Shown in pieces: positions 1 to 46,186 of a stretch of 46,186 nt of DNA. Under the pieces are notes generated by a model. It did no database searches. It was not told where the DNA came from and saw only the letters and a list, made by a program, of their open reading frames with translations. The position numbers and the translations under genes were made by a program. Source of the stretch: a virus; IMG/VR virus record IMGVR_UViG_3300019889_000003, positions 1-46,186 of that record; one strand, written 5' to 3'. Within the stretch, counting starts at the first letter, position 1. Every line of letters begins with the position of its first letter.

Positions 1-169
1 GTGTTGGTGGCCGCAGACTGGTCGCCTGTGTTGGTGGCCGCAGACTGGTCGCCTGTGTTGGTGGCCGCAGACTGGTCGCCTGTGTTGGTGGCCGCAGACC
101 GGTAGCCTGTGTTGGTGGCCGCAGACCGGTAGCCTGTGTTGGTGGCCGCAGACTGGTCGCCTGTGTTGG
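1..169. repeat. 27-bp tandem repeat, left part
   Basis: Six full 27-bp units start at 1, 28, 55, 82, 109 and 136, followed by a 7-bp partial unit. Units at 82 and 109 differ from the others at two bases, changing Asp-Gln to Tyr-Arg on the minus strand. The units keep the reading frame and code for the nonapeptide repeats. The first 92 bases are identical to the last 92 of the window. Confidence 0.95.
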
Positions 170-542
170 ACTCTTTGGCGTTCGCCCAGTCCACGCGGTC
201 AAGAACGAACTTCACGCCAGCACCGATAAGATGAAATAGCGATATCTCCACTCCGATATGCAGACGCTTCGCTACTCTCTTGCTATCGCCACAATCTACT
301 AGTTCCGACACGTCTTCGCCCTCTACCTCTGCGAAACGCGATGTTGGCGGGTAGTATCCAAAGATATCTAGCGGATTCTCGCAGAAGTGGAGTCCAGAAT
401 TGCAGAGGTTTACTTTTCCCTCGTGCACCTGGGTTTTGCCAAGCTCATACTGCATTCCCCGGCACTGCATGTTGCTATCGAACGCCTTGTATCCTTTTAC
501 GGTTTCTACCGCAGGGCTCTTCTTTGTGATTTTCTTGCTCAT
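1..542 (-). CDS. DUF7666-like repeat protein, N-terminal part (continues at 46186-45731)
   Basis: The reading frame starts at ATG 542 (ATGA overlap with the gene before it) and runs off the left end without a stop. It continues in frame at the right end. Residues 1-124 contain a YKAFD...CRGMQYE...GLHFCENPLDIF pattern that I recognise from memory as the DUF7666 domain, common in phages and of unknown function. After it come nonapeptide repeats, GDQSAATNT or GYRSAATNT, likely a beta-solenoid. With the 92-bp terminal overlap merged, the protein would be about 301 aa with 12 full repeats; the true number may be collapsed by assembly. Function is unknown. Confidence 0.8.
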   Translation of the reverse strand, partial: MSKKITKKSPAVETVKGYKAFDSNMQCRGMQYELGKTQVHEGKVNLCNSGLHFCENPLDIFGYYPPTSRFAEVEGEDVSELVDCGDSKRVAKRLHIGVEISLFHLIGAGVKFVLDRVDWANAKESNTGDQSAATNTGYRSAATNTGYRSAATNTGDQSAATNTGDQSAATNTGDQSAATN

Positions 543-925
543 GCTGCCTCCGTGATGCATACATCCTGCGTTATCGATTCAGGTGATGCTGCCTTATCGC
601 AGGTGCAATCGAAGCTGCAGCAGGATTCGCAGGATGGCTCGATCGATCGGACATAATCGGCAAGCTGTTCGAGTGTCATTCGTCCATCGCATACATCCAC
701 ATCGAATCGCACAGCTATATCGGAGAAGTGTTCGCCGATATAACCCGTAGGTCCTAGCCATGGCCACCACGAAAGAACAGCTTCAAGCCGCGAGTAATCG
801 TAGTTCCCGCTCATTGCGCTGCTACCCACCGCGTTAGCTGCTGCACCAATTGCGCACGTATTCAAGTCTCCAGCGACCATCTTGCAGGTTGCGCTTCCCA
901 ACATCATTGCGATCGATAACTTCAT
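539..925 (-). CDS. hypothetical cysteine-rich protein
   Basis: 128 aa, started at ATG 925, which overlaps the stop of the upstream gene (ATGA) and follows GGAGG. I do not recognise the family. The N-terminal 35 residues are small and hydrophobic with two cysteines. The C-terminal third has a cysteine cluster, CESCCSFDCTC, that could bind metal. It ends in ITEAA, where GGAGGCAGC serves as the ribosome-binding site of the repeat protein. It belongs to the leftward early operon. Confidence 0.7.
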   Translation of the reverse strand: MKLSIAMMLGSATCKMVAGDLNTCAIGAAANAVGSSAMSGNYDYSRLEAVLSWWPWLGPTGYIGEHFSDIAVRFDVDVCDGRMTLEQLADYVRSIEPSCESCCSFDCTCDKAASPESITQDVCITEAA

Positions 926-1239
926 GCTGCCTCCAGTTTCGAGCGCCACGGTGTCATGGCTGGCTCTGCTATGTCGCCATTTTCGCCACATAAAAACTCG
1001 CACCCGTCTACGTGTTTCCATCCGTCGTAGTCAGGATTGTGGATGTCCTGCCAGCAGTGCATACAGAGCGCGTGAGTCATGTAGAGCTCTTTCTGCCGAT
1101 ACACATGACGCCATGCCGATCCGGTAATCTTTGCTCCTTCGCGATCCTCGTTGGACATGCTGAGGTTGTGCAGGATGACATCTGCTGCCATAAGGTTTGC
1201 TATGCGCTGCTCACGTACCCTGGGTGTGAAGTCGATCAT
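922..1239 (-). CDS. hypothetical protein with Cys/His metal-site pattern
   Basis: 105 aa from ATG 1239, with GAGGGGG about nine bases upstream. A TTG at 1248 in the same frame is an alternative, but it sits too close to that motif. The middle has CMHC followed by an HVDGCEFLC pattern, suggesting a small zinc-binding fold. Family not recognised. The stop overlaps the next start in an ATGA junction. Confidence 0.7.
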   Translation of the reverse strand: MIDFTPRVREQRIANLMAADVILHNLSMSNEDREGAKITGSAWRHVYRQKELYMTHALCMHCWQDIHNPDYDGWKHVDGCEFLCGENGDIAEPAMTPWRSKLEAA

Positions 1240-1240
1240 G

Positions 1241-1438
1241 TTAGGCAACCCCCTCTTCGTCCAAGTCCTCTTCGTCTAATTCGGTTACATCCTCTGATAT
1301 TTCAAAAGAGACCAATTCCCCTGGTCCGTCTCCGCTGGAATCGTCAATGATGCAGAAGTTAGATCGAACCCGAGAGAACGCCTTTTCTTCGTTCTCTGCC
1401 TCTACAACCACTTCCAAATTGAGTGAGTAGTAAGCCAG
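1241..1438 (-). CDS. hypothetical acidic protein, no standard start codon
   Basis: An open frame ending at 1241 codes for a plausible small acidic protein, beginning DLAYYSLNLEVVVEAENEEK and ending in an Asp/Glu-rich tail. It fills the gap between two operon genes. The expected ATGA start at 1443 lies in another frame and stops after 13 codons. In the coding frame the first possible starts are CTG 1438, TTG 1417 and GTG 1411. Either a CTG start with AAAGGCGG upstream is used, or a base was lost near 1441. The listed start is the CTG. Confidence 0.55.
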   Translation of the reverse strand: MAYYSLNLEVVVEAENEEKAFSRVRSNFCIIDDSSGDGPGELVSFEISEDVTELDEEDLDEEGVA

Positions 1439-1439
1439 G

Positions 1440-1637
1440 TCATGCCGCCTTTCGTGATGCCGCCATTACGTTTGCAAGTAAGTCTTCTGGTGAATCTCCG
1501 AAAATCTGATCGCCTGGAACGTGAGCTATGTAGTGTAGGAAATGCTCTCCGTCGATATAGGCAGTTTCCTCGTGGTGGACAGAGGTTATTTCAGGATTGA
1601 ATGCGTTGGCTTGTGCGAGGACCTGATGGATAGTCAT
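1440..1637 (-). CDS. hypothetical small protein
   Basis: 65 aa from ATG 1637, which overlaps the upstream stop (GGCGGCATGA). A longer in-frame start at 1679 would lie inside the upstream gene and is less likely. It begins MTIHQVLAQANAFNPEITSV and ends in RKAA. Family not recognised. Second gene of the leftward operon. Confidence 0.7.
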   Translation of the reverse strand: MTIHQVLAQANAFNPEITSVHHEETAYIDGEHFLHYIAHVPGDQIFGDSPEDLLANVMAASRKAA

Positions 1638-1942
1638 GCCGCCACCGCGAATACTTCCGGCTGAGCTACCTTCTTCCAAGACTTCTCTTCAGCCACGCAC
1701 AACGGGCAGGTAATCTCGCCATCTATCACCCTTGGAGCCTCGCTGCCATAAGTAGGAGAACCGCAGCCGTAGCACATGCCGAGGAATGAATCACGCCGGA
1801 TCAGGGCCTGTCCCTCTTCGTCTCTGTACATCTCGACACGAACCGGGAAGCTGAGAATCTTGGGTTCAATCGTCTGGGCGATCGCTGCGCTAGCGGTGTA
1901 CTTGCTAACAGTGGGAATCTGCTGATTGGCACCGTTTTTCAT
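1634..1942 (-). CDS. hypothetical zinc-ribbon protein, first gene of the leftward operon
   Basis: 102 aa from ATG 1942. Two CxxC pairs (CYGCG near residue 58 and CPLC near residue 80) indicate a zinc ribbon. It is the first gene downstream of the PL-like promoter at 1989-2017, so it should be made early and controlled directly by the repressor. The ribosome-binding site (AAAGAGCC) is weak. The role is unknown; position suggests an early host-takeover or regulatory protein. Confidence 0.75.
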   Translation of the reverse strand: MKNGANQQIPTVSKYTASAAIAQTIEPKILSFPVRVEMYRDEEGQALIRRDSFLGMCYGCGSPTYGSEAPRVIDGEITCPLCVAEEKSWKKVAQPEVFAVAA

Positions 1943-1983
1943 GGTTGGCTCTTTCTAGCTGAAGTCAACTGCTCATCAGCTAG

Positions 1984-2002
1984 TGATGACAATATGCCAT
2001 CA
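1984..2002. promoter_or_regulatory. repressor operator OL (inferred)
   Basis: TGATGACA-ATA-TGCCATCA is a near-perfect palindrome. The same two half-sites, with a different 3-bp centre, recur in reverse orientation at 2779-2797 on the other side of the repressor gene. It covers the -10 box of the leftward promoter, as expected for an operator. The dyad extends to 1981-2005. Which protein binds it (repressor, Cro-like or both) is inference. Confidence 0.75.
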
Positions 2003-2017
2003 CTATGGCCGTGTCAA
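1989..2017 (-). promoter_or_regulatory. leftward early promoter PL (inferred)
   Basis: On the minus strand, a perfect -35 TTGACA (2017-2012) is followed after 17 bases by TATTGT (1994-1989). The -10 lies inside the operator. Transcription would run left through 1942 and, on the circle, on to the integrase. Confidence 0.75.
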
Positions 2018-2054
2018 TACCCGAGTGAAGGTTTTTTTTCATCACTCGGGTATT
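2016..2054. repeat. perfect 13-bp inverted repeat behind the repressor gene
   Basis: AATACCCGAGTGA (2016-2028) and its exact complement (2042-2054) flank a 13-nt loop that holds eight T on the plus strand. It begins 20 bp past the repressor stop and its inner end touches the PL -35 box. It may end repressor transcription, though no U-run follows the stem, or be a binding site. Confidence 0.7.
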
Positions 2055-2074
2055 AACACCTCGGGAAGAGGTTT

Positions 2075-2713
2075 TTAGGGTTTTCGATATTTTCTGTGTT
2101 CGACCATGACACCGCGAAGCACATAGTGGTGCCGGTCAGACCGTACCGAGGGATACATCTTATTGAGGGGAATAAGCTCGAAAACTTTATTCCCCTCGTC
2201 ATTCAATCCGAGGTCGCGGTAGCGCCTAAATATGCACTGCCGCTCCGGGTCAACAGCTAAAACGGTATCGCCAGGTTTTATTGGGGTTATATCCGGATCA
2301 ACAACTATTACATCCCCTACATTGAAAACGGACTCCATGGAGTCATCCTCAATACGGAACGCAAAAGAAGCGGCAGAATGGGGTAAATCGATTGGCACAA
2401 AGTCTCTCACTTCATCTTCCTCAACATATTCCCTCGCCATCTTGAACGAGGCCGCTTGCTCCAAAGTGAGGATAGGGACCCGTTTAGAACCGACCTGAGC
2501 CGGGGAGATGTTGGATGCTATACCCAAAAGCTTGGTTATGGGAATCCCCAAAGCTTTGGATATCTTTTCTACGTGCGGTGAGAGTAGATACATTTCTCCG
2601 CGTTCGATGCGGGATAGTGTCGATTGTTCGATTCCAGTGATGCGAGATAACTCGCGCTGGCCGATATTCCTTTCTTCGCGCAACCTCCTCAATCTAGATG
2701 CCATGTCGTCCAT
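2075..2713 (-). CDS. CI-like phage repressor (HTH-XRE plus S24 peptidase-like)
   Basis: 212 aa. Residues 5-60 form an XRE helix-turn-helix (RRLREERNIGQRELSRITGI...LSRIERGE). The C-terminal half is S24/LexA-like, with the serine in DDSMESVFNVGD near residue 124. Where LexA and lambda CI have the catalytic lysine (VKRL/FKKL), this protein has CIFRRYR, so arginine seems to replace lysine. That would affect self-cleavage if the alignment is right. The gene is divergent from a Cro-like gene, and matching operators lie on both sides. It should maintain lysogeny by shutting off both early operons. Start ATG 2713 has only a weak ribosome-binding site. Confidence 0.9.
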   Translation of the reverse strand: MDDMASRLRRLREERNIGQRELSRITGIEQSTLSRIERGEMYLLSPHVEKISKALGIPITKLLGIASNISPAQVGSKRVPILTLEQAASFKMAREYVEEDEVRDFVPIDLPHSAASFAFRIEDDSMESVFNVGDVIVVDPDITPIKPGDTVLAVDPERQCIFRRYRDLGLNDEGNKVFELIPLNKMYPSVRSDRHHYVLRGVMVEHRKYRKP

Positions 2714-2761
2714 TCCATAAGTATGTAATTAGAGCATACCCGATGTGACGGCAAATAAGCA

Positions 2762-2790
2762 TTGACCAAAACGCCTACTGATGGCAGAAT
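2762..2790 (+). promoter_or_regulatory. rightward early promoter PR (inferred)
   Basis: TTGACC (2762-2767), a 17-bp spacer, then CAGAAT (2785-2790). The -10 is a weak match but lies inside the second operator, mirroring the leftward promoter. Confidence 0.55.
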
Positions 2791-2797
2791 GTCATCA
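2779..2797. promoter_or_regulatory. repressor operator OR (inferred)
   Basis: TGATGGCA-GAA-TGTCATCA. Its reverse complement matches the operator at 1984-2002 in all 16 half-site bases; only the centre differs. It sits just before the ribosome-binding site of the Cro-like gene and over the rightward -10 box. Confidence 0.75.
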
Positions 2798-2817
2798 ATA
2801 TCCAGGAGGTGGCGCGA

Positions 2818-3060
2818 GTGATGATGCCATTAAAATCTGCCCGAATTTCCCGAGGACTCTCCCAGAGAAAACTCGGAACGGCCACACATATTGACCAGGC
2901 AGTGATTTTCAGGGCCGAGAAGGACTGCAAGCCAGTCTCCCCACAAAATGCACAAAAGTTAGCCAGGTTCTTCGGTCACCCATGGACCGAGATGCACTTC
3001 CTGTATCCGGATCGCTATCTGGATCTGGGGGAGATTGACCCGTCCAGTGAGGCCGCGTGA
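2818..3060 (+). CDS. Cro-like HTH-XRE regulator
   Basis: About 80 aa with an XRE-type helix-turn-helix (KSARISRGLSQRKLGTATHI...VIFRAEK...PVSPQNAQKLARFFG). AGGAGGT at 2804-2810 favours GTG 2818; ATG 2821 and 2824 are close alternatives. As the first gene of the rightward transcript, opposite the repressor, it is probably the Cro-like antagonist or an early activator. It ends in SSEAA and shares a GTGA junction with the next gene. Confidence 0.75.
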   Translation: MMMPLKSARISRGLSQRKLGTATHIDQAVIFRAEKDCKPVSPQNAQKLARFFGHPWTEMHFLYPDRYLDLGEIDPSSEAA

Positions 3061-3410
3061 AGGCTGAAGCGTTCAAGACGTATCCATGCGGTCGCCAGGT
3101 GTGCGGCAAAAACACTGCCGGCGTCATGGAGTATCGCAATCGCACGCGTGAAATGTGGGGAAGACAGATGGGCCGCTGTGCCCTATGCCTGCTGCCTATG
3201 CGCCTAGAGGCTGCGAGCTTTGATCATGCCGGTGGTAGGGGATTTTCTGGATCCAAGCGAGACGACCGAATCGAGGTCGATGGTCGATGGCAGAACGCGG
3301 CCCTCTGCTGGGACTGCAACATGAGCAAGGCTTCGCGGCGCATTCCATATCTCATTCAGCAGCACGTAACAGATTGTCGGCACCTAGAAGAGATGTTTCC
3401 GCAGGAGTAA
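3057..3410 (+). CDS. HNH-type nuclease-like protein
   Basis: 117 aa from GTG 3057 (GTGA overlap). It has the CxxC...DH...C..CN layout of HNH proteins: RCALC near residue 41, SFDHAGGRG near 55 and ALCWDCNMSK near 82. These residues can form a zinc-stabilised beta-beta-alpha nuclease fold. It lies directly before the replication gene, so it may act in replication or recombination, or be a free-standing endonuclease. Confidence 0.7.
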   Translation: MKAEAFKTYPCGRQVCGKNTAGVMEYRNRTREMWGRQMGRCALCLLPMRLEAASFDHAGGRGFSGSKRDDRIEVDGRWQNAALCWDCNMSKASRRIPYLIQQHVTDCRHLEEMFPQE

Positions 3411-3412
3411 GC

Positions 3413-4354
3413 ATGTCGAAAGAAAAAGCCGACATCTGGATGCCCCTGTACATAGGGGACTATCTATCGGCAACCACGCACCTCAGTGCTGAAGAGAGCG
3501 GTGGATACCTCCATCTCTTGATGCATGCATGGAAGAACGGATCTCTCCCGTCTGACATGGAAGGCCTGCGACGCATTGCACGAATTGATAAGGATGCTTG
3601 GAGCAATGCTTGGGCGATGCTACAGCCATTCTTCGACATGTCTTCAGGTGGTGCTCCAGTCCAAAAGAACCTAGAGCGCATTAGAAATGAATGGAACGAT
3701 AAAAAGGTTGCATCTACTGAAAAGGCTAGGGTTGCCGCAGAAGCTCGATGGAACAAGAATGCTCCAAGCAATGCTCCAAGCATTCCTCCAAGCAATGCTC
3801 AAGCAATGCCCCAGAGATGCCCTTCATCGTCACCTTCATCTATTGAAGAACAACAGCAAAAGCCTTCTCGCGGCAAGCGCGAGGTCGATCCTAGATTCTC
3901 TGAGTTCAGGGGTGCATGTGAATCCTATTACAAGTACAAGACCCTCCCGATGACGTGGGATGGTTCTGAGTCTAAGCAACTCTCGAGCCTGTTGACTGCT
4001 AACCCATCGCTATCGCTAGACAGGTTTCAGGACATCCTTCGCAATCGCCTGAAGTCAACAGTCAATCACGCCGAGCGCCCGCGCTCATGGCTGAGTAGGG
4101 CAACGGAGTACTTAGCGGGACCGCTCGACAAATACGGAAAACCATTGGAAATTGACGGAGGTAATCGTGGAACCCATCAGAGCAATCAAAGCCGGGGAGC
4201 TAATCGAGTTGAACAGCAGCTCGAGGAGCTTAGAAAGGCGGGTGTCTCCATCCCGCCAGGACGGGCTGAAGCTGGCCCTAAGCAAGATGTCCCTGTTGCG
4301 GGGAGAGGTGATGGATTCGATTCGCCTGGAGTCGTACTCGAAGGCGTTAGGTGA
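3413..4354 (+). CDS. DUF1376-type replication protein (YdaU-like)
   Basis: 313 aa from ATG 3413, with AGGAG six bases upstream. The N-terminal 100 residues (WMPLYIGDYLSATTHLSAEE, GGYLHLLMHAW) match the DUF1376 domain of phage replication initiators as I know it. A Ser/Pro/Gln-rich linker (about 120-165) follows, then a helical C-terminal domain. By family and position it probably starts phage DNA replication or recruits the host helicase. Its last 188 bases are overlapped in another frame by the next gene. Confidence 0.8.
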   Translation: MSKEKADIWMPLYIGDYLSATTHLSAEESGGYLHLLMHAWKNGSLPSDMEGLRRIARIDKDAWSNAWAMLQPFFDMSSGGAPVQKNLERIRNEWNDKKVASTEKARVAAEARWNKNAPSNAPSIPPSNAQAMPQRCPSSSPSSIEEQQQKPSRGKREVDPRFSEFRGACESYYKYKTLPMTWDGSESKQLSSLLTANPSLSLDRFQDILRNRLKSTVNHAERPRSWLSRATEYLAGPLDKYGKPLEIDGGNRGTHQSNQSRGANRVEQQLEELRKAGVSIPPGRAEAGPKQDVPVAGRGDGFDSPGVVLEGVR

Positions 4355-4622
4355 AGAGTTTGCGGAGGACTACGACACCCTGTATGTCCTGGACGGACTA
4401 GTCAGGTCCCGCCGCGGCGAGTACGAGACCAAGATTCCAGAGATGGGGGACCTTCTCGAGATGGTTAGGGATCGCAGGTCGGAACGGTTGCGGGCAATAC
4501 GTGAACGCAAGAAGCGCGATGAGCATGCGGCCTACCTGAAGGACGTTCGCGAGAACCCAGATAACTACGTGACCATGCACCAACTTCTTGAAGACATCGC
4601 AGCAAAGAAAGGAATGGCATGA
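4167..4622 (+). CDS. hypothetical replication-cluster protein
   Basis: 151 aa if started at GTG 4167, which has GGAGG with a 6-base spacer. This gives a 188-bp overlap with the upstream gene. ATG 4288 or 4311 would shorten the overlap, but their ribosome-binding sites are worse. The C-terminal half is highly charged and helical (RDRRSERLRAIRERKKRDEH). Position behind a DUF1376 protein suggests a helicase loader or accessory factor, but I see no Walker motif. Function unknown. Confidence 0.65.
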   Translation: MEPIRAIKAGELIELNSSSRSLERRVSPSRQDGLKLALSKMSLLRGEVMDSIRLESYSKALGEEFAEDYDTLYVLDGLVRSRRGEYETKIPEMGDLLEMVRDRRSERLRAIRERKKRDEHAAYLKDVRENPDNYVTMHQLLEDIAAKKGMA

Positions 4623-4903
4623 ACATCAAGTTTTCACGAGTGCGCAAGGAGGACGTACCGAGCGCTAAACGGTTTCAGCGGGGCAAGTATTCCAGGTTCT
4701 TCGAAGAGCTCATGGACATGGCGCCGGGGCTCACGGCATGCATCTCTGTCGACTCGAGAGGTGAAGGTCATCTGGCAACTCAGGCTTTGAACAAGATTGC
4801 GAAACAGGAAGGGCTGGAGCTTGGCTGGAGCCGGAACCGTGAAGCTACGGCGTTCTACTACTGGCTGGAGCGGCCGAAGGCTCAGATCAAGAGGATCGCA
4901 TGA
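4619..4903 (+). CDS. hypothetical protein
   Basis: 94 aa from ATG 4619 (ATGA overlap). A basic N-terminus (MNIKFSRVRKEDVPSAKRFQ) is followed by a compact mixed domain ending FYYWLERPKAQIKRIA. Family not recognised. Codon pattern and tight spacing support a real early gene. Confidence 0.7.
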   Translation: MNIKFSRVRKEDVPSAKRFQRGKYSRFFEELMDMAPGLTACISVDSRGEGHLATQALNKIAKQEGLELGWSRNREATAFYYWLERPKAQIKRIA

Positions 4904-5127
4904 GTTGTCACCTGAATGCTTTTTATCTTATCTGCATGCGAAGGATGCATGCGATGGATCGCAATATCGAGCCGGAGAGCAGGAGGGCCTTGGTGAATGC
5001 CATAGACATGATTCGCCACAACCACGAGCGGAAGACTGGATGCCGATGCTGGGATGAGACCGAGTTGCAGATGGACACACCACGAAAGATAAACCAGGTA
5101 ATGAAGGAAGAGAAGGTGCCGGCATGA
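4900..5127 (+). CDS. hypothetical small protein
   Basis: 75 aa from ATG 4900 (ATGA overlap). Largely helical, with a CRCW motif near residue 49. Family not recognised. Translationally coupled to its neighbours on both sides. Confidence 0.65.
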   Translation: MSCHLNAFYLICMRRMHAMDRNIEPESRRALVNAIDMIRHNHERKTGCRCWDETELQMDTPRKINQVMKEEKVPA

Positions 5128-5516
5128 AGAAGGCAGAAGAGACATGGCAGCCGATCTCCGAATGGGGCAGGAGCTTCAGGGAGTACCGCCGGGCAAATGT
5201 TTACGTGAAACAGGCAAGGCCGGCGGCAAAAGCTCACAAAGTCGGCGTCCGACGGGCCAATCGCAAGACCTATACGCCGTTTGTGCCGACCACGTTTTGC
5301 TCAGTCTGTGAGCATTCCTTGTCACCACAGAACCGCTCTGGCTTATGCGAGGGTTGCGGCACAACGAAGCGGCGTAGCGAACTGAAGCATGGGCCAAGAC
5401 CGACATGCAAAGTCTGCGGCGCCACCCTGAATCGCCAGAGCAAGTCTTTCTTGTGTGGCAAGCACAGCGCTTCATCTAGGCAGATGGCTTATATGGCGAG
5501 AAAGAAGGCAGCTTAG
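5124..5516 (+). CDS. tandem zinc-ribbon protein, paralogue A
   Basis: 130 aa. An N-terminal motif (WQPISEWGRSFREYRRAN) and a basic linker precede two zinc modules: CSVCEHSLSPQNRSGLCEGC and CKVCGATLNRQSKSFLCGKH. The protein at 6471-6860 has the same plan and is clearly a paralogue. It looks like a small nucleic-acid-binding protein; the binding partner cannot be told. It ends in RKKAA. An HNH gene follows two bases later. Confidence 0.75.
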   Translation: MKKAEETWQPISEWGRSFREYRRANVYVKQARPAAKAHKVGVRRANRKTYTPFVPTTFCSVCEHSLSPQNRSGLCEGCGTTKRRSELKHGPRPTCKVCGATLNRQSKSFLCGKHSASSRQMAYMARKKAA

Positions 5517-5518
5517 TA

Positions 5519-5968
5519 ATGACTGACAAGCAGCGGCTAGATAAACATTCGAGGGTTTGTCCTGAAACCGGGTGCTGGCTGTGGACAGCAAGTACGGTAA
5601 GAAGGGGTTATGGAAACATGAGATTCAGAGGTAAAAACTGGAGATCTCATCGCATCTCATATGTCCTCTATAGGGGCGAAATACCCGAAGGTTTCATTGT
5701 TCTGCATAGCTGCGATATTCCAGCATGCATAAACCCCGACCACTTATCCCTAGGAACCCACGACGAGAACATGCGCGACATGAAGAGAAAGGGCCGCCAA
5801 GCCCTAGGAGAGAGGGTGAATCTGTCGAAGCTTACCGCGCCACAAGTGGAAGAGATAAGACGTCGCTATGTGGGGGGAAATATGAATCATTTAGCGAAAG
5901 AATTCGGGGTTTCTAGGGTGGCGGTCGGCCAGATAATTCGGAAACAAACTTGGAGGCACGTGGCATGA
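5519..5968 (+). CDS. HNH homing-type endonuclease
   Basis: 149 aa from ATG 5519. The sequence has the HNH_3 pattern (GCWLWTAS, RSHRISYVLYRGEIPEG, LHSCDIPACINPDHLSLGTH). The C-terminal 50 residues look like a helix-turn-helix DNA-binding module (LTAPQVEEIRRRY...HLAKEFGVSRVAVGQIIRK). This is typical of free-standing homing endonucleases. It sits between the two zinc paralogues and may have inserted there, although its overlaps are as tight as elsewhere. Confidence 0.85.
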   Translation: MTDKQRLDKHSRVCPETGCWLWTASTVRRGYGNMRFRGKNWRSHRISYVLYRGEIPEGFIVLHSCDIPACINPDHLSLGTHDENMRDMKRKGRQALGERVNLSKLTAPQVEEIRRRYVGGNMNHLAKEFGVSRVAVGQIIRKQTWRHVA

Positions 5969-6171
5969 CCCTATCTGGAATCCTAATGTGGTTTGCAGAA
6001 AGAAATCAGGAAGCTACGCCGCAAAGAATAGTGCTCAAGAAGCTTGGCGCGGTGCAGCATGACCTTGACCACCTAGTGCAGCTCGGATTGCTGAACCGCT
6101 ACGAAAGATTAGATGGCAGGGCATTCACTTTGAAAGATTGGCGGGATTATCAAGTAAGGCGGGCGGCATGA
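5965..6171 (+). CDS. hypothetical small winged-helix-like protein
   Basis: 68 aa from ATG 5965, overlapping the HNH stop, with GGAGG upstream. The pattern (LMWFAERNQEATPQRI...LGAVQHDLDHLVQLGLLNRYERLDGRAFTL) resembles a winged-helix fold in outline only. It ends in VRRAA, which carries the site for the next gene. Confidence 0.6.
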   Translation: MTLSGILMWFAERNQEATPQRIVLKKLGAVQHDLDHLVQLGLLNRYERLDGRAFTLKDWRDYQVRRAA

Positions 6172-6470
6172 GCAAGTATCGCGCAATTCGTGTAGGCAAT
6201 CACGCCAGCCGCAGAGAACATAGGCGTTCGCAGGAGCTTGCCCTGCTGGAGAAGATTGGCGAGATAAGCGAACTCAGGGAGCAGGTGAAATACACGCTTC
6301 TGCCAAAGCAGGAAGGTGAGCGAGCGGTCACTTATACAGCGGATTTTGTCTATCGTGACAAGGCCGGCCGCGAAGTGGTTGAGGACTCCAAAGGCTTCAA
6401 AACGCAGCAATATGTGATCCGCAGAAAGTTAATGCTTTTTATTCACGGAATAAAAGTCAGGGAGGTCTAA
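6168..6470 (+). CDS. DUF1064-type nuclease-like protein
   Basis: 100 aa from ATG 6168 (ATGA overlap). The pattern RRSQELALLEKIGEISELREQ, then TYTADFVYRDKAGREVVEDSKG, Y.IRRKLM and GIKVREV fits the DUF1064 family. That family has a PD-(D/E)XK-like core related to Holliday-junction resolvases; the D and DSK residues would be the acidic/Lys site. It is a likely phage junction-resolving or single-strand-processing nuclease. Confidence 0.75.
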   Translation: MSKYRAIRVGNHASRREHRRSQELALLEKIGEISELREQVKYTLLPKQEGERAVTYTADFVYRDKAGREVVEDSKGFKTQQYVIRRKLMLFIHGIKVREV

Positions 6471-6860
6471 ATGGCTAAACAATTTGTAAAAGAAGAACCA
6501 TGGGAACCTATTTCAGAATGGGGCAGGGAATTCAAGTCCTACCTTGAAACCCAAAACATCTTCCTGGTCGTAAAGAACGAGAGTGAGCCATCGCGTCCTA
6601 CTCGCCCACGAAAGCCGCAGCAGAGAATCATCAAACCCGGCGTTATCGTAAAGCACTGCGCATGCGGTAAGGCCCTAGGCTTCCAGAATCAAAGTGGCAT
6701 CTGCCGGTCATGCCGATTCGCGCCAATTGTGCGAGTCGGGTGCAATCGCGAGGGCTGCATGAAGAAGCTGAATCGCCAGAATGAGTCTGGACTTTGCGGT
6801 AAGCACGGCCACGCTCTGCGCATGAAGAAGTCATACTACCTCCGCAAAAAGGCGGCATAG
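6471..6860 (+). CDS. tandem zinc-ribbon protein, paralogue B
   Basis: 129 aa from ATG 6471, directly after the previous stop and with GGGAGGT upstream. It shares with 5124-5516 the WEPISEWGREF motif, a C..C...QNQSG.C..C module, a C...LNRQNESGLCGKH module and the terminal RKKAA. One zinc module reads CACGKALGFQNQSGICRSC. The paralogues have diverged strongly in the linker. Role unknown; probably nucleic-acid or protein binding. Confidence 0.75.
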   Translation: MAKQFVKEEPWEPISEWGREFKSYLETQNIFLVVKNESEPSRPTRPRKPQQRIIKPGVIVKHCACGKALGFQNQSGICRSCRFAPIVRVGCNREGCMKKLNRQNESGLCGKHGHALRMKKSYYLRKKAA

Positions 6861-6862
6861 CT

Positions 6863-7078
6863 ATGCGATACAGCCGAAAGAGAAAACTGCACGACGATTC
6901 GAAGGCAGTCCATGTGATCGTGAGCGACGAGGCAAAGGAAAAGCTTGATCGTATGGCCGGCCAGGATTCTCTCGGATGGATGGTAGAAGAATTGATTCTC
7001 AGAGAGTGGCGGAGAAGAGAGAAGAGGCTAACACTACATGTTCGAGAAAGCGCTATTAATCGCGAGCATCTCGTGTGA
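6863..7078 (+). CDS. ribbon-helix-helix-like small protein
   Basis: 71 aa from ATG 6863, two bases after the previous stop. A VHVIVSDEAKEKLDRMA...LGWMVEELILREW pattern suggests a ribbon-helix-helix (CopG/Arc-like) DNA-binding fold. Last gene of the early rightward cluster, so a candidate regulator of the switch to late genes. Confidence 0.65.
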   Translation: MRYSRKRKLHDDSKAVHVIVSDEAKEKLDRMAGQDSLGWMVEELILREWRRREKRLTLHVRESAINREHLV

Positions 7079-7188
7079 ACATGTAAATGCACAGAGAGTT
7101 TCCTCCCCGGCTTTGTGCCCGCCTCGTGAAAGACGACTCGCCCGCGACATGGGTGGCTGAACCTAAAAGCCTACCCGTCCCTGGAAAC

Positions 7189-7206
7189 TACCCACTTCGG
7201 TGGGTA
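7189..7206 (+). terminator. UUCG-tetraloop hairpin, possible weak terminator
   Basis: TACCCAC-TTCG-GTGGGTA forms a stable 7-bp stem with a TTCG loop in the 148-bp gap 7079-7226. Only a broken T-run follows (TTCACATTT), so it may be a weak terminator or a structured leader for the gene at 7227. I see nothing else in this gap. Confidence 0.5.
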
Positions 7207-7226
7207 TTCACATTTAAGGACTCTCC

Positions 7227-7664
7227 ATGGCCCGCAACTCCATATCCCGGCATTCCGTGACTCATCTAAACGCCTATTCCTGCCAGGCGCAGAAACTATC
7301 TGATTCGGAATTACCTTTCCGACAGGTGAAGTGGGCCGAAGGATTGAGCAAGGTCAACAAGGGCGAGGCTACATGGGAGTATGCGAAGAACGGTGCCATC
7401 AAAGGAATTCGCTTCATAGAGAAGCAGAGGGTATCCAAGGCTTCTCCGTGCACGCTCAGTAAGCGCGTGATGCAGGCGGTAAGCGGAGAGGGCCTGGCGG
7501 GCATCCACGAGGTCAGCCGCAGCCATGACAGCGAAGAGGATGCGCTGCGAATCAAGTATGAGGTATGGGGGCTTGTAGGCGACACGAAGGCAGTTTGTGT
7601 CCGGCCCCGCATGACTCCCGAAGAGATTCGTCGTGCACAGAAGCTATTGGGTATAGCCGCTTAA
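7227..7664 (+). CDS. hypothetical protein
   Basis: 145 aa from ATG 7227, preceded by AAGGA. Mixed alpha/beta with conserved-looking stretches (LPFRQVKWAEGLSKVNKG) and a C-terminal RMTPEEIRRAQKLLGIAA. No motif recognised. First gene after the hairpin-containing gap. Confidence 0.7.
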   Translation: MARNSISRHSVTHLNAYSCQAQKLSDSELPFRQVKWAEGLSKVNKGEATWEYAKNGAIKGIRFIEKQRVSKASPCTLSKRVMQAVSGEGLAGIHEVSRSHDSEEDALRIKYEVWGLVGDTKAVCVRPRMTPEEIRRAQKLLGIAA

Positions 7665-7751
7665 TTATTAACAACTTACGAGGTGACGCATTCGGTACTG
7701 GTTGCTCCAAAGGCCCAGTAAAACCCACGTCAAACTTTATCGGGAGAGTGT

Positions 7752-8000
7752 ATGTCCAACAATCTTTACAGTGTGGGTCAGGAGTATCAGGTAAAAGTAG
7801 CCCAAGAGCAAAAGAACCAGGCTGACATGCAGTCCGATTGCGTCGGCTATGCTCCGATGGTCAAGCTTGCTGATCAACTTGGCAAACAGGCCCAACATCA
7901 ACACCAGCTCGGATATGATGCAGAACGCGCTTCTGTCATTCTCCAGTCCCACCCCGAATTTGAAGACCTCATCTGGCTGATTCGCTCAGGCCTCATCTAG
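7752..8000 (+). CDS. hypothetical Gln-rich helical protein
   Basis: 82 aa from ATG 7752, with GGGAGAG upstream. Rich in Gln and His in a predicted helix (LADQLGKQAQHQHQLGYDAE). Family not recognised. A gap of 134 bp follows (8001-8134), in which I see no convincing gene. Confidence 0.65.
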   Translation: MSNNLYSVGQEYQVKVAQEQKNQADMQSDCVGYAPMVKLADQLGKQAQHQHQLGYDAERASVILQSHPEFEDLIWLIRSGLI

Positions 8001-8134
8001 TTTGAAATGCTGTGGTGGATAGTCCGGCACCACATGGTTCACTACTCCCTTGCTAGAGGTCGAGACCGGGCGCGCCCTTGAGTCATGCAGTAGCGGTACA
8101 GGTAGAAGGGAGGCGATCCCATCTAGGAGGAGTT

Positions 8135-8383
8135 GTGGAGACACTAAAGAACGAGCTGGCGCGCAACTCTACGGGCTATTTCCTTGTGATTATCGGCCTT
8201 ATCGCTATGGGCTATGCGCACCACGTAGGCAGCTTCGACAAGATGATTGAGACCGGCGCCGGACTGGTTGGAGCGGCTTTACTTGCCTTCCAGTCTAAGC
8301 ATGCCCCTGAAGGAAATACGACTACGACACAGATTACAGTGCCGCCCCCGGCGGTGGCCGTCCCTTTGGACGAGAAGAAATAA
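8135..8383 (+). CDS. small membrane protein, holin-like
   Basis: 82 aa from GTG 8135, chosen because AGGAGG lies five bases upstream; an in-frame ATG at 8078 has no such site. There is a hydrophobic segment (YFLVIIGLIAMGYA) and a second weak one (GAGLVGAALLAF), then a Pro-rich tail. Size, topology and the cluster of membrane genes suggest a holin, but holins share little sequence and this is inference. Confidence 0.6.
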   Translation: METLKNELARNSTGYFLVIIGLIAMGYAHHVGSFDKMIETGAGLVGAALLAFQSKHAPEGNTTTTQITVPPPAVAVPLDEKK

Positions 8384-8394
8384 AGGAGCCAAAC

Positions 8395-8754
8395 ATGGCA
8401 AGCTTTGCATCGATTTTGTCTGATATCGGCAACGGTCTTAAAAAGTTCTTTACGGGCGCCCTTCATGTTGCGGAAGCGGCAGAGCCATTGATTGCAGTCT
8501 TCTTCCCTGGCATCTCCCCCCTGTTCAACAGCGTTGTGACTGAAGTTGGTAGGGCTGAGGCTTTGGCTGCAGCTGCCGGCGCACAGCAGGGAACCGGAAC
8601 ACAGAAGCTCGCTTTGGTACTCGCATCAGTTGAGGACTCGTTCAACAAGTACGCTGCGGCTAATGGCATGGTTGCACCTAATGCCGCGCAGATCGAAGCG
8701 GCCGTAAATGCTGCTGTGGCCTTCCTGAATGCTATCCCGGCAGTAAAGGCATAA
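8395..8754 (+). CDS. hypothetical Ala-rich protein, possible membrane-active protein
   Basis: 119 aa from ATG 8395, with AAGGAG upstream. The N-terminal half is amphipathic and hydrophobic (LKKFFTGALHVAEAAEPLIAVFFPGISPLF); the rest is Ala-rich and helical. Similar small proteins occur near lysis genes of soil phages in my memory, without known function. Confidence 0.65.
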   Translation: MASFASILSDIGNGLKKFFTGALHVAEAAEPLIAVFFPGISPLFNSVVTEVGRAEALAAAAGAQQGTGTQKLALVLASVEDSFNKYAAANGMVAPNAAQIEAAVNAAVAFLNAIPAVKA

Positions 8755-8758
8755 CAGC

Positions 8759-9007
8759 GTGAACTGGGCACTTATAGCGGCGCTATTCAGTCTGTTCGGC
8801 ATGATAGCCACGATCGTTGGCGTCGCTTACACCTCAGGCCAGGTTACACAGAAGGTTCATGAGCATGGAGAGCGATTTCGGATAGTGGATGAGCGCCTCG
8901 AAGACCACGCGGAAAAGATCGGCATGCAGGATGTGAAGATTGGACGCCTGGAAGAGTGGAAGTCTGGCCTGAACACTGGGGCGAGATTGAGCAAAGAAGC
9001 GCAATGA
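8759..9007 (+). CDS. membrane-anchored coiled-coil protein (XhlA- or spanin-like)
   Basis: 82 aa from GTG 8759. One N-terminal transmembrane helix (LIAALFSLFGMIATIVGVAY) is followed by a charged coiled coil (VDERLEDHAEKIGMQDVKIGRLEEW). This plan resembles haemolysin XhlA-type or inner-membrane spanin subunits. It follows the holin-like genes and is coupled to the next gene by ATGA. Confidence 0.6.
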   Translation: MNWALIAALFSLFGMIATIVGVAYTSGQVTQKVHEHGERFRIVDERLEDHAEKIGMQDVKIGRLEEWKSGLNTGARLSKEAQ

Positions 9008-9204
9008 CTCCCGGCGAAATAGCCGAGCTTTACGTGGGACATGAAATCCTGAAGAGTGCTTACGAATACCTCGAACACGTAAGAGGCTGCAAGGCGCAGA
9101 GATTAGCAAATGTCGACGCCCTAATTATCATTCTCGATTCTCGGGTGTTGATTCAGGAAGAGTTGATGGATTACATGTTCAGGGAGGGCTCGTATGCTCA
9201 TTGA
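9004..9204 (+). CDS. hypothetical helical protein
   Basis: 66 aa from ATG 9004 (ATGA overlap). Predicted all-helical (MTPGEIAELYVGHEILKSAYEYLEHVRG). No family recognised. Confidence 0.6.
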   Translation: MTPGEIAELYVGHEILKSAYEYLEHVRGCKAQRLANVDALIIILDSRVLIQEELMDYMFREGSYAH

Positions 9205-9328
9205 TCCGAATGACTTCGCGCTGGCTGTAATCGTCGTATTCGCCCTTGGCATTATCGCCGGTGCTTTCTGGTCCCCATTGTCGGATAGGCAGAGGCGTGA
9301 CAACCGCGGGCGGTTCGTGAAGCGATGA
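9194..9328 (+). CDS. single-span membrane microprotein
   Basis: 44 aa from ATG 9194, with GGGAGGG upstream. A transmembrane helix (FALAVIVVFALGIIAGAFW) is followed by a strongly basic tail (RQRRDNRGRFVKR), so an N-out, C-in small membrane protein. It overlaps both neighbours by a few bases and belongs with the holin-like cluster. Confidence 0.6.
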   Translation: MLIDPNDFALAVIVVFALGIIAGAFWSPLSDRQRRDNRGRFVKR

Positions 9329-9495
9329 ACTGGCTTGCAGAGTACAAGTGCTCCTGCGGCTTCCACGAGGACGATAGACCAGATTTTCCTGATACAAACA
9401 ACTTCAACCAGCCCTGTCCGCGATGTGGCAAGACTCTTGAATGGGTTCGATCAGTAAGTGAGCCCGTAGAAGTTGAATACACGAGAGTCAATTGA
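9325..9495 (+). CDS. small zinc-ribbon protein
   Basis: 56 aa from ATG 9325 (ATGA overlap). YKCSCGFHEDD and CPRCGK form a zinc-ribbon pair of the kind found in rubredoxin-like microproteins. Function unknown. Confidence 0.6.
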   Translation: MNWLAEYKCSCGFHEDDRPDFPDTNNFNQPCPRCGKTLEWVRSVSEPVEVEYTRVN

Positions 9496-9680
9496 AACCC
9501 CGCATAGCTTGCTTCGGGCATGGCTGGTCATTACAGACTGCACATGGAACCACATATTGCGGCAGCTTTCAGGAATGCATCGCCTTGCTGGACGAGATAG
9601 TAATTCCTTTGATTGCGCGGGCAGTTTATGAATCATGCGTGATGAACAGATTGGGACTTCAGGAGACAGGGAGAGCTTAG
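9492..9680 (+). CDS. hypothetical small protein
   Basis: 62 aa from TTG 9492 (TTGA overlap with the previous stop). Begins LKPRIACFGHGWSLQTAHG. The last codons run straight into the GTG of the small terminase gene. Family not recognised. Confidence 0.55.
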   Translation: MKPRIACFGHGWSLQTAHGTTYCGSFQECIALLDEIVIPLIARAVYESCVMNRLGLQETGRA

Positions 9681-10124
9681 GTGGCAGCCAAGAAGGGAAG
9701 ACCCAGTTCATATAACGATGAGCTAGCCGAGAAGATCTGTGCTGGCATCATGGCCGGTTATGGACTGAAAAAAATCTGCTCCGCTGAAGGCTTCCCGCAC
9801 ATCGCTACTGTTTTCAATTGGTTGACTAAACCGGATCATCCTTTTTACGACAGATACGTACGCGCCCGCGAGGTTCAAGCCGAGTTTATGGCCGATGAGC
9901 TTATCGAGTTGGCCGATGACGAGAGTAAAGACGTATCCGGCGAGCTTCAAATGCCGAACAGTGTTGCGGTGCAGCGTTCAAGGTTGAAGGTGGACACGCG
10001 CAAGTGGGTAGCTTCTAAACTTCTTCCTAAGCGGTACGGCGACAAGGTGCAGGCAGAGGTAAGCGGCAAGGATGGTGGCCCGGTGCAGTTTGTGATTTCA
10101 AGGGTTGGAACAAAGCAAGGTTAG
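9681..10124 (+). CDS. terS: terminase small subunit
   Basis: 147 aa from GTG 9681. The N-terminal helix-turn-helix part (GRPSSYNDELAEKICAGIMA, LKKICSAEG, ATVFNWL) and the later QRSRLKVDTRKWVASKLLPK pattern match small terminase subunits of this type. It should recognise the packaging site and load the large subunit. The large-subunit gene follows after a structured 111-bp gap. Confidence 0.85.
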   Translation: MAAKKGRPSSYNDELAEKICAGIMAGYGLKKICSAEGFPHIATVFNWLTKPDHPFYDRYVRAREVQAEFMADELIELADDESKDVSGELQMPNSVAVQRSRLKVDTRKWVASKLLPKRYGDKVQAEVSGKDGGPVQFVISRVGTKQG

Positions 10125-10235
10125 TCACGGAAGGGGAATATCCGTGGCGGTCGGATGGTGGGACTGAATCGAGAGGTTTGGGACGTACACGGTAGCGTCC
10201 GTGACGCCATCTGATTCCCCCAATAGGAACTAAGC
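10125..10235 (+). other. structured gap between terS and terL
   Basis: No gene fits here. GTCACGGA (10124-10131) pairs with TCCGTGAC (10198-10205), and GGACG (10181-10185) pairs with CGTCC (10196-10200). GGGGAAT near 10133 can also pair with ATTCCCC at 10214-10220, competing with the first stem. It could be a leader for terL or part of a pac/cos region. This is inference. Confidence 0.45.
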
Positions 10236-11870
10236 ATGCATAATATAAGTCTTCAGCCCAAACAAGACGATCTGCTTGACCTGATAGAGAACCATCGCGC
10301 AGTAATCATTGGCATTGGTGGTGGTCGAGGGGCAGCAAAGTCTGGTGGCGCTGACCGCGTAATGCTGGCTCTCATGATGCAGCAGCCCGGAATGGTTGGC
10401 TGCATTGTCATGCGGAACTACGATCAGGTACGCAAGTATCATGTTGAACCATTACTGAGAGACTTTCCGGTACTCGAGGAGTTCTATAGGAAGTCAGATT
10501 CAAAGCTTAGGTTGCCGGTTGGTGATGTCTATTCTGAGTGCGACTTCAGTTATGCGGAGTCGCTTGAGGATGTAAAGAGACGGTTTCGATCGGCGAACTA
10601 TCGCTACATCATCGTTGATCAGGCTGAACAGTTTACCTGGGATGAAATCAGCGAAATCGGCCTTGCTAACAGGTCTAGAGGAAACATCAAGCCAAAGCTC
10701 ATCCTGCTCTTCAACATGGGCGGGATCGGCATTCAGGATCTGCGTAATAGGTTTGGCCCGGAGAAGAAGTTCAATGAGAACGAAGACCCGAAAGACTATG
10801 TATTTCTCCACGTATTCCCTTGGGACAATGTTGAGTGGTCGCGAGCTGAGCTCCAGTCTGAGGGCTGTGGTGAGGCAGATTATTACGGCTGGACCGATTC
10901 ACAGCGATTCGACTACTTCACGACTCGGAGCCAGTATGGGCGGAAACTCAATTCGCTCGACGATGCAACACGCACTAGAGATCTATTGGGAGACTGGAAC
11001 AGCCTAGAAGGCGCTTACTTCGGCCGCGTGTTTGATTACAAGGCCACAATGAAGTCGGCTGAAGTCGCTGAGGGCGTTATACGGCCTTGGGATGCACGCT
11101 GGCTATCTACAGACTGGGGCAAGACTCACTTCTGCTCTACACATTGGCATGGCAAGACGCTGATGACGCCTAGAGAGATCAAAGAGAAGATTGGCTGGGA
11201 TGTTCCGCGGGCCTTACATGTGGTCAGCACTTATCGCCGCATGATTGTGAACGAGCAGACATCTACGCAGGTAGGAAGAGCCCTAGTCGATAAGACGCCA
11301 ATCAGAGAACGAGAGCAGTTGAAACGCTACTTCTTCTCCCCTGAGCAGTTCGGGGAACGGGACTCAGAGAACACGGTACCTATCCTAATAGCCGCTGAGC
11401 TTAGGCCTTACGGAATGCCCGGGCCAGAGGTTGCAGACAACAGCCGTAAGCCTGGCTGGCAGTTGATGTATACGCTGCTGAACAATACAAGGATATGGGC
11501 AACACCTGCTGACCAAAGAACGGCAGAGATGGAAGCAGAGGCCGGCGATACTGTGTGGATCATCTCTTCTGAGTGCCCAGAGGCCCTAGAGGCGATCCCA
11601 GTGCTGATGCGTAACGTCAAGGATCTGGACGACGTCATCAAGACCGATAAGGGCATGGCTATACTGGCAATGGACGTTGCCGATGATCTTCGGTACGGCC
11701 TGCAGAGCATGCTGGGATCTGGCCGCAAGCCTGACGGCGTTGTACATGCAGAGAAGCAGATGGCGCGCATCCAGAGCAACGATTACCAGTCTGCGTACAT
11801 GGCTGAGATTAGCTACAGGGCGCAGCAGTCAAAGGTTGAGTTTCAGGTGAGCGGACGGAGGAGACGGTGA
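10236..11870 (+). CDS. terL: terminase large subunit
   Basis: 544 aa. The N-terminal packaging ATPase has a Walker A motif GGGRGAAKS (residues 28-36) and a Walker B IIVDQAEQ (125-132). The C-terminal RNase H-like nuclease has STDWG (Asp 293) and a final acidic patch in AMDVADDLRYGL near residue 500. It cuts the concatemer and drives DNA into the prohead through the portal. Walker B has Gln right after Asp where many terminases have Glu; Glu 131 may serve as the catalytic acid. Confidence 0.92.
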   Translation: MHNISLQPKQDDLLDLIENHRAVIIGIGGGRGAAKSGGADRVMLALMMQQPGMVGCIVMRNYDQVRKYHVEPLLRDFPVLEEFYRKSDSKLRLPVGDVYSECDFSYAESLEDVKRRFRSANYRYIIVDQAEQFTWDEISEIGLANRSRGNIKPKLILLFNMGGIGIQDLRNRFGPEKKFNENEDPKDYVFLHVFPWDNVEWSRAELQSEGCGEADYYGWTDSQRFDYFTTRSQYGRKLNSLDDATRTRDLLGDWNSLEGAYFGRVFDYKATMKSAEVAEGVIRPWDARWLSTDWGKTHFCSTHWHGKTLMTPREIKEKIGWDVPRALHVVSTYRRMIVNEQTSTQVGRALVDKTPIREREQLKRYFFSPEQFGERDSENTVPILIAAELRPYGMPGPEVADNSRKPGWQLMYTLLNNTRIWATPADQRTAEMEAEAGDTVWIISSECPEALEAIPVLMRNVKDLDDVIKTDKGMAILAMDVADDLRYGLQSMLGSGRKPDGVVHAEKQMARIQSNDYQSAYMAEISYRAQQSKVEFQVSGRRRR

Positions 11871-12214
11871 ACGAAGCTAATGCATTCTGGTTTGTGACCG
11901 GCTCATTCTCTGGGCTGTCCCTAGGTGCCGTGTGCGCATTCTTGATTCTGTACGGCCGTAAAAAGCTTGAGAAGTTGGAAGCCGCAGATGTTGCTGAGCG
12001 CACACCTATCAACCAGATCAATACTCGCGGCTATGCCGAGGCACTAATAGAGGCCAGAGCAGTAGACCAGCCAGACGGCGTTGCGCCTATCGCTGAAGAC
12101 TTCGCAGTAACCGGCAAGCCCCTCAAGCCTTCATGGCGTATTCGTAAGCGTGAACTTGAGGCTGCATCCCGCACCAAGCGTAAGCAGCTGGAATCCTTCA
12201 GGGGGATTGACTAG
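11867..12214 (+). CDS. hypothetical membrane-anchored protein
   Basis: 115 aa from GTG 11867 (GTGA overlap). One N-terminal transmembrane segment (VTGSFSGLSLGAVCAFLILYG) is followed by a soluble basic C-terminus (RIRKRELEAASRTKRKQL). A membrane protein between terminase and portal is unusual. Function unknown. Confidence 0.65.
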   Translation: MNEANAFWFVTGSFSGLSLGAVCAFLILYGRKKLEKLEAADVAERTPINQINTRGYAEALIEARAVDQPDGVAPIAEDFAVTGKPLKPSWRIRKRELEAASRTKRKQLESFRGID

Positions 12215-12501
12215 TGGATAGACGCTCATTTTTTAGGGGCCTGTTCGGTGCGGTTGCCGTCGCTTCCACTAACCCCGTCTCTTTCTTCGCTCCCATCGGT
12301 GGATGGTCTTCAGATGTTCTGATAAATCCATGTACGGGTCCGATATCGCAAGCCTCGATGATCGCACTCCAATTGGAGAAGGTACGCAGGGACTTACCGA
12401 GACTCTTTCTGCATGATGAAATGTTCTGGAAGTTGTACAGGACGAGCCCAACAGTTATTCAACCTCGCACGGTGCGAGTCCCTTTCGGGATAGGAGTGTA
12501 A
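12214..12501 (+). CDS. Tat-like leader fused to a capsid N-arm-like segment
   Basis: 95 aa from GTG 12214. Residues 1-18 (MDRRSFFRGLFGAVAVAS) look like a twin-arginine signal. Residues 49-95 resemble residues 9-57 of the major capsid protein: ALQLEKVRRDLPRLFLHDE here against GLQKEKVLSNLPKLFLMGE there, followed in both by an RxVRVP/RSLRIP strand. It therefore looks like a second, truncated copy of the capsid N-terminal arm with a different leader. It might be a capsid-assembly decoy, a minor head protein or a remnant. Confidence 0.65.
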   Translation: MDRRSFFRGLFGAVAVASTNPVSFFAPIGGWSSDVLINPCTGPISQASMIALQLEKVRRDLPRLFLHDEMFWKLYRTSPTVIQPRTVRVPFGIGV

Positions 12502-12761
12502 TGGCCAAACTATTCGCGGCAAAACGCAACGCGCTCCCGACAAAAGACTTCGCCCTTCCCGGCAAGCGAGCGTTTCCGATTAACGACAAGGCTCACGCTG
12601 TTCAGGCCCTGCGCATGAAGGGACACGCCTCGCCATCTGAGCAGGGCGAGATTGAGTCCAAGGTTGCGGCCAAGTTCCCGGGCGTTGGTGGTCTGATGAA
12701 GCAGAAGAGCGTCAAGGCTAACCCAGCTAAAGGCCTCGCTGCAAGGTTGACCGGAAAGTGA
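12501..12761 (+). CDS. small basic protein, DUF6582-like
   Basis: 86 aa from ATG 12501 (TAATG overlap). The pattern LPTKDFALPGKRAFPINDKAHAVQALR...EIESKVAAKFPGV resembles the short basic domain I know as DUF6582, often found at ends of phage structural proteins. Here it stands alone before the portal gene. Function unknown. Confidence 0.65.
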   Translation: MAKLFAAKRNALPTKDFALPGKRAFPINDKAHAVQALRMKGHASPSEQGEIESKVAAKFPGVGGLMKQKSVKANPAKGLAARLTGK

Positions 12762-12991
12762 ACATTCTCGATTCCTCTCTAATCCTGAGCTGCGTGCAGG
12801 CAGTTAGCGGGAAGAATGTGGCCGTCTCCAATGCTGGCAGTTTTACCGAGGGCATGCGCGTGAAGGTCATGCGCAACTTGAACCGCGAGATTGGCGATAC
12901 TGAGGTAGTCAAGGTGAAGAGTAAAGAGCTTCGCCTGTGGCCTTGGGTAGATGTGAAGCCGGGAGATCTGCTGATGGTGATGGACAAATGA
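12758..12991 (+). CDS. hypothetical beta-rich small protein
   Basis: 77 aa from GTG 12758 (GTGA overlap). Predicted mostly beta (NVAVSNAGSFTEGMRVKVM...WVDVKPGDLLMVMDK). Family not recognised; position suggests a minor head component. Confidence 0.6.
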   Translation: MNILDSSLILSCVQAVSGKNVAVSNAGSFTEGMRVKVMRNLNREIGDTEVVKVKSKELRLWPWVDVKPGDLLMVMDK

Positions 12992-13149
12992 ACATCAACG
13001 ATCTTTACGAGAAGAACGGACAGACCGTGTTTTCTAGATATATCGCAGGAGAACCAGTGCGTGAACTCGTTAGATATCGCTGGGATGGGGAAAGATTCGT
13101 ACCGGAAGTGATTGACGAGAAAAGGGCAGAAATTAAGAGGGATAAGTGA
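12988..13149 (+). CDS. hypothetical small protein
   Basis: 53 aa from ATG 12988 (ATGA overlap). A longer in-frame start at 12937 lies inside the previous gene. Contains RYIAGEPVRELVRYRWDGE. Overlaps the portal start by four bases. Confidence 0.55.
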   Translation: MNINDLYEKNGQTVFSRYIAGEPVRELVRYRWDGERFVPEVIDEKRAEIKRDK

Positions 13150-15362
13150 GCACATCTCCAGTAACGTCTGAGGCCGAAGAGCAAGAGCCAGAAGAGGCCG
13201 AGGAAGGCTCTACGCTCGATAAGGACGTAGACCTCCAGCGCGAAATCCTGATGAAGATCAGCACCAAGAACCAGACCGGCAAGGTAAACCGGATGGCTGA
13301 GGTGCAGAATGCTCGTGATCAGAGACTCTATTTCCGTGGCATTCAGCAGTTCTATTGGTCAGAGGACAGGGAAGACGTAATCTTCGAGTCGGACGACGAC
13401 TCACCGTATGACCGTACGTTCAACGTGTTTCAGGGCTACGGCAAGATGTTCCAGGCTACATTCATGGGCGCCAAGCCTAAGGTTAGGGCTGAAGCGGATA
13501 ACCCATTTGATTCTGCAGCGATCCGCAACACGTCCAAGGCCAACACCTACGAGCGTGTCTATAGTAAGTTCAATGACACAGCAACACAGCAGTTAGAGGT
13601 TTCTCGCCTGTTCTGGACGGATGGCAGGATTGTTACCCGCACGTCGCAGCGCAACGGTAAAGAGATCACCGAGTTCTGGGGTGTGCTTGAGTCTCGCGTG
13701 CCGGTGAACGCGAAGGTAGACATTGAAGTTCCTCTCAAGCATTGCCCATTAATTGAGCTCGAAGACGAGTATCCGATTGTCCAGTTGAAAAAGGACTATC
13801 CCGATGCTCGCAAGAAGATCAACAGCGGCAACGGCGACAGCTATGACCGCAACGCACGGAATGCTGTAAAGCGGCAGGCTGGTAGCGACACAAGCATCTC
13901 AGTAACGAATGGTGAGGATGCTTACGGACTTGCCACGAAGACCTGGAGCTACATGCGGCCAGAGTTCTTTGAAGAGTTTCAGGAAGCTAGCCGCGTGCAG
14001 CTAGAAGAGGCTTTCCCAAAAGGGTTATGTGTCGTCCACAACGGGGACGTATACCTGGAAAGCTACGAAGTTGACGTAGATACATGCCTGGATGTGCTCC
14101 ATGCGCTCCCGGGTGATGGACAGAGCCGAGGCAGCATTGGACAGCCCATGATGGCGCTGCAGGATTCAGCCAACACTGGGCAGAACCTGATTGAAGAGAT
14201 GTTTGATCACGGTATCCCTACCACGTATTACGACGCGCGGACGGATATCGACGGACTGAACAAGCAGCGAGAGATGCCGGGCGCTAGCCGCAAGGCGCAA
14301 GGACTCGCCAGCCAACCACTTTCTGCAGCCTTCTTTCAGACTGCAATGGTTACCCCTCCCGCTTCGCTGATGGAGTATGTGGAGAACCTGAAGGGACCGC
14401 AATCGCAGTTTGTCACTGCCATGCAGCCAGCACTCAATGGTGCAGAGATGGCAGACCAGAAGACAGCCTCTGGTTATGCTCAGGCCCGCTCGATGGCTCT
14501 GGGGCAGATGGCTATTGTATGGAAGCCGTTCACGGCATGGTTTACGCGTGAGATGACCAGAGCGGTAAAGATGGCCTCGGCACGTCCTGACAACATCTCT
14601 ACGACGCTGCCGGCAGTTCGCAAGGGTGGCAAGCCGGAGACGGTACAGATTATGCCTGGCGAGTTGCAAGGGCTTTCATTTACCAACGAATCAGACGAGA
14701 ACTTCCCGCAGACGTGGACGGAGAAGTCAAACAAGTTCATGCAGCTGCTTCAGATGGGAGGAGACGTAGCCGACTGGGTTCTGCAAGAGGAGCCTGACAA
14801 CCTCTATCTGGCTAAGCAGTTCTTTGGCCTGGAAGAGCTTGTTATTCCCGGCGAAGATCTGCGCAACAACGTCCTGGCAGACATTGCGAGCATGGAGAAC
14901 GAGCAGGCTACACCTGATCCAAATCAGATGCCACAACAGCCATTGCCTGGCGTTGGACAGCCTCCGGTTCAGGTTCCTCTCATCTCCAGCGTGACGATCG
15001 ATACCGAATATCTCGAGGATAAGGACTTCGAGATCGGCTGGAAGACAGTAAAGCACTGGGTGCAGTCGCCAGCAGGTCAGGATGCCAAGACATCGAAGCC
15101 AGAATGGTTTGAGAACGTCCGCCTTTATGGTCTGCAGTACAAGCAGGCTATGCAGGCAGCGCAACAGGCAGCAGCAGCTTCCCAACAGCCTCCACCTGAG
15201 CCACCTAAAGGACCGGGCGAGACGATTGGATACAAAGATCTCCCAGTTGCAGGAAAGATTCAGCTTGCAGCTAAGGCTGGGATTCAGTTGACGCCAGAAG
15301 ATGTTCAGGCACAGACAGCACAGGACGCCGCAGCGAAAGCGGCTCCCATAGGAGTGCAGTAA
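13146..15362 (+). CDS. portal protein, P22 type
   Basis: 738 aa from GTG 13146. An acidic N-terminus is followed by a portal core (NARDQRLYFRGIQQFYW, DDSPYDRTFNVFQGYGKM, PKVRAEADNPFDS). A Gln/Ala/Pro-rich C-terminal region beyond about 620 could correspond to the P22 barrel. It forms the 12-subunit ring for DNA packaging and head-tail joining. Size, order (after terL, before scaffold) and the P22-like pattern support the call. The C-terminus lies against a small conserved gene at 15363. Confidence 0.85.
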   Translation: MSTSPVTSEAEEQEPEEAEEGSTLDKDVDLQREILMKISTKNQTGKVNRMAEVQNARDQRLYFRGIQQFYWSEDREDVIFESDDDSPYDRTFNVFQGYGKMFQATFMGAKPKVRAEADNPFDSAAIRNTSKANTYERVYSKFNDTATQQLEVSRLFWTDGRIVTRTSQRNGKEITEFWGVLESRVPVNAKVDIEVPLKHCPLIELEDEYPIVQLKKDYPDARKKINSGNGDSYDRNARNAVKRQAGSDTSISVTNGEDAYGLATKTWSYMRPEFFEEFQEASRVQLEEAFPKGLCVVHNGDVYLESYEVDVDTCLDVLHALPGDGQSRGSIGQPMMALQDSANTGQNLIEEMFDHGIPTTYYDARTDIDGLNKQREMPGASRKAQGLASQPLSAAFFQTAMVTPPASLMEYVENLKGPQSQFVTAMQPALNGAEMADQKTASGYAQARSMALGQMAIVWKPFTAWFTREMTRAVKMASARPDNISTTLPAVRKGGKPETVQIMPGELQGLSFTNESDENFPQTWTEKSNKFMQLLQMGGDVADWVLQEEPDNLYLAKQFFGLEELVIPGEDLRNNVLADIASMENEQATPDPNQMPQQPLPGVGQPPVQVPLISSVTIDTEYLEDKDFEIGWKTVKHWVQSPAGQDAKTSKPEWFENVRLYGLQYKQAMQAAQQAAAASQQPPPEPPKGPGETIGYKDLPVAGKIQLAAKAGIQLTPEDVQAQTAQDAAAKAAPIGVQ

Positions 15363-15656
15363 ATGAATGCAAGTATGGAAATGCCCAGGTACGTGTCTCA
15401 TAAAAAAGTATGGGCGCTACAGATAGCCTCGATTAACGAAATTAGCGTGATAGGGGAGAGCGAAGAGGGGATTAGTGGGCATACTGAGTTATTGCTAACC
15501 CTTGTCGATAATCGCTACGCTCCTATCCAAAAAGATTGCTCAGATCGTCCTCAGCCCTCTGCTGGATGGTATTACGTCGTATATCCGGACGGATACTTCT
15601 CCTTCTCCCCCGCAGATGCATTTGAAGGCGGATATACGCTGGTTGGAGGTCGATAG
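15363..15656 (+). CDS. conserved small phage protein
   Basis: 97 aa from ATG 15363; ATG 15375 is possible. MPRYVSHKKVWALQIASI and the ending GWYYVVYPDGYFSFSPADAFEGGYT match a small protein family that is widespread in phages and has no known function in my memory. It lies between portal and scaffold. Confidence 0.75.
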   Translation: MNASMEMPRYVSHKKVWALQIASINEISVIGESEEGISGHTELLLTLVDNRYAPIQKDCSDRPQPSAGWYYVVYPDGYFSFSPADAFEGGYTLVGGR

Positions 15657-16927
15657 TGTTTGAAGAGACGGTAGTAGACACTCCGGCAGTCGATGAGACC
15701 CCGGTAGATGATTCCTCAGTTGACGAAGCGCCTATTGAAGACGCTCCAGAGGCCGAAGACGCGTCCGATGAATCCGATGGTATAGACGACGCGGAGTCCG
15801 AGGAAGAGGCCCCAGAGGAAGAGGCAGCCGCCGAGGAAGTCCCTGCTGATGGCCGCAAGATGCCCGATGCGCTCAAGAAGGCTATTGCTGGCCTGAAGGC
15901 TACTAGCCCAGAGGTTGCCAAGCAGATCAAAGGGCTCTATTACGCCAACGAGGAGTTCCAGAAAGCCTTCCCGACGCCTGCTGATGCTATTACTGCCAAG
16001 ACGATCATTGAAGAGATAGGCGGACCTGAAGGTGTTCAGGAAATTCAGGCAGAGCGCGAAGAGTGGCGACAGATTGATACCGACTTTGCTGAAGGCAAGA
16101 AGGAGTTCGTTACTTCTATAGCCGAGGGGAACCCTGAAGGCTTCCTTAGGACCGCACCACATGTAATCAACGAATTTGCGCAGCGTGCACCAGATCAATA
16201 TCAGTATTACGCGAACAATGTGGCGCTGAATACGCTGAATAATGCTGGCCTTTCGATCGACAACCTTGCTTCTGCCTATCATCGGTACGCTGACAACCCA
16301 CAAGCTCAGGCAATCATTGCTGAGATCCATAACTCTCTTGTTGGCCTGAAGGAAAAGGCGACTCAGTTCGAGCAGAAGCGCATGGATCCACGCGAAGAGC
16401 AGTTGAAACAGCGCGAGACGGCGTTTGAACAGTCCCGTAGAGCTGACTTTGAAGGCCGCGTAGCTAATGATGCAGAGACTTACCTGTCAAGCAAGATGCA
16501 GCCCGAGATTGACCGCGTTGTTGGTGGTCGCAAGGTGGATCCTGAAGCCATGAAGGGCTATCAGTCGATGGTCAAGGCTGAAGTTGAGAAGCGTTTAGGC
16601 GCTATTCCGGGATTCGCTGACAAGTTGGAAGCTCACTACCGCACCGGCGACTCCAAGAAGTCTCTGGATTACATTCAGGCGCAATACAACCGCATTCTTC
16701 CGGTAGCGGCTAAGGTAATTGAGCCTTTCCTGCGAAATATTGCGCCGGCAAAGGCTGCTCCTGCGGCTAAGACTGCTGCGACAGGTAAGGCCGGCGCTCC
16801 TGGTGAAATCACACTCAAGGAAATGCCTGATCATTCCCAGATTGACTTCAACCAGTGCACGGTGGCTGATGTAATGTCCGGTCATTGCGTACTGAAGAAC
16901 GGCAAGAAAGCTTCAGGCTGGATTTAA
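15656..16927 (+). CDS. scaffolding protein (inferred)
   Basis: 423 aa from GTG 15656, overlapping the previous stop by one base. The first 65 residues are extremely acidic. The rest is helical with a coiled coil (LKEKATQFEQKRMDPREEQLKQRETAFEQ) and an Ala/Lys-rich region before a short C-terminal tail. This composition and the place before the capsid gene fit a scaffolding protein that guides capsid assembly and then leaves. Confidence 0.75.
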   Translation: MFEETVVDTPAVDETPVDDSSVDEAPIEDAPEAEDASDESDGIDDAESEEEAPEEEAAAEEVPADGRKMPDALKKAIAGLKATSPEVAKQIKGLYYANEEFQKAFPTPADAITAKTIIEEIGGPEGVQEIQAEREEWRQIDTDFAEGKKEFVTSIAEGNPEGFLRTAPHVINEFAQRAPDQYQYYANNVALNTLNNAGLSIDNLASAYHRYADNPQAQAIIAEIHNSLVGLKEKATQFEQKRMDPREEQLKQRETAFEQSRRADFEGRVANDAETYLSSKMQPEIDRVVGGRKVDPEAMKGYQSMVKAEVEKRLGAIPGFADKLEAHYRTGDSKKSLDYIQAQYNRILPVAAKVIEPFLRNIAPAKAAPAAKTAATGKAGAPGEITLKEMPDHSQIDFNQCTVADVMSGHCVLKNGKKASGWI

Positions 16928-17398
16928 ATGGGATTCGTTTACCTGATCGGATCTGAGAAGTTCGGTTGGTACAAAATGGGTAAGGCAAAATCCCATGATG
17001 TCCGGATAGATCAACTGGGAATACTCCTCCCCTTCAAGGTTGAGGTGTTTGCAATCTGGGAATCACTAGATCACTCAAACCTTGAGCGGCAAGCGCATCG
17101 TATACACGACAAGAATCGCATCAACGGTGAATGGTTCAGCTTCTCTCTAAAGGAAAGATCGGACGTTATCCGCAGGCTATCAAGCTGGGATTCAACCTTG
17201 ATATTTCCCACGGATGGAAGTAGCTCTAAACCTATTCGCTCTAGCAACGTAGAAAAGGACTCAATCCAGCCATCTGTCAAGAAGCAGATGAAGCAGGCAT
17301 ACGTTGACAAGTTTCTAAAGGAACGCGGTCTAGCAGAAACAATGGAAAACATAAAGCTAGCATTCGCGGAGCGATTCAAGGTAACACCCAAAGTTTAG
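16928..17398 (+). CDS. GIY-YIG/T5orf172-like endonuclease
   Basis: 156 aa from ATG 16928. FVYLIGSEKFGWYKMGKAK, LERQAHRIHDKNRINGEWFSF fits the T5orf172 branch of GIY-YIG nucleases. The C-terminal 60 residues are basic and likely contact DNA. Its place between scaffold and capsid genes, followed by a 197-bp non-coding stretch, suggests a mobile free-standing endonuclease inserted in the head operon. Confidence 0.75.
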   Translation: MGFVYLIGSEKFGWYKMGKAKSHDVRIDQLGILLPFKVEVFAIWESLDHSNLERQAHRIHDKNRINGEWFSFSLKERSDVIRRLSSWDSTLIFPTDGSSSKPIRSSNVEKDSIQPSVKKQMKQAYVDKFLKERGLAETMENIKLAFAERFKVTPKV

Positions 17399-17595
17399 CC
17401 AGACAACAACAGTGATTTCCGGTTAGCGTGCGCCGGTCCGCAAGGAAAAGTCACGTCAATCACTGGAGTAATCCGGCAACGCACCACCCTGCAACAAATC
17501 AACAAACAATCCGCTGCGAAGACTCCACACAGCAATAGCGCGAGCTGTCCTTCGGGAAAAAGCGTTGGTCCGCAAGCACCCCAAAGGTACTTGTT
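17399..17595 (+). other. non-coding capsid leader
   Basis: No gene fits in these 197 bases. AGTGATT (17411-17417) pairs with AATCACT (17458-17464), and the stretch near 17548 can form a small TTCG hairpin. GGTCCGCAAG occurs twice (near 17435 and 17569). It may be an mRNA leader of the capsid gene or a remnant of the nuclease insertion. Confidence 0.45.
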
Positions 17596-18870
17596 ATGCC
17601 TGCTTCAAACACTTCTAACGTTATCGGCCTTCAGAAAGAGAAGGTCCTCAGCAATCTCCCTAAGTTGTTCCTCATGGGTGAGGACAAAACGATCACCCTG
17701 ATTATGAGGAATGGTGGGCTTGGCTCGGTTCCAGTGTCCAAGCGTTCTCTGCGCATCCCGCTCCAGGTTGCTCCTGGTGGCAAGGGGCGCCTCGCAAACT
17801 TCGATGGCGGTACTCTCGGTCGCGGTGGTTCGATCAACACCGTCCCCGGATTTGTATCCACGAAGGGCATTCTATGGGCTCTCGAGTCCACGACCGAAGC
17901 TTACTGGGGTACCAACTCCGGCGAGAAGGCGATTGCTTCACTGACCGCCCTTGAGCAGGCGCAGCAGATGGAGAACTTCAAGCAGTTTCTTGATGCTCTC
18001 TTCTTCTCTCCCTCCGGCACTCTCGGCGTGATCTCGGTCATCGCCAGCCCGGTCATCACCGTCGCCAACGCCAACAACTTCTACATCGGGCAGGATGTTC
18101 TCTTCTATCCCTCGCTTGGTGGCGCAGTTCGTTCGGCCACTCCTTCTACCGTTGCCGCAGTCGATGCGAACAACAAGCAGATCACCCTTGCCGCTGCTGC
18201 TCCGGCAGGTACGGCAGTTGGTGACCTGATCATGGTGGACGGTTCGCCGGGTACTGCTGGCTCCTCGCTGTCTTCGCTGTACGACTATCACGTCTCTGCG
18301 AATACCGGCACGGTGCTTACCCTCAACCGCGCTACCTATCCTGGACAGCTCAACATCTCGGCAGTTGCCGCAGGTGGAGCTCTAACCCCGGTCATGGTTC
18401 GCACCATCCTCCAGCTGTCGATTCGCAAGATCGGCACCAACAACACCAAGCTGCTGAATTCCCTCAAGTTCATTGTGGGCGTTGAGCAGGCTGCGGCATG
18501 GGAAGCGGCGGGAACCACGATCTCTCAGATCTTCCGTCCGCAGAGCGGCCAGGGCCTCAAGACCTTCGATGGTCTGCCGCCTACCACTCCCGACACGATG
18601 GCAGGACGTGAGCTCATTACACAGCTGCACGGCGATCCGACCCGCGTTGATTCCATGCTCATCAAGAACTGGGGCATGGCAACAACCAAGGAGCTCGGAC
18701 CGTACTCGCCTCCCGGATCCTCGCAGACTGTCTTCCCGGTCATCTCGACCACGGACGGTTCGGTTGTGGCTTCTAACCTCAAGTACTGGGCAATTGAAGC
18801 AGACGTGTTCTGCATCAACCCGGCACAAGAATCTGCCATTACCGGCCTGACCATCCCCGCAGGACTCTAA
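17596..18870 (+). CDS. major capsid protein
   Basis: 424 aa from ATG 17596, with AAAGG upstream. The N-arm (VIGLQKEKVLSNLPKLFLMGE) and long beta-rich body, with a domain at about 140-260 carrying ITVANANNFYIGQDVLFYPS and TAVGDLIMVDGS strands, fit a HK97-fold capsid protein. Position after the scaffold and a strong terminator right behind it support very high expression. The N-arm is partly copied in the small protein at 12214-12501. Confidence 0.85.
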   Translation: MPASNTSNVIGLQKEKVLSNLPKLFLMGEDKTITLIMRNGGLGSVPVSKRSLRIPLQVAPGGKGRLANFDGGTLGRGGSINTVPGFVSTKGILWALESTTEAYWGTNSGEKAIASLTALEQAQQMENFKQFLDALFFSPSGTLGVISVIASPVITVANANNFYIGQDVLFYPSLGGAVRSATPSTVAAVDANNKQITLAAAAPAGTAVGDLIMVDGSPGTAGSSLSSLYDYHVSANTGTVLTLNRATYPGQLNISAVAAGGALTPVMVRTILQLSIRKIGTNNTKLLNSLKFIVGVEQAAAWEAAGTTISQIFRPQSGQGLKTFDGLPPTTPDTMAGRELITQLHGDPTRVDSMLIKNWGMATTKELGPYSPPGSSQTVFPVISTTDGSVVASNLKYWAIEADVFCINPAQESAITGLTIPAGL

Positions 18871-18879
18871 TAAAACAAA

Positions 18880-18912
18880 GGGGTTAGCTGACGAGTTAGC
18901 CCCTTACTTTTT
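18880..18912 (+). terminator. terminator after the capsid gene
   Basis: GGGGTTAGC (18880-18888) pairs with GTTAGCCCC (18895-18903), with two G-U pairs and a 6-nt loop, followed by TTACTTTTT. Located 10 bp past the capsid stop, it probably boosts capsid mRNA relative to tail genes. Confidence 0.8.
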
Positions 18913-18944
18913 ACCTAAAGCTTTCCTAAAAAGGATTGATGCAA

Positions 18945-19565
18945 ATGCGTCTTCGTGACGGAAAATCCACCCCGGAATATATCGATAACATTCTCGGCAC
19001 GTTCGGACAGAACCCCTTCAATGAGCCGATGTATCGCCTGATCTGGTCAGAGCGAAAGACCATCTGGTTCGCAGGCGAAGAGGTTCCGGAATACACATAT
19101 CTCGATCCATGCTGGATTCTCGAAACATGGCTATCGGCAGAAAAGGCCGCAGGACCCCGCTCTCACTGGAGCGAAATCATTGAACAACTCAACGGCGAGT
19201 ACCCCAGCCGTGGACTCTACTTCTTCTCCATGAACTTCCCGAATGACTGGACGCCCTCGGAAGAGAACATCCGCATCCTGTCTAAAGGCATTGAAGCTTC
19301 GAAACATCTTCCCATCGAACAGCGTGCCGCGGCGATCCGCGAAAACCTTGAAGAGGTAGCACGGATTAAGCGTGAGGAAGTAGCTAACTCCATCGTAGAG
19401 TCCTTCGACTCTGCGGCAATGGGACGCATACAGCAGGGAGCAAGCGGCCCTAAGAACAACTTCCGCACCCCCGAAGACTTTGAGCGCGATCAAGAACGTC
19501 TTGGCCGCATTTCGCACAAGGATTATTCACGACTGCCGAAGTCGGGCGGAAAGCTTATCAATTAA
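18945..19565 (+). CDS. hypothetical virion-operon protein
   Basis: 206 aa from ATG 18945, about nine bases after AAGGA; ATG 18939 is too close. Contains LRDGKSTPEYIDNILGTFGQNPFNEPMYRLIW and a charged helical C-terminus. Lying between capsid and connector genes, it is probably a structural or assembly protein. Family not recognised. Confidence 0.65.
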   Translation: MRLRDGKSTPEYIDNILGTFGQNPFNEPMYRLIWSERKTIWFAGEEVPEYTYLDPCWILETWLSAEKAAGPRSHWSEIIEQLNGEYPSRGLYFFSMNFPNDWTPSEENIRILSKGIEASKHLPIEQRAAAIRENLEEVARIKREEVANSIVESFDSAAMGRIQQGASGPKNNFRTPEDFERDQERLGRISHKDYSRLPKSGGKLIN

Positions 19566-19574
19566 GGAGTAGTC

Positions 19575-20270
19575 ATGTCCGTTGTCATCTCGCACGAAGC
19601 GATGCAGGCTCAGAGGCTGGTCAACCAGGGAAACGTAAAGTATGACCGTATCGATCCGCGCACGCTTACAGGAGAGCCGCACTACATCTTCAACATCTAC
19701 TCGAGTGAAGCGACTATCAACCTCGGCACGTGTGGTCTCTGGTATATCCCCTCTTGCCCAGAAGGTGATGCTTACGTTAGGGCTCCGCAGGCTATTCCGG
19801 GAACGTACGAGGAGATTTACCCCCACTTCACTGATGGCGCGGAGTATCGCTCGCGGGCAGTACCTGGATCCGATATTGTTGCTGCGATCCTTGGCGAGAA
19901 CAGGCCCCTTGAGAACCTGATCCGCTTGGGAATCTTCGCCTCGCAAAACGAGACTCCGACAAAGCAGGAGCTTTCGGAGGCTAAGAGGAATCTTATCCCT
20001 TACCTCGAGAAACTTCTCACACAGGCAGATAAGTTCTACGCGTCTCCTCGCCCCGAAGAGCGCGAGAGCGTTTACGACGACAAATATTTCCGTGCAGCAA
20101 GATTCCTGAAGGCAAAGAAGCCGTGGTTGAGCGAGGCTGCAGAGATGACTGTCTGCCCGTTCTGCTCGTCGCCTGTTCGTCCTGAGGCTCCGAAGTGCGG
20201 TTCCTGCCACGAGATTATTAACATGGTCGCATACGAGGCCCTCAAGCAGAAGATCTCGGGAGCCAAGTAA
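19575..20270 (+). CDS. hypothetical virion-operon protein with C-terminal zinc ribbon
   Basis: 231 aa from ATG 19575, with AAGGAG upstream. The N-terminal part is beta-rich. The C-terminal 50 residues have a zinc ribbon (CPFCSSPVRPEAPKCGSC). A zinc ribbon on a head/tail protein is uncommon. Structural role inferred from position only. Confidence 0.65.
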   Translation: MSVVISHEAMQAQRLVNQGNVKYDRIDPRTLTGEPHYIFNIYSSEATINLGTCGLWYIPSCPEGDAYVRAPQAIPGTYEEIYPHFTDGAEYRSRAVPGSDIVAAILGENRPLENLIRLGIFASQNETPTKQELSEAKRNLIPYLEKLLTQADKFYASPRPEERESVYDDKYFRAARFLKAKKPWLSEAAEMTVCPFCSSPVRPEAPKCGSCHEIINMVAYEALKQKISGAK

Positions 20271-21077
20271 ATGCCTCTCGTCGATGCTGGTCCGGGTAGC
20301 GCTATCTTTTGGAACACAGAAGATATCCTCAACTTTGCTCGCGTCCTCTTGAACGATGCGCAAGGTGGGCTATCGGGCCAGATCTTGGCTGATTCGGAAC
20401 CCTACACGTGGATCCTGCTTAATCTCTGCTATGACAACCTTGCAGACCAGCTCGAGGACACCAACGTAGAGTCTTCGGCCTATGCTGAAGCTGTTCTTAC
20501 GCTTCCGGTAAGCTCTGGCTCTACTGACCCAAATGCTACCTGCAGGCTTGGGTATGACGGATTTCAGGACTCTAACGGCAATACGTTCGAATCCCCTACG
20601 CTTCCTCCGGACTTACTCGAGCCTCTTACGATCTGGCAGCGCCCCAACGGGATCAACTTCCCATTCCAGATCATGTCTCAGAAGCTTGGCGGCATGGAGG
20701 CTGGCTTCACTTACGGCGCTCAGCAGTGGTACCAGCGGTGGGAGTTTCGGCAGAACAGCGTTTACTTCCTCGGCAGCACGTTTACGCAGCAGGATATTCG
20801 CTTCCGCTACATCCCTTCGATTCCATTGCTAATTCAGCCAACGGGCGAACAGCCGCCACCGGTTATCTGGTTTGCACGTGCAGGAAAGTTGCTGGCCTAC
20901 ATGATCGCCGCAGAGTTTGCTGCTATTCGTGGAGCGGCCAATACGCCTTACCTGCAGGGCGAGAGAGACAAGTACATCCAGATCATCGCCAACAAGTCAG
21001 CAAAGAGAGCGAACCAGACCCAGACACGCCGGCAGGGCTACGGGTTCAGACGTGGACGGAGATCGCCTTGGGTGTAA
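20271..21077 (+). CDS. head-tail connector / tail accessory protein (inferred)
   Basis: 268 aa from ATG 20271. It starts with a helical part (NTEDILNFARVLLNDA, PYTWILLNLCYDNLADQLE), then beta-rich sequence (FRYIPSIPLLIQP), then a helical basic C-terminus ending in RRGRRSPWV. This layout and its place behind the portal/capsid set resemble the P22 gp4-type adaptor or DUF-type connector of short-tailed phages. Overlaps the next gene by 10 bp. Confidence 0.6.
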   Translation: MPLVDAGPGSAIFWNTEDILNFARVLLNDAQGGLSGQILADSEPYTWILLNLCYDNLADQLEDTNVESSAYAEAVLTLPVSSGSTDPNATCRLGYDGFQDSNGNTFESPTLPPDLLEPLTIWQRPNGINFPFQIMSQKLGGMEAGFTYGAQQWYQRWEFRQNSVYFLGSTFTQQDIRFRYIPSIPLLIQPTGEQPPPVIWFARAGKLLAYMIAAEFAAIRGAANTPYLQGERDKYIQIIANKSAKRANQTQTRRQGYGFRRGRRSPWV

Positions 21078-23992
21078 CTCAGCAGGGCTTTACACAGTTC
21101 CTCGGCCTGCGCACGGATACCACCGCATCCAAGCTGTCTCCGGAATACTCTCCCGACTGCTCAGACCTAACTTTCTCTGTGGGGGGAATGGCGACACGAA
21201 ACCCATTCGTGGTTCAGCAGGCCCTTCCGAATGGGGCTGTATGGCGTAAAGAATTTACTGCGAAGAATGGAACCACCCAGATTCTTGCTCTGGACGCTAC
21301 AGGAGCGCTCTATGTCTACGACCATGGATTCCCTACCAAAATAGATCAAGTCGCAGCAGGAAGCTCTGTATCGTCAGTAACGGCCTATGGAAGAGAGTAT
21401 ATGTCTTTCTTCGGTCAGGATGGGCAGGGAATCGATGCTCCGCGGCAATGGGATGGGCGTAAGCTTTACCGCGTGAGTCAGGGGGGGCCGGGCGCTGCGC
21501 CTACAGTTTCTAACGTCTCTCTCCCCGTCTCGGGAATTTTTACGGCATCGCGTGTTTCCAACGAAGTAACCCTCGTAACCTACCAGCCGCACAGCCTGCA
21601 AAAGGGCTATCAGGCAACAATCGCAGGCCTCGATGCTGCCATCCAGAACATAACATCGATCGTCATCGACAATGACATCCTTCCCGGAGTTGCCACGATT
21701 ACAACTCCCGCCCCGCATGGCCTTGTTCCGGGGAATTCGATATCCATCTCGGGCGTGCAGTCAATCGTTCCTGGAGTTTCGTTTGTTAGCTGGGCCCGAG
21801 TCGCTACCGTTGTAACTATCACGATGTCAGCTCCGCACGACCTGACCCCCGGAACGTCTATCAGTGTAGAGCTGAACTCTGACGGGTTTGGTCCGGCTAT
21901 TGTCGACACCGTCCCCTCGCCTACTACTTTTACCTTCACCAACAATGGTGGAGACGGAAGCGGCCTTACCGGGGCCGTATTCCTTCCATGGCCCTTCGAT
22001 TCCGGACAGCTGTTCAATATTCAGGCCACGCCTACCCCTACAACGTTTATCTGCCCGCTGAACTTCGTTAGCAGCACGTGGAATACAGGCTTTCTCTCGT
22101 TTGACTGGGATGGAATCTTCTACGTCGAATCGGTTCTGTCTACCACGTCATTCACTTACCGCCAGCTCGGACCAGATTCTTCCATCGAAAGCGTAACCGG
22201 CACCGTTACCCCTACCGGGCAGATGGCTGCGGGAGATCATCTCATCTGTCAGCATTTCATCACAGACACCGGGTTTATCACGTCTCCGTCTCCGTCGGTT
22301 CGCTTTACAGCGTCAGGCGGGCAGTACGTGAAGGTAGATGACCTTGCGATCGGACCTGCGAACGTAACCGGAAGAATCCTTTCTTTTACCGGGGCCAATG
22401 GAAGCGCATTCGCAATCCTGCTAGTACCTGCGCAGGTAAACGGCCAGCAGATTTCCACCTCTACGGTAGTCAACGACAACACTTCTACCTCGGTGGTCAT
22501 CGACTTCTCGGACACGACCTTACTTTCTGCCGCGGCTACGCGAATCGACGTACCAGGAAACAATCTGTTTCAGCAAGTGGCACTGAACCTTCCAAATGGA
22601 GTTAATTGGTATTTCGACCGCCTCTTCTGGAAGGGCGAGAAGAACACCGTCATCGGCTTCCTAAATATGGACATGGCGGGAGGTCATCTGTTCGGCTCTG
22701 TCGTGCCGTTGGGATGGGGAGACTTTACCGGGGTCCTTACTGTGTCCCAGTTGGGAATTATGCCAGTGCTTCAAGGTACGGGGTCGATGTCTCAGCCTGC
22801 AGATACGACACTACGCGGCGATGCGATCATCCAGCAGAACCTGAACTACTCCTTTCGCGCATGGCTGAATGGCGGTACGGTTACGGCGAATCTCAGCTCG
22901 GCCAGCACTTCATTTACTTCGGTGGCAACAATTACAGGCAACGGCTACGTTACGGGGTCGTTCTCTCAGACAATGCCCGCGACCATCCCGGATGATCTTA
23001 CCCTTACGGTTACGCTCGCCGGCGCCACCGTCCGCGACATGCAATTGATCTTTGCGGACAACCCGAACCGTAATCCTATTGCGCGAGGAGCTTATCTCAA
23101 GAATCCTGAAGCCTACGATGCATTGACTGGGAACGTAGGCCCGAACGACGACCCTTCAGAGCTGCGGGCAATCTTTGTTCTGCAGGAGTCTTTATTCTTC
23201 ATCACGGCAAAACGCCTTTATTCCGTGCAGCAAATCGGAAACTCTGAGCCCTCCTCGTGGGATCCACTGCAGGTCTCGGATAAATGCGGCACCTTCAATG
23301 CTAACTCAGTAGTTACAGGCAAGGGCTGGGCTGCATGGGGCGGGGAATTAGGAGCCTTCTGGTTCGCTGGAGCGATTCCGCAGAAGGTTTCGGCGATCAT
23401 CAACCCAACATGGAGAAATATCGCCTCCGTCAGCACTGTTTTCGATGATCCGGACCTTGAAAGAGTCTATTTCGGCGTAACAGGTAACAATGGCGTGAAG
23501 TCGATGCTGGTGTACAGCTATCACGAAGTGGACTTGGGCGGCCCGGGCAAGTGGTGCCCATGGAATCGGCCTCTCAATTGGATATCTGATTCCTCTACCG
23601 GCCCGCTGTTCCTGTTTGGGGATAGTTTCTATTCACTCAGCGCGAATGCGGGCACGGATGACAGCGATATGGGACCAATCGGGGGATATTACACATTCCC
23701 TCCTGTCGGATCTTCGATGTTGCGCAAGCTCTATGACTATATGGCGCTGCAGATTTCAGGGACGGGAACTATGACGCCCTTCCTATATGCAAAGGACCTT
23801 TCAACTCTGACAAAAACACTAAGGGCTCAGGATCTGGCAGCGCTGCAGGACATCGTCGCAGAGTGGCCCATCAATACCACTGGACGCCTCCTGTTCCTGA
23901 AGCTGGGGCAGCCTGGGGTTCAGTTCAGCCTCGACAATGCAGCGGTAATGTATTCCCCGGATCCAAACGCTCCCATCTCTGGAGTTCGCTAA
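21068..23992 (+). CDS. large tail protein, possible tail nozzle/propeller
   Basis: 974 aa from TTG 21068, chosen for GGAG six bases upstream; the longer open frame back to 20726 lies over the connector gene. The N-terminal part (LALDATGALYVYDHGFPTKI...YMSFFGQDGQGIDAPRQWDG) and the C-terminal part (ITAKRLYSVQQIGNSEPSSW, WRNIASVSTVFDDPDLERVYFGV) look like propeller blades, as in P22 gp10-like nozzle proteins. In the middle are repeated small beta-domains with an H-G/D-L-x-P-G-x-S-I pattern at about 200-320. Confidence 0.65.
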   Translation: MGVTQQGFTQFLGLRTDTTASKLSPEYSPDCSDLTFSVGGMATRNPFVVQQALPNGAVWRKEFTAKNGTTQILALDATGALYVYDHGFPTKIDQVAAGSSVSSVTAYGREYMSFFGQDGQGIDAPRQWDGRKLYRVSQGGPGAAPTVSNVSLPVSGIFTASRVSNEVTLVTYQPHSLQKGYQATIAGLDAAIQNITSIVIDNDILPGVATITTPAPHGLVPGNSISISGVQSIVPGVSFVSWARVATVVTITMSAPHDLTPGTSISVELNSDGFGPAIVDTVPSPTTFTFTNNGGDGSGLTGAVFLPWPFDSGQLFNIQATPTPTTFICPLNFVSSTWNTGFLSFDWDGIFYVESVLSTTSFTYRQLGPDSSIESVTGTVTPTGQMAAGDHLICQHFITDTGFITSPSPSVRFTASGGQYVKVDDLAIGPANVTGRILSFTGANGSAFAILLVPAQVNGQQISTSTVVNDNTSTSVVIDFSDTTLLSAAATRIDVPGNNLFQQVALNLPNGVNWYFDRLFWKGEKNTVIGFLNMDMAGGHLFGSVVPLGWGDFTGVLTVSQLGIMPVLQGTGSMSQPADTTLRGDAIIQQNLNYSFRAWLNGGTVTANLSSASTSFTSVATITGNGYVTGSFSQTMPATIPDDLTLTVTLAGATVRDMQLIFADNPNRNPIARGAYLKNPEAYDALTGNVGPNDDPSELRAIFVLQESLFFITAKRLYSVQQIGNSEPSSWDPLQVSDKCGTFNANSVVTGKGWAAWGGELGAFWFAGAIPQKVSAIINPTWRNIASVSTVFDDPDLERVYFGVTGNNGVKSMLVYSYHEVDLGGPGKWCPWNRPLNWISDSSTGPLFLFGDSFYSLSANAGTDDSDMGPIGGYYTFPPVGSSMLRKLYDYMALQISGTGTMTPFLYAKDLSTLTKTLRAQDLAALQDIVAEWPINTTGRLLFLKLGQPGVQFSLDNAAVMYSPDPNAPISGVR

Positions 23993-24505
23993 ATGGCAAG
24001 ATTCACGATTCAGAACATCGGGAATATACGGCAGGACAACAAGTACAGCGCTCAAGCCCTGCAGGCAATCTCCGACGCAATCAACCGCGTTGCCGACCAG
24101 GCCAACATCGATCCCACTGGAGCTCAAGTAGCCGCACCGGCACCGATCAGCAATCTGACGGTAACGGCGGCGGGGGGCATCCATGACGTGCAAATCACAG
24201 ACAACTCCCCAGCCTATGCGGGACTGAGCTACACAGCTGAATACTCGCAGACACCGGACTTCCAGAATGCCCACTCTATCGACCTCGGAACCTCGCAGAA
24301 TCACAGAGCCAACCTTGGTGCTGGTACTTACTACTGGCGCGCCCACAGCAACTACCACCCTTCTACTACGTCATCTGCTGTCTACCACGGAGGAGCAACA
24401 CCCCAGGCCGTAGGAAGTGGATCTTATCCCGGCCCCCCTATGAGTCAGCGCCAAGGGTTCAGTGGGCTCTATCGCAATAGTCCAACTCCTCCGGTAAGGA
24501 AGTAA
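23993..24505 (+). CDS. minor tail protein with FnIII-like segment
   Basis: 170 aa from ATG 23993. A helical N-terminus (YSAQALQAISDAINRVADQA) precedes a fibronectin-III-like strand pattern (PISNLTVTAAGGIHDVQITDNSP...YYWRAHSNY) and a Gly/Pro-rich tail. Likely a small tail or fiber-attachment protein. Confidence 0.6.
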   Translation: MARFTIQNIGNIRQDNKYSAQALQAISDAINRVADQANIDPTGAQVAAPAPISNLTVTAAGGIHDVQITDNSPAYAGLSYTAEYSQTPDFQNAHSIDLGTSQNHRANLGAGTYYWRAHSNYHPSTTSSAVYHGGATPQAVGSGSYPGPPMSQRQGFSGLYRNSPTPPVRK

Positions 24506-24891
24506 TGGTCAGACCGTACCGCGCATCAGATGAGCCGATCCTCAGAGCTATTCATAAAGCACAGGGTTTCGACTACGAGTTTCCCGACCTCGGCCGGTTC
24601 GAAGGCGTTCTAGTTAGCACGGATGAGAACGACTCACCGATACAGGCGATCGCAGCCCGCAAGACGGTAGAGATGTACTTCCTCGGGGATCCCAACTACC
24701 GCACTCCGCGGTGGAGGATGGCTCACTTCGCCGCACTCCATGAGGAGATGCACAAGTTCCTTCTGGATCGCGGCTATACGGATGTGTTGGCGTTCATCCC
24801 GCCAGAGATTGTGAAGTCATTCGGCAAAAGATTACAGCGTACTTTCGGGTGGGTACCCGGGCGCTGGCAACATTTCTGTAAGTACCTTTAG
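24505..24891 (+). CDS. GNAT-like acetyltransferase
   Basis: 128 aa from ATG 24505. The pattern MVRPYRASDEPILRAIHKAQGF...MAHFAALHEEMHKFLLDRGYTDVLAFIP...FGKRLQRTFGW fits a small GNAT fold. The acetyl-CoA pocket motif (Q/RxxGxG/A) is not obvious, so it may be degenerate or structural. Such genes recur in tail operons of soil phages in my memory; substrate unknown. Confidence 0.6.
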   Translation: MVRPYRASDEPILRAIHKAQGFDYEFPDLGRFEGVLVSTDENDSPIQAIAARKTVEMYFLGDPNYRTPRWRMAHFAALHEEMHKFLLDRGYTDVLAFIPPEIVKSFGKRLQRTFGWVPGRWQHFCKYL

Positions 24892-24901
24892 GAGGCTTGC
24901 T

Positions 24902-25441
24902 TTGGCGAGAGATACTAGCGCAGCAGCGGCAACAAACAGCAAAACCGGGCAGGCTCTCCAGAGCAGCTACAACAATCAGGCGAATGCCAATTCTAACGTC
25001 CTAACCCCGACCCTCAATCAAATGGCCACCAATCCAACCGGCTTCGGCCAGCAGACCGTCAACAACATGAACACGGCGGCCTTGCAGTCTGCAGGTGGAG
25101 CGGCGGCTGGCACTGTCGGTGCGGCTAATCTTGCGGCTGCTCGTACCAATAACGCGGGTGCTTATGCCCCTGCAGCGGCTCAGGCGGGCCATGATGCGAC
25201 AGCGGCTCTCTCTGATGCAGCCTTAGGCGTGCAGAACAAGGACGCGCTTCTCAGGGCACAGCAGCAGCAGCAGGGCATTGCAGGGCTTGAGAACATGTAT
25301 CAGACCAACGTGGGTGCAGGTGAGAATGCCCTTGGCCTATCGAACAACTCCCTCCAGACCCAGAACCAGTCCAACCAGAACGGATGGCTGCAGAACACGC
25401 TGAGCACCATCAATGCGCTCAAGCCGCAGCAGGGGGTATAA
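24902..25441 (+). CDS. internal virion/ejection-type protein, Ala/Gln/Asn-rich
   Basis: 179 aa from TTG 24902, with AGGAGG upstream. Very rich in Ala, Asn, Gln and Thr and free of Cys. Helical, low complexity (QSAGGAAAGTVGAANLAAAR). Position before two larger similar proteins suggests the first of three DNA-ejection proteins, as in P22 (gp7, gp20, gp16). Inference from order and composition. Confidence 0.6.
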   Translation: MARDTSAAAATNSKTGQALQSSYNNQANANSNVLTPTLNQMATNPTGFGQQTVNNMNTAALQSAGGAAAGTVGAANLAAARTNNAGAYAPAAAQAGHDATAALSDAALGVQNKDALLRAQQQQQGIAGLENMYQTNVGAGENALGLSNNSLQTQNQSNQNGWLQNTLSTINALKPQQGV

Positions 25442-26953
25442 ATGGCAGATCCGAATCCTCTCATTGCAAATGCGACTCTGCTTAAGCGCCTTGCCGTTCC
25501 TGATATTTTTGCGGCACAGATGCCACAGCAGGTTGCCGCTGTAACTCCTACTCCGATGGCTCCTCCTCCCGTCATCCCCGCGTCTCCGGCTCTGAGTGTG
25601 CTCAAGACTCCAGATCCGGCAGTGCAGAACACAACCAACAGCCTTCTTGGTCATCAGAAACGGCTAGGGGAACTGCAGACAGAAGGGTCTGGTATTTCTC
25701 AGATCAAGAATCCCTTCCTGCGCGGATTGGCTAGGACTGGCGAAGTTGCTGAATCTATCATTGCCCCGGGTGCGGCTGCGCTAACTCCGGGAACAGGGAT
25801 GCATAACCAGTACCTGCAGGGAATCGAGCAGCGTGGCATCAATAATGCTCTGCAGAATCAACAGGCAATAGCGCAGGAAGGTCAGACTGAAGCGAATACC
25901 AACTACCTCAACCAGCGTCCGCAGATCGAGCAGTCAAAGATTGATCAGAAGGAGACTGCGGTTCGGGAAAGGGTCAACCAGGCGGCGGCGGCACATGGTC
26001 AAAAGGTCGTGTATGACGAGAATGGCATTCCTTCCTTCCAGGACGATTACGAGTCGCAGGCCTTCCATGATCGCCAGGCCCTTTCCGCCATGCACCAAGC
26101 TACGGCTGACAAGAACAAGATCGTAGCCGAGATTCAGCAGAATCATTACATCCCCGGAACTCCTGAATACGTAGAAGCGCAGCGCAAGATGGCACAGGTA
26201 GACCAGCGCCTTAATGTTTCAATGTCCAGCCTCGGGCTCAGAGCGCAAGGCCTAGACCTCCGCAGGCAGAACACGAACGCGGCGCTCTATGGCACCGACA
26301 ATGCAGGCAACGCTCTACCTGGATCCGCTCAGATAGCCGGCGACGATGGCCAGATGACTACTGTAGGCGCCAAGTTCGCTCCGCACGCCATCACTCAGCA
26401 GAAGAACGTCGGCTCGTTCAATGACCTCTCTGGCTCGGTAGGACATACCCGCAACGCGCTTACTCAGTTCTTCAACGAAGGCGGCTCGCTCTCTGATCCT
26501 CGGATCGTAGCTGCGATGTCTGACCCGCACTCCACAATTGGCAAGGTCATCAACGGCAAGATTGTAACGAACGGACTTTCTCCTGCTGCCGTAACGGCTA
26601 TCAACTCCGTGCGGCAGCTTCATGAGCAGGCTGGCATTCTCCGCTCTACTACCGGAGGTACAGCTTCAGAGGCGGGGGCTCAGCGCATTCTGGATGTCGT
26701 ACCTTCTGCCGGAGACAACAACGCCATGGCACTCAGCAAGCTTGACCAGCAGGACGAAGTTCTCAAGCGTCTTGCGCCTGGCATGACTGGCGTATCTGGT
26801 GGCGTAAAGGTAAAGCACCAAGGCAATGCATTGCCCTCAGGCGGAGGGAACAAATACAAGCAAACAGCTAGTGGCCCCGGTGGTCACAAAATCGGCTCTA
26901 ACGATAACGGCGCTACTTGGTTCGACACGCAGACCGGAAAGGAAATCAAGTAA
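25442..26953 (+). CDS. internal virion/ejection-type protein
   Basis: 503 aa from ATG 25442. Pro-rich N-terminal part, then long helical stretches (YLNQRPQIEQSKIDQKETAVRERVNQAAAAHGQ) and a Gly-rich C-terminus. No catalytic motif seen. Likely the second ejection protein. Its stop overlaps the next start (TAATG). Confidence 0.6.
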   Translation: MADPNPLIANATLLKRLAVPDIFAAQMPQQVAAVTPTPMAPPPVIPASPALSVLKTPDPAVQNTTNSLLGHQKRLGELQTEGSGISQIKNPFLRGLARTGEVAESIIAPGAAALTPGTGMHNQYLQGIEQRGINNALQNQQAIAQEGQTEANTNYLNQRPQIEQSKIDQKETAVRERVNQAAAAHGQKVVYDENGIPSFQDDYESQAFHDRQALSAMHQATADKNKIVAEIQQNHYIPGTPEYVEAQRKMAQVDQRLNVSMSSLGLRAQGLDLRRQNTNAALYGTDNAGNALPGSAQIAGDDGQMTTVGAKFAPHAITQQKNVGSFNDLSGSVGHTRNALTQFFNEGGSLSDPRIVAAMSDPHSTIGKVINGKIVTNGLSPAAVTAINSVRQLHEQAGILRSTTGGTASEAGAQRILDVVPSAGDNNAMALSKLDQQDEVLKRLAPGMTGVSGGVKVKHQGNALPSGGGNKYKQTASGPGGHKIGSNDNGATWFDTQTGKEIK

Positions 26954-28227
26954 TGCCGCTACCCAAGGGTTATACCGTCGATCAGCCCGCGCAAGCTCCT
27001 AAGCTTCCGGCTGGCTATAGTCTCGATGCACCGTCTAGCCCTGATCGTCCTGCCGGTCTTCCTGCTGGAGTAGACCTTCCGGGTGTTGCTGCTCATCCTG
27101 CGGCCAACCTGAAGGAGCCAGGCCCAACCTTCGGCGGAAAGGTGCTCAATCGCTTAGGAGACAACGCCAAGGGGCTTGTTAATCCCATTCTCAATCCCAG
27201 CTCTATTCTTACAGGGGCAGGATGGTCTGATCCAGGTAAAGCTGGCGACTTGATCTCTGACATCCGAGATAACCCAAACAGCACCGGCATTGCGAATGCT
27301 ATTGGAGATACCATTACGGCGGGAGCCATGGGCGGGGCAATGCATGCCGCTCCTAAGCTCGCTGTTCCCCTTGGCGAGAACATGAAGGCCGCAGGCGGAA
27401 AGTTGATAGACCGCACGGCTGGCCTACTGAAGAAGGATGTGGCTCGTGGTGCTGAACCGGGACGGGCATATCTCGAGGGAGGAGGAGGACCAGTTCTTAA
27501 TCTTAGAGGTCTTGGCGAGTCGGCCGGCAGGATAAAGTCTGATACCGGCGCCAAGCTGGGGGATGCCTATAGCAACTCAACGGCTATTATCCCCGCAAGC
27601 GACGTAATGAATGCCGTGCAAGAGCCCATCACTAAACTGAGAAACATCCAAAATGCTCCGGGTGGTATCGGTTCTCCGGCAGCGTTGAATGATTTCGAAA
27701 GCAACCTGACTCAGCCTGTATATAACGCTTCTAACCGAGGAGGATTCACGCCTTCCGAATTGTTCTCGGAGATGAAACAACCCATATCCCAAAACACCCG
27801 CTGGAATGATCCAACAATGTACGACCTGAACAAGGTTAGGCAGGAGACAGTGGGGCGGTTGGGTGGATTACTTACAGACGCCGTTCCCGAAACGTCGCGG
27901 CTAAACAAGATTTATCAGGGTACAAGCAAGCTTGAAGGAAGAGCGGCTGAAAGGGCTGCAACAGGACAATCCCCTCTATCTGGAATCGCCAGAAACTTGG
28001 GAGAAATAGGAATAGGGGGAGTTTTAGGTGCTGCTACCCATAATCCATTCATTGCCGCAGCCCCCCTTATCTTGGACTCCGTTCCGGTAAAGACTGGTGC
28101 CGCAAAGGCTCTATTCGAAGGAGGAAAGGTCGTCCCCGGTATCGGAAGAGGCATTGGGAGAATCGCTCCACTTGCCAGTTCCCGTATAGGAGTTTCCTCC
28201 TCCAATGACCGCAGCAAGCCAAAGTAA
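26953..28227 (+). CDS. internal virion/ejection-type protein with membrane-active C-terminus
   Basis: 424 aa from ATG 26953. A Pro-rich start (KGYTVDQPAQAPKLPAGYSLDAP) leads into Gly/Ala-rich helices (IANAIGDTITAGAMGGAMHAA) and a hydrophobic stretch near residue 360 (EIGIGGVLGAATHNPFIAAAPLIL). This could insert in the host membrane during DNA ejection. Third of the presumed ejection set. The last 117 bases overlap an antisense membrane gene. Confidence 0.6.
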   Translation: MPLPKGYTVDQPAQAPKLPAGYSLDAPSSPDRPAGLPAGVDLPGVAAHPAANLKEPGPTFGGKVLNRLGDNAKGLVNPILNPSSILTGAGWSDPGKAGDLISDIRDNPNSTGIANAIGDTITAGAMGGAMHAAPKLAVPLGENMKAAGGKLIDRTAGLLKKDVARGAEPGRAYLEGGGGPVLNLRGLGESAGRIKSDTGAKLGDAYSNSTAIIPASDVMNAVQEPITKLRNIQNAPGGIGSPAALNDFESNLTQPVYNASNRGGFTPSELFSEMKQPISQNTRWNDPTMYDLNKVRQETVGRLGGLLTDAVPETSRLNKIYQGTSKLEGRAAERAATGQSPLSGIARNLGEIGIGGVLGAATHNPFIAAAPLILDSVPVKTGAAKALFEGGKVVPGIGRGIGRIAPLASSRIGVSSSNDRSKPK

Positions 28228-28329
28228 TACGCCCATGTATCCGATCATCTCCGCTGATCCTCCAAGAGAGGCAGAGAGTAAGAACATTATGCAAATTGCG
28301 GCGATGATCGATCCAAAGAACCTAAGCAT
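28111..28329 (-). CDS. small membrane protein, antisense to an ejection gene
   Basis: 72 aa from ATG 28329, with AAGG five bases upstream. Two hydrophobic helices (FFGSIIAAICIMFLLSASL and IGYMGVLLWLAAVIGG), then a polar Ser/Asp tail. It lies 51 bp after the lipoprotein gene on the same strand and could be co-transcribed. The N-terminal 33 residues lie outside the opposing gene. It may be real or chance. Confidence 0.4.
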   Translation of the reverse strand: MLRFFGSIIAAICIMFLLSASLGGSAEMIGYMGVLLWLAAVIGGGNSYTGTGKWSDSPNASSDTGDDLSSFE

Positions 28330-28380
28330 AAATACCTTGAATCACAGATTATTCCATCTATAGGGCACTTGCCTACGGTT

Positions 28381-29160
28381 TTATTGCAATTGCTGAAGTT
28401 TTCCCTCAACCAGGGGCTGCATAACTGCATAACCTGATGCATCTGGATGCACTCCATCGGTAGTAAGTCCATCGGTATAGCGTGAGCTGATGGGATCAAA
28501 AAGGGCTGCATGGTAGTCAATCAGGGTAACGCCTTCCTTAATCGCAAACGCCTTCAGCCAAGTATTGAGTGTGTTGATGCGCTCAAGTCGTCCCTGCGAC
28601 TGATCCCCGGCAGCAAAACCGCAGGCAGGATCTGAAGCACAGCCCCAAGGCGGAATTGTTCCAATGATTACCTTGATGTTGTTTCGCTTTGCAGTCTCGA
28701 CCATATAGGTCATGTTTGCGCAGGTATTCGCTGAATCAATAGTGATTGGCGGTGTAGTTGGCGTGGCATCATCGGGTCCGGGTGTTGGACATAGAGTCCA
28801 GCTAGCTTGAAGGTCATTCGTTCCCGCGATGATGTGCACTTCGTCGGGATGCAGATCGACAACGTCAGCCTGAAAGCGCATAGCAATAGCCTGCGAGCCT
28901 TGGCCACTGATTCCTTTGTCTGTCCAGTTGGTATGCGCCTGAAATGCTGCTTGATTGCGCCAAAGGTCAGTCACGGAATCGCCGATGAATACTACTTCGG
29001 TGTTAGCTGTGGGCGGCGGTGTTGATGGCGGCGGTGTGGTGTTGGATGGTGGCGCGGAGAAGTTCGACTTACCTGGTCCCGAACCGCATCCGACGAGAGA
29101 AAGGCAGAGAATTGCTGCAAGAAAAAGACGCATAGTTGAGATAAACTTGACGGTGTACAT
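28381..29160 (-). CDS. SGNH-hydrolase lipoprotein (likely moron)
   Basis: 259 aa from ATG 29160, with AGGAGGG upstream. A lipoprotein signal ends in LSLVGC (Cys 25). A Pro-rich linker follows, then an SGNH esterase domain: FIGDSV (Ser 62), a Gly block near 83, AGTND (Asn 115) and DGVHPDASGY (Asp 235, His 238). All catalytic blocks are present. It is probably a membrane-bound esterase or deacetylase acting on surface glycans. It opposes the late operon and has its own promoter, so it may be expressed in lysogens and alter the surface. Confidence 0.8.
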   Translation of the reverse strand: MYTVKFISTMRLFLAAILCLSLVGCGSGPGKSNFSAPPSNTTPPPSTPPPTANTEVVFIGDSVTDLWRNQAAFQAHTNWTDKGISGQGSQAIAMRFQADVVDLHPDEVHIIAGTNDLQASWTLCPTPGPDDATPTTPPITIDSANTCANMTYMVETAKRNNIKVIIGTIPPWGCASDPACGFAAGDQSQGRLERINTLNTWLKAFAIKEGVTLIDYHAALFDPISSRYTDGLTTDGVHPDASGYAVMQPLVEGKLQQLQ

Positions 29161-29221
29161 GGGTGACCCTCCTAGGTCTTTATGGGAGTGAGCCTTGCCG
29201 GGCTCCTCCCAACCATGTACG

Positions 29222-29250
29222 AATCTAGGTTGACCTAACTTACCCGTCAA
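29222..29250 (-). promoter_or_regulatory. promoter for the SGNH lipoprotein (inferred)
   Basis: On the minus strand TTGACG (29250-29245), a 17-bp spacer and TAGATT (29227-29222). The transcript leader would carry a hairpin (GAGCC/GGCTC), and an inverted repeat GTACATGG/CCATGTAC (29155-29162, 29213-29220) includes the start codon. Confidence 0.6.
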
Positions 29251-29311
29251 CAATTATTTAGTACAACTTTCGGGTAACTAGTAAGTCCTTTAAATTTAAT
29301 TACTTAAACAT

Positions 29312-29334
29312 CCCTCGCTCCTGCGGGGGTTTTT
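29312..29334 (+). terminator. terminator-like hairpin just before the first fiber gene
   Basis: CCCTCGC (29312-29318) pairs with GCGGGGG (29323-29329) with one G-U pair, followed by TTTTT. It points rightward and lies only 18 bp before the fiber start, so it may end the ejection-gene transcript partly or be an attenuator. Confidence 0.65.
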
Positions 29335-29352
29335 CATTTAAGGAGCCTCCGC

Positions 29353-32076
29353 TTGAAGAAGACACTTCTACTGCTCATGGCGGTAATAACCTCGTGCGCC
29401 TATGGGCAGGGGGTATTTTTCAATAGCTACAATGTCACGTCTGCGAAGAACGTTTCCGTTGGCGCCCAAGCTCCGGTTCTTACTCTCCCCTTTAGTACCG
29501 TTTCGGTGTGTGTGTATGACGGGAATCTAACTACTCCCTGCACAACTACGGTTCCTATCTATACCAACCAAGATCTAGCTCCGGGTCACTTAATTCCTCA
29601 GCCGTTGCAGTCTGACAATCAGGGGCGATTTCAGTTCTGGATTGCCGCGGGCATCTACAAGTTCAGCGTCAATACTGCTGTAGGTACTCCGGTAGGAACC
29701 TATGCCCTCTCCCTTGACTCTCCCGTAGGCCCACAAGGTCCGGGCGGCATTGGTTGCGGTACAGGTAACTGCATTGTGCAGGCTCCCGCAGGCGCACAGA
29801 ACATCCAGCAGCCGGCAGGCACGACCTTAGGGGTAAGCAGCATCAATGGCTCCAATGTACCCGGCTTCGGATTTGCTTCAATTCAGGCCGCGGTAACTTC
29901 TGCGCAAGGTGCAGGGGGGGAAGTGGATGTACCTGGAACGCTAGCGGCAGGAGAGATGGCCTATCCCGCGGCCAACATATCGCTGAGCGGAATTTCCACC
30001 TCAAGCTATAAGAAGTTTACCGGCATCCCTGTTGACGATCACCGGCCCCTGAACCATGACGTCTCTCTTGCCCAGATGATTAGCCTTCCGGCCACGGATG
30101 GTGCAGCAGCGGGGGGAGACACGATCGGAGCGCAGCGGTGCGTACAGACGGAACATTGCGTCGTTGCTGTCGTCGGTAACTCCATCCATGAGAACGTTGC
30201 GGCGGTGGCCCCGAATGACGGCTATACCGCCGCCCTGTTTGCAGCCATGCAGCGCAAGTTCCCCGATACACAGTTCACCTTTATCAATCTCTCCATCGGC
30301 GGGTCTTCTGTACAGAACTTTATAGACGCCACCTATATCTGCAATACCACCCCAGCGGCAAATCACTTCTTCCGCTCAACTCCCGGCAACTGGTATCTCC
30401 AGCAGACCTTCAATAGCGGTTTCCTTACCGGCCCCCCCTACTTCCAATGGACCAACGGTTGCACGCCGGGCAACAACTGGATGCAGGAATTAACGACGAC
30501 CCAGCCGGATATCGTCGTGCTGGGATTCGTAGAGAACGAGTACTCCTCGGGGACGCAGGGTTATATTCCCGCACTTCAGAGTGCCATCAACTTCGTCCGC
30601 GCCATCAAGATCATTCCTCCGACCGTCATCCTTACCACCGATATGCCACCGAATCCGAATTGGGATTCCACCCTTGGCCTTCAAGACCCCAACATCTTTG
30701 AAGGATTGAACGAAGCCACTCGGGGCATCGCAGCCCAGAACAACCTGCTGCTGGCGGACGCGGACAGGTATTACAACGTTCTGGCCTATGGGATTGATCC
30801 CGGCAGGCGTCATTTTCAGGTGGAGCATTCTTTCCTGAACTACCACGCAAGCGGATGGGCGGTGGCCGTGGGAGCGAATGCGTCCGACTTCCCGGCCCTT
30901 TCCGGGAGCGGACTTGCTTCCACGATCACCTACCCCACCCCCGCCGGAACCAATGGAGGAATGGTGCAGAGAACACGGAATGCTACTGATTTCGTTCTCA
31001 GCGCCAGCTTCGGTCAAACCCAGGCGGGAGTCAGTGTCCCATCGATCTGGTATCGCATGACATCCGCAGCATTGGGAGGGTTGCAGTTCGGCTACAAGGT
31101 GCAGACCTCCAGCGCTATTTCAGGCTCTAACACCATTTGGTCAATCACCCTGTATTACTCCAACGGCGTCCCGCAAACTGTAATCACTTCCGGAGTATGC
31201 ACGATACCCACCGCAGTTCCTTTGGTCCTCACCGTCCAGGTGAGCGGCGCACATCATGACGTGTGGTGCAACACGACCAATCACGTCATCAGCGCCTATG
31301 ACTATTTTCAACTAGCGGGAGGGCAGGTCGCAGTGGGGATTCAGTCTGGTCCCGGCAACATCAGCAACGAATACATCTACTATGGCAATCCTACGCAATA
31401 CTTCACCCCAATCGTAGGCATTCAATCCATGATGGGGACGCAGGTTCCGCCGACCTATAACGCAGCGGGAGATTTCGATACCAATCCCTTTTCTTATGGC
31501 GGAGATGGCTATCACCACCCCAGCCCGGTTGGATTTGATTCCTACTACATGGCAGCTTTCAAGCCGGTCCTTGACTATCTGGCTCAGCAGATGACAGTCC
31601 ACTCCTCTGTCAGTGTTGCCCATACTGGATTCCCCGGTAATAACTATGGCGGACTTGAGGATAGCGGCGACGGCAGGGTGGATGTGGTAAACGGTCCGCA
31701 GGGTGGGCGAGTCGTCAACAACGCCAACAACTTCATCCGCGAAAGATGGAACAATGGAAACTCCGACCCGCACATCTTCGCCGTTCCCGTACAGCTCACC
31801 TCAATCACTAATGGCGTAGGAATGCAGGTAGCAGGACTTGGTTCCAGTTGCCACCCTGCGGCGAACTCCTTCTGCACTGACACCATTACCTTGCCCGTCG
31901 CAGAGCCCAACACCAGTTACTTCGTTCTGGGCTGCTCTGTTCGGGATCTTTCAGGCGGCGCCAGCACGATCGGAGGGACCTCCTTCCGAACTACTACCAC
32001 CTTCCAAGTACTTGAGGTCAACCCTACGGCTACAGCTGCGGCTGGTGGATTCGTTGAATGCCTAGTAACTCACTAA
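29353..32076 (+). CDS. SGNH-hydrolase tail fiber/spike with signal peptide
   Basis: 907 aa from TTG 29353, with AAGGAG upstream. It has a typical Sec signal (MKKTLLLLMAVITSCAYGQG). Residues 40-125 form a beta-rich domain, with a short collagen-like VGPQGPGG after it. An SGNH domain spans about 265-730: VVGNSI (GNS instead of GDS), IGGSS, a VENE block near 391 and GYHHP near 718. The C-terminus is beta-rich. Size and place suggest a receptor-binding spike that de-esterifies surface glycan. The signal peptide is unexpected for a virion protein. Confidence 0.7.
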   Translation: MKKTLLLLMAVITSCAYGQGVFFNSYNVTSAKNVSVGAQAPVLTLPFSTVSVCVYDGNLTTPCTTTVPIYTNQDLAPGHLIPQPLQSDNQGRFQFWIAAGIYKFSVNTAVGTPVGTYALSLDSPVGPQGPGGIGCGTGNCIVQAPAGAQNIQQPAGTTLGVSSINGSNVPGFGFASIQAAVTSAQGAGGEVDVPGTLAAGEMAYPAANISLSGISTSSYKKFTGIPVDDHRPLNHDVSLAQMISLPATDGAAAGGDTIGAQRCVQTEHCVVAVVGNSIHENVAAVAPNDGYTAALFAAMQRKFPDTQFTFINLSIGGSSVQNFIDATYICNTTPAANHFFRSTPGNWYLQQTFNSGFLTGPPYFQWTNGCTPGNNWMQELTTTQPDIVVLGFVENEYSSGTQGYIPALQSAINFVRAIKIIPPTVILTTDMPPNPNWDSTLGLQDPNIFEGLNEATRGIAAQNNLLLADADRYYNVLAYGIDPGRRHFQVEHSFLNYHASGWAVAVGANASDFPALSGSGLASTITYPTPAGTNGGMVQRTRNATDFVLSASFGQTQAGVSVPSIWYRMTSAALGGLQFGYKVQTSSAISGSNTIWSITLYYSNGVPQTVITSGVCTIPTAVPLVLTVQVSGAHHDVWCNTTNHVISAYDYFQLAGGQVAVGIQSGPGNISNEYIYYGNPTQYFTPIVGIQSMMGTQVPPTYNAAGDFDTNPFSYGGDGYHHPSPVGFDSYYMAAFKPVLDYLAQQMTVHSSVSVAHTGFPGNNYGGLEDSGDGRVDVVNGPQGGRVVNNANNFIRERWNNGNSDPHIFAVPVQLTSITNGVGMQVAGLGSSCHPAANSFCTDTITLPVAEPNTSYFVLGCSVRDLSGGASTIGGTSFRTTTTFQVLEVNPTATAAAGGFVECLVTH

Positions 32077-32100
32077 GCCAAACAAATTAAAGGAGAAACA

Positions 32101-34296
32101 ATGAAACTGCTTATTGCCTTGCTCTGCTTGGCTAGCATCAGCGCGTCCGCGAGTACCACCGCTGTCACGGCGACTTTGACAGATGGTGATGGGTCCGTCT
32201 GGTCTAACTGCACATGGTCTGCAACCCTGAATAGCACCACTCCGCCTACCGTTGGAAAGGCCCCCGTACCCGACTCGCAACTTCTCGCCTCGGGTTCCTG
32301 CTCTACCTCGGGAGTTCTGAGTGCGACGATGCTCAACACTGCCAGTGTCGACCAAGCCGGCGCGACTTGGACCTTCACGATTCAGCCTAATGCTTCGGTA
32401 TCGCCCTCGGTCATCACTGGAGTAACTACGGCTACGGCCAATTTGACCACCGTCCTTTCTGCGGGCCTTGCTGAACCCCGCTTTCAATCCGGCCCTAATT
32501 CCTTTGGCTATGCCGATATTGAAGTGGGTTCTTCTGCTATCGGATCGACCTATTTCAACACCGGCACGGTCTGCAGTGCTACAGGTGGTACTCGCCAATT
32601 TAGCCTGGCTGGATGGCAGTGCGGCGGCGGCAGTGGAAGTGGCGCGAGCAACCCTGTCACCCATGACTTGATTGCGGAATATCCCTTCAATGATGGAACT
32701 GGTACGACCATCACCGATGTCAGCGGAAACGGCAGGAACGCGACCTTCGCTGGTGGTGCAAACTCCCCAACATGGCTGACCTACGGCGTCTCATTCCAGA
32801 ATTCAGGGATCATCAGTGGCACGGTTACCCCTCAGTTTGCAACCACGCCATTCTCTGACTTCAAAACCATGATCATAGGCGTCTGCAATCCCACAATTGG
32901 GCAGACTACCGGAATTTCAACAGGCGGGCAGATTGGCAATACGCCGATTCTGTTTGGGCCCGGCGGCGGAACGGGAGGGGTGAATTTCTTCACTGCTACC
33001 AATCCCTCGATTGCCGTTACTTCCTTCAAGCCGGTCGTCTATCGCATCAGCAACGGCCAGATTACCGCCGATGCTGGATTCTATGACGGCTGCCACGTAT
33101 ACGGCTATGCGCTCGACGCAAGCACCACCGACACCGTAATGGTAGACGGTCAGGCCATCGCAAACTATAAGACCCGCTTTGGCACCGGTCCAGGGAGCGC
33201 GATCATAGGTGGGACTTATAACTTTGGAGGCCCAGTAGGTGGTCCCGCGCTTCGTGCCGTTATTACCTACGCCATTCCCTATAACGTGGAGCTCACAGTT
33301 CCCGAGATGCAGCAGGTTTCTGAATATGTCAGGCAAAAGCTGGCCGCTCGTGGATCCTTCCCGCGCTATCCAATATTCACAAATGCGGTGACTCCTCAGC
33401 TTGTTTATGTGGGAGATTCTCTCACCGCCAGCCTGCAGGGTTCAGCGCAGTGGACCACGACGCTTGCCTTGAACTACTCGCCCACGATTACCAACTGGGG
33501 CATTGGATCGATGCAGACCAATGACATGTGCTACAACTCCTACACTCGCTGGCTGGGCAATATCGTTCCTGGAAATACGATTGTCCATGTTTGGGGAGGG
33601 ATCAACGATACAGCGCAGTCTGGAGTAACAGACGCACTCATCATGCAGTATCTGGGGGTCTGCGCTGCCAACATCAAGAAGTATGGCGGTATTCCGGTTC
33701 TCGCAACGATGATCGCCAACGCTACCCTGGACGCTCGGAAGAATTCGCTTGGCATACTTGAGCGCGCCAACTACAAGCAGGCGGGATTCGATTATCTGAT
33801 GGACTATGCCAACTTCCCGCCATTGGGAGCCGATGGTGCGGCCAACAACAACCTGTGCTTCCAGGGTGACAGGACTCACCTCGTAGGCCCGGGTGCTGGT
33901 ACGTGCGGACCCATTCAGGGCGCATCCCTAAGCGGGTATGGTTCGGTCGCGGCAATGAATTCGGCCCTGACCAACTACATTAAATCCCAATATTCTGTCG
34001 GCTCTCCACGCGTCCTGACTGCCACTACCGGACTTACATGGGCAGATCGTGCCGTAGAAATGGGAACGCTGGCGGCCACCTCTGCTATCACCCTCCCGGA
34101 TTGCAGCGGCCTGACGGACTCTTCGATTTCTATCAACAACCCACAGGCAGCGCAGGTGGTCACGGTTGTAGGTTTCTCTGCCTCGCAGCCCATCAATGGC
34201 CTCACCACTGCCATCACAATCGCCAATAACGCCAGTGTGACTCCTATCGTTGTCGCCAATCCGGGAGCTGTTTCGGGCTGCCACTGGTCGATGTAA
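32101..34296 (+). CDS. LamG plus SGNH-hydrolase fiber protein with signal peptide
   Basis: 731 aa from ATG 32101, with AAAGGAG upstream. A Sec signal (MKLLIALLCLASISASA), a beta-rich N-terminal domain, then a concanavalin/LamG-like domain (IAEYPFNDGTGTTITDVSGN, about 195-425). An SGNH domain follows, with VGDSLT near 438, WGIGS, GGINDT near 500 and GDRTHLVG near 589. The C-terminus is beta-rich. Probably a second glycan-binding and de-esterifying fiber. It differs from the first in architecture, so it is not a simple duplicate. Confidence 0.7.
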   Translation: MKLLIALLCLASISASASTTAVTATLTDGDGSVWSNCTWSATLNSTTPPTVGKAPVPDSQLLASGSCSTSGVLSATMLNTASVDQAGATWTFTIQPNASVSPSVITGVTTATANLTTVLSAGLAEPRFQSGPNSFGYADIEVGSSAIGSTYFNTGTVCSATGGTRQFSLAGWQCGGGSGSGASNPVTHDLIAEYPFNDGTGTTITDVSGNGRNATFAGGANSPTWLTYGVSFQNSGIISGTVTPQFATTPFSDFKTMIIGVCNPTIGQTTGISTGGQIGNTPILFGPGGGTGGVNFFTATNPSIAVTSFKPVVYRISNGQITADAGFYDGCHVYGYALDASTTDTVMVDGQAIANYKTRFGTGPGSAIIGGTYNFGGPVGGPALRAVITYAIPYNVELTVPEMQQVSEYVRQKLAARGSFPRYPIFTNAVTPQLVYVGDSLTASLQGSAQWTTTLALNYSPTITNWGIGSMQTNDMCYNSYTRWLGNIVPGNTIVHVWGGINDTAQSGVTDALIMQYLGVCAANIKKYGGIPVLATMIANATLDARKNSLGILERANYKQAGFDYLMDYANFPPLGADGAANNNLCFQGDRTHLVGPGAGTCGPIQGASLSGYGSVAAMNSALTNYIKSQYSVGSPRVLTATTGLTWADRAVEMGTLAATSAITLPDCSGLTDSSISINNPQAAQVVTVVGFSASQPINGLTTAITIANNASVTPIVVANPGAVSGCHWSM

Positions 34297-34301
34297 TCTC
34301 T

Positions 34302-34328
34302 GGGCCCCTCGTTCTGGGGGGCATTTTC
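34302..34328 (+). terminator. terminator after the second fiber gene
   Basis: GCCCC (34304-34308) pairs with GGGGC (34318-34322), loop of 9 nt, followed by ATTTTC. Starts a few bases past the stop codon. Confidence 0.65.
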
Positions 34329-34361
34329 TGTTCCACCAAAACTGAATACGAGGAGTTCCCC

Positions 34362-35486
34362 TTGTCTACGTTATCTGCCGAGAAAGTGCAGCAGGTTAAG
34401 GATCTACTCGCCGAAGGAAAGCTAACCAGAGACAGGATTGCCTTTGTTACAGGTCTGGGCGCCGGTTCCGTCAGCAAGATCAAACAGGGGCTGATTACCC
34501 CGATCAGAGCCAGGGAAGAAGTTGAGCCCTTGGCCCACGATTCAATTCGCAGGCTTTTGAGAAAGCAGCCCATGTCTGAGGCAGAGATTGCCGATGCCCT
34601 GGATTGCAGCCCGAAGCGCGTGCGTGAGGCCATCGACCAGATGAAGGCACGCGGAGCCATGCTGCTGGAGCTCCACGGCAAGTACGACCTCAAAGACAGT
34701 ATTCATATTGAGCCGGGCGAATCTGTGATCAAGGCCACAACCGGCGCGCGCAGATTCGGCGTAACGGGAGATAACCATCTCTGCAATAAGCATTCCCGGC
34801 TCGATGTTCTAAACGCCGCTTACGACCATTTTGAGCGTGAAGGCATCACGGAAGTCTTCAATACTGGAAACTGGATCGACGGCGAAGCTCGCTTCAACAA
34901 GACCGAACTGGTCACAGCGCCAGGCATGGATAACCAGATCAACTATATGATCGACAACTTCCCCCAGCGGAAGGGCATAACCACGCACTACATTGCTGGC
35001 GACGATCACGAAGGATGGTACCAGCAGCGCGAAGGAATCGAGATCGGCCGATACCTCCAACTCAGGGCCGAAGAGCAGGGGCGCCACGATCTGAAGTATC
35101 TGGGCTATGGAGAGGCTGACATAAAGCTCCAGTACGGCTCAGGATCAGCCTGCATGCGCGTGGTTCACCCAGGCGGGGGATCTTCCTACGCCATCAGCTA
35201 CACCGATCAGAAGCGCGTGGAGAGCTACCAGGGCGGCGAGAAGCCACAGATAGAGCTGGCGGGGCATTACCATAAGTTCAATTACGGCTATCCCCGCGAG
35301 GTCCATACCGTTCAGACCGGCTGTACCTGTGACCAGACCATGTTCATGCGGAAGAAGAAACTGCAGGCCCATGTCGGCTATCTGATCATCAACCTGAACC
35401 AGAGCGAGCAGGGAATTGTCACCCGCTTCAACGTGGAATGGATGCCTTGGTATGATCGCGGGTTTTATGAGAAGCGGTTCGCCTGA
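34362..35486 (+). CDS. metallophosphoesterase with N-terminal helix-turn-helix
   Basis: 374 aa from TTG 34362, with GAGGAG seven bases upstream. Residues 1-110 have helix-turn-helix-like repeats (KLTRDRIAFVTGLGAGSVSKIK, MSEAEIADALDCSPKRVREAI). From about 135 a calcineurin-like domain has GDNH, GNW near 168, GDDHE near 213 and GHYH near 301. It could be a DNA-binding nuclease or phosphatase (Mre11/SbcD-like fold). Its substrate is unknown. The next gene overlaps its stop. Confidence 0.8.
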   Translation: MSTLSAEKVQQVKDLLAEGKLTRDRIAFVTGLGAGSVSKIKQGLITPIRAREEVEPLAHDSIRRLLRKQPMSEAEIADALDCSPKRVREAIDQMKARGAMLLELHGKYDLKDSIHIEPGESVIKATTGARRFGVTGDNHLCNKHSRLDVLNAAYDHFEREGITEVFNTGNWIDGEARFNKTELVTAPGMDNQINYMIDNFPQRKGITTHYIAGDDHEGWYQQREGIEIGRYLQLRAEEQGRHDLKYLGYGEADIKLQYGSGSACMRVVHPGGGSSYAISYTDQKRVESYQGGEKPQIELAGHYHKFNYGYPREVHTVQTGCTCDQTMFMRKKKLQAHVGYLIINLNQSEQGIVTRFNVEWMPWYDRGFYEKRFA

Positions 35487-35917
35487 TGCTGCGCGTCATT
35501 GTCGACCGGAGGGCAGAACAAGCCTTCCGGCGTAGAGCGATCGCCAAATACCCAAACGAGATGATGGAGGCCCTCTGGGGGCGATATGTAGGGGATGAGG
35601 TCCACATATTTGCGTTCATGGGTGTGCCCGCTAAATACGCCAGCCCAACACAAGTCCAATACGAGGAAGAAGACCTTGACAGCCACGAAGACGAGGCCAA
35701 GGAATACAACCTCGAATTGCTCGGCACAATCCACACCCACCCAAACCACCTAGACGACATCTTCAGCGAAGGCGACACCCGCGAAGTGCAGGAATCGCAG
35801 GATGCGGTTATGGGTATCTGCGTGATTACAAAAGAAATGAGACGAGACAGATGCATCTCCAAAACGAAGATCACGTACTGGCCGGCACCCCGGCCACTGA
35901 GGGTTCAGTACCTATAA
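35486..35917 (+). CDS. JAMM/JAB-domain metalloprotease
   Basis: 143 aa from ATG 35486. The JAMM motif is complete: HTHPNHLDDIFSEGD (HxHP, seven residues, SxxD) at about 82-96, with an upstream Glu (NEMMEALWG) near residue 26. JAMM proteins remove ubiquitin-like tags or cut peptides; in phages related domains occur in tail proteins. No ubiquitin-like or E1/E2 gene is visible here, so the substrate is unknown. Confidence 0.8.
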   Translation: MLRVIVDRRAEQAFRRRAIAKYPNEMMEALWGRYVGDEVHIFAFMGVPAKYASPTQVQYEEEDLDSHEDEAKEYNLELLGTIHTHPNHLDDIFSEGDTREVQESQDAVMGICVITKEMRRDRCISKTKITYWPAPRPLRVQYL

Positions 35918-36096
35918 CCGCAGACCATCGCCATCAGACCATGGCGTTCCAAGAGCTTGCCGAAGTAGATGAAACCCTCGCAAAATACCTCGGGCCGACA
36001 CATCTGATAAGGAAGGATTTGGCTCGGCTGCTTAATGATTTACGGGATAAGTTGGATGGAATTTCGTATAATAAACATGGTCGCGGAAGGCTCTGA
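35851..36096 (+). CDS. hypothetical small protein
   Basis: 81 aa from ATG 35851, overlapping the JAMM gene by 67 bp; a shorter form from ATG 35941 is also possible. Only the C-terminal 50 residues, outside the overlap, look protein-like (FQELAEVDETLAKYLGPTH). No clear ribosome-binding site for either start. Confidence 0.45.
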   Translation: MHLQNEDHVLAGTPATEGSVPITADHRHQTMAFQELAEVDETLAKYLGPTHLIRKDLARLLNDLRDKLDGISYNKHGRGRL

Positions 36097-36132
36097 GAAA
36101 GCCAGCCGCGTAAAGTCCTAGGAGGGACACCC

Positions 36133-36534
36133 ATGCCAATCAAGGATATAGAAGCGCGCCGTGCATATGCAAGATAATGGATGGCCAAGCGCAGAGCAGA
36201 ATGGTTTTCAGACAAGACTTGCGTAGAATGCGGATCTTCCGAAAACCTACAGCTGGACCACGTAGATCCATCTACCAAAATCCATCATGCCATTTGGTCA
36301 TGGTCATCCGACAGGAGACAGGCAGAGCTTGAGAAGTGCGTAGCACTCTGCGGAGACTGTCATAAACAAAAGACAAGCTCCGAGAACCGCGCAAGATTCA
36401 CGAAGGAGCTTGTCCACGGTACGCTTGCTGGCTACGAGAAGCGTGGGTGTCGTTGTGAGGATTGCCGTTGGGCCGTACGTCGCGCTCAGGGTAGAACCAA
36501 CCGCATCGGTAGACCCCCGAGGAACACGGTTTAG
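36133..36534 (+). pseudogene. HNH endonuclease with in-frame TAA
   Basis: ATG 36133 has an ideal site (AGGAGG) and reads MPIKDIEARRAYAR, then TAA at 36175-36177, then WMAKRRAEWFS in the same frame. This is the usual N-terminus of this HNH group, so Gln or Glu seems to have become TAA. Downstream, CVECGSSENLQLDHVDP and CGDCHKQK are intact (zinc pairs and the H of HNH), followed by GCRCEDCRW. Translation could restart at ATG 36181 (117 aa). Either pseudogene or shortened but active. Confidence 0.7.
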
Positions 36535-36565
36535 GTATATTGTCCCCTAATTGACCCTAAAAGCT

Positions 36566-36596
36566 AATGGCTCAGGACTCACTCTCCTAAGCCATT
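36566..36596. terminator. long hairpin between HNH gene and attP
   Basis: AATGGCT-c-AGGA and TCCT-a-AGCCATT form an 11-bp stem around a 7-nt loop. On the minus strand it is followed by AGCTTTTAGG, so it is a reasonable end for the leftward integrase operon. Possibly two-way. Confidence 0.6.
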
Positions 36597-36611
36597 GATA
36601 ATAAGGAACTT

Positions 36612-36659
36612 TGGTTGCGGGGGTAGGATTTGAACCTACGACCTTTGGGTTATGAGCCC
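36612..36659 (-). other. attP: attP core, 3' half of an initiator tRNA (inferred)
   Basis: On the minus strand this is the 3' half of a tRNA: an anticodon loop CTCATAA closed by GGG/CCC, the variable loop, a T arm with GGTTCAAATCC, the acceptor strand CCCCGCA and ACCA. GGG/CCC next to a CAT anticodon is a mark of initiator tRNA. The 5' half is missing, so it is not a tRNA gene. Lying next to the integrase, it would rebuild the host gene on integration. Confidence 0.8.
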
Positions 36660-36771
36660 GCATTTGTTAGCGATTCATTGGATTTTTTGCGTTTTGTCCC
36701 GTAAATACATGCCCGTTTTTATTGGGATATTCGCGACTTCCTGTTAGGTGACCCTTATTTGACCCTCGCCA

Positions 36772-37896
36772 TCAAGCTTGTTTCTTGTCCTTCGTGATCA
36801 TCTCCACAACTGCCGCGTTGTGTCCCTTCAGGCCCTTCATCTTCCTGCCGCCATACTGACTGGTGGTCCTGATGTCAGAGTGACGCATCAGGCGCTGCTG
36901 GACCTCCATCGGCAACTCGAGATCTCGCATCATGGCCCGGTAGGTGTGGCGGAAGCTGTGCCAGCCTAGACGGGGAAGCCCTGCAAGCTTGCCCGCTGGA
37001 CGCAGGTGGCGAACCTGTAGCGAGTCGCGATGGTAGGGCCTGCTGGTGACCGGGCTCCCGAATACCCATCCCTCGATCACAACCTCTTCTTCGCGCCATG
37101 CCCTCAGGGCTGCCACCAGGCTGTCATGCAATGGCAGGTCATCGTTAGAGGCCTCCGTCTTGGTCGCATCCGCATGCATGCCCACCACAGAGCGGTTGAT
37201 GGTCAAAGTGCCCTTGTCCAGGTCGATATCCTCCCAACGCAGGCCAAGGATCTCCGAGGCGCGCAGGCCGAGATACATCGCCAACTGAACCATCATGCCG
37301 ACGTTGGGCGGGACTATGGTGAGGATCTGATGGTACTGCTCGACTGAGACAATCGTCTGCTGGCGCGTCGGGAGCGGCCTTCCCTTGACCCTCAGGAGGC
37401 TGATGGGGTTCCGCTGGAGGTCTAGGCCTCCCCAGCGCATGATGCTCTCAAACAGGGTGTGGAGCTGAGCCTTGACGTGCTGGCGCGTCTTCTTGGACAA
37501 CTGGCCGCCCCTACGCTTCTCCAGCCCGTTCAGCCACATCTCGACCTCAACCAGATCGCGCACCATCGTTGCCGCCGCAACCTTCCCCCAGCGCGTGCTG
37601 ATGTGCGCCAGGTTCGACAGGCAGGATCGCCGCGTGCTCTGGCGGGTTGGCATGTCCTCCAGCTTGTAGCGCTCGATAGCCTCCGCAATATTGATCGATC
37701 GGCTGAGAGCAGCTACCTTGGCGCGGTGCTTGTCAGCTTCCTTCTCGGCGATAGCCTTGGTAGGGAACTGCTTCATGTCCCCGAGAATGATCGAACGGCG
37801 CAGGCCGCCCTCCATGAATCGGAAGGTCCACACGTCAGGACCATTGGAACGCTCTTTGGGAACTACACTGCCACGCTGGTACGTGAGCCTCTTCAT
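36772..37896 (-). CDS. int: tyrosine integrase
   Basis: 374 aa. It has an N-terminal arm-binding part and a central core-binding domain. The C-terminal catalytic domain has the full tyrosine-recombinase set: Arg 212 (LGLRASEI), Lys 246 (TKTEAS), His 313 and Arg 316 (HSFRH), His 339 (RHSDIRTT) and Tyr 348 (SQYGG). It joins attP to the host tRNA site. Last gene of the leftward operon, about 110 bp from attP and overlapping the excisionase-like gene. Confidence 0.93.
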   Translation of the reverse strand: MKRLTYQRGSVVPKERSNGPDVWTFRFMEGGLRRSIILGDMKQFPTKAIAEKEADKHRAKVAALSRSINIAEAIERYKLEDMPTRQSTRRSCLSNLAHISTRWGKVAAATMVRDLVEVEMWLNGLEKRRGGQLSKKTRQHVKAQLHTLFESIMRWGGLDLQRNPISLLRVKGRPLPTRQQTIVSVEQYHQILTIVPPNVGMMVQLAMYLGLRASEILGLRWEDIDLDKGTLTINRSVVGMHADATKTEASNDDLPLHDSLVAALRAWREEEVVIEGWVFGSPVTSRPYHRDSLQVRHLRPAGKLAGLPRLGWHSFRHTYRAMMRDLELPMEVQQRLMRHSDIRTTSQYGGRKMKGLKGHNAAVVEMITKDKKQA

Positions 37897-38099
37897 GCCG
37901 TCTCCGCTAGCTTCCTATCAATCTCCGAGATACGGAACCGCCAATACTGCCGCTTGCCATATCCACAGTTGCGGGCAGGCAGCTGACCGCGCCGCGCCAT
38001 CTTCACGATGTGATCTGGGGAGAATCCTAAATGACGCGCAACCTCCTTTGCATCCACCCAACGTTCATCGTTCGGCCTGATCTCCGTCACTTGTCCCAT
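37893..38099 (-). CDS. xis: excisionase-like HTH protein
   Basis: 68 aa from ATG 38099. WVDAKEVARHLGFSPDHIVKMARRGQLPA is a MerR/HTH_17-type winged helix, as in phage excisionases and Xis-like DNA-bending proteins. It overlaps the integrase start by four bases and the lysozyme end by 13. Likely directs integrase toward excision. Confidence 0.8.
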   Translation of the reverse strand: MGQVTEIRPNDERWVDAKEVARHLGFSPDHIVKMARRGQLPARNCGYGKRQYWRFRISEIDRKLAETA

Positions 38100-38527
38100 G
38101 GCTTCCCCTCGAACATTGCCTTCTCTGCAGTACGCCGGCGCGTCAGGCCTGCATTTTCTACTTTGCCAATGTGGTTCCAGCGCTTGAACTCGTCCGCGGC
38201 CCTATCCATCTGCCCGGAATTGATAAGTGCCCGGAGCGTGGAATACTTGAGGGCTCGCGGTCCAAGGTTGTAGACAAAATCAACCAGAGCATCAAACTGG
38301 CCTTGGGTGATTTCCACATCGATAGAGCTCTCTACAAAGTTGGCAGCGCTCGCCAGCTCTTCCTGTAGCCACGCGTCGGCCTGTTCCTGCGTGCACACAT
38401 CGCCCGCTTTCACTCCCCTCGTGTGGCCATAGCCGATCGTCCAGACGCCGCCCTGGTCCTGGTAGGCCTTGAGCTTGCAGCCCTCGAACTGCTTCGTCAG
38501 TTCCAGACCTTCATCGCTATAAGTCAT
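38087..38527 (-). CDS. T4-type lysozyme (endolysin, GH24)
   Basis: 146 aa from ATG 38527. The T4-lysozyme triad is present in normal spacing: Glu 15 (FEG), Asp 24 (YQDQGG) and Thr 30 (WTIGYGHT), followed by the ALVDFVYNLG core. It cuts peptidoglycan between MurNAc and GlcNAc. No signal peptide or SAR helix, so it needs a holin. Unusual place: in the int/xis end of the leftward operon, far from the holin-like genes. Confidence 0.92.
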   Translation of the reverse strand: MTYSDEGLELTKQFEGCKLKAYQDQGGVWTIGYGHTRGVKAGDVCTQEQADAWLQEELASAANFVESSIDVEITQGQFDALVDFVYNLGPRALKYSTLRALINSGQMDRAADEFKRWNHIGKVENAGLTRRRTAEKAMFEGKPWDK

Positions 38528-38559
38528 GCTGCTATCCTTTCCAAACCATACCGCGTGTC

Positions 38560-38874
38560 ATGATCTCGATCCAAGAATTCCAGTTCTCTTACCATGTCAT
38601 CTTCTTTCAGGGAGACAAGAAGATCGGCAGGACCCGCAGATTCGCTTCTTCGGAGATGGTTTTCGAGATGCTGAAGCGGGCTAAGGCTCCACTTGAAGAC
38701 ATCAACACAGTCGAGCACGCCCTTACCCAGCGCAGGCCGGTTATGGTGGGAGTCAACCTTACGGACGAGCAATACAGTCGGCTTTGGGTTCATCTAGTTA
38801 TCCCCCAACTGCATAACGCCTTCACCGCACCAAGGGCATACATAAGAGCCTCTATAGCTAGGTCGGATTTCTGA
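38560..38874 (+). CDS. conserved hypothetical protein on the opposite strand
   Basis: Up to 104 aa from ATG 38560. FQFSYHVIFFQGDKKIGRTRRFASSEMVFEMLKRAKAPLEDINTVEHALTQRRP and LTDEQYSRLW look like a small family I recall from other soil phages. The last 25 residues overlap the zinc-ribbon gene on the other strand. No clear ribosome-binding site. An antisense frame (38524-38793) also fits the operon spacing; I prefer the plus strand on protein quality. Confidence 0.5.
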   Translation: MISIQEFQFSYHVIFFQGDKKIGRTRRFASSEMVFEMLKRAKAPLEDINTVEHALTQRRPVMVGVNLTDEQYSRLWVHLVIPQLHNAFTAPRAYIRASIARSDF

Positions 38875-38997
38875 GCAGGCGCACACGCTGCACGTATATT
38901 CGAAGGTTGGCTCGCGGTGATCGATACTGCACGGCATACACCGCGTTACACCCTCTCTCACGAACCTCATGCAAGTAGCACAACGCCAAGCCCTCAC
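38794..38997 (-). CDS. zinc-ribbon protein with four Cys pairs
   Basis: 67 aa from GTG 38997 (GTGA overlap). Cys pairs in CATC, CMPC, CSVCAC and CPWC suggest two zinc ribbons. Function unknown; possibly nucleic-acid binding. Confidence 0.65.
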   Translation of the reverse strand: MRAWRCATCMRFVREGVTRCMPCSIDHREPTFEYTCSVCACSEIRPSYRGSYVCPWCGEGVMQLGDN

Positions 38998-39401
38998 TGG
39001 CCCACCTCCTTGAGCTTCTCCTCGGGTCTGGCAGGTAGACGAAGGTTGTTGATCTCGTCATATTTAGTGCAATATGCACAGTTGCCGGAAGAGTCGAACC
39101 AATGGCCGCTGTTGTTCTTGGGGCATGGCTCTTCCTTATATCTAGCCAGTTCTTCCTCTACCGCATGCGTCCTGTTCTCCGCTGCTGCAAGGGCGATAGC
39201 GCTGTTGGATTGAATCAGGAGGATCTGCTGCTCCAGTTCGGATATCTTGGCCTCTAGTGATTCAAAGAGTGCGTCTGACTCCTTTATGGAGTACCCGCCC
39301 ACGGTAAAGCTTGTTGGTCTCCTCTTTGCCGCCTGCTGCTCTAGTGCCAAACGATTTATTTCCGCATTGAATCCCGATGGCCATTCAAATTTCCCGCTCA
39401 T
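38994..39401 (-). CDS. coiled-coil protein with C-terminal zinc knuckle
   Basis: 135 aa from ATG 39401, with GGAGGAAG upstream. A long coiled coil (LFESLEAKISELEQQILLIQSN...VEEELARYKEE) and a Cys/His motif (CPKNNSGHWFDSSGNCAYC). Function unknown. Confidence 0.7.
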   Translation of the reverse strand: MSGKFEWPSGFNAEINRLALEQQAAKRRPTSFTVGGYSIKESDALFESLEAKISELEQQILLIQSNSAIALAAAENRTHAVEEELARYKEEPCPKNNSGHWFDSSGNCAYCTKYDEINNLRLPARPEEKLKEVGQ

Positions 39402-39403
39402 GG

Positions 39404-39556
39404 CTATTCTTCCTCCGGAATAAAGTCGTCCAGGTTGTCATCGAGCTCTTCGTCTTCGGCAACCACGGTCCCACATCCACCGCACCGGTCGCACTCATAG
39501 CAAGCCTCAATGTAGCCAGATCCATCGCATCGCCAGCATTCAATGATTCGGCTCAT
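39404..39556 (-). CDS. small zinc-finger protein, DnaJ-like Cys repeats
   Basis: 50 aa from ATG 39556, overlapping the upstream stop. CWRCDGSGYIEACYEC and CGGCG form a DnaJ-type CxxCxGxG-like zinc site, followed by an acidic tail. Function unknown. Confidence 0.65.
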   Translation of the reverse strand: MSRIIECWRCDGSGYIEACYECDRCGGCGTVVAEDEELDDNLDDFIPEEE

Positions 39557-40116
39557 TCGCCCTCTCCCTTCAGCTTCTCCCCTAACTCATCCTTGGGAAC
39601 TGGAATCATCTCGTTGGTAAGCCTCACAAAGTGAGTGTGGTATCCCGGCCAGTCGCAGTCGTTGGTAGTTCCCACGTAAGGCGGCTCGCAGATGGGGTAT
39701 TCGAACCACAGGGCACATCCCATGTCTTCGTGATACTCAGAGATTGGTCTCGCTACCCTCCACGACGCTATCTGGGATTCAAGTTCCTTCACTCGGGCTT
39801 CTAGGTTTCTGATTTCCATGAACTGCTTCCGCGCCGCTTCGACCGGCTTATTAGCTAACCTCCCCTGTGCGTCCATATGGGCATCCATGCTGGCTCTACA
39901 TCCGGCACATTTGCGGGAGATATCGTGTAATGCTTTGACCGGCTTAGGGGGTGTGACTAATCGACATTTATGCCCAAGTCCAAACACACAAGCTACCCCA
40001 TCCGCAGTGGCATGGTCTTCATCTACCTTCACGAAATCAACGGTCCCATGCGTTCCCATCCGAAAGGTTGATCCAAGCGGTACATAGGCAAATCGTGTTG
40101 TTTTCTGCTCTGTCAT
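39553..40116 (-). CDS. hypothetical protein with central CxxC coiled coil
   Basis: 187 aa from ATG 40116; the in-frame start at 40149 lies in the previous gene. The N-terminal part is beta-rich, followed by CAGCRASMDAHMD, a coiled coil (KQFMEIRNLEARVKELESQIASW) and a Trp/Cys-rich segment. Ends in GEGE. Family not recognised. Confidence 0.65.
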   Translation of the reverse strand: MTEQKTTRFAYVPLGSTFRMGTHGTVDFVKVDEDHATADGVACVFGLGHKCRLVTPPKPVKALHDISRKCAGCRASMDAHMDAQGRLANKPVEAARKQFMEIRNLEARVKELESQIASWRVARPISEYHEDMGCALWFEYPICEPPYVGTTNDCDWPGYHTHFVRLTNEMIPVPKDELGEKLKGEGE

Positions 40117-40120
40117 ATCC

Positions 40121-40351
40121 CTACTCTCCCTTACGTTGATGCCACCCAACTACGTGAGGGTGTTTAGAGGCCTTCTTGTAAGCCTTTTGTTGAGCCAGAG
40201 TCAGTGAATGATTCATTGCTTGACCCAATACTGTTCTTCCTGCGGTGAACACGATAGCTAAATAGCTTGTAGTTCCGTTCGGATTTGAGGTGTAATACCA
40301 CTCCCATTCGGAATCAGGAAATGCTCGTTTTACTTTCTGATCTGGCGTCAT
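40121..40351 (-). CDS. hypothetical small protein
   Basis: 76 aa from ATG 40351. Begins MTPDQKVKRAFPDSEWEWYY and ends QRKGE, where GGGAGAG supplies the next ribosome-binding site. Family not recognised. Confidence 0.65.
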   Translation of the reverse strand: MTPDQKVKRAFPDSEWEWYYTSNPNGTTSYLAIVFTAGRTVLGQAMNHSLTLAQQKAYKKASKHPHVVGWHQRKGE

Positions 40352-40353
40352 CC

Positions 40354-40602
40354 CTACTCTCCCTTTACTGCCTTGGGCAGATTCATCCAGCGAATCGGCT
40401 TCATGGTCTCCATGTAAGCAACCATGGGATCATTTCCCTGATCGTCAATCCAGCATTTCCATTGCTCGTCCCAATATGCCAAATAAAAAGGCTGAGGATA
40501 GGGCATGTCGTTCTTTGGTTGCTTATGTTCCACCAAGACCCAACGAGGCTCCCCACTGGGGTAATTCTTTGGCTTCTCCGACATTTTTCGCCATCTGCTC
40601 AT
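40354..40602 (-). CDS. hypothetical Trp-rich protein
   Basis: 82 aa from ATG 40602, with GGGAGAG upstream. Seven Trp (for example PRWVLVEHKQP, YWDEQWKCWIDD) suggest a compact beta fold of the DUF551 type common in phages. Ends in AVKGE. The open frame extends to 40785, but that region belongs to another gene. Confidence 0.65.
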   Translation of the reverse strand: MSRWRKMSEKPKNYPSGEPRWVLVEHKQPKNDMPYPQPFYLAYWDEQWKCWIDDQGNDPMVAYMETMKPIRWMNLPKAVKGE

Positions 40603-40604
40603 AA

Positions 40605-40742
40605 TTACTCTCCCGTAACCGCTGCCGTACAGTGCCCCGCGCTCTGACCAATGGGGGTATTGATGACTACACCCATCCATATGACGTGCTCCCATCTCCC
40701 GCCTATCTTCGCTATTTCGATAATGCAATGTTTGCACTTCAT
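40605..40742 (-). CDS. small Cys-containing protein
   Basis: 45 aa from ATG 40742 (ATGA overlap with the preceding frame). MKCKHC at the start and GHC later suggest a small metal site. Ends in TAAVTGE, the same tail as the gene at 41250. It is missed when only longer frames are considered. Confidence 0.55.
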   Translation of the reverse strand: MKCKHCIIEIAKIGGRWEHVIWMGVVINTPIGQSAGHCTAAVTGE

Positions 40743-40945
40743 AGCGCACCATCCCGCTCATCCATAAGCCTCTGAGCGCGATCAAGCGCTCTCTCAGCGA
40801 TACCCTTAGCCTCTGCGAGTTGCTTCTCTAAGCTATCGGCCCGGCGGCTATCTACCAACCACGCCCTGATGATCTTAGTAATTACCGCGTCGACGTTAGC
40901 TTTGAACGCGGCGAGCTCCGCAACTGCGGGATGTTCCCCGAGCTC
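40739..40945 (-). CDS. coiled-coil ORF without start codon, behind an amber stop
   Basis: 68 codons with clear coiled-coil coding character (EHPAVAELAAFKANVDAV, ADSLEKQLAEAKGIAER). The frame follows directly and in phase after the TAG of the membrane protein gene (40946-41167). There is no ATG or GTG in its first half; the first usable start is TTG 40855-40857. Options: amber readthrough making a fusion, a non-standard start after AGGAG, or a damaged gene. Confidence 0.5.
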   Translation of the reverse strand, partial: ELGEHPAVAELAAFKANVDAVITKIIRAWLVDSRRADSLEKQLAEAKGIAERALDRAQRLMDERDGAL

Positions 40946-41167
40946 CTAGCGAACCACCTGAAAGCCGCCGTCGCACTGCCAAGTAGTTGAGGGATTCCCG
41001 AAGCTCGGATTACGAATGATGCCGCAGTGATGTTGCATAGAGAACTGCAGCCACTCGGAATAATCCTTATTGCGACGAGCCTCGGCGGCGTTCTCGGCAG
41101 AATTGATACCGTAAATTAGGAACGCTACCCCCAATACTGCGAGCGCGATAGGAATGAAGAATTTCAC
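40946..41167 (-). CDS. single-span membrane protein
   Basis: 73 aa from GTG 41167 (GTGA overlap), with GGGGG upstream. One transmembrane helix (FFIPIALAVLGVAFLIYG) precedes a soluble part with two Cys (HHCGIIRN, TWQCDGG). Ends with TAG, followed in phase by another coding frame. Confidence 0.65.
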   Translation of the reverse strand: MKFFIPIALAVLGVAFLIYGINSAENAAEARRNKDYSEWLQFSMQHHCGIIRNPSFGNPSTTWQCDGGFQVVR

Positions 41168-41241
41168 TGAGCGACCCCCATCTCTTTCATCTTGATAGTT
41201 GCCTGTGGGTGATATTTCTGTACTGCCTGCTCTGATGTCAT
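41164..41241 (-). CDS. 25-aa microprotein
   Basis: From ATG 41241, with GGGAGAG upstream, and coupled by GTGA to the membrane protein behind it. Sequence MTSEQAVQKYHPQATIKMKE plus five residues. Kept because both junctions match the operon style. Confidence 0.5.
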   Translation of the reverse strand: MTSEQAVQKYHPQATIKMKEMGVAQ

Positions 41242-41249
41242 ATTTTCCC

Positions 41250-41549
41250 CTACTCTCCCGTAACCGCTGCTTTGTCTGCTTCAACCTTTTGCTTCAATAC
41301 GGCTACATTTGTGTTACCCAATACCTGCCGCAGTTCATGTTCGGAGAACCCAATCATTCCGTTCACTTCATTGGACAACTGCCGCAATAGGCCCCTCAGG
41401 ATCTTCTCGCGCAGCAGGGATGCCTTTAGCTCGTCTTCTCGATGCCAAAGGGAGGTGTAGGCGTAATTGAGTTCAGATTGACCGACCCTGCGAAATGGAC
41501 GATCTGACAGCAGTCCCTCCCCGGACTCGACCTCTTTAGGCTCACTCAT
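41250..41549 (-). CDS. hypothetical helical protein
   Basis: 99 aa from ATG 41549, overlapping the upstream gene by eight bases. Mostly helical (HREDELKASLLREKILRGLLRQLSNEV). Ends in KAAVTGE. Family not recognised. Confidence 0.65.
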   Translation of the reverse strand: MSEPKEVESGEGLLSDRPFRRVGQSELNYAYTSLWHREDELKASLLREKILRGLLRQLSNEVNGMIGFSEHELRQVLGNTNVAVLKQKVEADKAAVTGE

Positions 41550-42078
41550 AAACCACCTCGTCCATTTGCTCTTTGGTGTACCGGCGGAACACAATCTTTA
41601 CCTCTTCGCCATCTTCCAGAGAATCAAGTGAGTCGGAGATATTTTCCAATGCGTTACTAAGTGACGTGCAGACCAGAAAGTCCCATCCTCGACTTGTAGC
41701 GCACGATCCAAAAACCTCGTATACGTCCGTCTTCTCCCCATCTTTGGGGACAGGCTCAACCGAAGCGGACTCTACCTGCGCCTTCAGTTTCGCTATGTAT
41801 ACATCAACCTCGTCAGATTGATAGTGCCTCTTGTCGCCATTGCGATCTTCAACCAAAGTCAAATGCAACTCCTCCCCGGAATCCACTTGCGCCTTTGGCT
41901 CTACAGGGGTAGCAATACGAGAGGCAGCCACGGCCCAAGCATCGGCCTCCGATTTCAGCGATGTACTCAACACCATCTCGTCAGAGATAATTCGCCACAC
42001 GCCTTCCCATCGGTCACCAACGCAATCCGCATATGGATAAACTGCTAATATCGAATTTTCTGCTTCCTTCGCCGTCAT
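41542..42078 (-). CDS. hypothetical acidic protein
   Basis: 178 aa from ATG 42078, with GGGAGAGGGAG upstream. Two halves: an N-terminal part with MTAKEAENSILAVYPYADCV and an acidic C-terminal part (NISDSLDSLEDGEEVKIVFRRYTKEQ). Family not recognised. Confidence 0.65.
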   Translation of the reverse strand: MTAKEAENSILAVYPYADCVGDRWEGVWRIISDEMVLSTSLKSEADAWAVAASRIATPVEPKAQVDSGEELHLTLVEDRNGDKRHYQSDEVDVYIAKLKAQVESASVEPVPKDGEKTDVYEVFGSCATSRGWDFLVCTSLSNALENISDSLDSLEDGEEVKIVFRRYTKEQMDEVVYE

Positions 42079-42114
42079 ACTCCCTCTCCCCGTTGCATTG
42101 CGATATAAGCGGTA

Positions 42115-42399
42115 CTACTTACCTTCAGCCTTGGCCATTGCCGCAACCGCCTGAAGCATCGCGTGGTTGTTGTTGGCCTGCGGCATGTGGTTGATGACGT
42201 TGTATTCAACGATGTCGCACCATAACGCCTTTAGTGCTTCAAGAAGGTCTGGTGCCGCTGCTATGAGGTGAGCATTCCCTGCTGCCTCCCCTGACGTACC
42301 AAATGTGTCCGTATAGCAGATAGCAACGCAAGGGTTATCTTTCACCTGCACTCGAAGCGACCCATTCTTTTTCTCCCACGGGCCTTTTGTGTATGCCAT
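42115..42399 (-). CDS. conserved phage protein (GPW...LIAAAPDLLEAL type)
   Basis: 94 aa from ATG 42399. YTKGPWEKKNG and EAAGNAHLIAAAPDLLEALK mark a very widespread small phage protein of unknown function. Lies in the leftward operon. Confidence 0.8.
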   Translation of the reverse strand: MAYTKGPWEKKNGSLRVQVKDNPCVAICYTDTFGTSGEAAGNAHLIAAAPDLLEALKALWCDIVEYNVINHMPQANNNHAMLQAVAAMAKAEGK

Positions 42400-42452
42400 T
42401 TAGTTTGATCTCCCTTTCCTCTCACTCCACATAACCTGCAATTCCTCTTCCG

Positions 42453-42674
42453 TTATTGCCGAGTCTTGTGAAAGGCGATGTTCAAAGCACCGTAACCCTG
42501 AGAGCGGAGGAAGTCGTGAATATCTGTTGCCAGTTTGTTTTTTCGCCTTGCGATCGTCCCCGAATCCCAAGACCCAAGAAGCTCCAAGCGAGCCGATATA
42601 ACCAACCGCTCGCTTTGCGGATCTCCTGCCGTTACATGTACTGCGCGTATTGTCTTTACGTGATTTCTTGGCAT
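42453..42674 (-). CDS. hypothetical basic protein
   Basis: 73 aa from ATG 42674, with AAAGGA upstream. HVTAGDPQSERLVISARLELL...TIARRKNKLATDIHDFLRSQGYG looks like a compact helical protein. A second frame across the same bases ends at 42400 in ITEEELQVMWSERKGRSN, which resembles the C-terminus of the gene at 42690; see findings. Confidence 0.55.
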   Translation of the reverse strand: MPRNHVKTIRAVHVTAGDPQSERLVISARLELLGSWDSGTIARRKNKLATDIHDFLRSQGYGALNIAFHKTRQ

Positions 42675-42689
42675 TTTTAGTTTTTCCTT

Positions 42690-42857
42690 TCAATTTAGAA
42701 TCTGTTTTCTACTGCTCCAAAAACCCTCTAATTTCTCTTCCGTTACATCAGGCCAGCCCATCTCAAAACACCAATCCCATATCAGTTCGAAGGCACTCTC
42801 TTTCGGCATGTGAGTCGCTCGGACTAATGAGGAGATAGCTTGCATGGGGACTGTCAT
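42690..42857 (-). CDS. hypothetical small protein
   Basis: 55 aa from ATG 42857 (ATGA overlap with the methyltransferase). Contains FELIWDWCFEMGWPDVTEEK and WSSRKQILN. The WCFEMGWPD-TEEKLEGFW ending recurs in altered form behind the next gene. Function unknown. Confidence 0.6.
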   Translation of the reverse strand: MTVPMQAISSLVRATHMPKESAFELIWDWCFEMGWPDVTEEKLEGFWSSRKQILN

Positions 42858-43552
42858 GCTGCCGCCAGAGCGTGCTTTATGCGGTGCGCTATCATCTCTG
42901 GGATCTGTGGGACTACGGAGTTTCCGAGGGCGGTAAGGCGGTCCAATCGGTTGGAAACCCCATCAGCCACTCGGCAAACTGCGGATTCTGATTCCTGCCA
43001 ATGTAAGTCCCGGTACGCTGTGCTTTCTTCCGGGCATTCGATCCCCCGCAATTGTCCCGGTCGCTGGCCCTTGGGGTAGGCCACAATGAACACTCTTTGC
43101 CGTGGATGTGGCGCACCAAAGGAACATGCCGAAAGCACTGTCCACTCCGCATCGAGCCCGTCCTCGGCCATCTCCCCGAGAACTCGCTCCATCCCCCTAT
43201 CAAGCAACCCTGAAGTGTTTTCCACGACTGTGAATTTGGGTTGTAGTTCGCGAACAATCCGTCGCATCTCCCTCCATAGGGAACTTCGTGCCCCGTCAAT
43301 ACCGACCCTTCTGCCGGCATGAGAAACGTCCTGGCAGGGAAATCCCCCGGTGACCACGTCAACGAGTGCAAGGTTTTCGAATCCGCAGCACGTAATGTCG
43401 CCATATCTTTTTGCCTCCGGAAAGTTCTTCGCCAATACCCTCTGGCAGTAAGGATCAATTTCAACCTGCCAGCTCGTCTTGAATCCAGCTCGCTCGAAAC
43501 CAAGATCGAAGCCACCGATACCCGCAAAAAGTGAGCCCATAGTATAGGTCAT
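42854..43552 (-). CDS. DNA cytosine-5 methyltransferase
   Basis: 232 aa from ATG 43552, at the short end for the family. Motifs in order: FAGIGGFDLGF (I, SAM binding), GGFPCQDVS (IV, catalytic Cys), ENTSGLL (VI), HPRQRVFIVA (VIII) and LTALGNSVVPQI (X). Only a short target-recognition region lies between VIII and X. It should make 5-methylcytosine in phage DNA, perhaps against host restriction. No matching restriction nuclease is visible. Confidence 0.92.
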   Translation of the reverse strand: MTYTMGSLFAGIGGFDLGFERAGFKTSWQVEIDPYCQRVLAKNFPEAKRYGDITCCGFENLALVDVVTGGFPCQDVSHAGRRVGIDGARSSLWREMRRIVRELQPKFTVVENTSGLLDRGMERVLGEMAEDGLDAEWTVLSACSFGAPHPRQRVFIVAYPKGQRPGQLRGIECPEESTAYRDLHWQESESAVCRVADGVSNRLDRLTALGNSVVPQIPEMIAHRIKHALAAA

Positions 43553-43587
43553 GCTGCATACTCCTCTAACCTAAGTTGTGCCGTCAT
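43549..43587 (-). CDS. 12-codon ORF before the methyltransferase
   Basis: MTAQLRLEEYAA from ATG 43587. It ends in the usual AA with an ATGA overlap into the methyltransferase start. It may act as a translational leader rather than a functional protein. Confidence 0.35.
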   Translation of the reverse strand: MTAQLRLEEYAA

Positions 43588-43592
43588 GGGGT

Positions 43593-44318
43593 TCAATTGC
43601 GACCTTCCAGCTTGTACCCATTGCCCAGCTTGATCACTGCTACACGGATAGCGGCCGACCAATTGTCAGAGTCTTCGTAGTTCCTGAAGCAGTGAAAGTC
43701 GTAGCCGCCTTCTTTATTTGTTTGGCATATGAAGCGGCTGCAATTATCCGAGGATCCAATCTGATTCCAGAAAGCTTCGTCGTACTGCGTGGCCTCTTTG
43801 TAGCTTTGTGTTTGCAGGCGCCACGCGAGCTTCTTCTGCGCCAGGGCCTTGCCGTACTGCTTGGAGGTGGTCTTCAGGTCGCCGATCGCCGGCACTCCCT
43901 GGTACCCCTTGCCGTGAATCCTGCAACGCATATCGATAGTGCAGCCAATAGCTGTCTCGTCATGCAAATAGACGATTTGTTTCTCTGCCGGATGAATCGG
44001 CTCAATATCATAATCGACGCGGCACTTCAGGTATCCCATGAGGTGCGGCTTGACTTCTTCTAGGGGTCCAACTAGCTGCCTTAGAACATCCCGTGCGGCC
44101 TCGCGTAGTGTTGCCCCTTGATAAACCGCATCCTCGACGAACTGAACAGCCTTATGGAGCTGCGTGCCGCGCCATGATGCGTGATCCAACACGGCGGCAG
44201 GAATCTGTCCGTAGTCCTCGAGTCCATTCAAGGTCTTCACATCTGAGGTCGAGAGCACAAAATAGCCCTCAACCTTGTAGACGTGATTCTCTTCGTCGAA
44301 AGTGTGATCGAGAATCAA
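43593..44318 (-). CDS. PD-(D/E)XK exonuclease (Cas4/RecB-like)
   Basis: 241 aa from TTG 44318 (TTGA overlap with the recombinase stop). TQLHKAVQFVEDAVY (His), GCTIDMRCRI (Asp) and AIGDLKTTSKQY (Asp-x-Lys) form the core of the RecB/Cas4 nuclease fold, followed by QTQSYKEA. No four-Cys iron-sulphur cluster is evident. Next to an ERF annealing protein it likely forms a recombination pair, the nuclease making single strands. Confidence 0.8.
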   Translation of the reverse strand: MILDHTFDEENHVYKVEGYFVLSTSDVKTLNGLEDYGQIPAAVLDHASWRGTQLHKAVQFVEDAVYQGATLREAARDVLRQLVGPLEEVKPHLMGYLKCRVDYDIEPIHPAEKQIVYLHDETAIGCTIDMRCRIHGKGYQGVPAIGDLKTTSKQYGKALAQKKLAWRLQTQSYKEATQYDEAFWNQIGSSDNCSRFICQTNKEGGYDFHCFRNYEDSDNWSAAIRVAVIKLGNGYKLEGRN

Positions 44319-45052
44319 GCTGCCCCCTCGATCTGAGCGACGATCTTTTCGTAATCCTTCCAGCCAATAGCTTCTACAGATTCATAACCAGAGGCGCCTA
44401 CGATAATCAGGACGGCATCGGAGCTCATGTTCTGCTGCTTGGCGATGGCCCATAGACGCTTTGCCTGCTTCTCAGATATGGCCTTTACCGATCCAACCGA
44501 GTGAGGGTTGGGCTTGACCTGACGAATAGGCTGAACTTCCTGCGTCTCGTCTGCGGGGTGCCGATCGTTGTTCAGGAATGCAAGCTCGTCTGCGGCAAGT
44601 GATGCGGTCGCCTGAGAGTTGAACTGGCTTACCGGATGAACCTGCGGCTTTCCATGAGTCGCTGAGGCTGCATCGTCGTCCTCTTCTGGAGCGATACCCA
44701 GAGCCGACAGGGACCCGTAACGGCGGAAGTAGGTGATAGCCGATCCGAGCTCTTGAGGATTCAGGTTTGAAGGGAGAAGTATCCCGTCATCCTCGATCCA
44801 CTGGCCGGATGTATGAATCAATCTCGTCTGCAGATGGTCATTGGAGATTCCCTGAACTACGGCCAGACCCTTCTTGCTTGAAATAGGGAGGGCTGCGCTG
44901 TAAACATCTGCCAGGTCGGCGTACTTGTACTTATAACTTCCGCCGCTCTTTGTGGGGATATTGGCAGTATTGCTCTTCTTTACCTGCGGCATCTCCTGTT
45001 GAAAGGAAACCAAGGCCGCTGCTAGTTCGTTTATTTGTTCACTGTTTTTCAT
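44315..45052 (-). CDS. erf: ERF-family single-strand annealing protein
   Basis: 245 aa from ATG 45052 (ATGA overlap); the open frame extends to 45265, but that part belongs to two small genes. ELAAALVSFQQEMPQVKKSN, YKYADLADVY, GLAVVQGIS, LGSAITYFRRYGSLSALGIA is the ERF pattern. A linker and a C-terminal tail with AISEKQAKRLWAIAKQQ follow. It anneals complementary single strands in phage recombination. Confidence 0.88.
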   Translation of the reverse strand: MKNSEQINELAAALVSFQQEMPQVKKSNTANIPTKSGGSYKYKYADLADVYSAALPISSKKGLAVVQGISNDHLQTRLIHTSGQWIEDDGILLPSNLNPQELGSAITYFRRYGSLSALGIAPEEDDDAASATHGKPQVHPVSQFNSQATASLAADELAFLNNDRHPADETQEVQPIRQVKPNPHSVGSVKAISEKQAKRLWAIAKQQNMSSDAVLIIVGASGYESVEAIGWKDYEKIVAQIEGAA

Positions 45053-45210
45053 AATGTCAGGCCTCCTACGATGAAAATCCCAAAGATGATTGAAATGCCA
45101 AGCCACACAACATCCTGAAGGCTGGCGGTGTGATCCTCGCGGACCGTGCCGTCCTGCTCGCGGTAGGAGTGGGCCTTGATGCCTAGATAAAGAGAGACTA
45201 GAGTTCTCAT
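45049..45210 (-). CDS. small membrane protein
   Basis: 53 aa from ATG 45210 (ATGA overlap). A polar N-terminal half (YLGIKAHSYREQDGTVREDH) and a C-terminal transmembrane helix (VVWLGISIIFGIFIVGGL). Coupled to the recombinase gene by a 4-bp overlap. Function unknown. Confidence 0.6.
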   Translation of the reverse strand: MRTLVSLYLGIKAHSYREQDGTVREDHTASLQDVVWLGISIIFGIFIVGGLTL

Positions 45211-45293
45211 TTCGCCTCACCTTTGCCGATCTCGTAGGCCTTGAGGATCTGGTTCCTTTGGGCATCAGTACAGCCGCGCATGATGCTCTTCAT
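45207..45293 (-). CDS. 28-aa microprotein
   Basis: From ATG 45293, overlapping both neighbours (ATGA). Reads MKSIMRGCTDAQRNQILKAY and onward; helical. Both junctions follow the operon pattern. Confidence 0.5.
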   Translation of the reverse strand: MKSIMRGCTDAQRNQILKAYEIGKGEAK

Positions 45294-45400
45294 GACTTGA
45301 CCCCGATCCTACGATCAGCATCAGCTGACATAGCGCATAGGCACCACACGTAGAAGCCGACGAACAGATAGAAAATGGCGATAATGCTAAGGATTTTCAT
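45290..45400 (-). CDS. 36-aa membrane microprotein
   Basis: From ATG 45400 (ATGA overlap). One transmembrane helix (ILSIIAIFYLFVGFYVWCLC), then a short charged tail. Function unknown. Confidence 0.55.
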   Translation of the reverse strand: MKILSIIAIFYLFVGFYVWCLCAMSADADRRIGVKS

Positions 45401-45540
45401 GCTGTCCTCCGGCAATACCCGATTCCATAAGCTGAGTAACCAACTCCGATAACCACTGCAAACACTGTTACTGCTGCTGGGGAGGGCTTGAAGTAAAACC
45501 CATAAGAGAAGGCAAGGAGGATGATCGTAAGGTATTTCAC
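45397..45540 (-). CDS. 47-aa membrane microprotein
   Basis: From GTG 45540 (GTGA overlap). Two short hydrophobic helices (YLTIILLAFSYGFYF and AVTVFAVVIGVGYSAYGIGY). Ends in RRTA with GGAGGACAGC as the next ribosome-binding site. Confidence 0.55.
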   Translation of the reverse strand: MKYLTIILLAFSYGFYFKPSPAAVTVFAVVIGVGYSAYGIGYCRRTA

Positions 45541-45734
45541 GCTGCCCTCCGCACTTCATCCTGCATGTCTATGTTCCGCAGAAAAGCTTCCTCTTCGTAC
45601 CGCTGCATCTCTTCGTTGAACTCTTTGTCGCAGAGCGGTGTGATCCACGCGACGAAGGCACAGAAGGCGCAGCAGCCGGCGATGAACCAGAAAGCGGCGG
45701 GGTTTCCGTCGTGAAGCATAACGATCCATTTCAT
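45537..45734 (-). CDS. small membrane protein
   Basis: 65 aa from ATG 45734, overlapping the stop of the repeat protein. A transmembrane helix (AAFWFIAGCCAFCAFVAWI) then a charged helix ending EVRRAA. The longer frame to 45833 overlaps the repeat gene and is rejected. Confidence 0.65.
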   Translation of the reverse strand: MKWIVMLHDGNPAAFWFIAGCCAFCAFVAWITPLCDKEFNEEMQRYEEEAFLRNIDMQDEVRRAA

Positions 45735-46186
45735 GCTGCCTCCGTAAACTTGCCGCCAATGAGTGAATAGAACGTGTTGGCCTTGATCTTCACACCATCC
45801 ACGCGGATAGTCTGGACGTCGATGCGATGCCATTTATCCGTAAGCTTCCACTCGGCCAATGTGAGCCAGCAACCAATCTCACCAGACGCCTTACCCTCGA
45901 TTCCAAGAGAAGCTGCATGCCCTTCTTCGCCTGTGTTGGTGGCCGCAGACTGGTCGCCTGTGTTGGTGGCCGCAGACTGGTCGCCTGTGTTGGTGGCCGC
46001 AGACTGGTCGCCTGTGTTGGTGGCCGCAGACTGGTCGCCTGTGTTCGTGGCCGCAGACTGGTCGCCTGTGTTGGTTGCCGCAGACTGGTCGCCTGTGTTG
46101 GTGGCCGCAGACTGGTCGCCTGTGTTGGTGGCCGCAGACTGGTCGCCTGTGTTGGTGGCCGCAGACTGGTCGCCTGTGTTGGTGGC
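45731..46186 (-). CDS. DUF7666-like repeat protein, C-terminal part (continues from 1)
   Basis: Continuation of the frame at 1-542. It enters at the right end in the repeats (GDQSAATNT) and leaves them at 45933. It ends with a non-repeat domain of about 66 residues (GEEGHAASLGIEGKASGEIG, WLTLAEWK...IRVDGVKIKANTFYSLIGGK) and FTEAA, stop at 45731. The repeats keep phase, so the protein is continuous if the ends join. Confidence 0.8.
   Translation of the reverse strand, partial: ATNTGDQSAATNTGDQSAATNTGDQSAATNTGDQSAATNTGDQSAATNTGDQSAATNTGDQSAATNTGDQSAATNTGDQSAATNTGEEGHAASLGIEGKASGEIGCWLTLAEWKLTDKWHRIDVQTIRVDGVKIKANTFYSLIGGKFTEAA
45933..46186. repeat. 27-bp tandem repeat, right part
   Basis: Nine full units from 45933 (every 27 bp up to 46149), plus 11 bases at the end. 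Units at 46041 and 46068 have one silent change each. The last 92 bases equal the first 92 of the window. Confidence 0.95.

Follow-up and report, generated by a model that had tools for sequence, protein, structure and literature searches.

Candidate Sec-exported tailspikes with SGNH hydrolase domains in a temperate soil phage

The fibre locus of the virus record IMGVR_UViG_3300019889_000003 (the window, i.e. the whole stretch analysed, of 46,186 nucleotides) encodes two large proteins, P0002 and P0003, which we judge about evenly likely to be Sec-exported, disulfide-folded tailspikes that virions acquire while the cell lyses or afterwards. They would be the receptor-binding fibres of a temperate, short-tailed soil phage, made with cleavable Sec signals, delivered to the periplasm, where signal peptidase I would trim them and disulfides would form as they fold, a route that their sequences support. 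Particles whose heads and tails were put together in the cytoplasm might then gain the mature spikes when the cell lyses, either in the periplasm or beyond it. Both genes appear to occupy the tailspike locus, where relatives carry a head-binding domain behind the signal and P0002 a probable distant version of it. On the virion, the putative SGNH domains may strip esters, most likely acetyl groups, from surface polysaccharide during adsorption.

Three SGNH-hydrolase genes lie between 28381 and 34296, P0001 on the minus strand and P0002 and P0003 on the plus strand (Table 1). The export signals originally predicted for the three were all recovered, a lipoprotein signal in P0001 and Sec-type signals in P0002 and P0003, while the SGNH assignment is firm in P0001 and good in P0003 but weak in P0002. 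The catalytic residues of blocks I, II, III and V (Ser, Gly, Asn and Asp-x-x-His) are readable in each. P0001 matched Pfam Lipase_GDSL_2 above the curated cut-off (E 3.6e-21) and the GDSL lipase 3p94 in the PDB (E 3.5e-26). The Pfam SGNH match of P0003 itself was below the cut-off (E 8e-4), and its family profile A4 found the SGNH hydrolase 9kr0 with E 2.1e-12 over residues 442-626. P0002 also stayed below the Pfam cut-off (E 0.0028), with a homologue reaching E 3.3e-5; its block I reads GNS, not GDS, and the only PDB SGNH structure found with its family profile was 6hfz (E 0.084). This domain seems to be interrupted by a strand-rich insert, the inferred boundaries of which are at about residues 540-690. 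Profile comparison of the SGNH regions of P0002 and P0003 gave no alignment. Laminin_G_3 was matched by P0003 homologues from L024 (E 2.6e-8) and phage Tunturi_5 (E 1.8e-8). A search of NCBIfam returned no matches, and the AlphaFold models of P0002 and P0003 had a mean pLDDT too low to use (30.5 and 33.2).

Table 1. Coordinates of features in and around the fibre locus (window positions)
Feature	Position	Strand	Basis or remark
Two putative internal-virion genes (503, 436 aa)	25442..28227	+	directly upstream of fibre locus; no Cys
P0001, SGNH/GDSL lipoprotein, probable moron	28381..29160	-	Pfam Lipase_GDSL_2, PDB 3p94, lipobox
Promoter-like site TTGACG-17-TAGATT	29222..29250	-	upstream of P0001; weak
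Terminator-like hairpin	29312..29329	+	between P0001 and P0002
P0002, exported fibre/tailspike-like SGNH protein (predicted), 907 aa	29353..32076	+	14 Cys in mature part
P0002 signal peptide, residues 1-18, predicted cleavage between AYG and Q	29353..29406	+	scorer; shuffling; SD
P0002 N-terminal domain, distant relative of tailspike head-binding domain	29410..29715	+	hhalign; L013 homologues
P0002 putative SGNH domain (VVGNSIH, LSIGGS, GFVENE, DGYHHP)	30160..31580	+	motif positions; weak profile matches
P0003, exported fibre/tailspike-like LamG-SGNH protein (predicted), 731 aa	32101..34296	+	12 Cys in mature part
P0003 signal peptide, residues 1-17, cleavage between SASA and S	32101..32151	+	score 14.6
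P0003 LamG-like region	32659..33330	+	alignment with homologues
P0003 SGNH domain (GDSLT, WGIGS, GGIND, DRTH)	33400..33930	+	profile A4
Tyrosine integrase	36772..37896	-	phrog_1 E 8.1e-51

The position of P0002 and P0003 is that of tailspikes, which follow the genes for internal or ejection proteins. Homologues of the two putative internal-virion genes of the window likewise precede signal-bearing fibre cassettes in L013 (50% and 34% identity) and L018 (35%), and the same placement is found for the podovirus tailspikes represented by 7EEQ, 9VYG and phrog_26190, by gp34 of the Xanthomonas phage PBR31, by Shewanella X14 and by gp20 of the Pseudoalteromonas phage H6/1. Residues 138-815 of P0002 are 63-67% identical to the product of L003 4687-6939, and P0003 has relatives in L003, L083, L024 and Tunturi_5 (gp342). 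The phage is taken to be temperate because it encodes a tyrosine integrase, and 87% identical integrases adjoin signal-bearing fibre genes in L003 and L013. Two scans of genome contigs with the integrase and a gp14-like protein as queries found no relatives; the host is probably Acidobacteriota-like.

Signal peptides were called with a home-made scorer (strict cut 6, plus a relaxed rule) that gave high scores to 27 of 28 E. coli signal peptides and made no call among the 17 T7 and lambda ORFs of at least 400 aa. The features expected for Sec and signal peptidase I, i.e. a positive n-region, a hydrophobic h-region and small residues at -3 and -1, are strong in P0003, which starts with ATG at 32101 behind AAAGGAG and carries the signal MKLLIALLCLASISASA followed by S. 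P0002, with a score of 3.4, passes the relaxed rule only; it starts with TTG at 29353 behind AAGGAG, and its signal is MKKTLLLLMAVITSCAYG followed by Q. The ITSC within this signal is also lipobox-like. Gln occupied the +1 position in 61 of 92 called cleavage sites, as opposed to 3.5% Gln in the mature parts. The N-termini of P0002 and its L003 homologue are non-homologous, as are those of P0003 and its L003 counterpart, and all of them bear signals.

Cysteine content likewise points to export. Mature signal-bearing proteins contained 1.93% Cys compared with 0.44% in neighbouring virion proteins (p 1.5e-25), and their Cys counts were even in 48 of 55 cases versus 46 of 105 controls; by protein cluster, 37 signal-bearing clusters were mostly even and 3 odd, against 32 and 46 among the controls. 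In a second sample, collected via the anchor domain alone, Cys made up 1.85% of signal-bearing proteins, with even counts in 8 of 10, and 0.84% of signal-less ones, with even counts in 21 of 43. The even numbers in P0002 and P0003 (14 and 12) agree with these family statistics and with an oxidising compartment. Since Cys is enriched, counts are even and Gln stands at +1, export of the fibres is independently supported, and the original inference of exported fibres is thus strengthened, the more so as signals recur on related fibres despite non-homologous N-termini.

A possible link between these predicted exported proteins and virions comes from related phages. In soil phages, the first fibre at about 20 distinct loci combines a signal peptide with a domain resembling the tailspike head-binding domain, and the signal-bearing sequences alone matched the PDB entries "Tailspike head-binding domain" (7EEQ, E 1.3e-9) and tail spike protein (9VYG, E 1.3e-8). 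In signal-less tailspikes this domain begins with the initial Met, in signal-bearing ones directly after the cleavage site, and its motif lies at residues 27-29 and 45-60, respectively. The N-terminal domain of P0002 aligned with the signal-bearing anchor profile A9 in hhalign (probability 93.5, pairwise E 2.3e-7), and reached E 0.45 for a head-binding domain in the PDB; L013 encodes two homologues of it at 40-45% identity, each bearing a signal peptide. In P0003, neither a head-binding domain nor another recognised docking domain was detected. Most relatives, including the cultured proteobacterial phages that were checked, have the same head-binding domain without a signal peptide. In trees of the anchor domain, the two states require 5-6 changes on the best trees versus 12-26 after shuffling, and well-supported branches force only one change. 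Some tailed phages might use a second assembly compartment, sending their receptor-binding tailspikes through Sec to the periplasm for disulfide folding and attaching them to the virion only during or after lysis. We hold this generalisation slightly short of evenly likely; the signal peptide would in that case be a later addition to an ordinary head-binding tailspike.

The original prediction had offered several consequences of export. Of these, assembly beyond the cytoplasm is the best fit, since the head-binding domain is retained behind the signal in related signal-bearing fibres. A dedicated surface-modification system of three genes, also proposed, is less well supported. P0001 is encoded on the other strand and set off by a terminator-like site, and is therefore probably a separate moron. 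Its ATG at 29160 is preceded by the SD AGGAGG, and its signal ends in the lipobox LVGC, in agreement with the pattern [LVI][ASTVI][GAS]C, placing the codon of the lipidated Cys at about 29086-29088. The promoter-like site upstream is weak, as promoter-like and terminator-like sites in the region were not above chance in number. The pairing of a lipoprotein with SGNH fibres recurs in one other phage, L024, where a 54% identical lipoprotein with the lipobox LTAC is encoded on the minus strand, flanked by two signal-bearing fibre genes. P0001 may be a lipoprotein esterase of its own, editing the surface glycan of the infected cell or lysogen. It resembles gp40 of PBR31, a small SGNH esterase that is encoded separately and carries a signal peptide, and for which the authors suggested a part in lysis; P0001 differs as a lipoprotein encoded on the opposite strand beside fibre genes, whereas the consulted sections of the PBR31 report mention no lipobox for gp40 (PMC10975493).

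The main competing explanation, which we regard as unlikely but a serious contender, is that the exported proteins are tailspike-derived esterases or depolymerases, free or held at the surface and not part of the virion, which would clear polysaccharide before lysis, help progeny release, block re-adsorption or alter the lysogen surface. Signals, disulfide-type Cys, LamG and SGNH domains and a neighbouring SGNH lipoprotein would all suit secretion, and PBR31 offers a precedent in the exported esterase just described. Besides, a tail anchor stub without a signal (phrog_1640) is encoded on its own in L003, whose exported SGNH proteins could therefore do without direct anchoring. However, a free enzyme would have no use for the conserved head-binding domain that most signal-bearing first fibres keep, and the window phage would be left without a receptor-binding protein, as no signal-less tailspike candidate was recognised in its fibre locus. 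That P0002 and P0003 are instead captured bacterial secreted enzymes (morons), unrelated to tailspikes and in this locus by chance, seems improbable to us: secreted proteins of bacteria often contain SGNH and LamG domains and P0001 does look captured, but in many phages this locus encodes signal-bearing proteins with head-binding domains and shared fibre repeat modules, and P0002 and P0003 lie only 24 bp apart on the late strand.

Equally improbable is an uncleaved hydrophobic stretch that acts as a membrane tether or assembly element, leaving the fibres in the cytoplasm to enter virions unprocessed. Fibres of tailed phages are indeed generally made in the cytoplasm, and missing signal peptides have been used as evidence for the phage origin of a tail protein (PMC6199706); yet the mature parts have enriched, paired Cys, Gln stands at +1 of predicted sites, and a domain that is normally N-terminal begins exactly after the predicted cleavage site. 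Chance signals or misplaced starts, with real proteins beginning downstream, are very improbable, in spite of the TTG start and modest score of P0002. Good ribosome sites precede the signal-peptide starts of P0002 and P0003, 13 of 19 signal starts in relatives have an SD of at least 4 matches, in contrast to 2 of 19 with an SD-backed alternative start near the mature end, and shuffled proteins gave a signal-like call in only 0.45% (P0002) and 1.0% (P0003) of trials. Wrong start codons were rejected on these grounds.

Exported tailspikes were not found described in the literature searched, nor was virion proteomics for signal-bearing fibres. The checked cultured podovirus tailspikes share the N-terminal anchor domain with the window-related phages and have enzymatic bodies that include SGNH/GDSL domains (GDSL in H6/1 gp20), but they start at the head-binding domain without a signal, whereas the forms in soil phages have a Sec signal and paired Cys in addition. 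Similarly, Acinetobacter phage Aristophanes and the Pectobacterium phages PP99 and Possum have SGNH or deacetylase activity on a fibre or tailspike for polysaccharide deacetylation, but these are virion tail proteins, and the consulted sections of the reports describe no export signals. Signal-peptide genes of Porphyromonas gingivalis phages likewise expose Gln upon predicted cleavage (Q-rule); they were described as proteins of unknown function and possible outer-membrane modifiers, not as tailspikes (PMC10367356). Among cultured Acidobacteriota phages, the Tunturiibacter phages Tunturi_2 (gp12, 13, 14, 16, 17) and Tunturi_5 (gp337, 338, 341, 342) encode signal-bearing fibre-like proteins as the window does, while none were seen in the inspected parts of Tunturi_3 and Tunturi_4, from the same host genus. 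The text on these phages mentions neither signal peptides nor virion mass spectrometry (PMC11924767).

Export of the tailspikes of these soil phages would mean either that virions are finished beyond the cytoplasm or that a widespread class of "tail fibres" are in fact secreted enzymes. The textbook view is that tailed phages assemble within the cytoplasm. The cultured Tunturi_2 and Tunturi_5 make the idea of exported tailspikes directly testable, and either outcome would alter the annotation of fibre genes and our understanding of infection in Acidobacteriota.

Complete at 46,186 bases, the window is a virus record from IMG/VR that encodes a terminase, a major head protein, an integrase and an Erf-type recombinase. 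The original prediction placed three SGNH hydrolases with export signals within 6 kb, and the three reading frames (lipoprotein P0001 and the large fibre-like proteins P0002 and P0003) are real, lie at the predicted place and all carry such signals. The SGNH assignment holds for P0001 (Pfam SGNH/GDSL E 3.6e-21; PDB 3p94 E 3.5e-26), is supported for P0003, whose family profile matches SGNH hydrolases of solved structure at E 2e-12, and is weak for P0002 (E 0.0028 in Pfam, 3.3e-5 for a homologue and 0.084 against PDB). Signal peptides were called by our own scorer, whose cleavage-site matrix was built on 28 E. coli signal peptides; when each is left out in turn, 27 of the 28 score at least 6, and the scorer calls none of the T7 and lambda ORFs of at least 400 aa. 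Shuffling yields signal-like calls in 0.45% (P0002) and 1.0% (P0003) of cases, and the P0002 signal peptide clears the relaxed cut only. Directly 3' of an HTH protein gene, whose C-terminal part looks metallophosphoesterase-like by eye, lies a Prok-JAB (JAMM-type peptidase) gene (PF14464, E 4.2e-11).

Coordinates of features in the window and in related phage loci
Feature	Locus	Coordinates	Strand	Details
Two genes 5' of the fibres	window	25442-28227
P0001, SGNH/GDSL lipoprotein (exported-protein gene)	window	28381-29160	minus	lipobox LVGC, SD AGGAGG
P0002	window	29353-32076	plus	TTG start, SD AAGGAG, N-terminal signal peptide
P0003	window	32101-34296	plus	ATG start, SD AAAGGAG, N-terminal signal peptide
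HTH protein	window	34362-35486
Prok-JAB protein	window	35486-35917	plus
Exported-protein gene	L003	3431-3847	minus
Exported-protein gene	L084	4433-4921	minus
Exported-protein gene	L024	about 15346-16080	minus
Anchor stub	L003	3914-4690
gp342	L002 (Tunturi_5)	11875-15435		two LamG-SGNH units
Module carrier	L004			gp13
Module carrier	L017	8393-10360
Module carrier	L018	6699-10853
Module carrier	L019	5667-10172

The window fibre locus corresponds in position to a tailspike locus. The pair of genes preceding the fibres has relatives in the phage loci L013 and L018, again ahead of signal-bearing fibres, and in 55 further loci found with a gp14-like protein the fibre genes come after internal-virion genes. 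Likewise, the tailspike gene follows internal or ejection proteins in Xanthomonas phage PBR31 and Pseudoalteromonas phage H6/1, the H6/1 tailspike bearing pfam13472 (GDSL family). In most loci the first fibre gene encodes a domain marked by the motif AGTTTPxxTYTD (phrog_26190), and a profile built from signal-bearing sequences only matches the PDB entries 7eeq_A 'Tailspike head-binding domain' (E 1.3e-9) and 9vyg 'Tail spike protein' (E 1.3e-8). Signal-less relatives, including those of PBR31, Shewanella X14, Vibrio 1.211.A, Rhodoferax P26218 and H6/1, begin with this anchor domain, whereas in signal-bearing fibres it begins directly behind the predicted cleavage site, moving the motif from residue 27-29 to 45-60. 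Among the best 80 loci of an anchor-domain scan, 10 had a signal and 70 had none. The N-terminal domains of P0002 (hhalign probability 93.5, pairwise E 2.3e-7) and of gp12 of Tunturi_2, a podovirus of Tunturiibacter (Acidobacteriota), are distant anchor relatives (76.7 for the latter); no known docking domain was detected in P0003. These signal-bearing proteins are supported as tailspikes or tailspike-derived among the relatives, and likely so here.

Cysteine content sets the signal-bearing proteins apart. Across 35 loci, of which metagenomic ones do not count as independent lineages, their mature parts hold 1.93% cysteine vs 0.44% in other virion genes of those loci (p 1.5e-25), and cysteine number is even in 48/55 vs 46/105 proteins; once homologues are merged, 37 signal-bearing clusters have mainly even and 3 mainly odd counts, against 32 and 46 for controls. 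A sample retrieved with the anchor domain alone agrees, giving 1.85% and 8/10 even with a signal, 0.84% and 21/43 without. Within the anchor domain itself, cysteine is present in 27/29 signal-bearing vs 5/76 signal-less forms. P0002 has 14 cysteines and P0003 has 12; the window's head protein has 1, the portal-like protein 3 and two internal proteins none. Going by general protein biology, disulfides would explain the even counts. Moreover, glutamine directly follows the called cleavage site (+1) in 61/92 proteins, against a glutamine content of 3.5% in mature parts, resembling the Q-rule that PMC5837995 sets out for signal peptidase I substrates in Bacteroidetes; the glutamine preference occurs in phages of Acidobacteriota too. 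Judged from sequence, export as the designed fate of these fibre proteins is supported.

The arrangement recurs. The IMG/VR phage L003, with an 87% identical integrase, has P0002 and P0003 homologues adjoining that gene; homology begins only at residues 138 and 176, respectively, so the N-termini are unrelated, and yet a clear signal peptide heads each homologue. At the equivalent place L013, whose integrase is the same, carries a pair of signal-bearing fibre-like genes, both sharing the P0002 N-terminal domain, followed by a third without a clear signal. In L024 a signal-bearing fibre is accompanied by an SGNH lipoprotein on the minus strand, which shares 54% identity with P0001, and by a LamG-SGNH relative of P0003 that also bears a signal. 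In cultured phages, signal peptides occur in Tunturi_2 gp12, gp13 (annotated tail fibre), gp14 (pectin lyase), gp16 and gp17 and in Tunturi_5 gp337, gp338, gp341 and gp342, the last a P0003 relative; none was found on Tunturi_3 and Tunturi_4 fibres in the genome parts read. Tunturi_5 gp342 joins its LamG-SGNH units in tandem in a single exported polypeptide. Fibres that otherwise differ share a module of roughly 50 residues (GFPITLGSTSI...VNGVTLN...FLNQAGGYTTP) at 70-88% identity, which points to module exchange. In several phages the fibre locus has, beside or inside it, a minus-strand gene whose product is exported, with a lipoprotein or plain signal peptide, which makes this a candidate recurrent moron site.

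The full-text literature searched, whose coverage omits many subscription papers and preprints, yielded no description of exported tailspikes, and the text of the Tunturi paper (PMC11924767) has no mention of signal peptides or of mass spectrometry. Lack of signal peptides has been taken as support for the phage origin of DGR proteins (PMC6199706). Q-rule signal-peptide genes of P. gingivalis phages are reported with function unknown (PMC10367356).

Exported spikes might alternatively never join virions and act as secreted esterases. Arrangements other than direct joining do exist: L003 encodes, directly 5' of two exported SGNH proteins, a separate tail anchor stub (phrog_1640 N-terminus) without a signal peptide, where one fibre may be divided between an anchor in the cytoplasm and heads that are exported. 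The head-binding domain retained on signal-bearing fibres, however, argues for joining. P0001 is probably a separate gene acting on the cell's own glycans. For the spikes themselves, joining would be limited to the breach of the membrane at lysis, because it is in the cytoplasm that heads and tails are put together.
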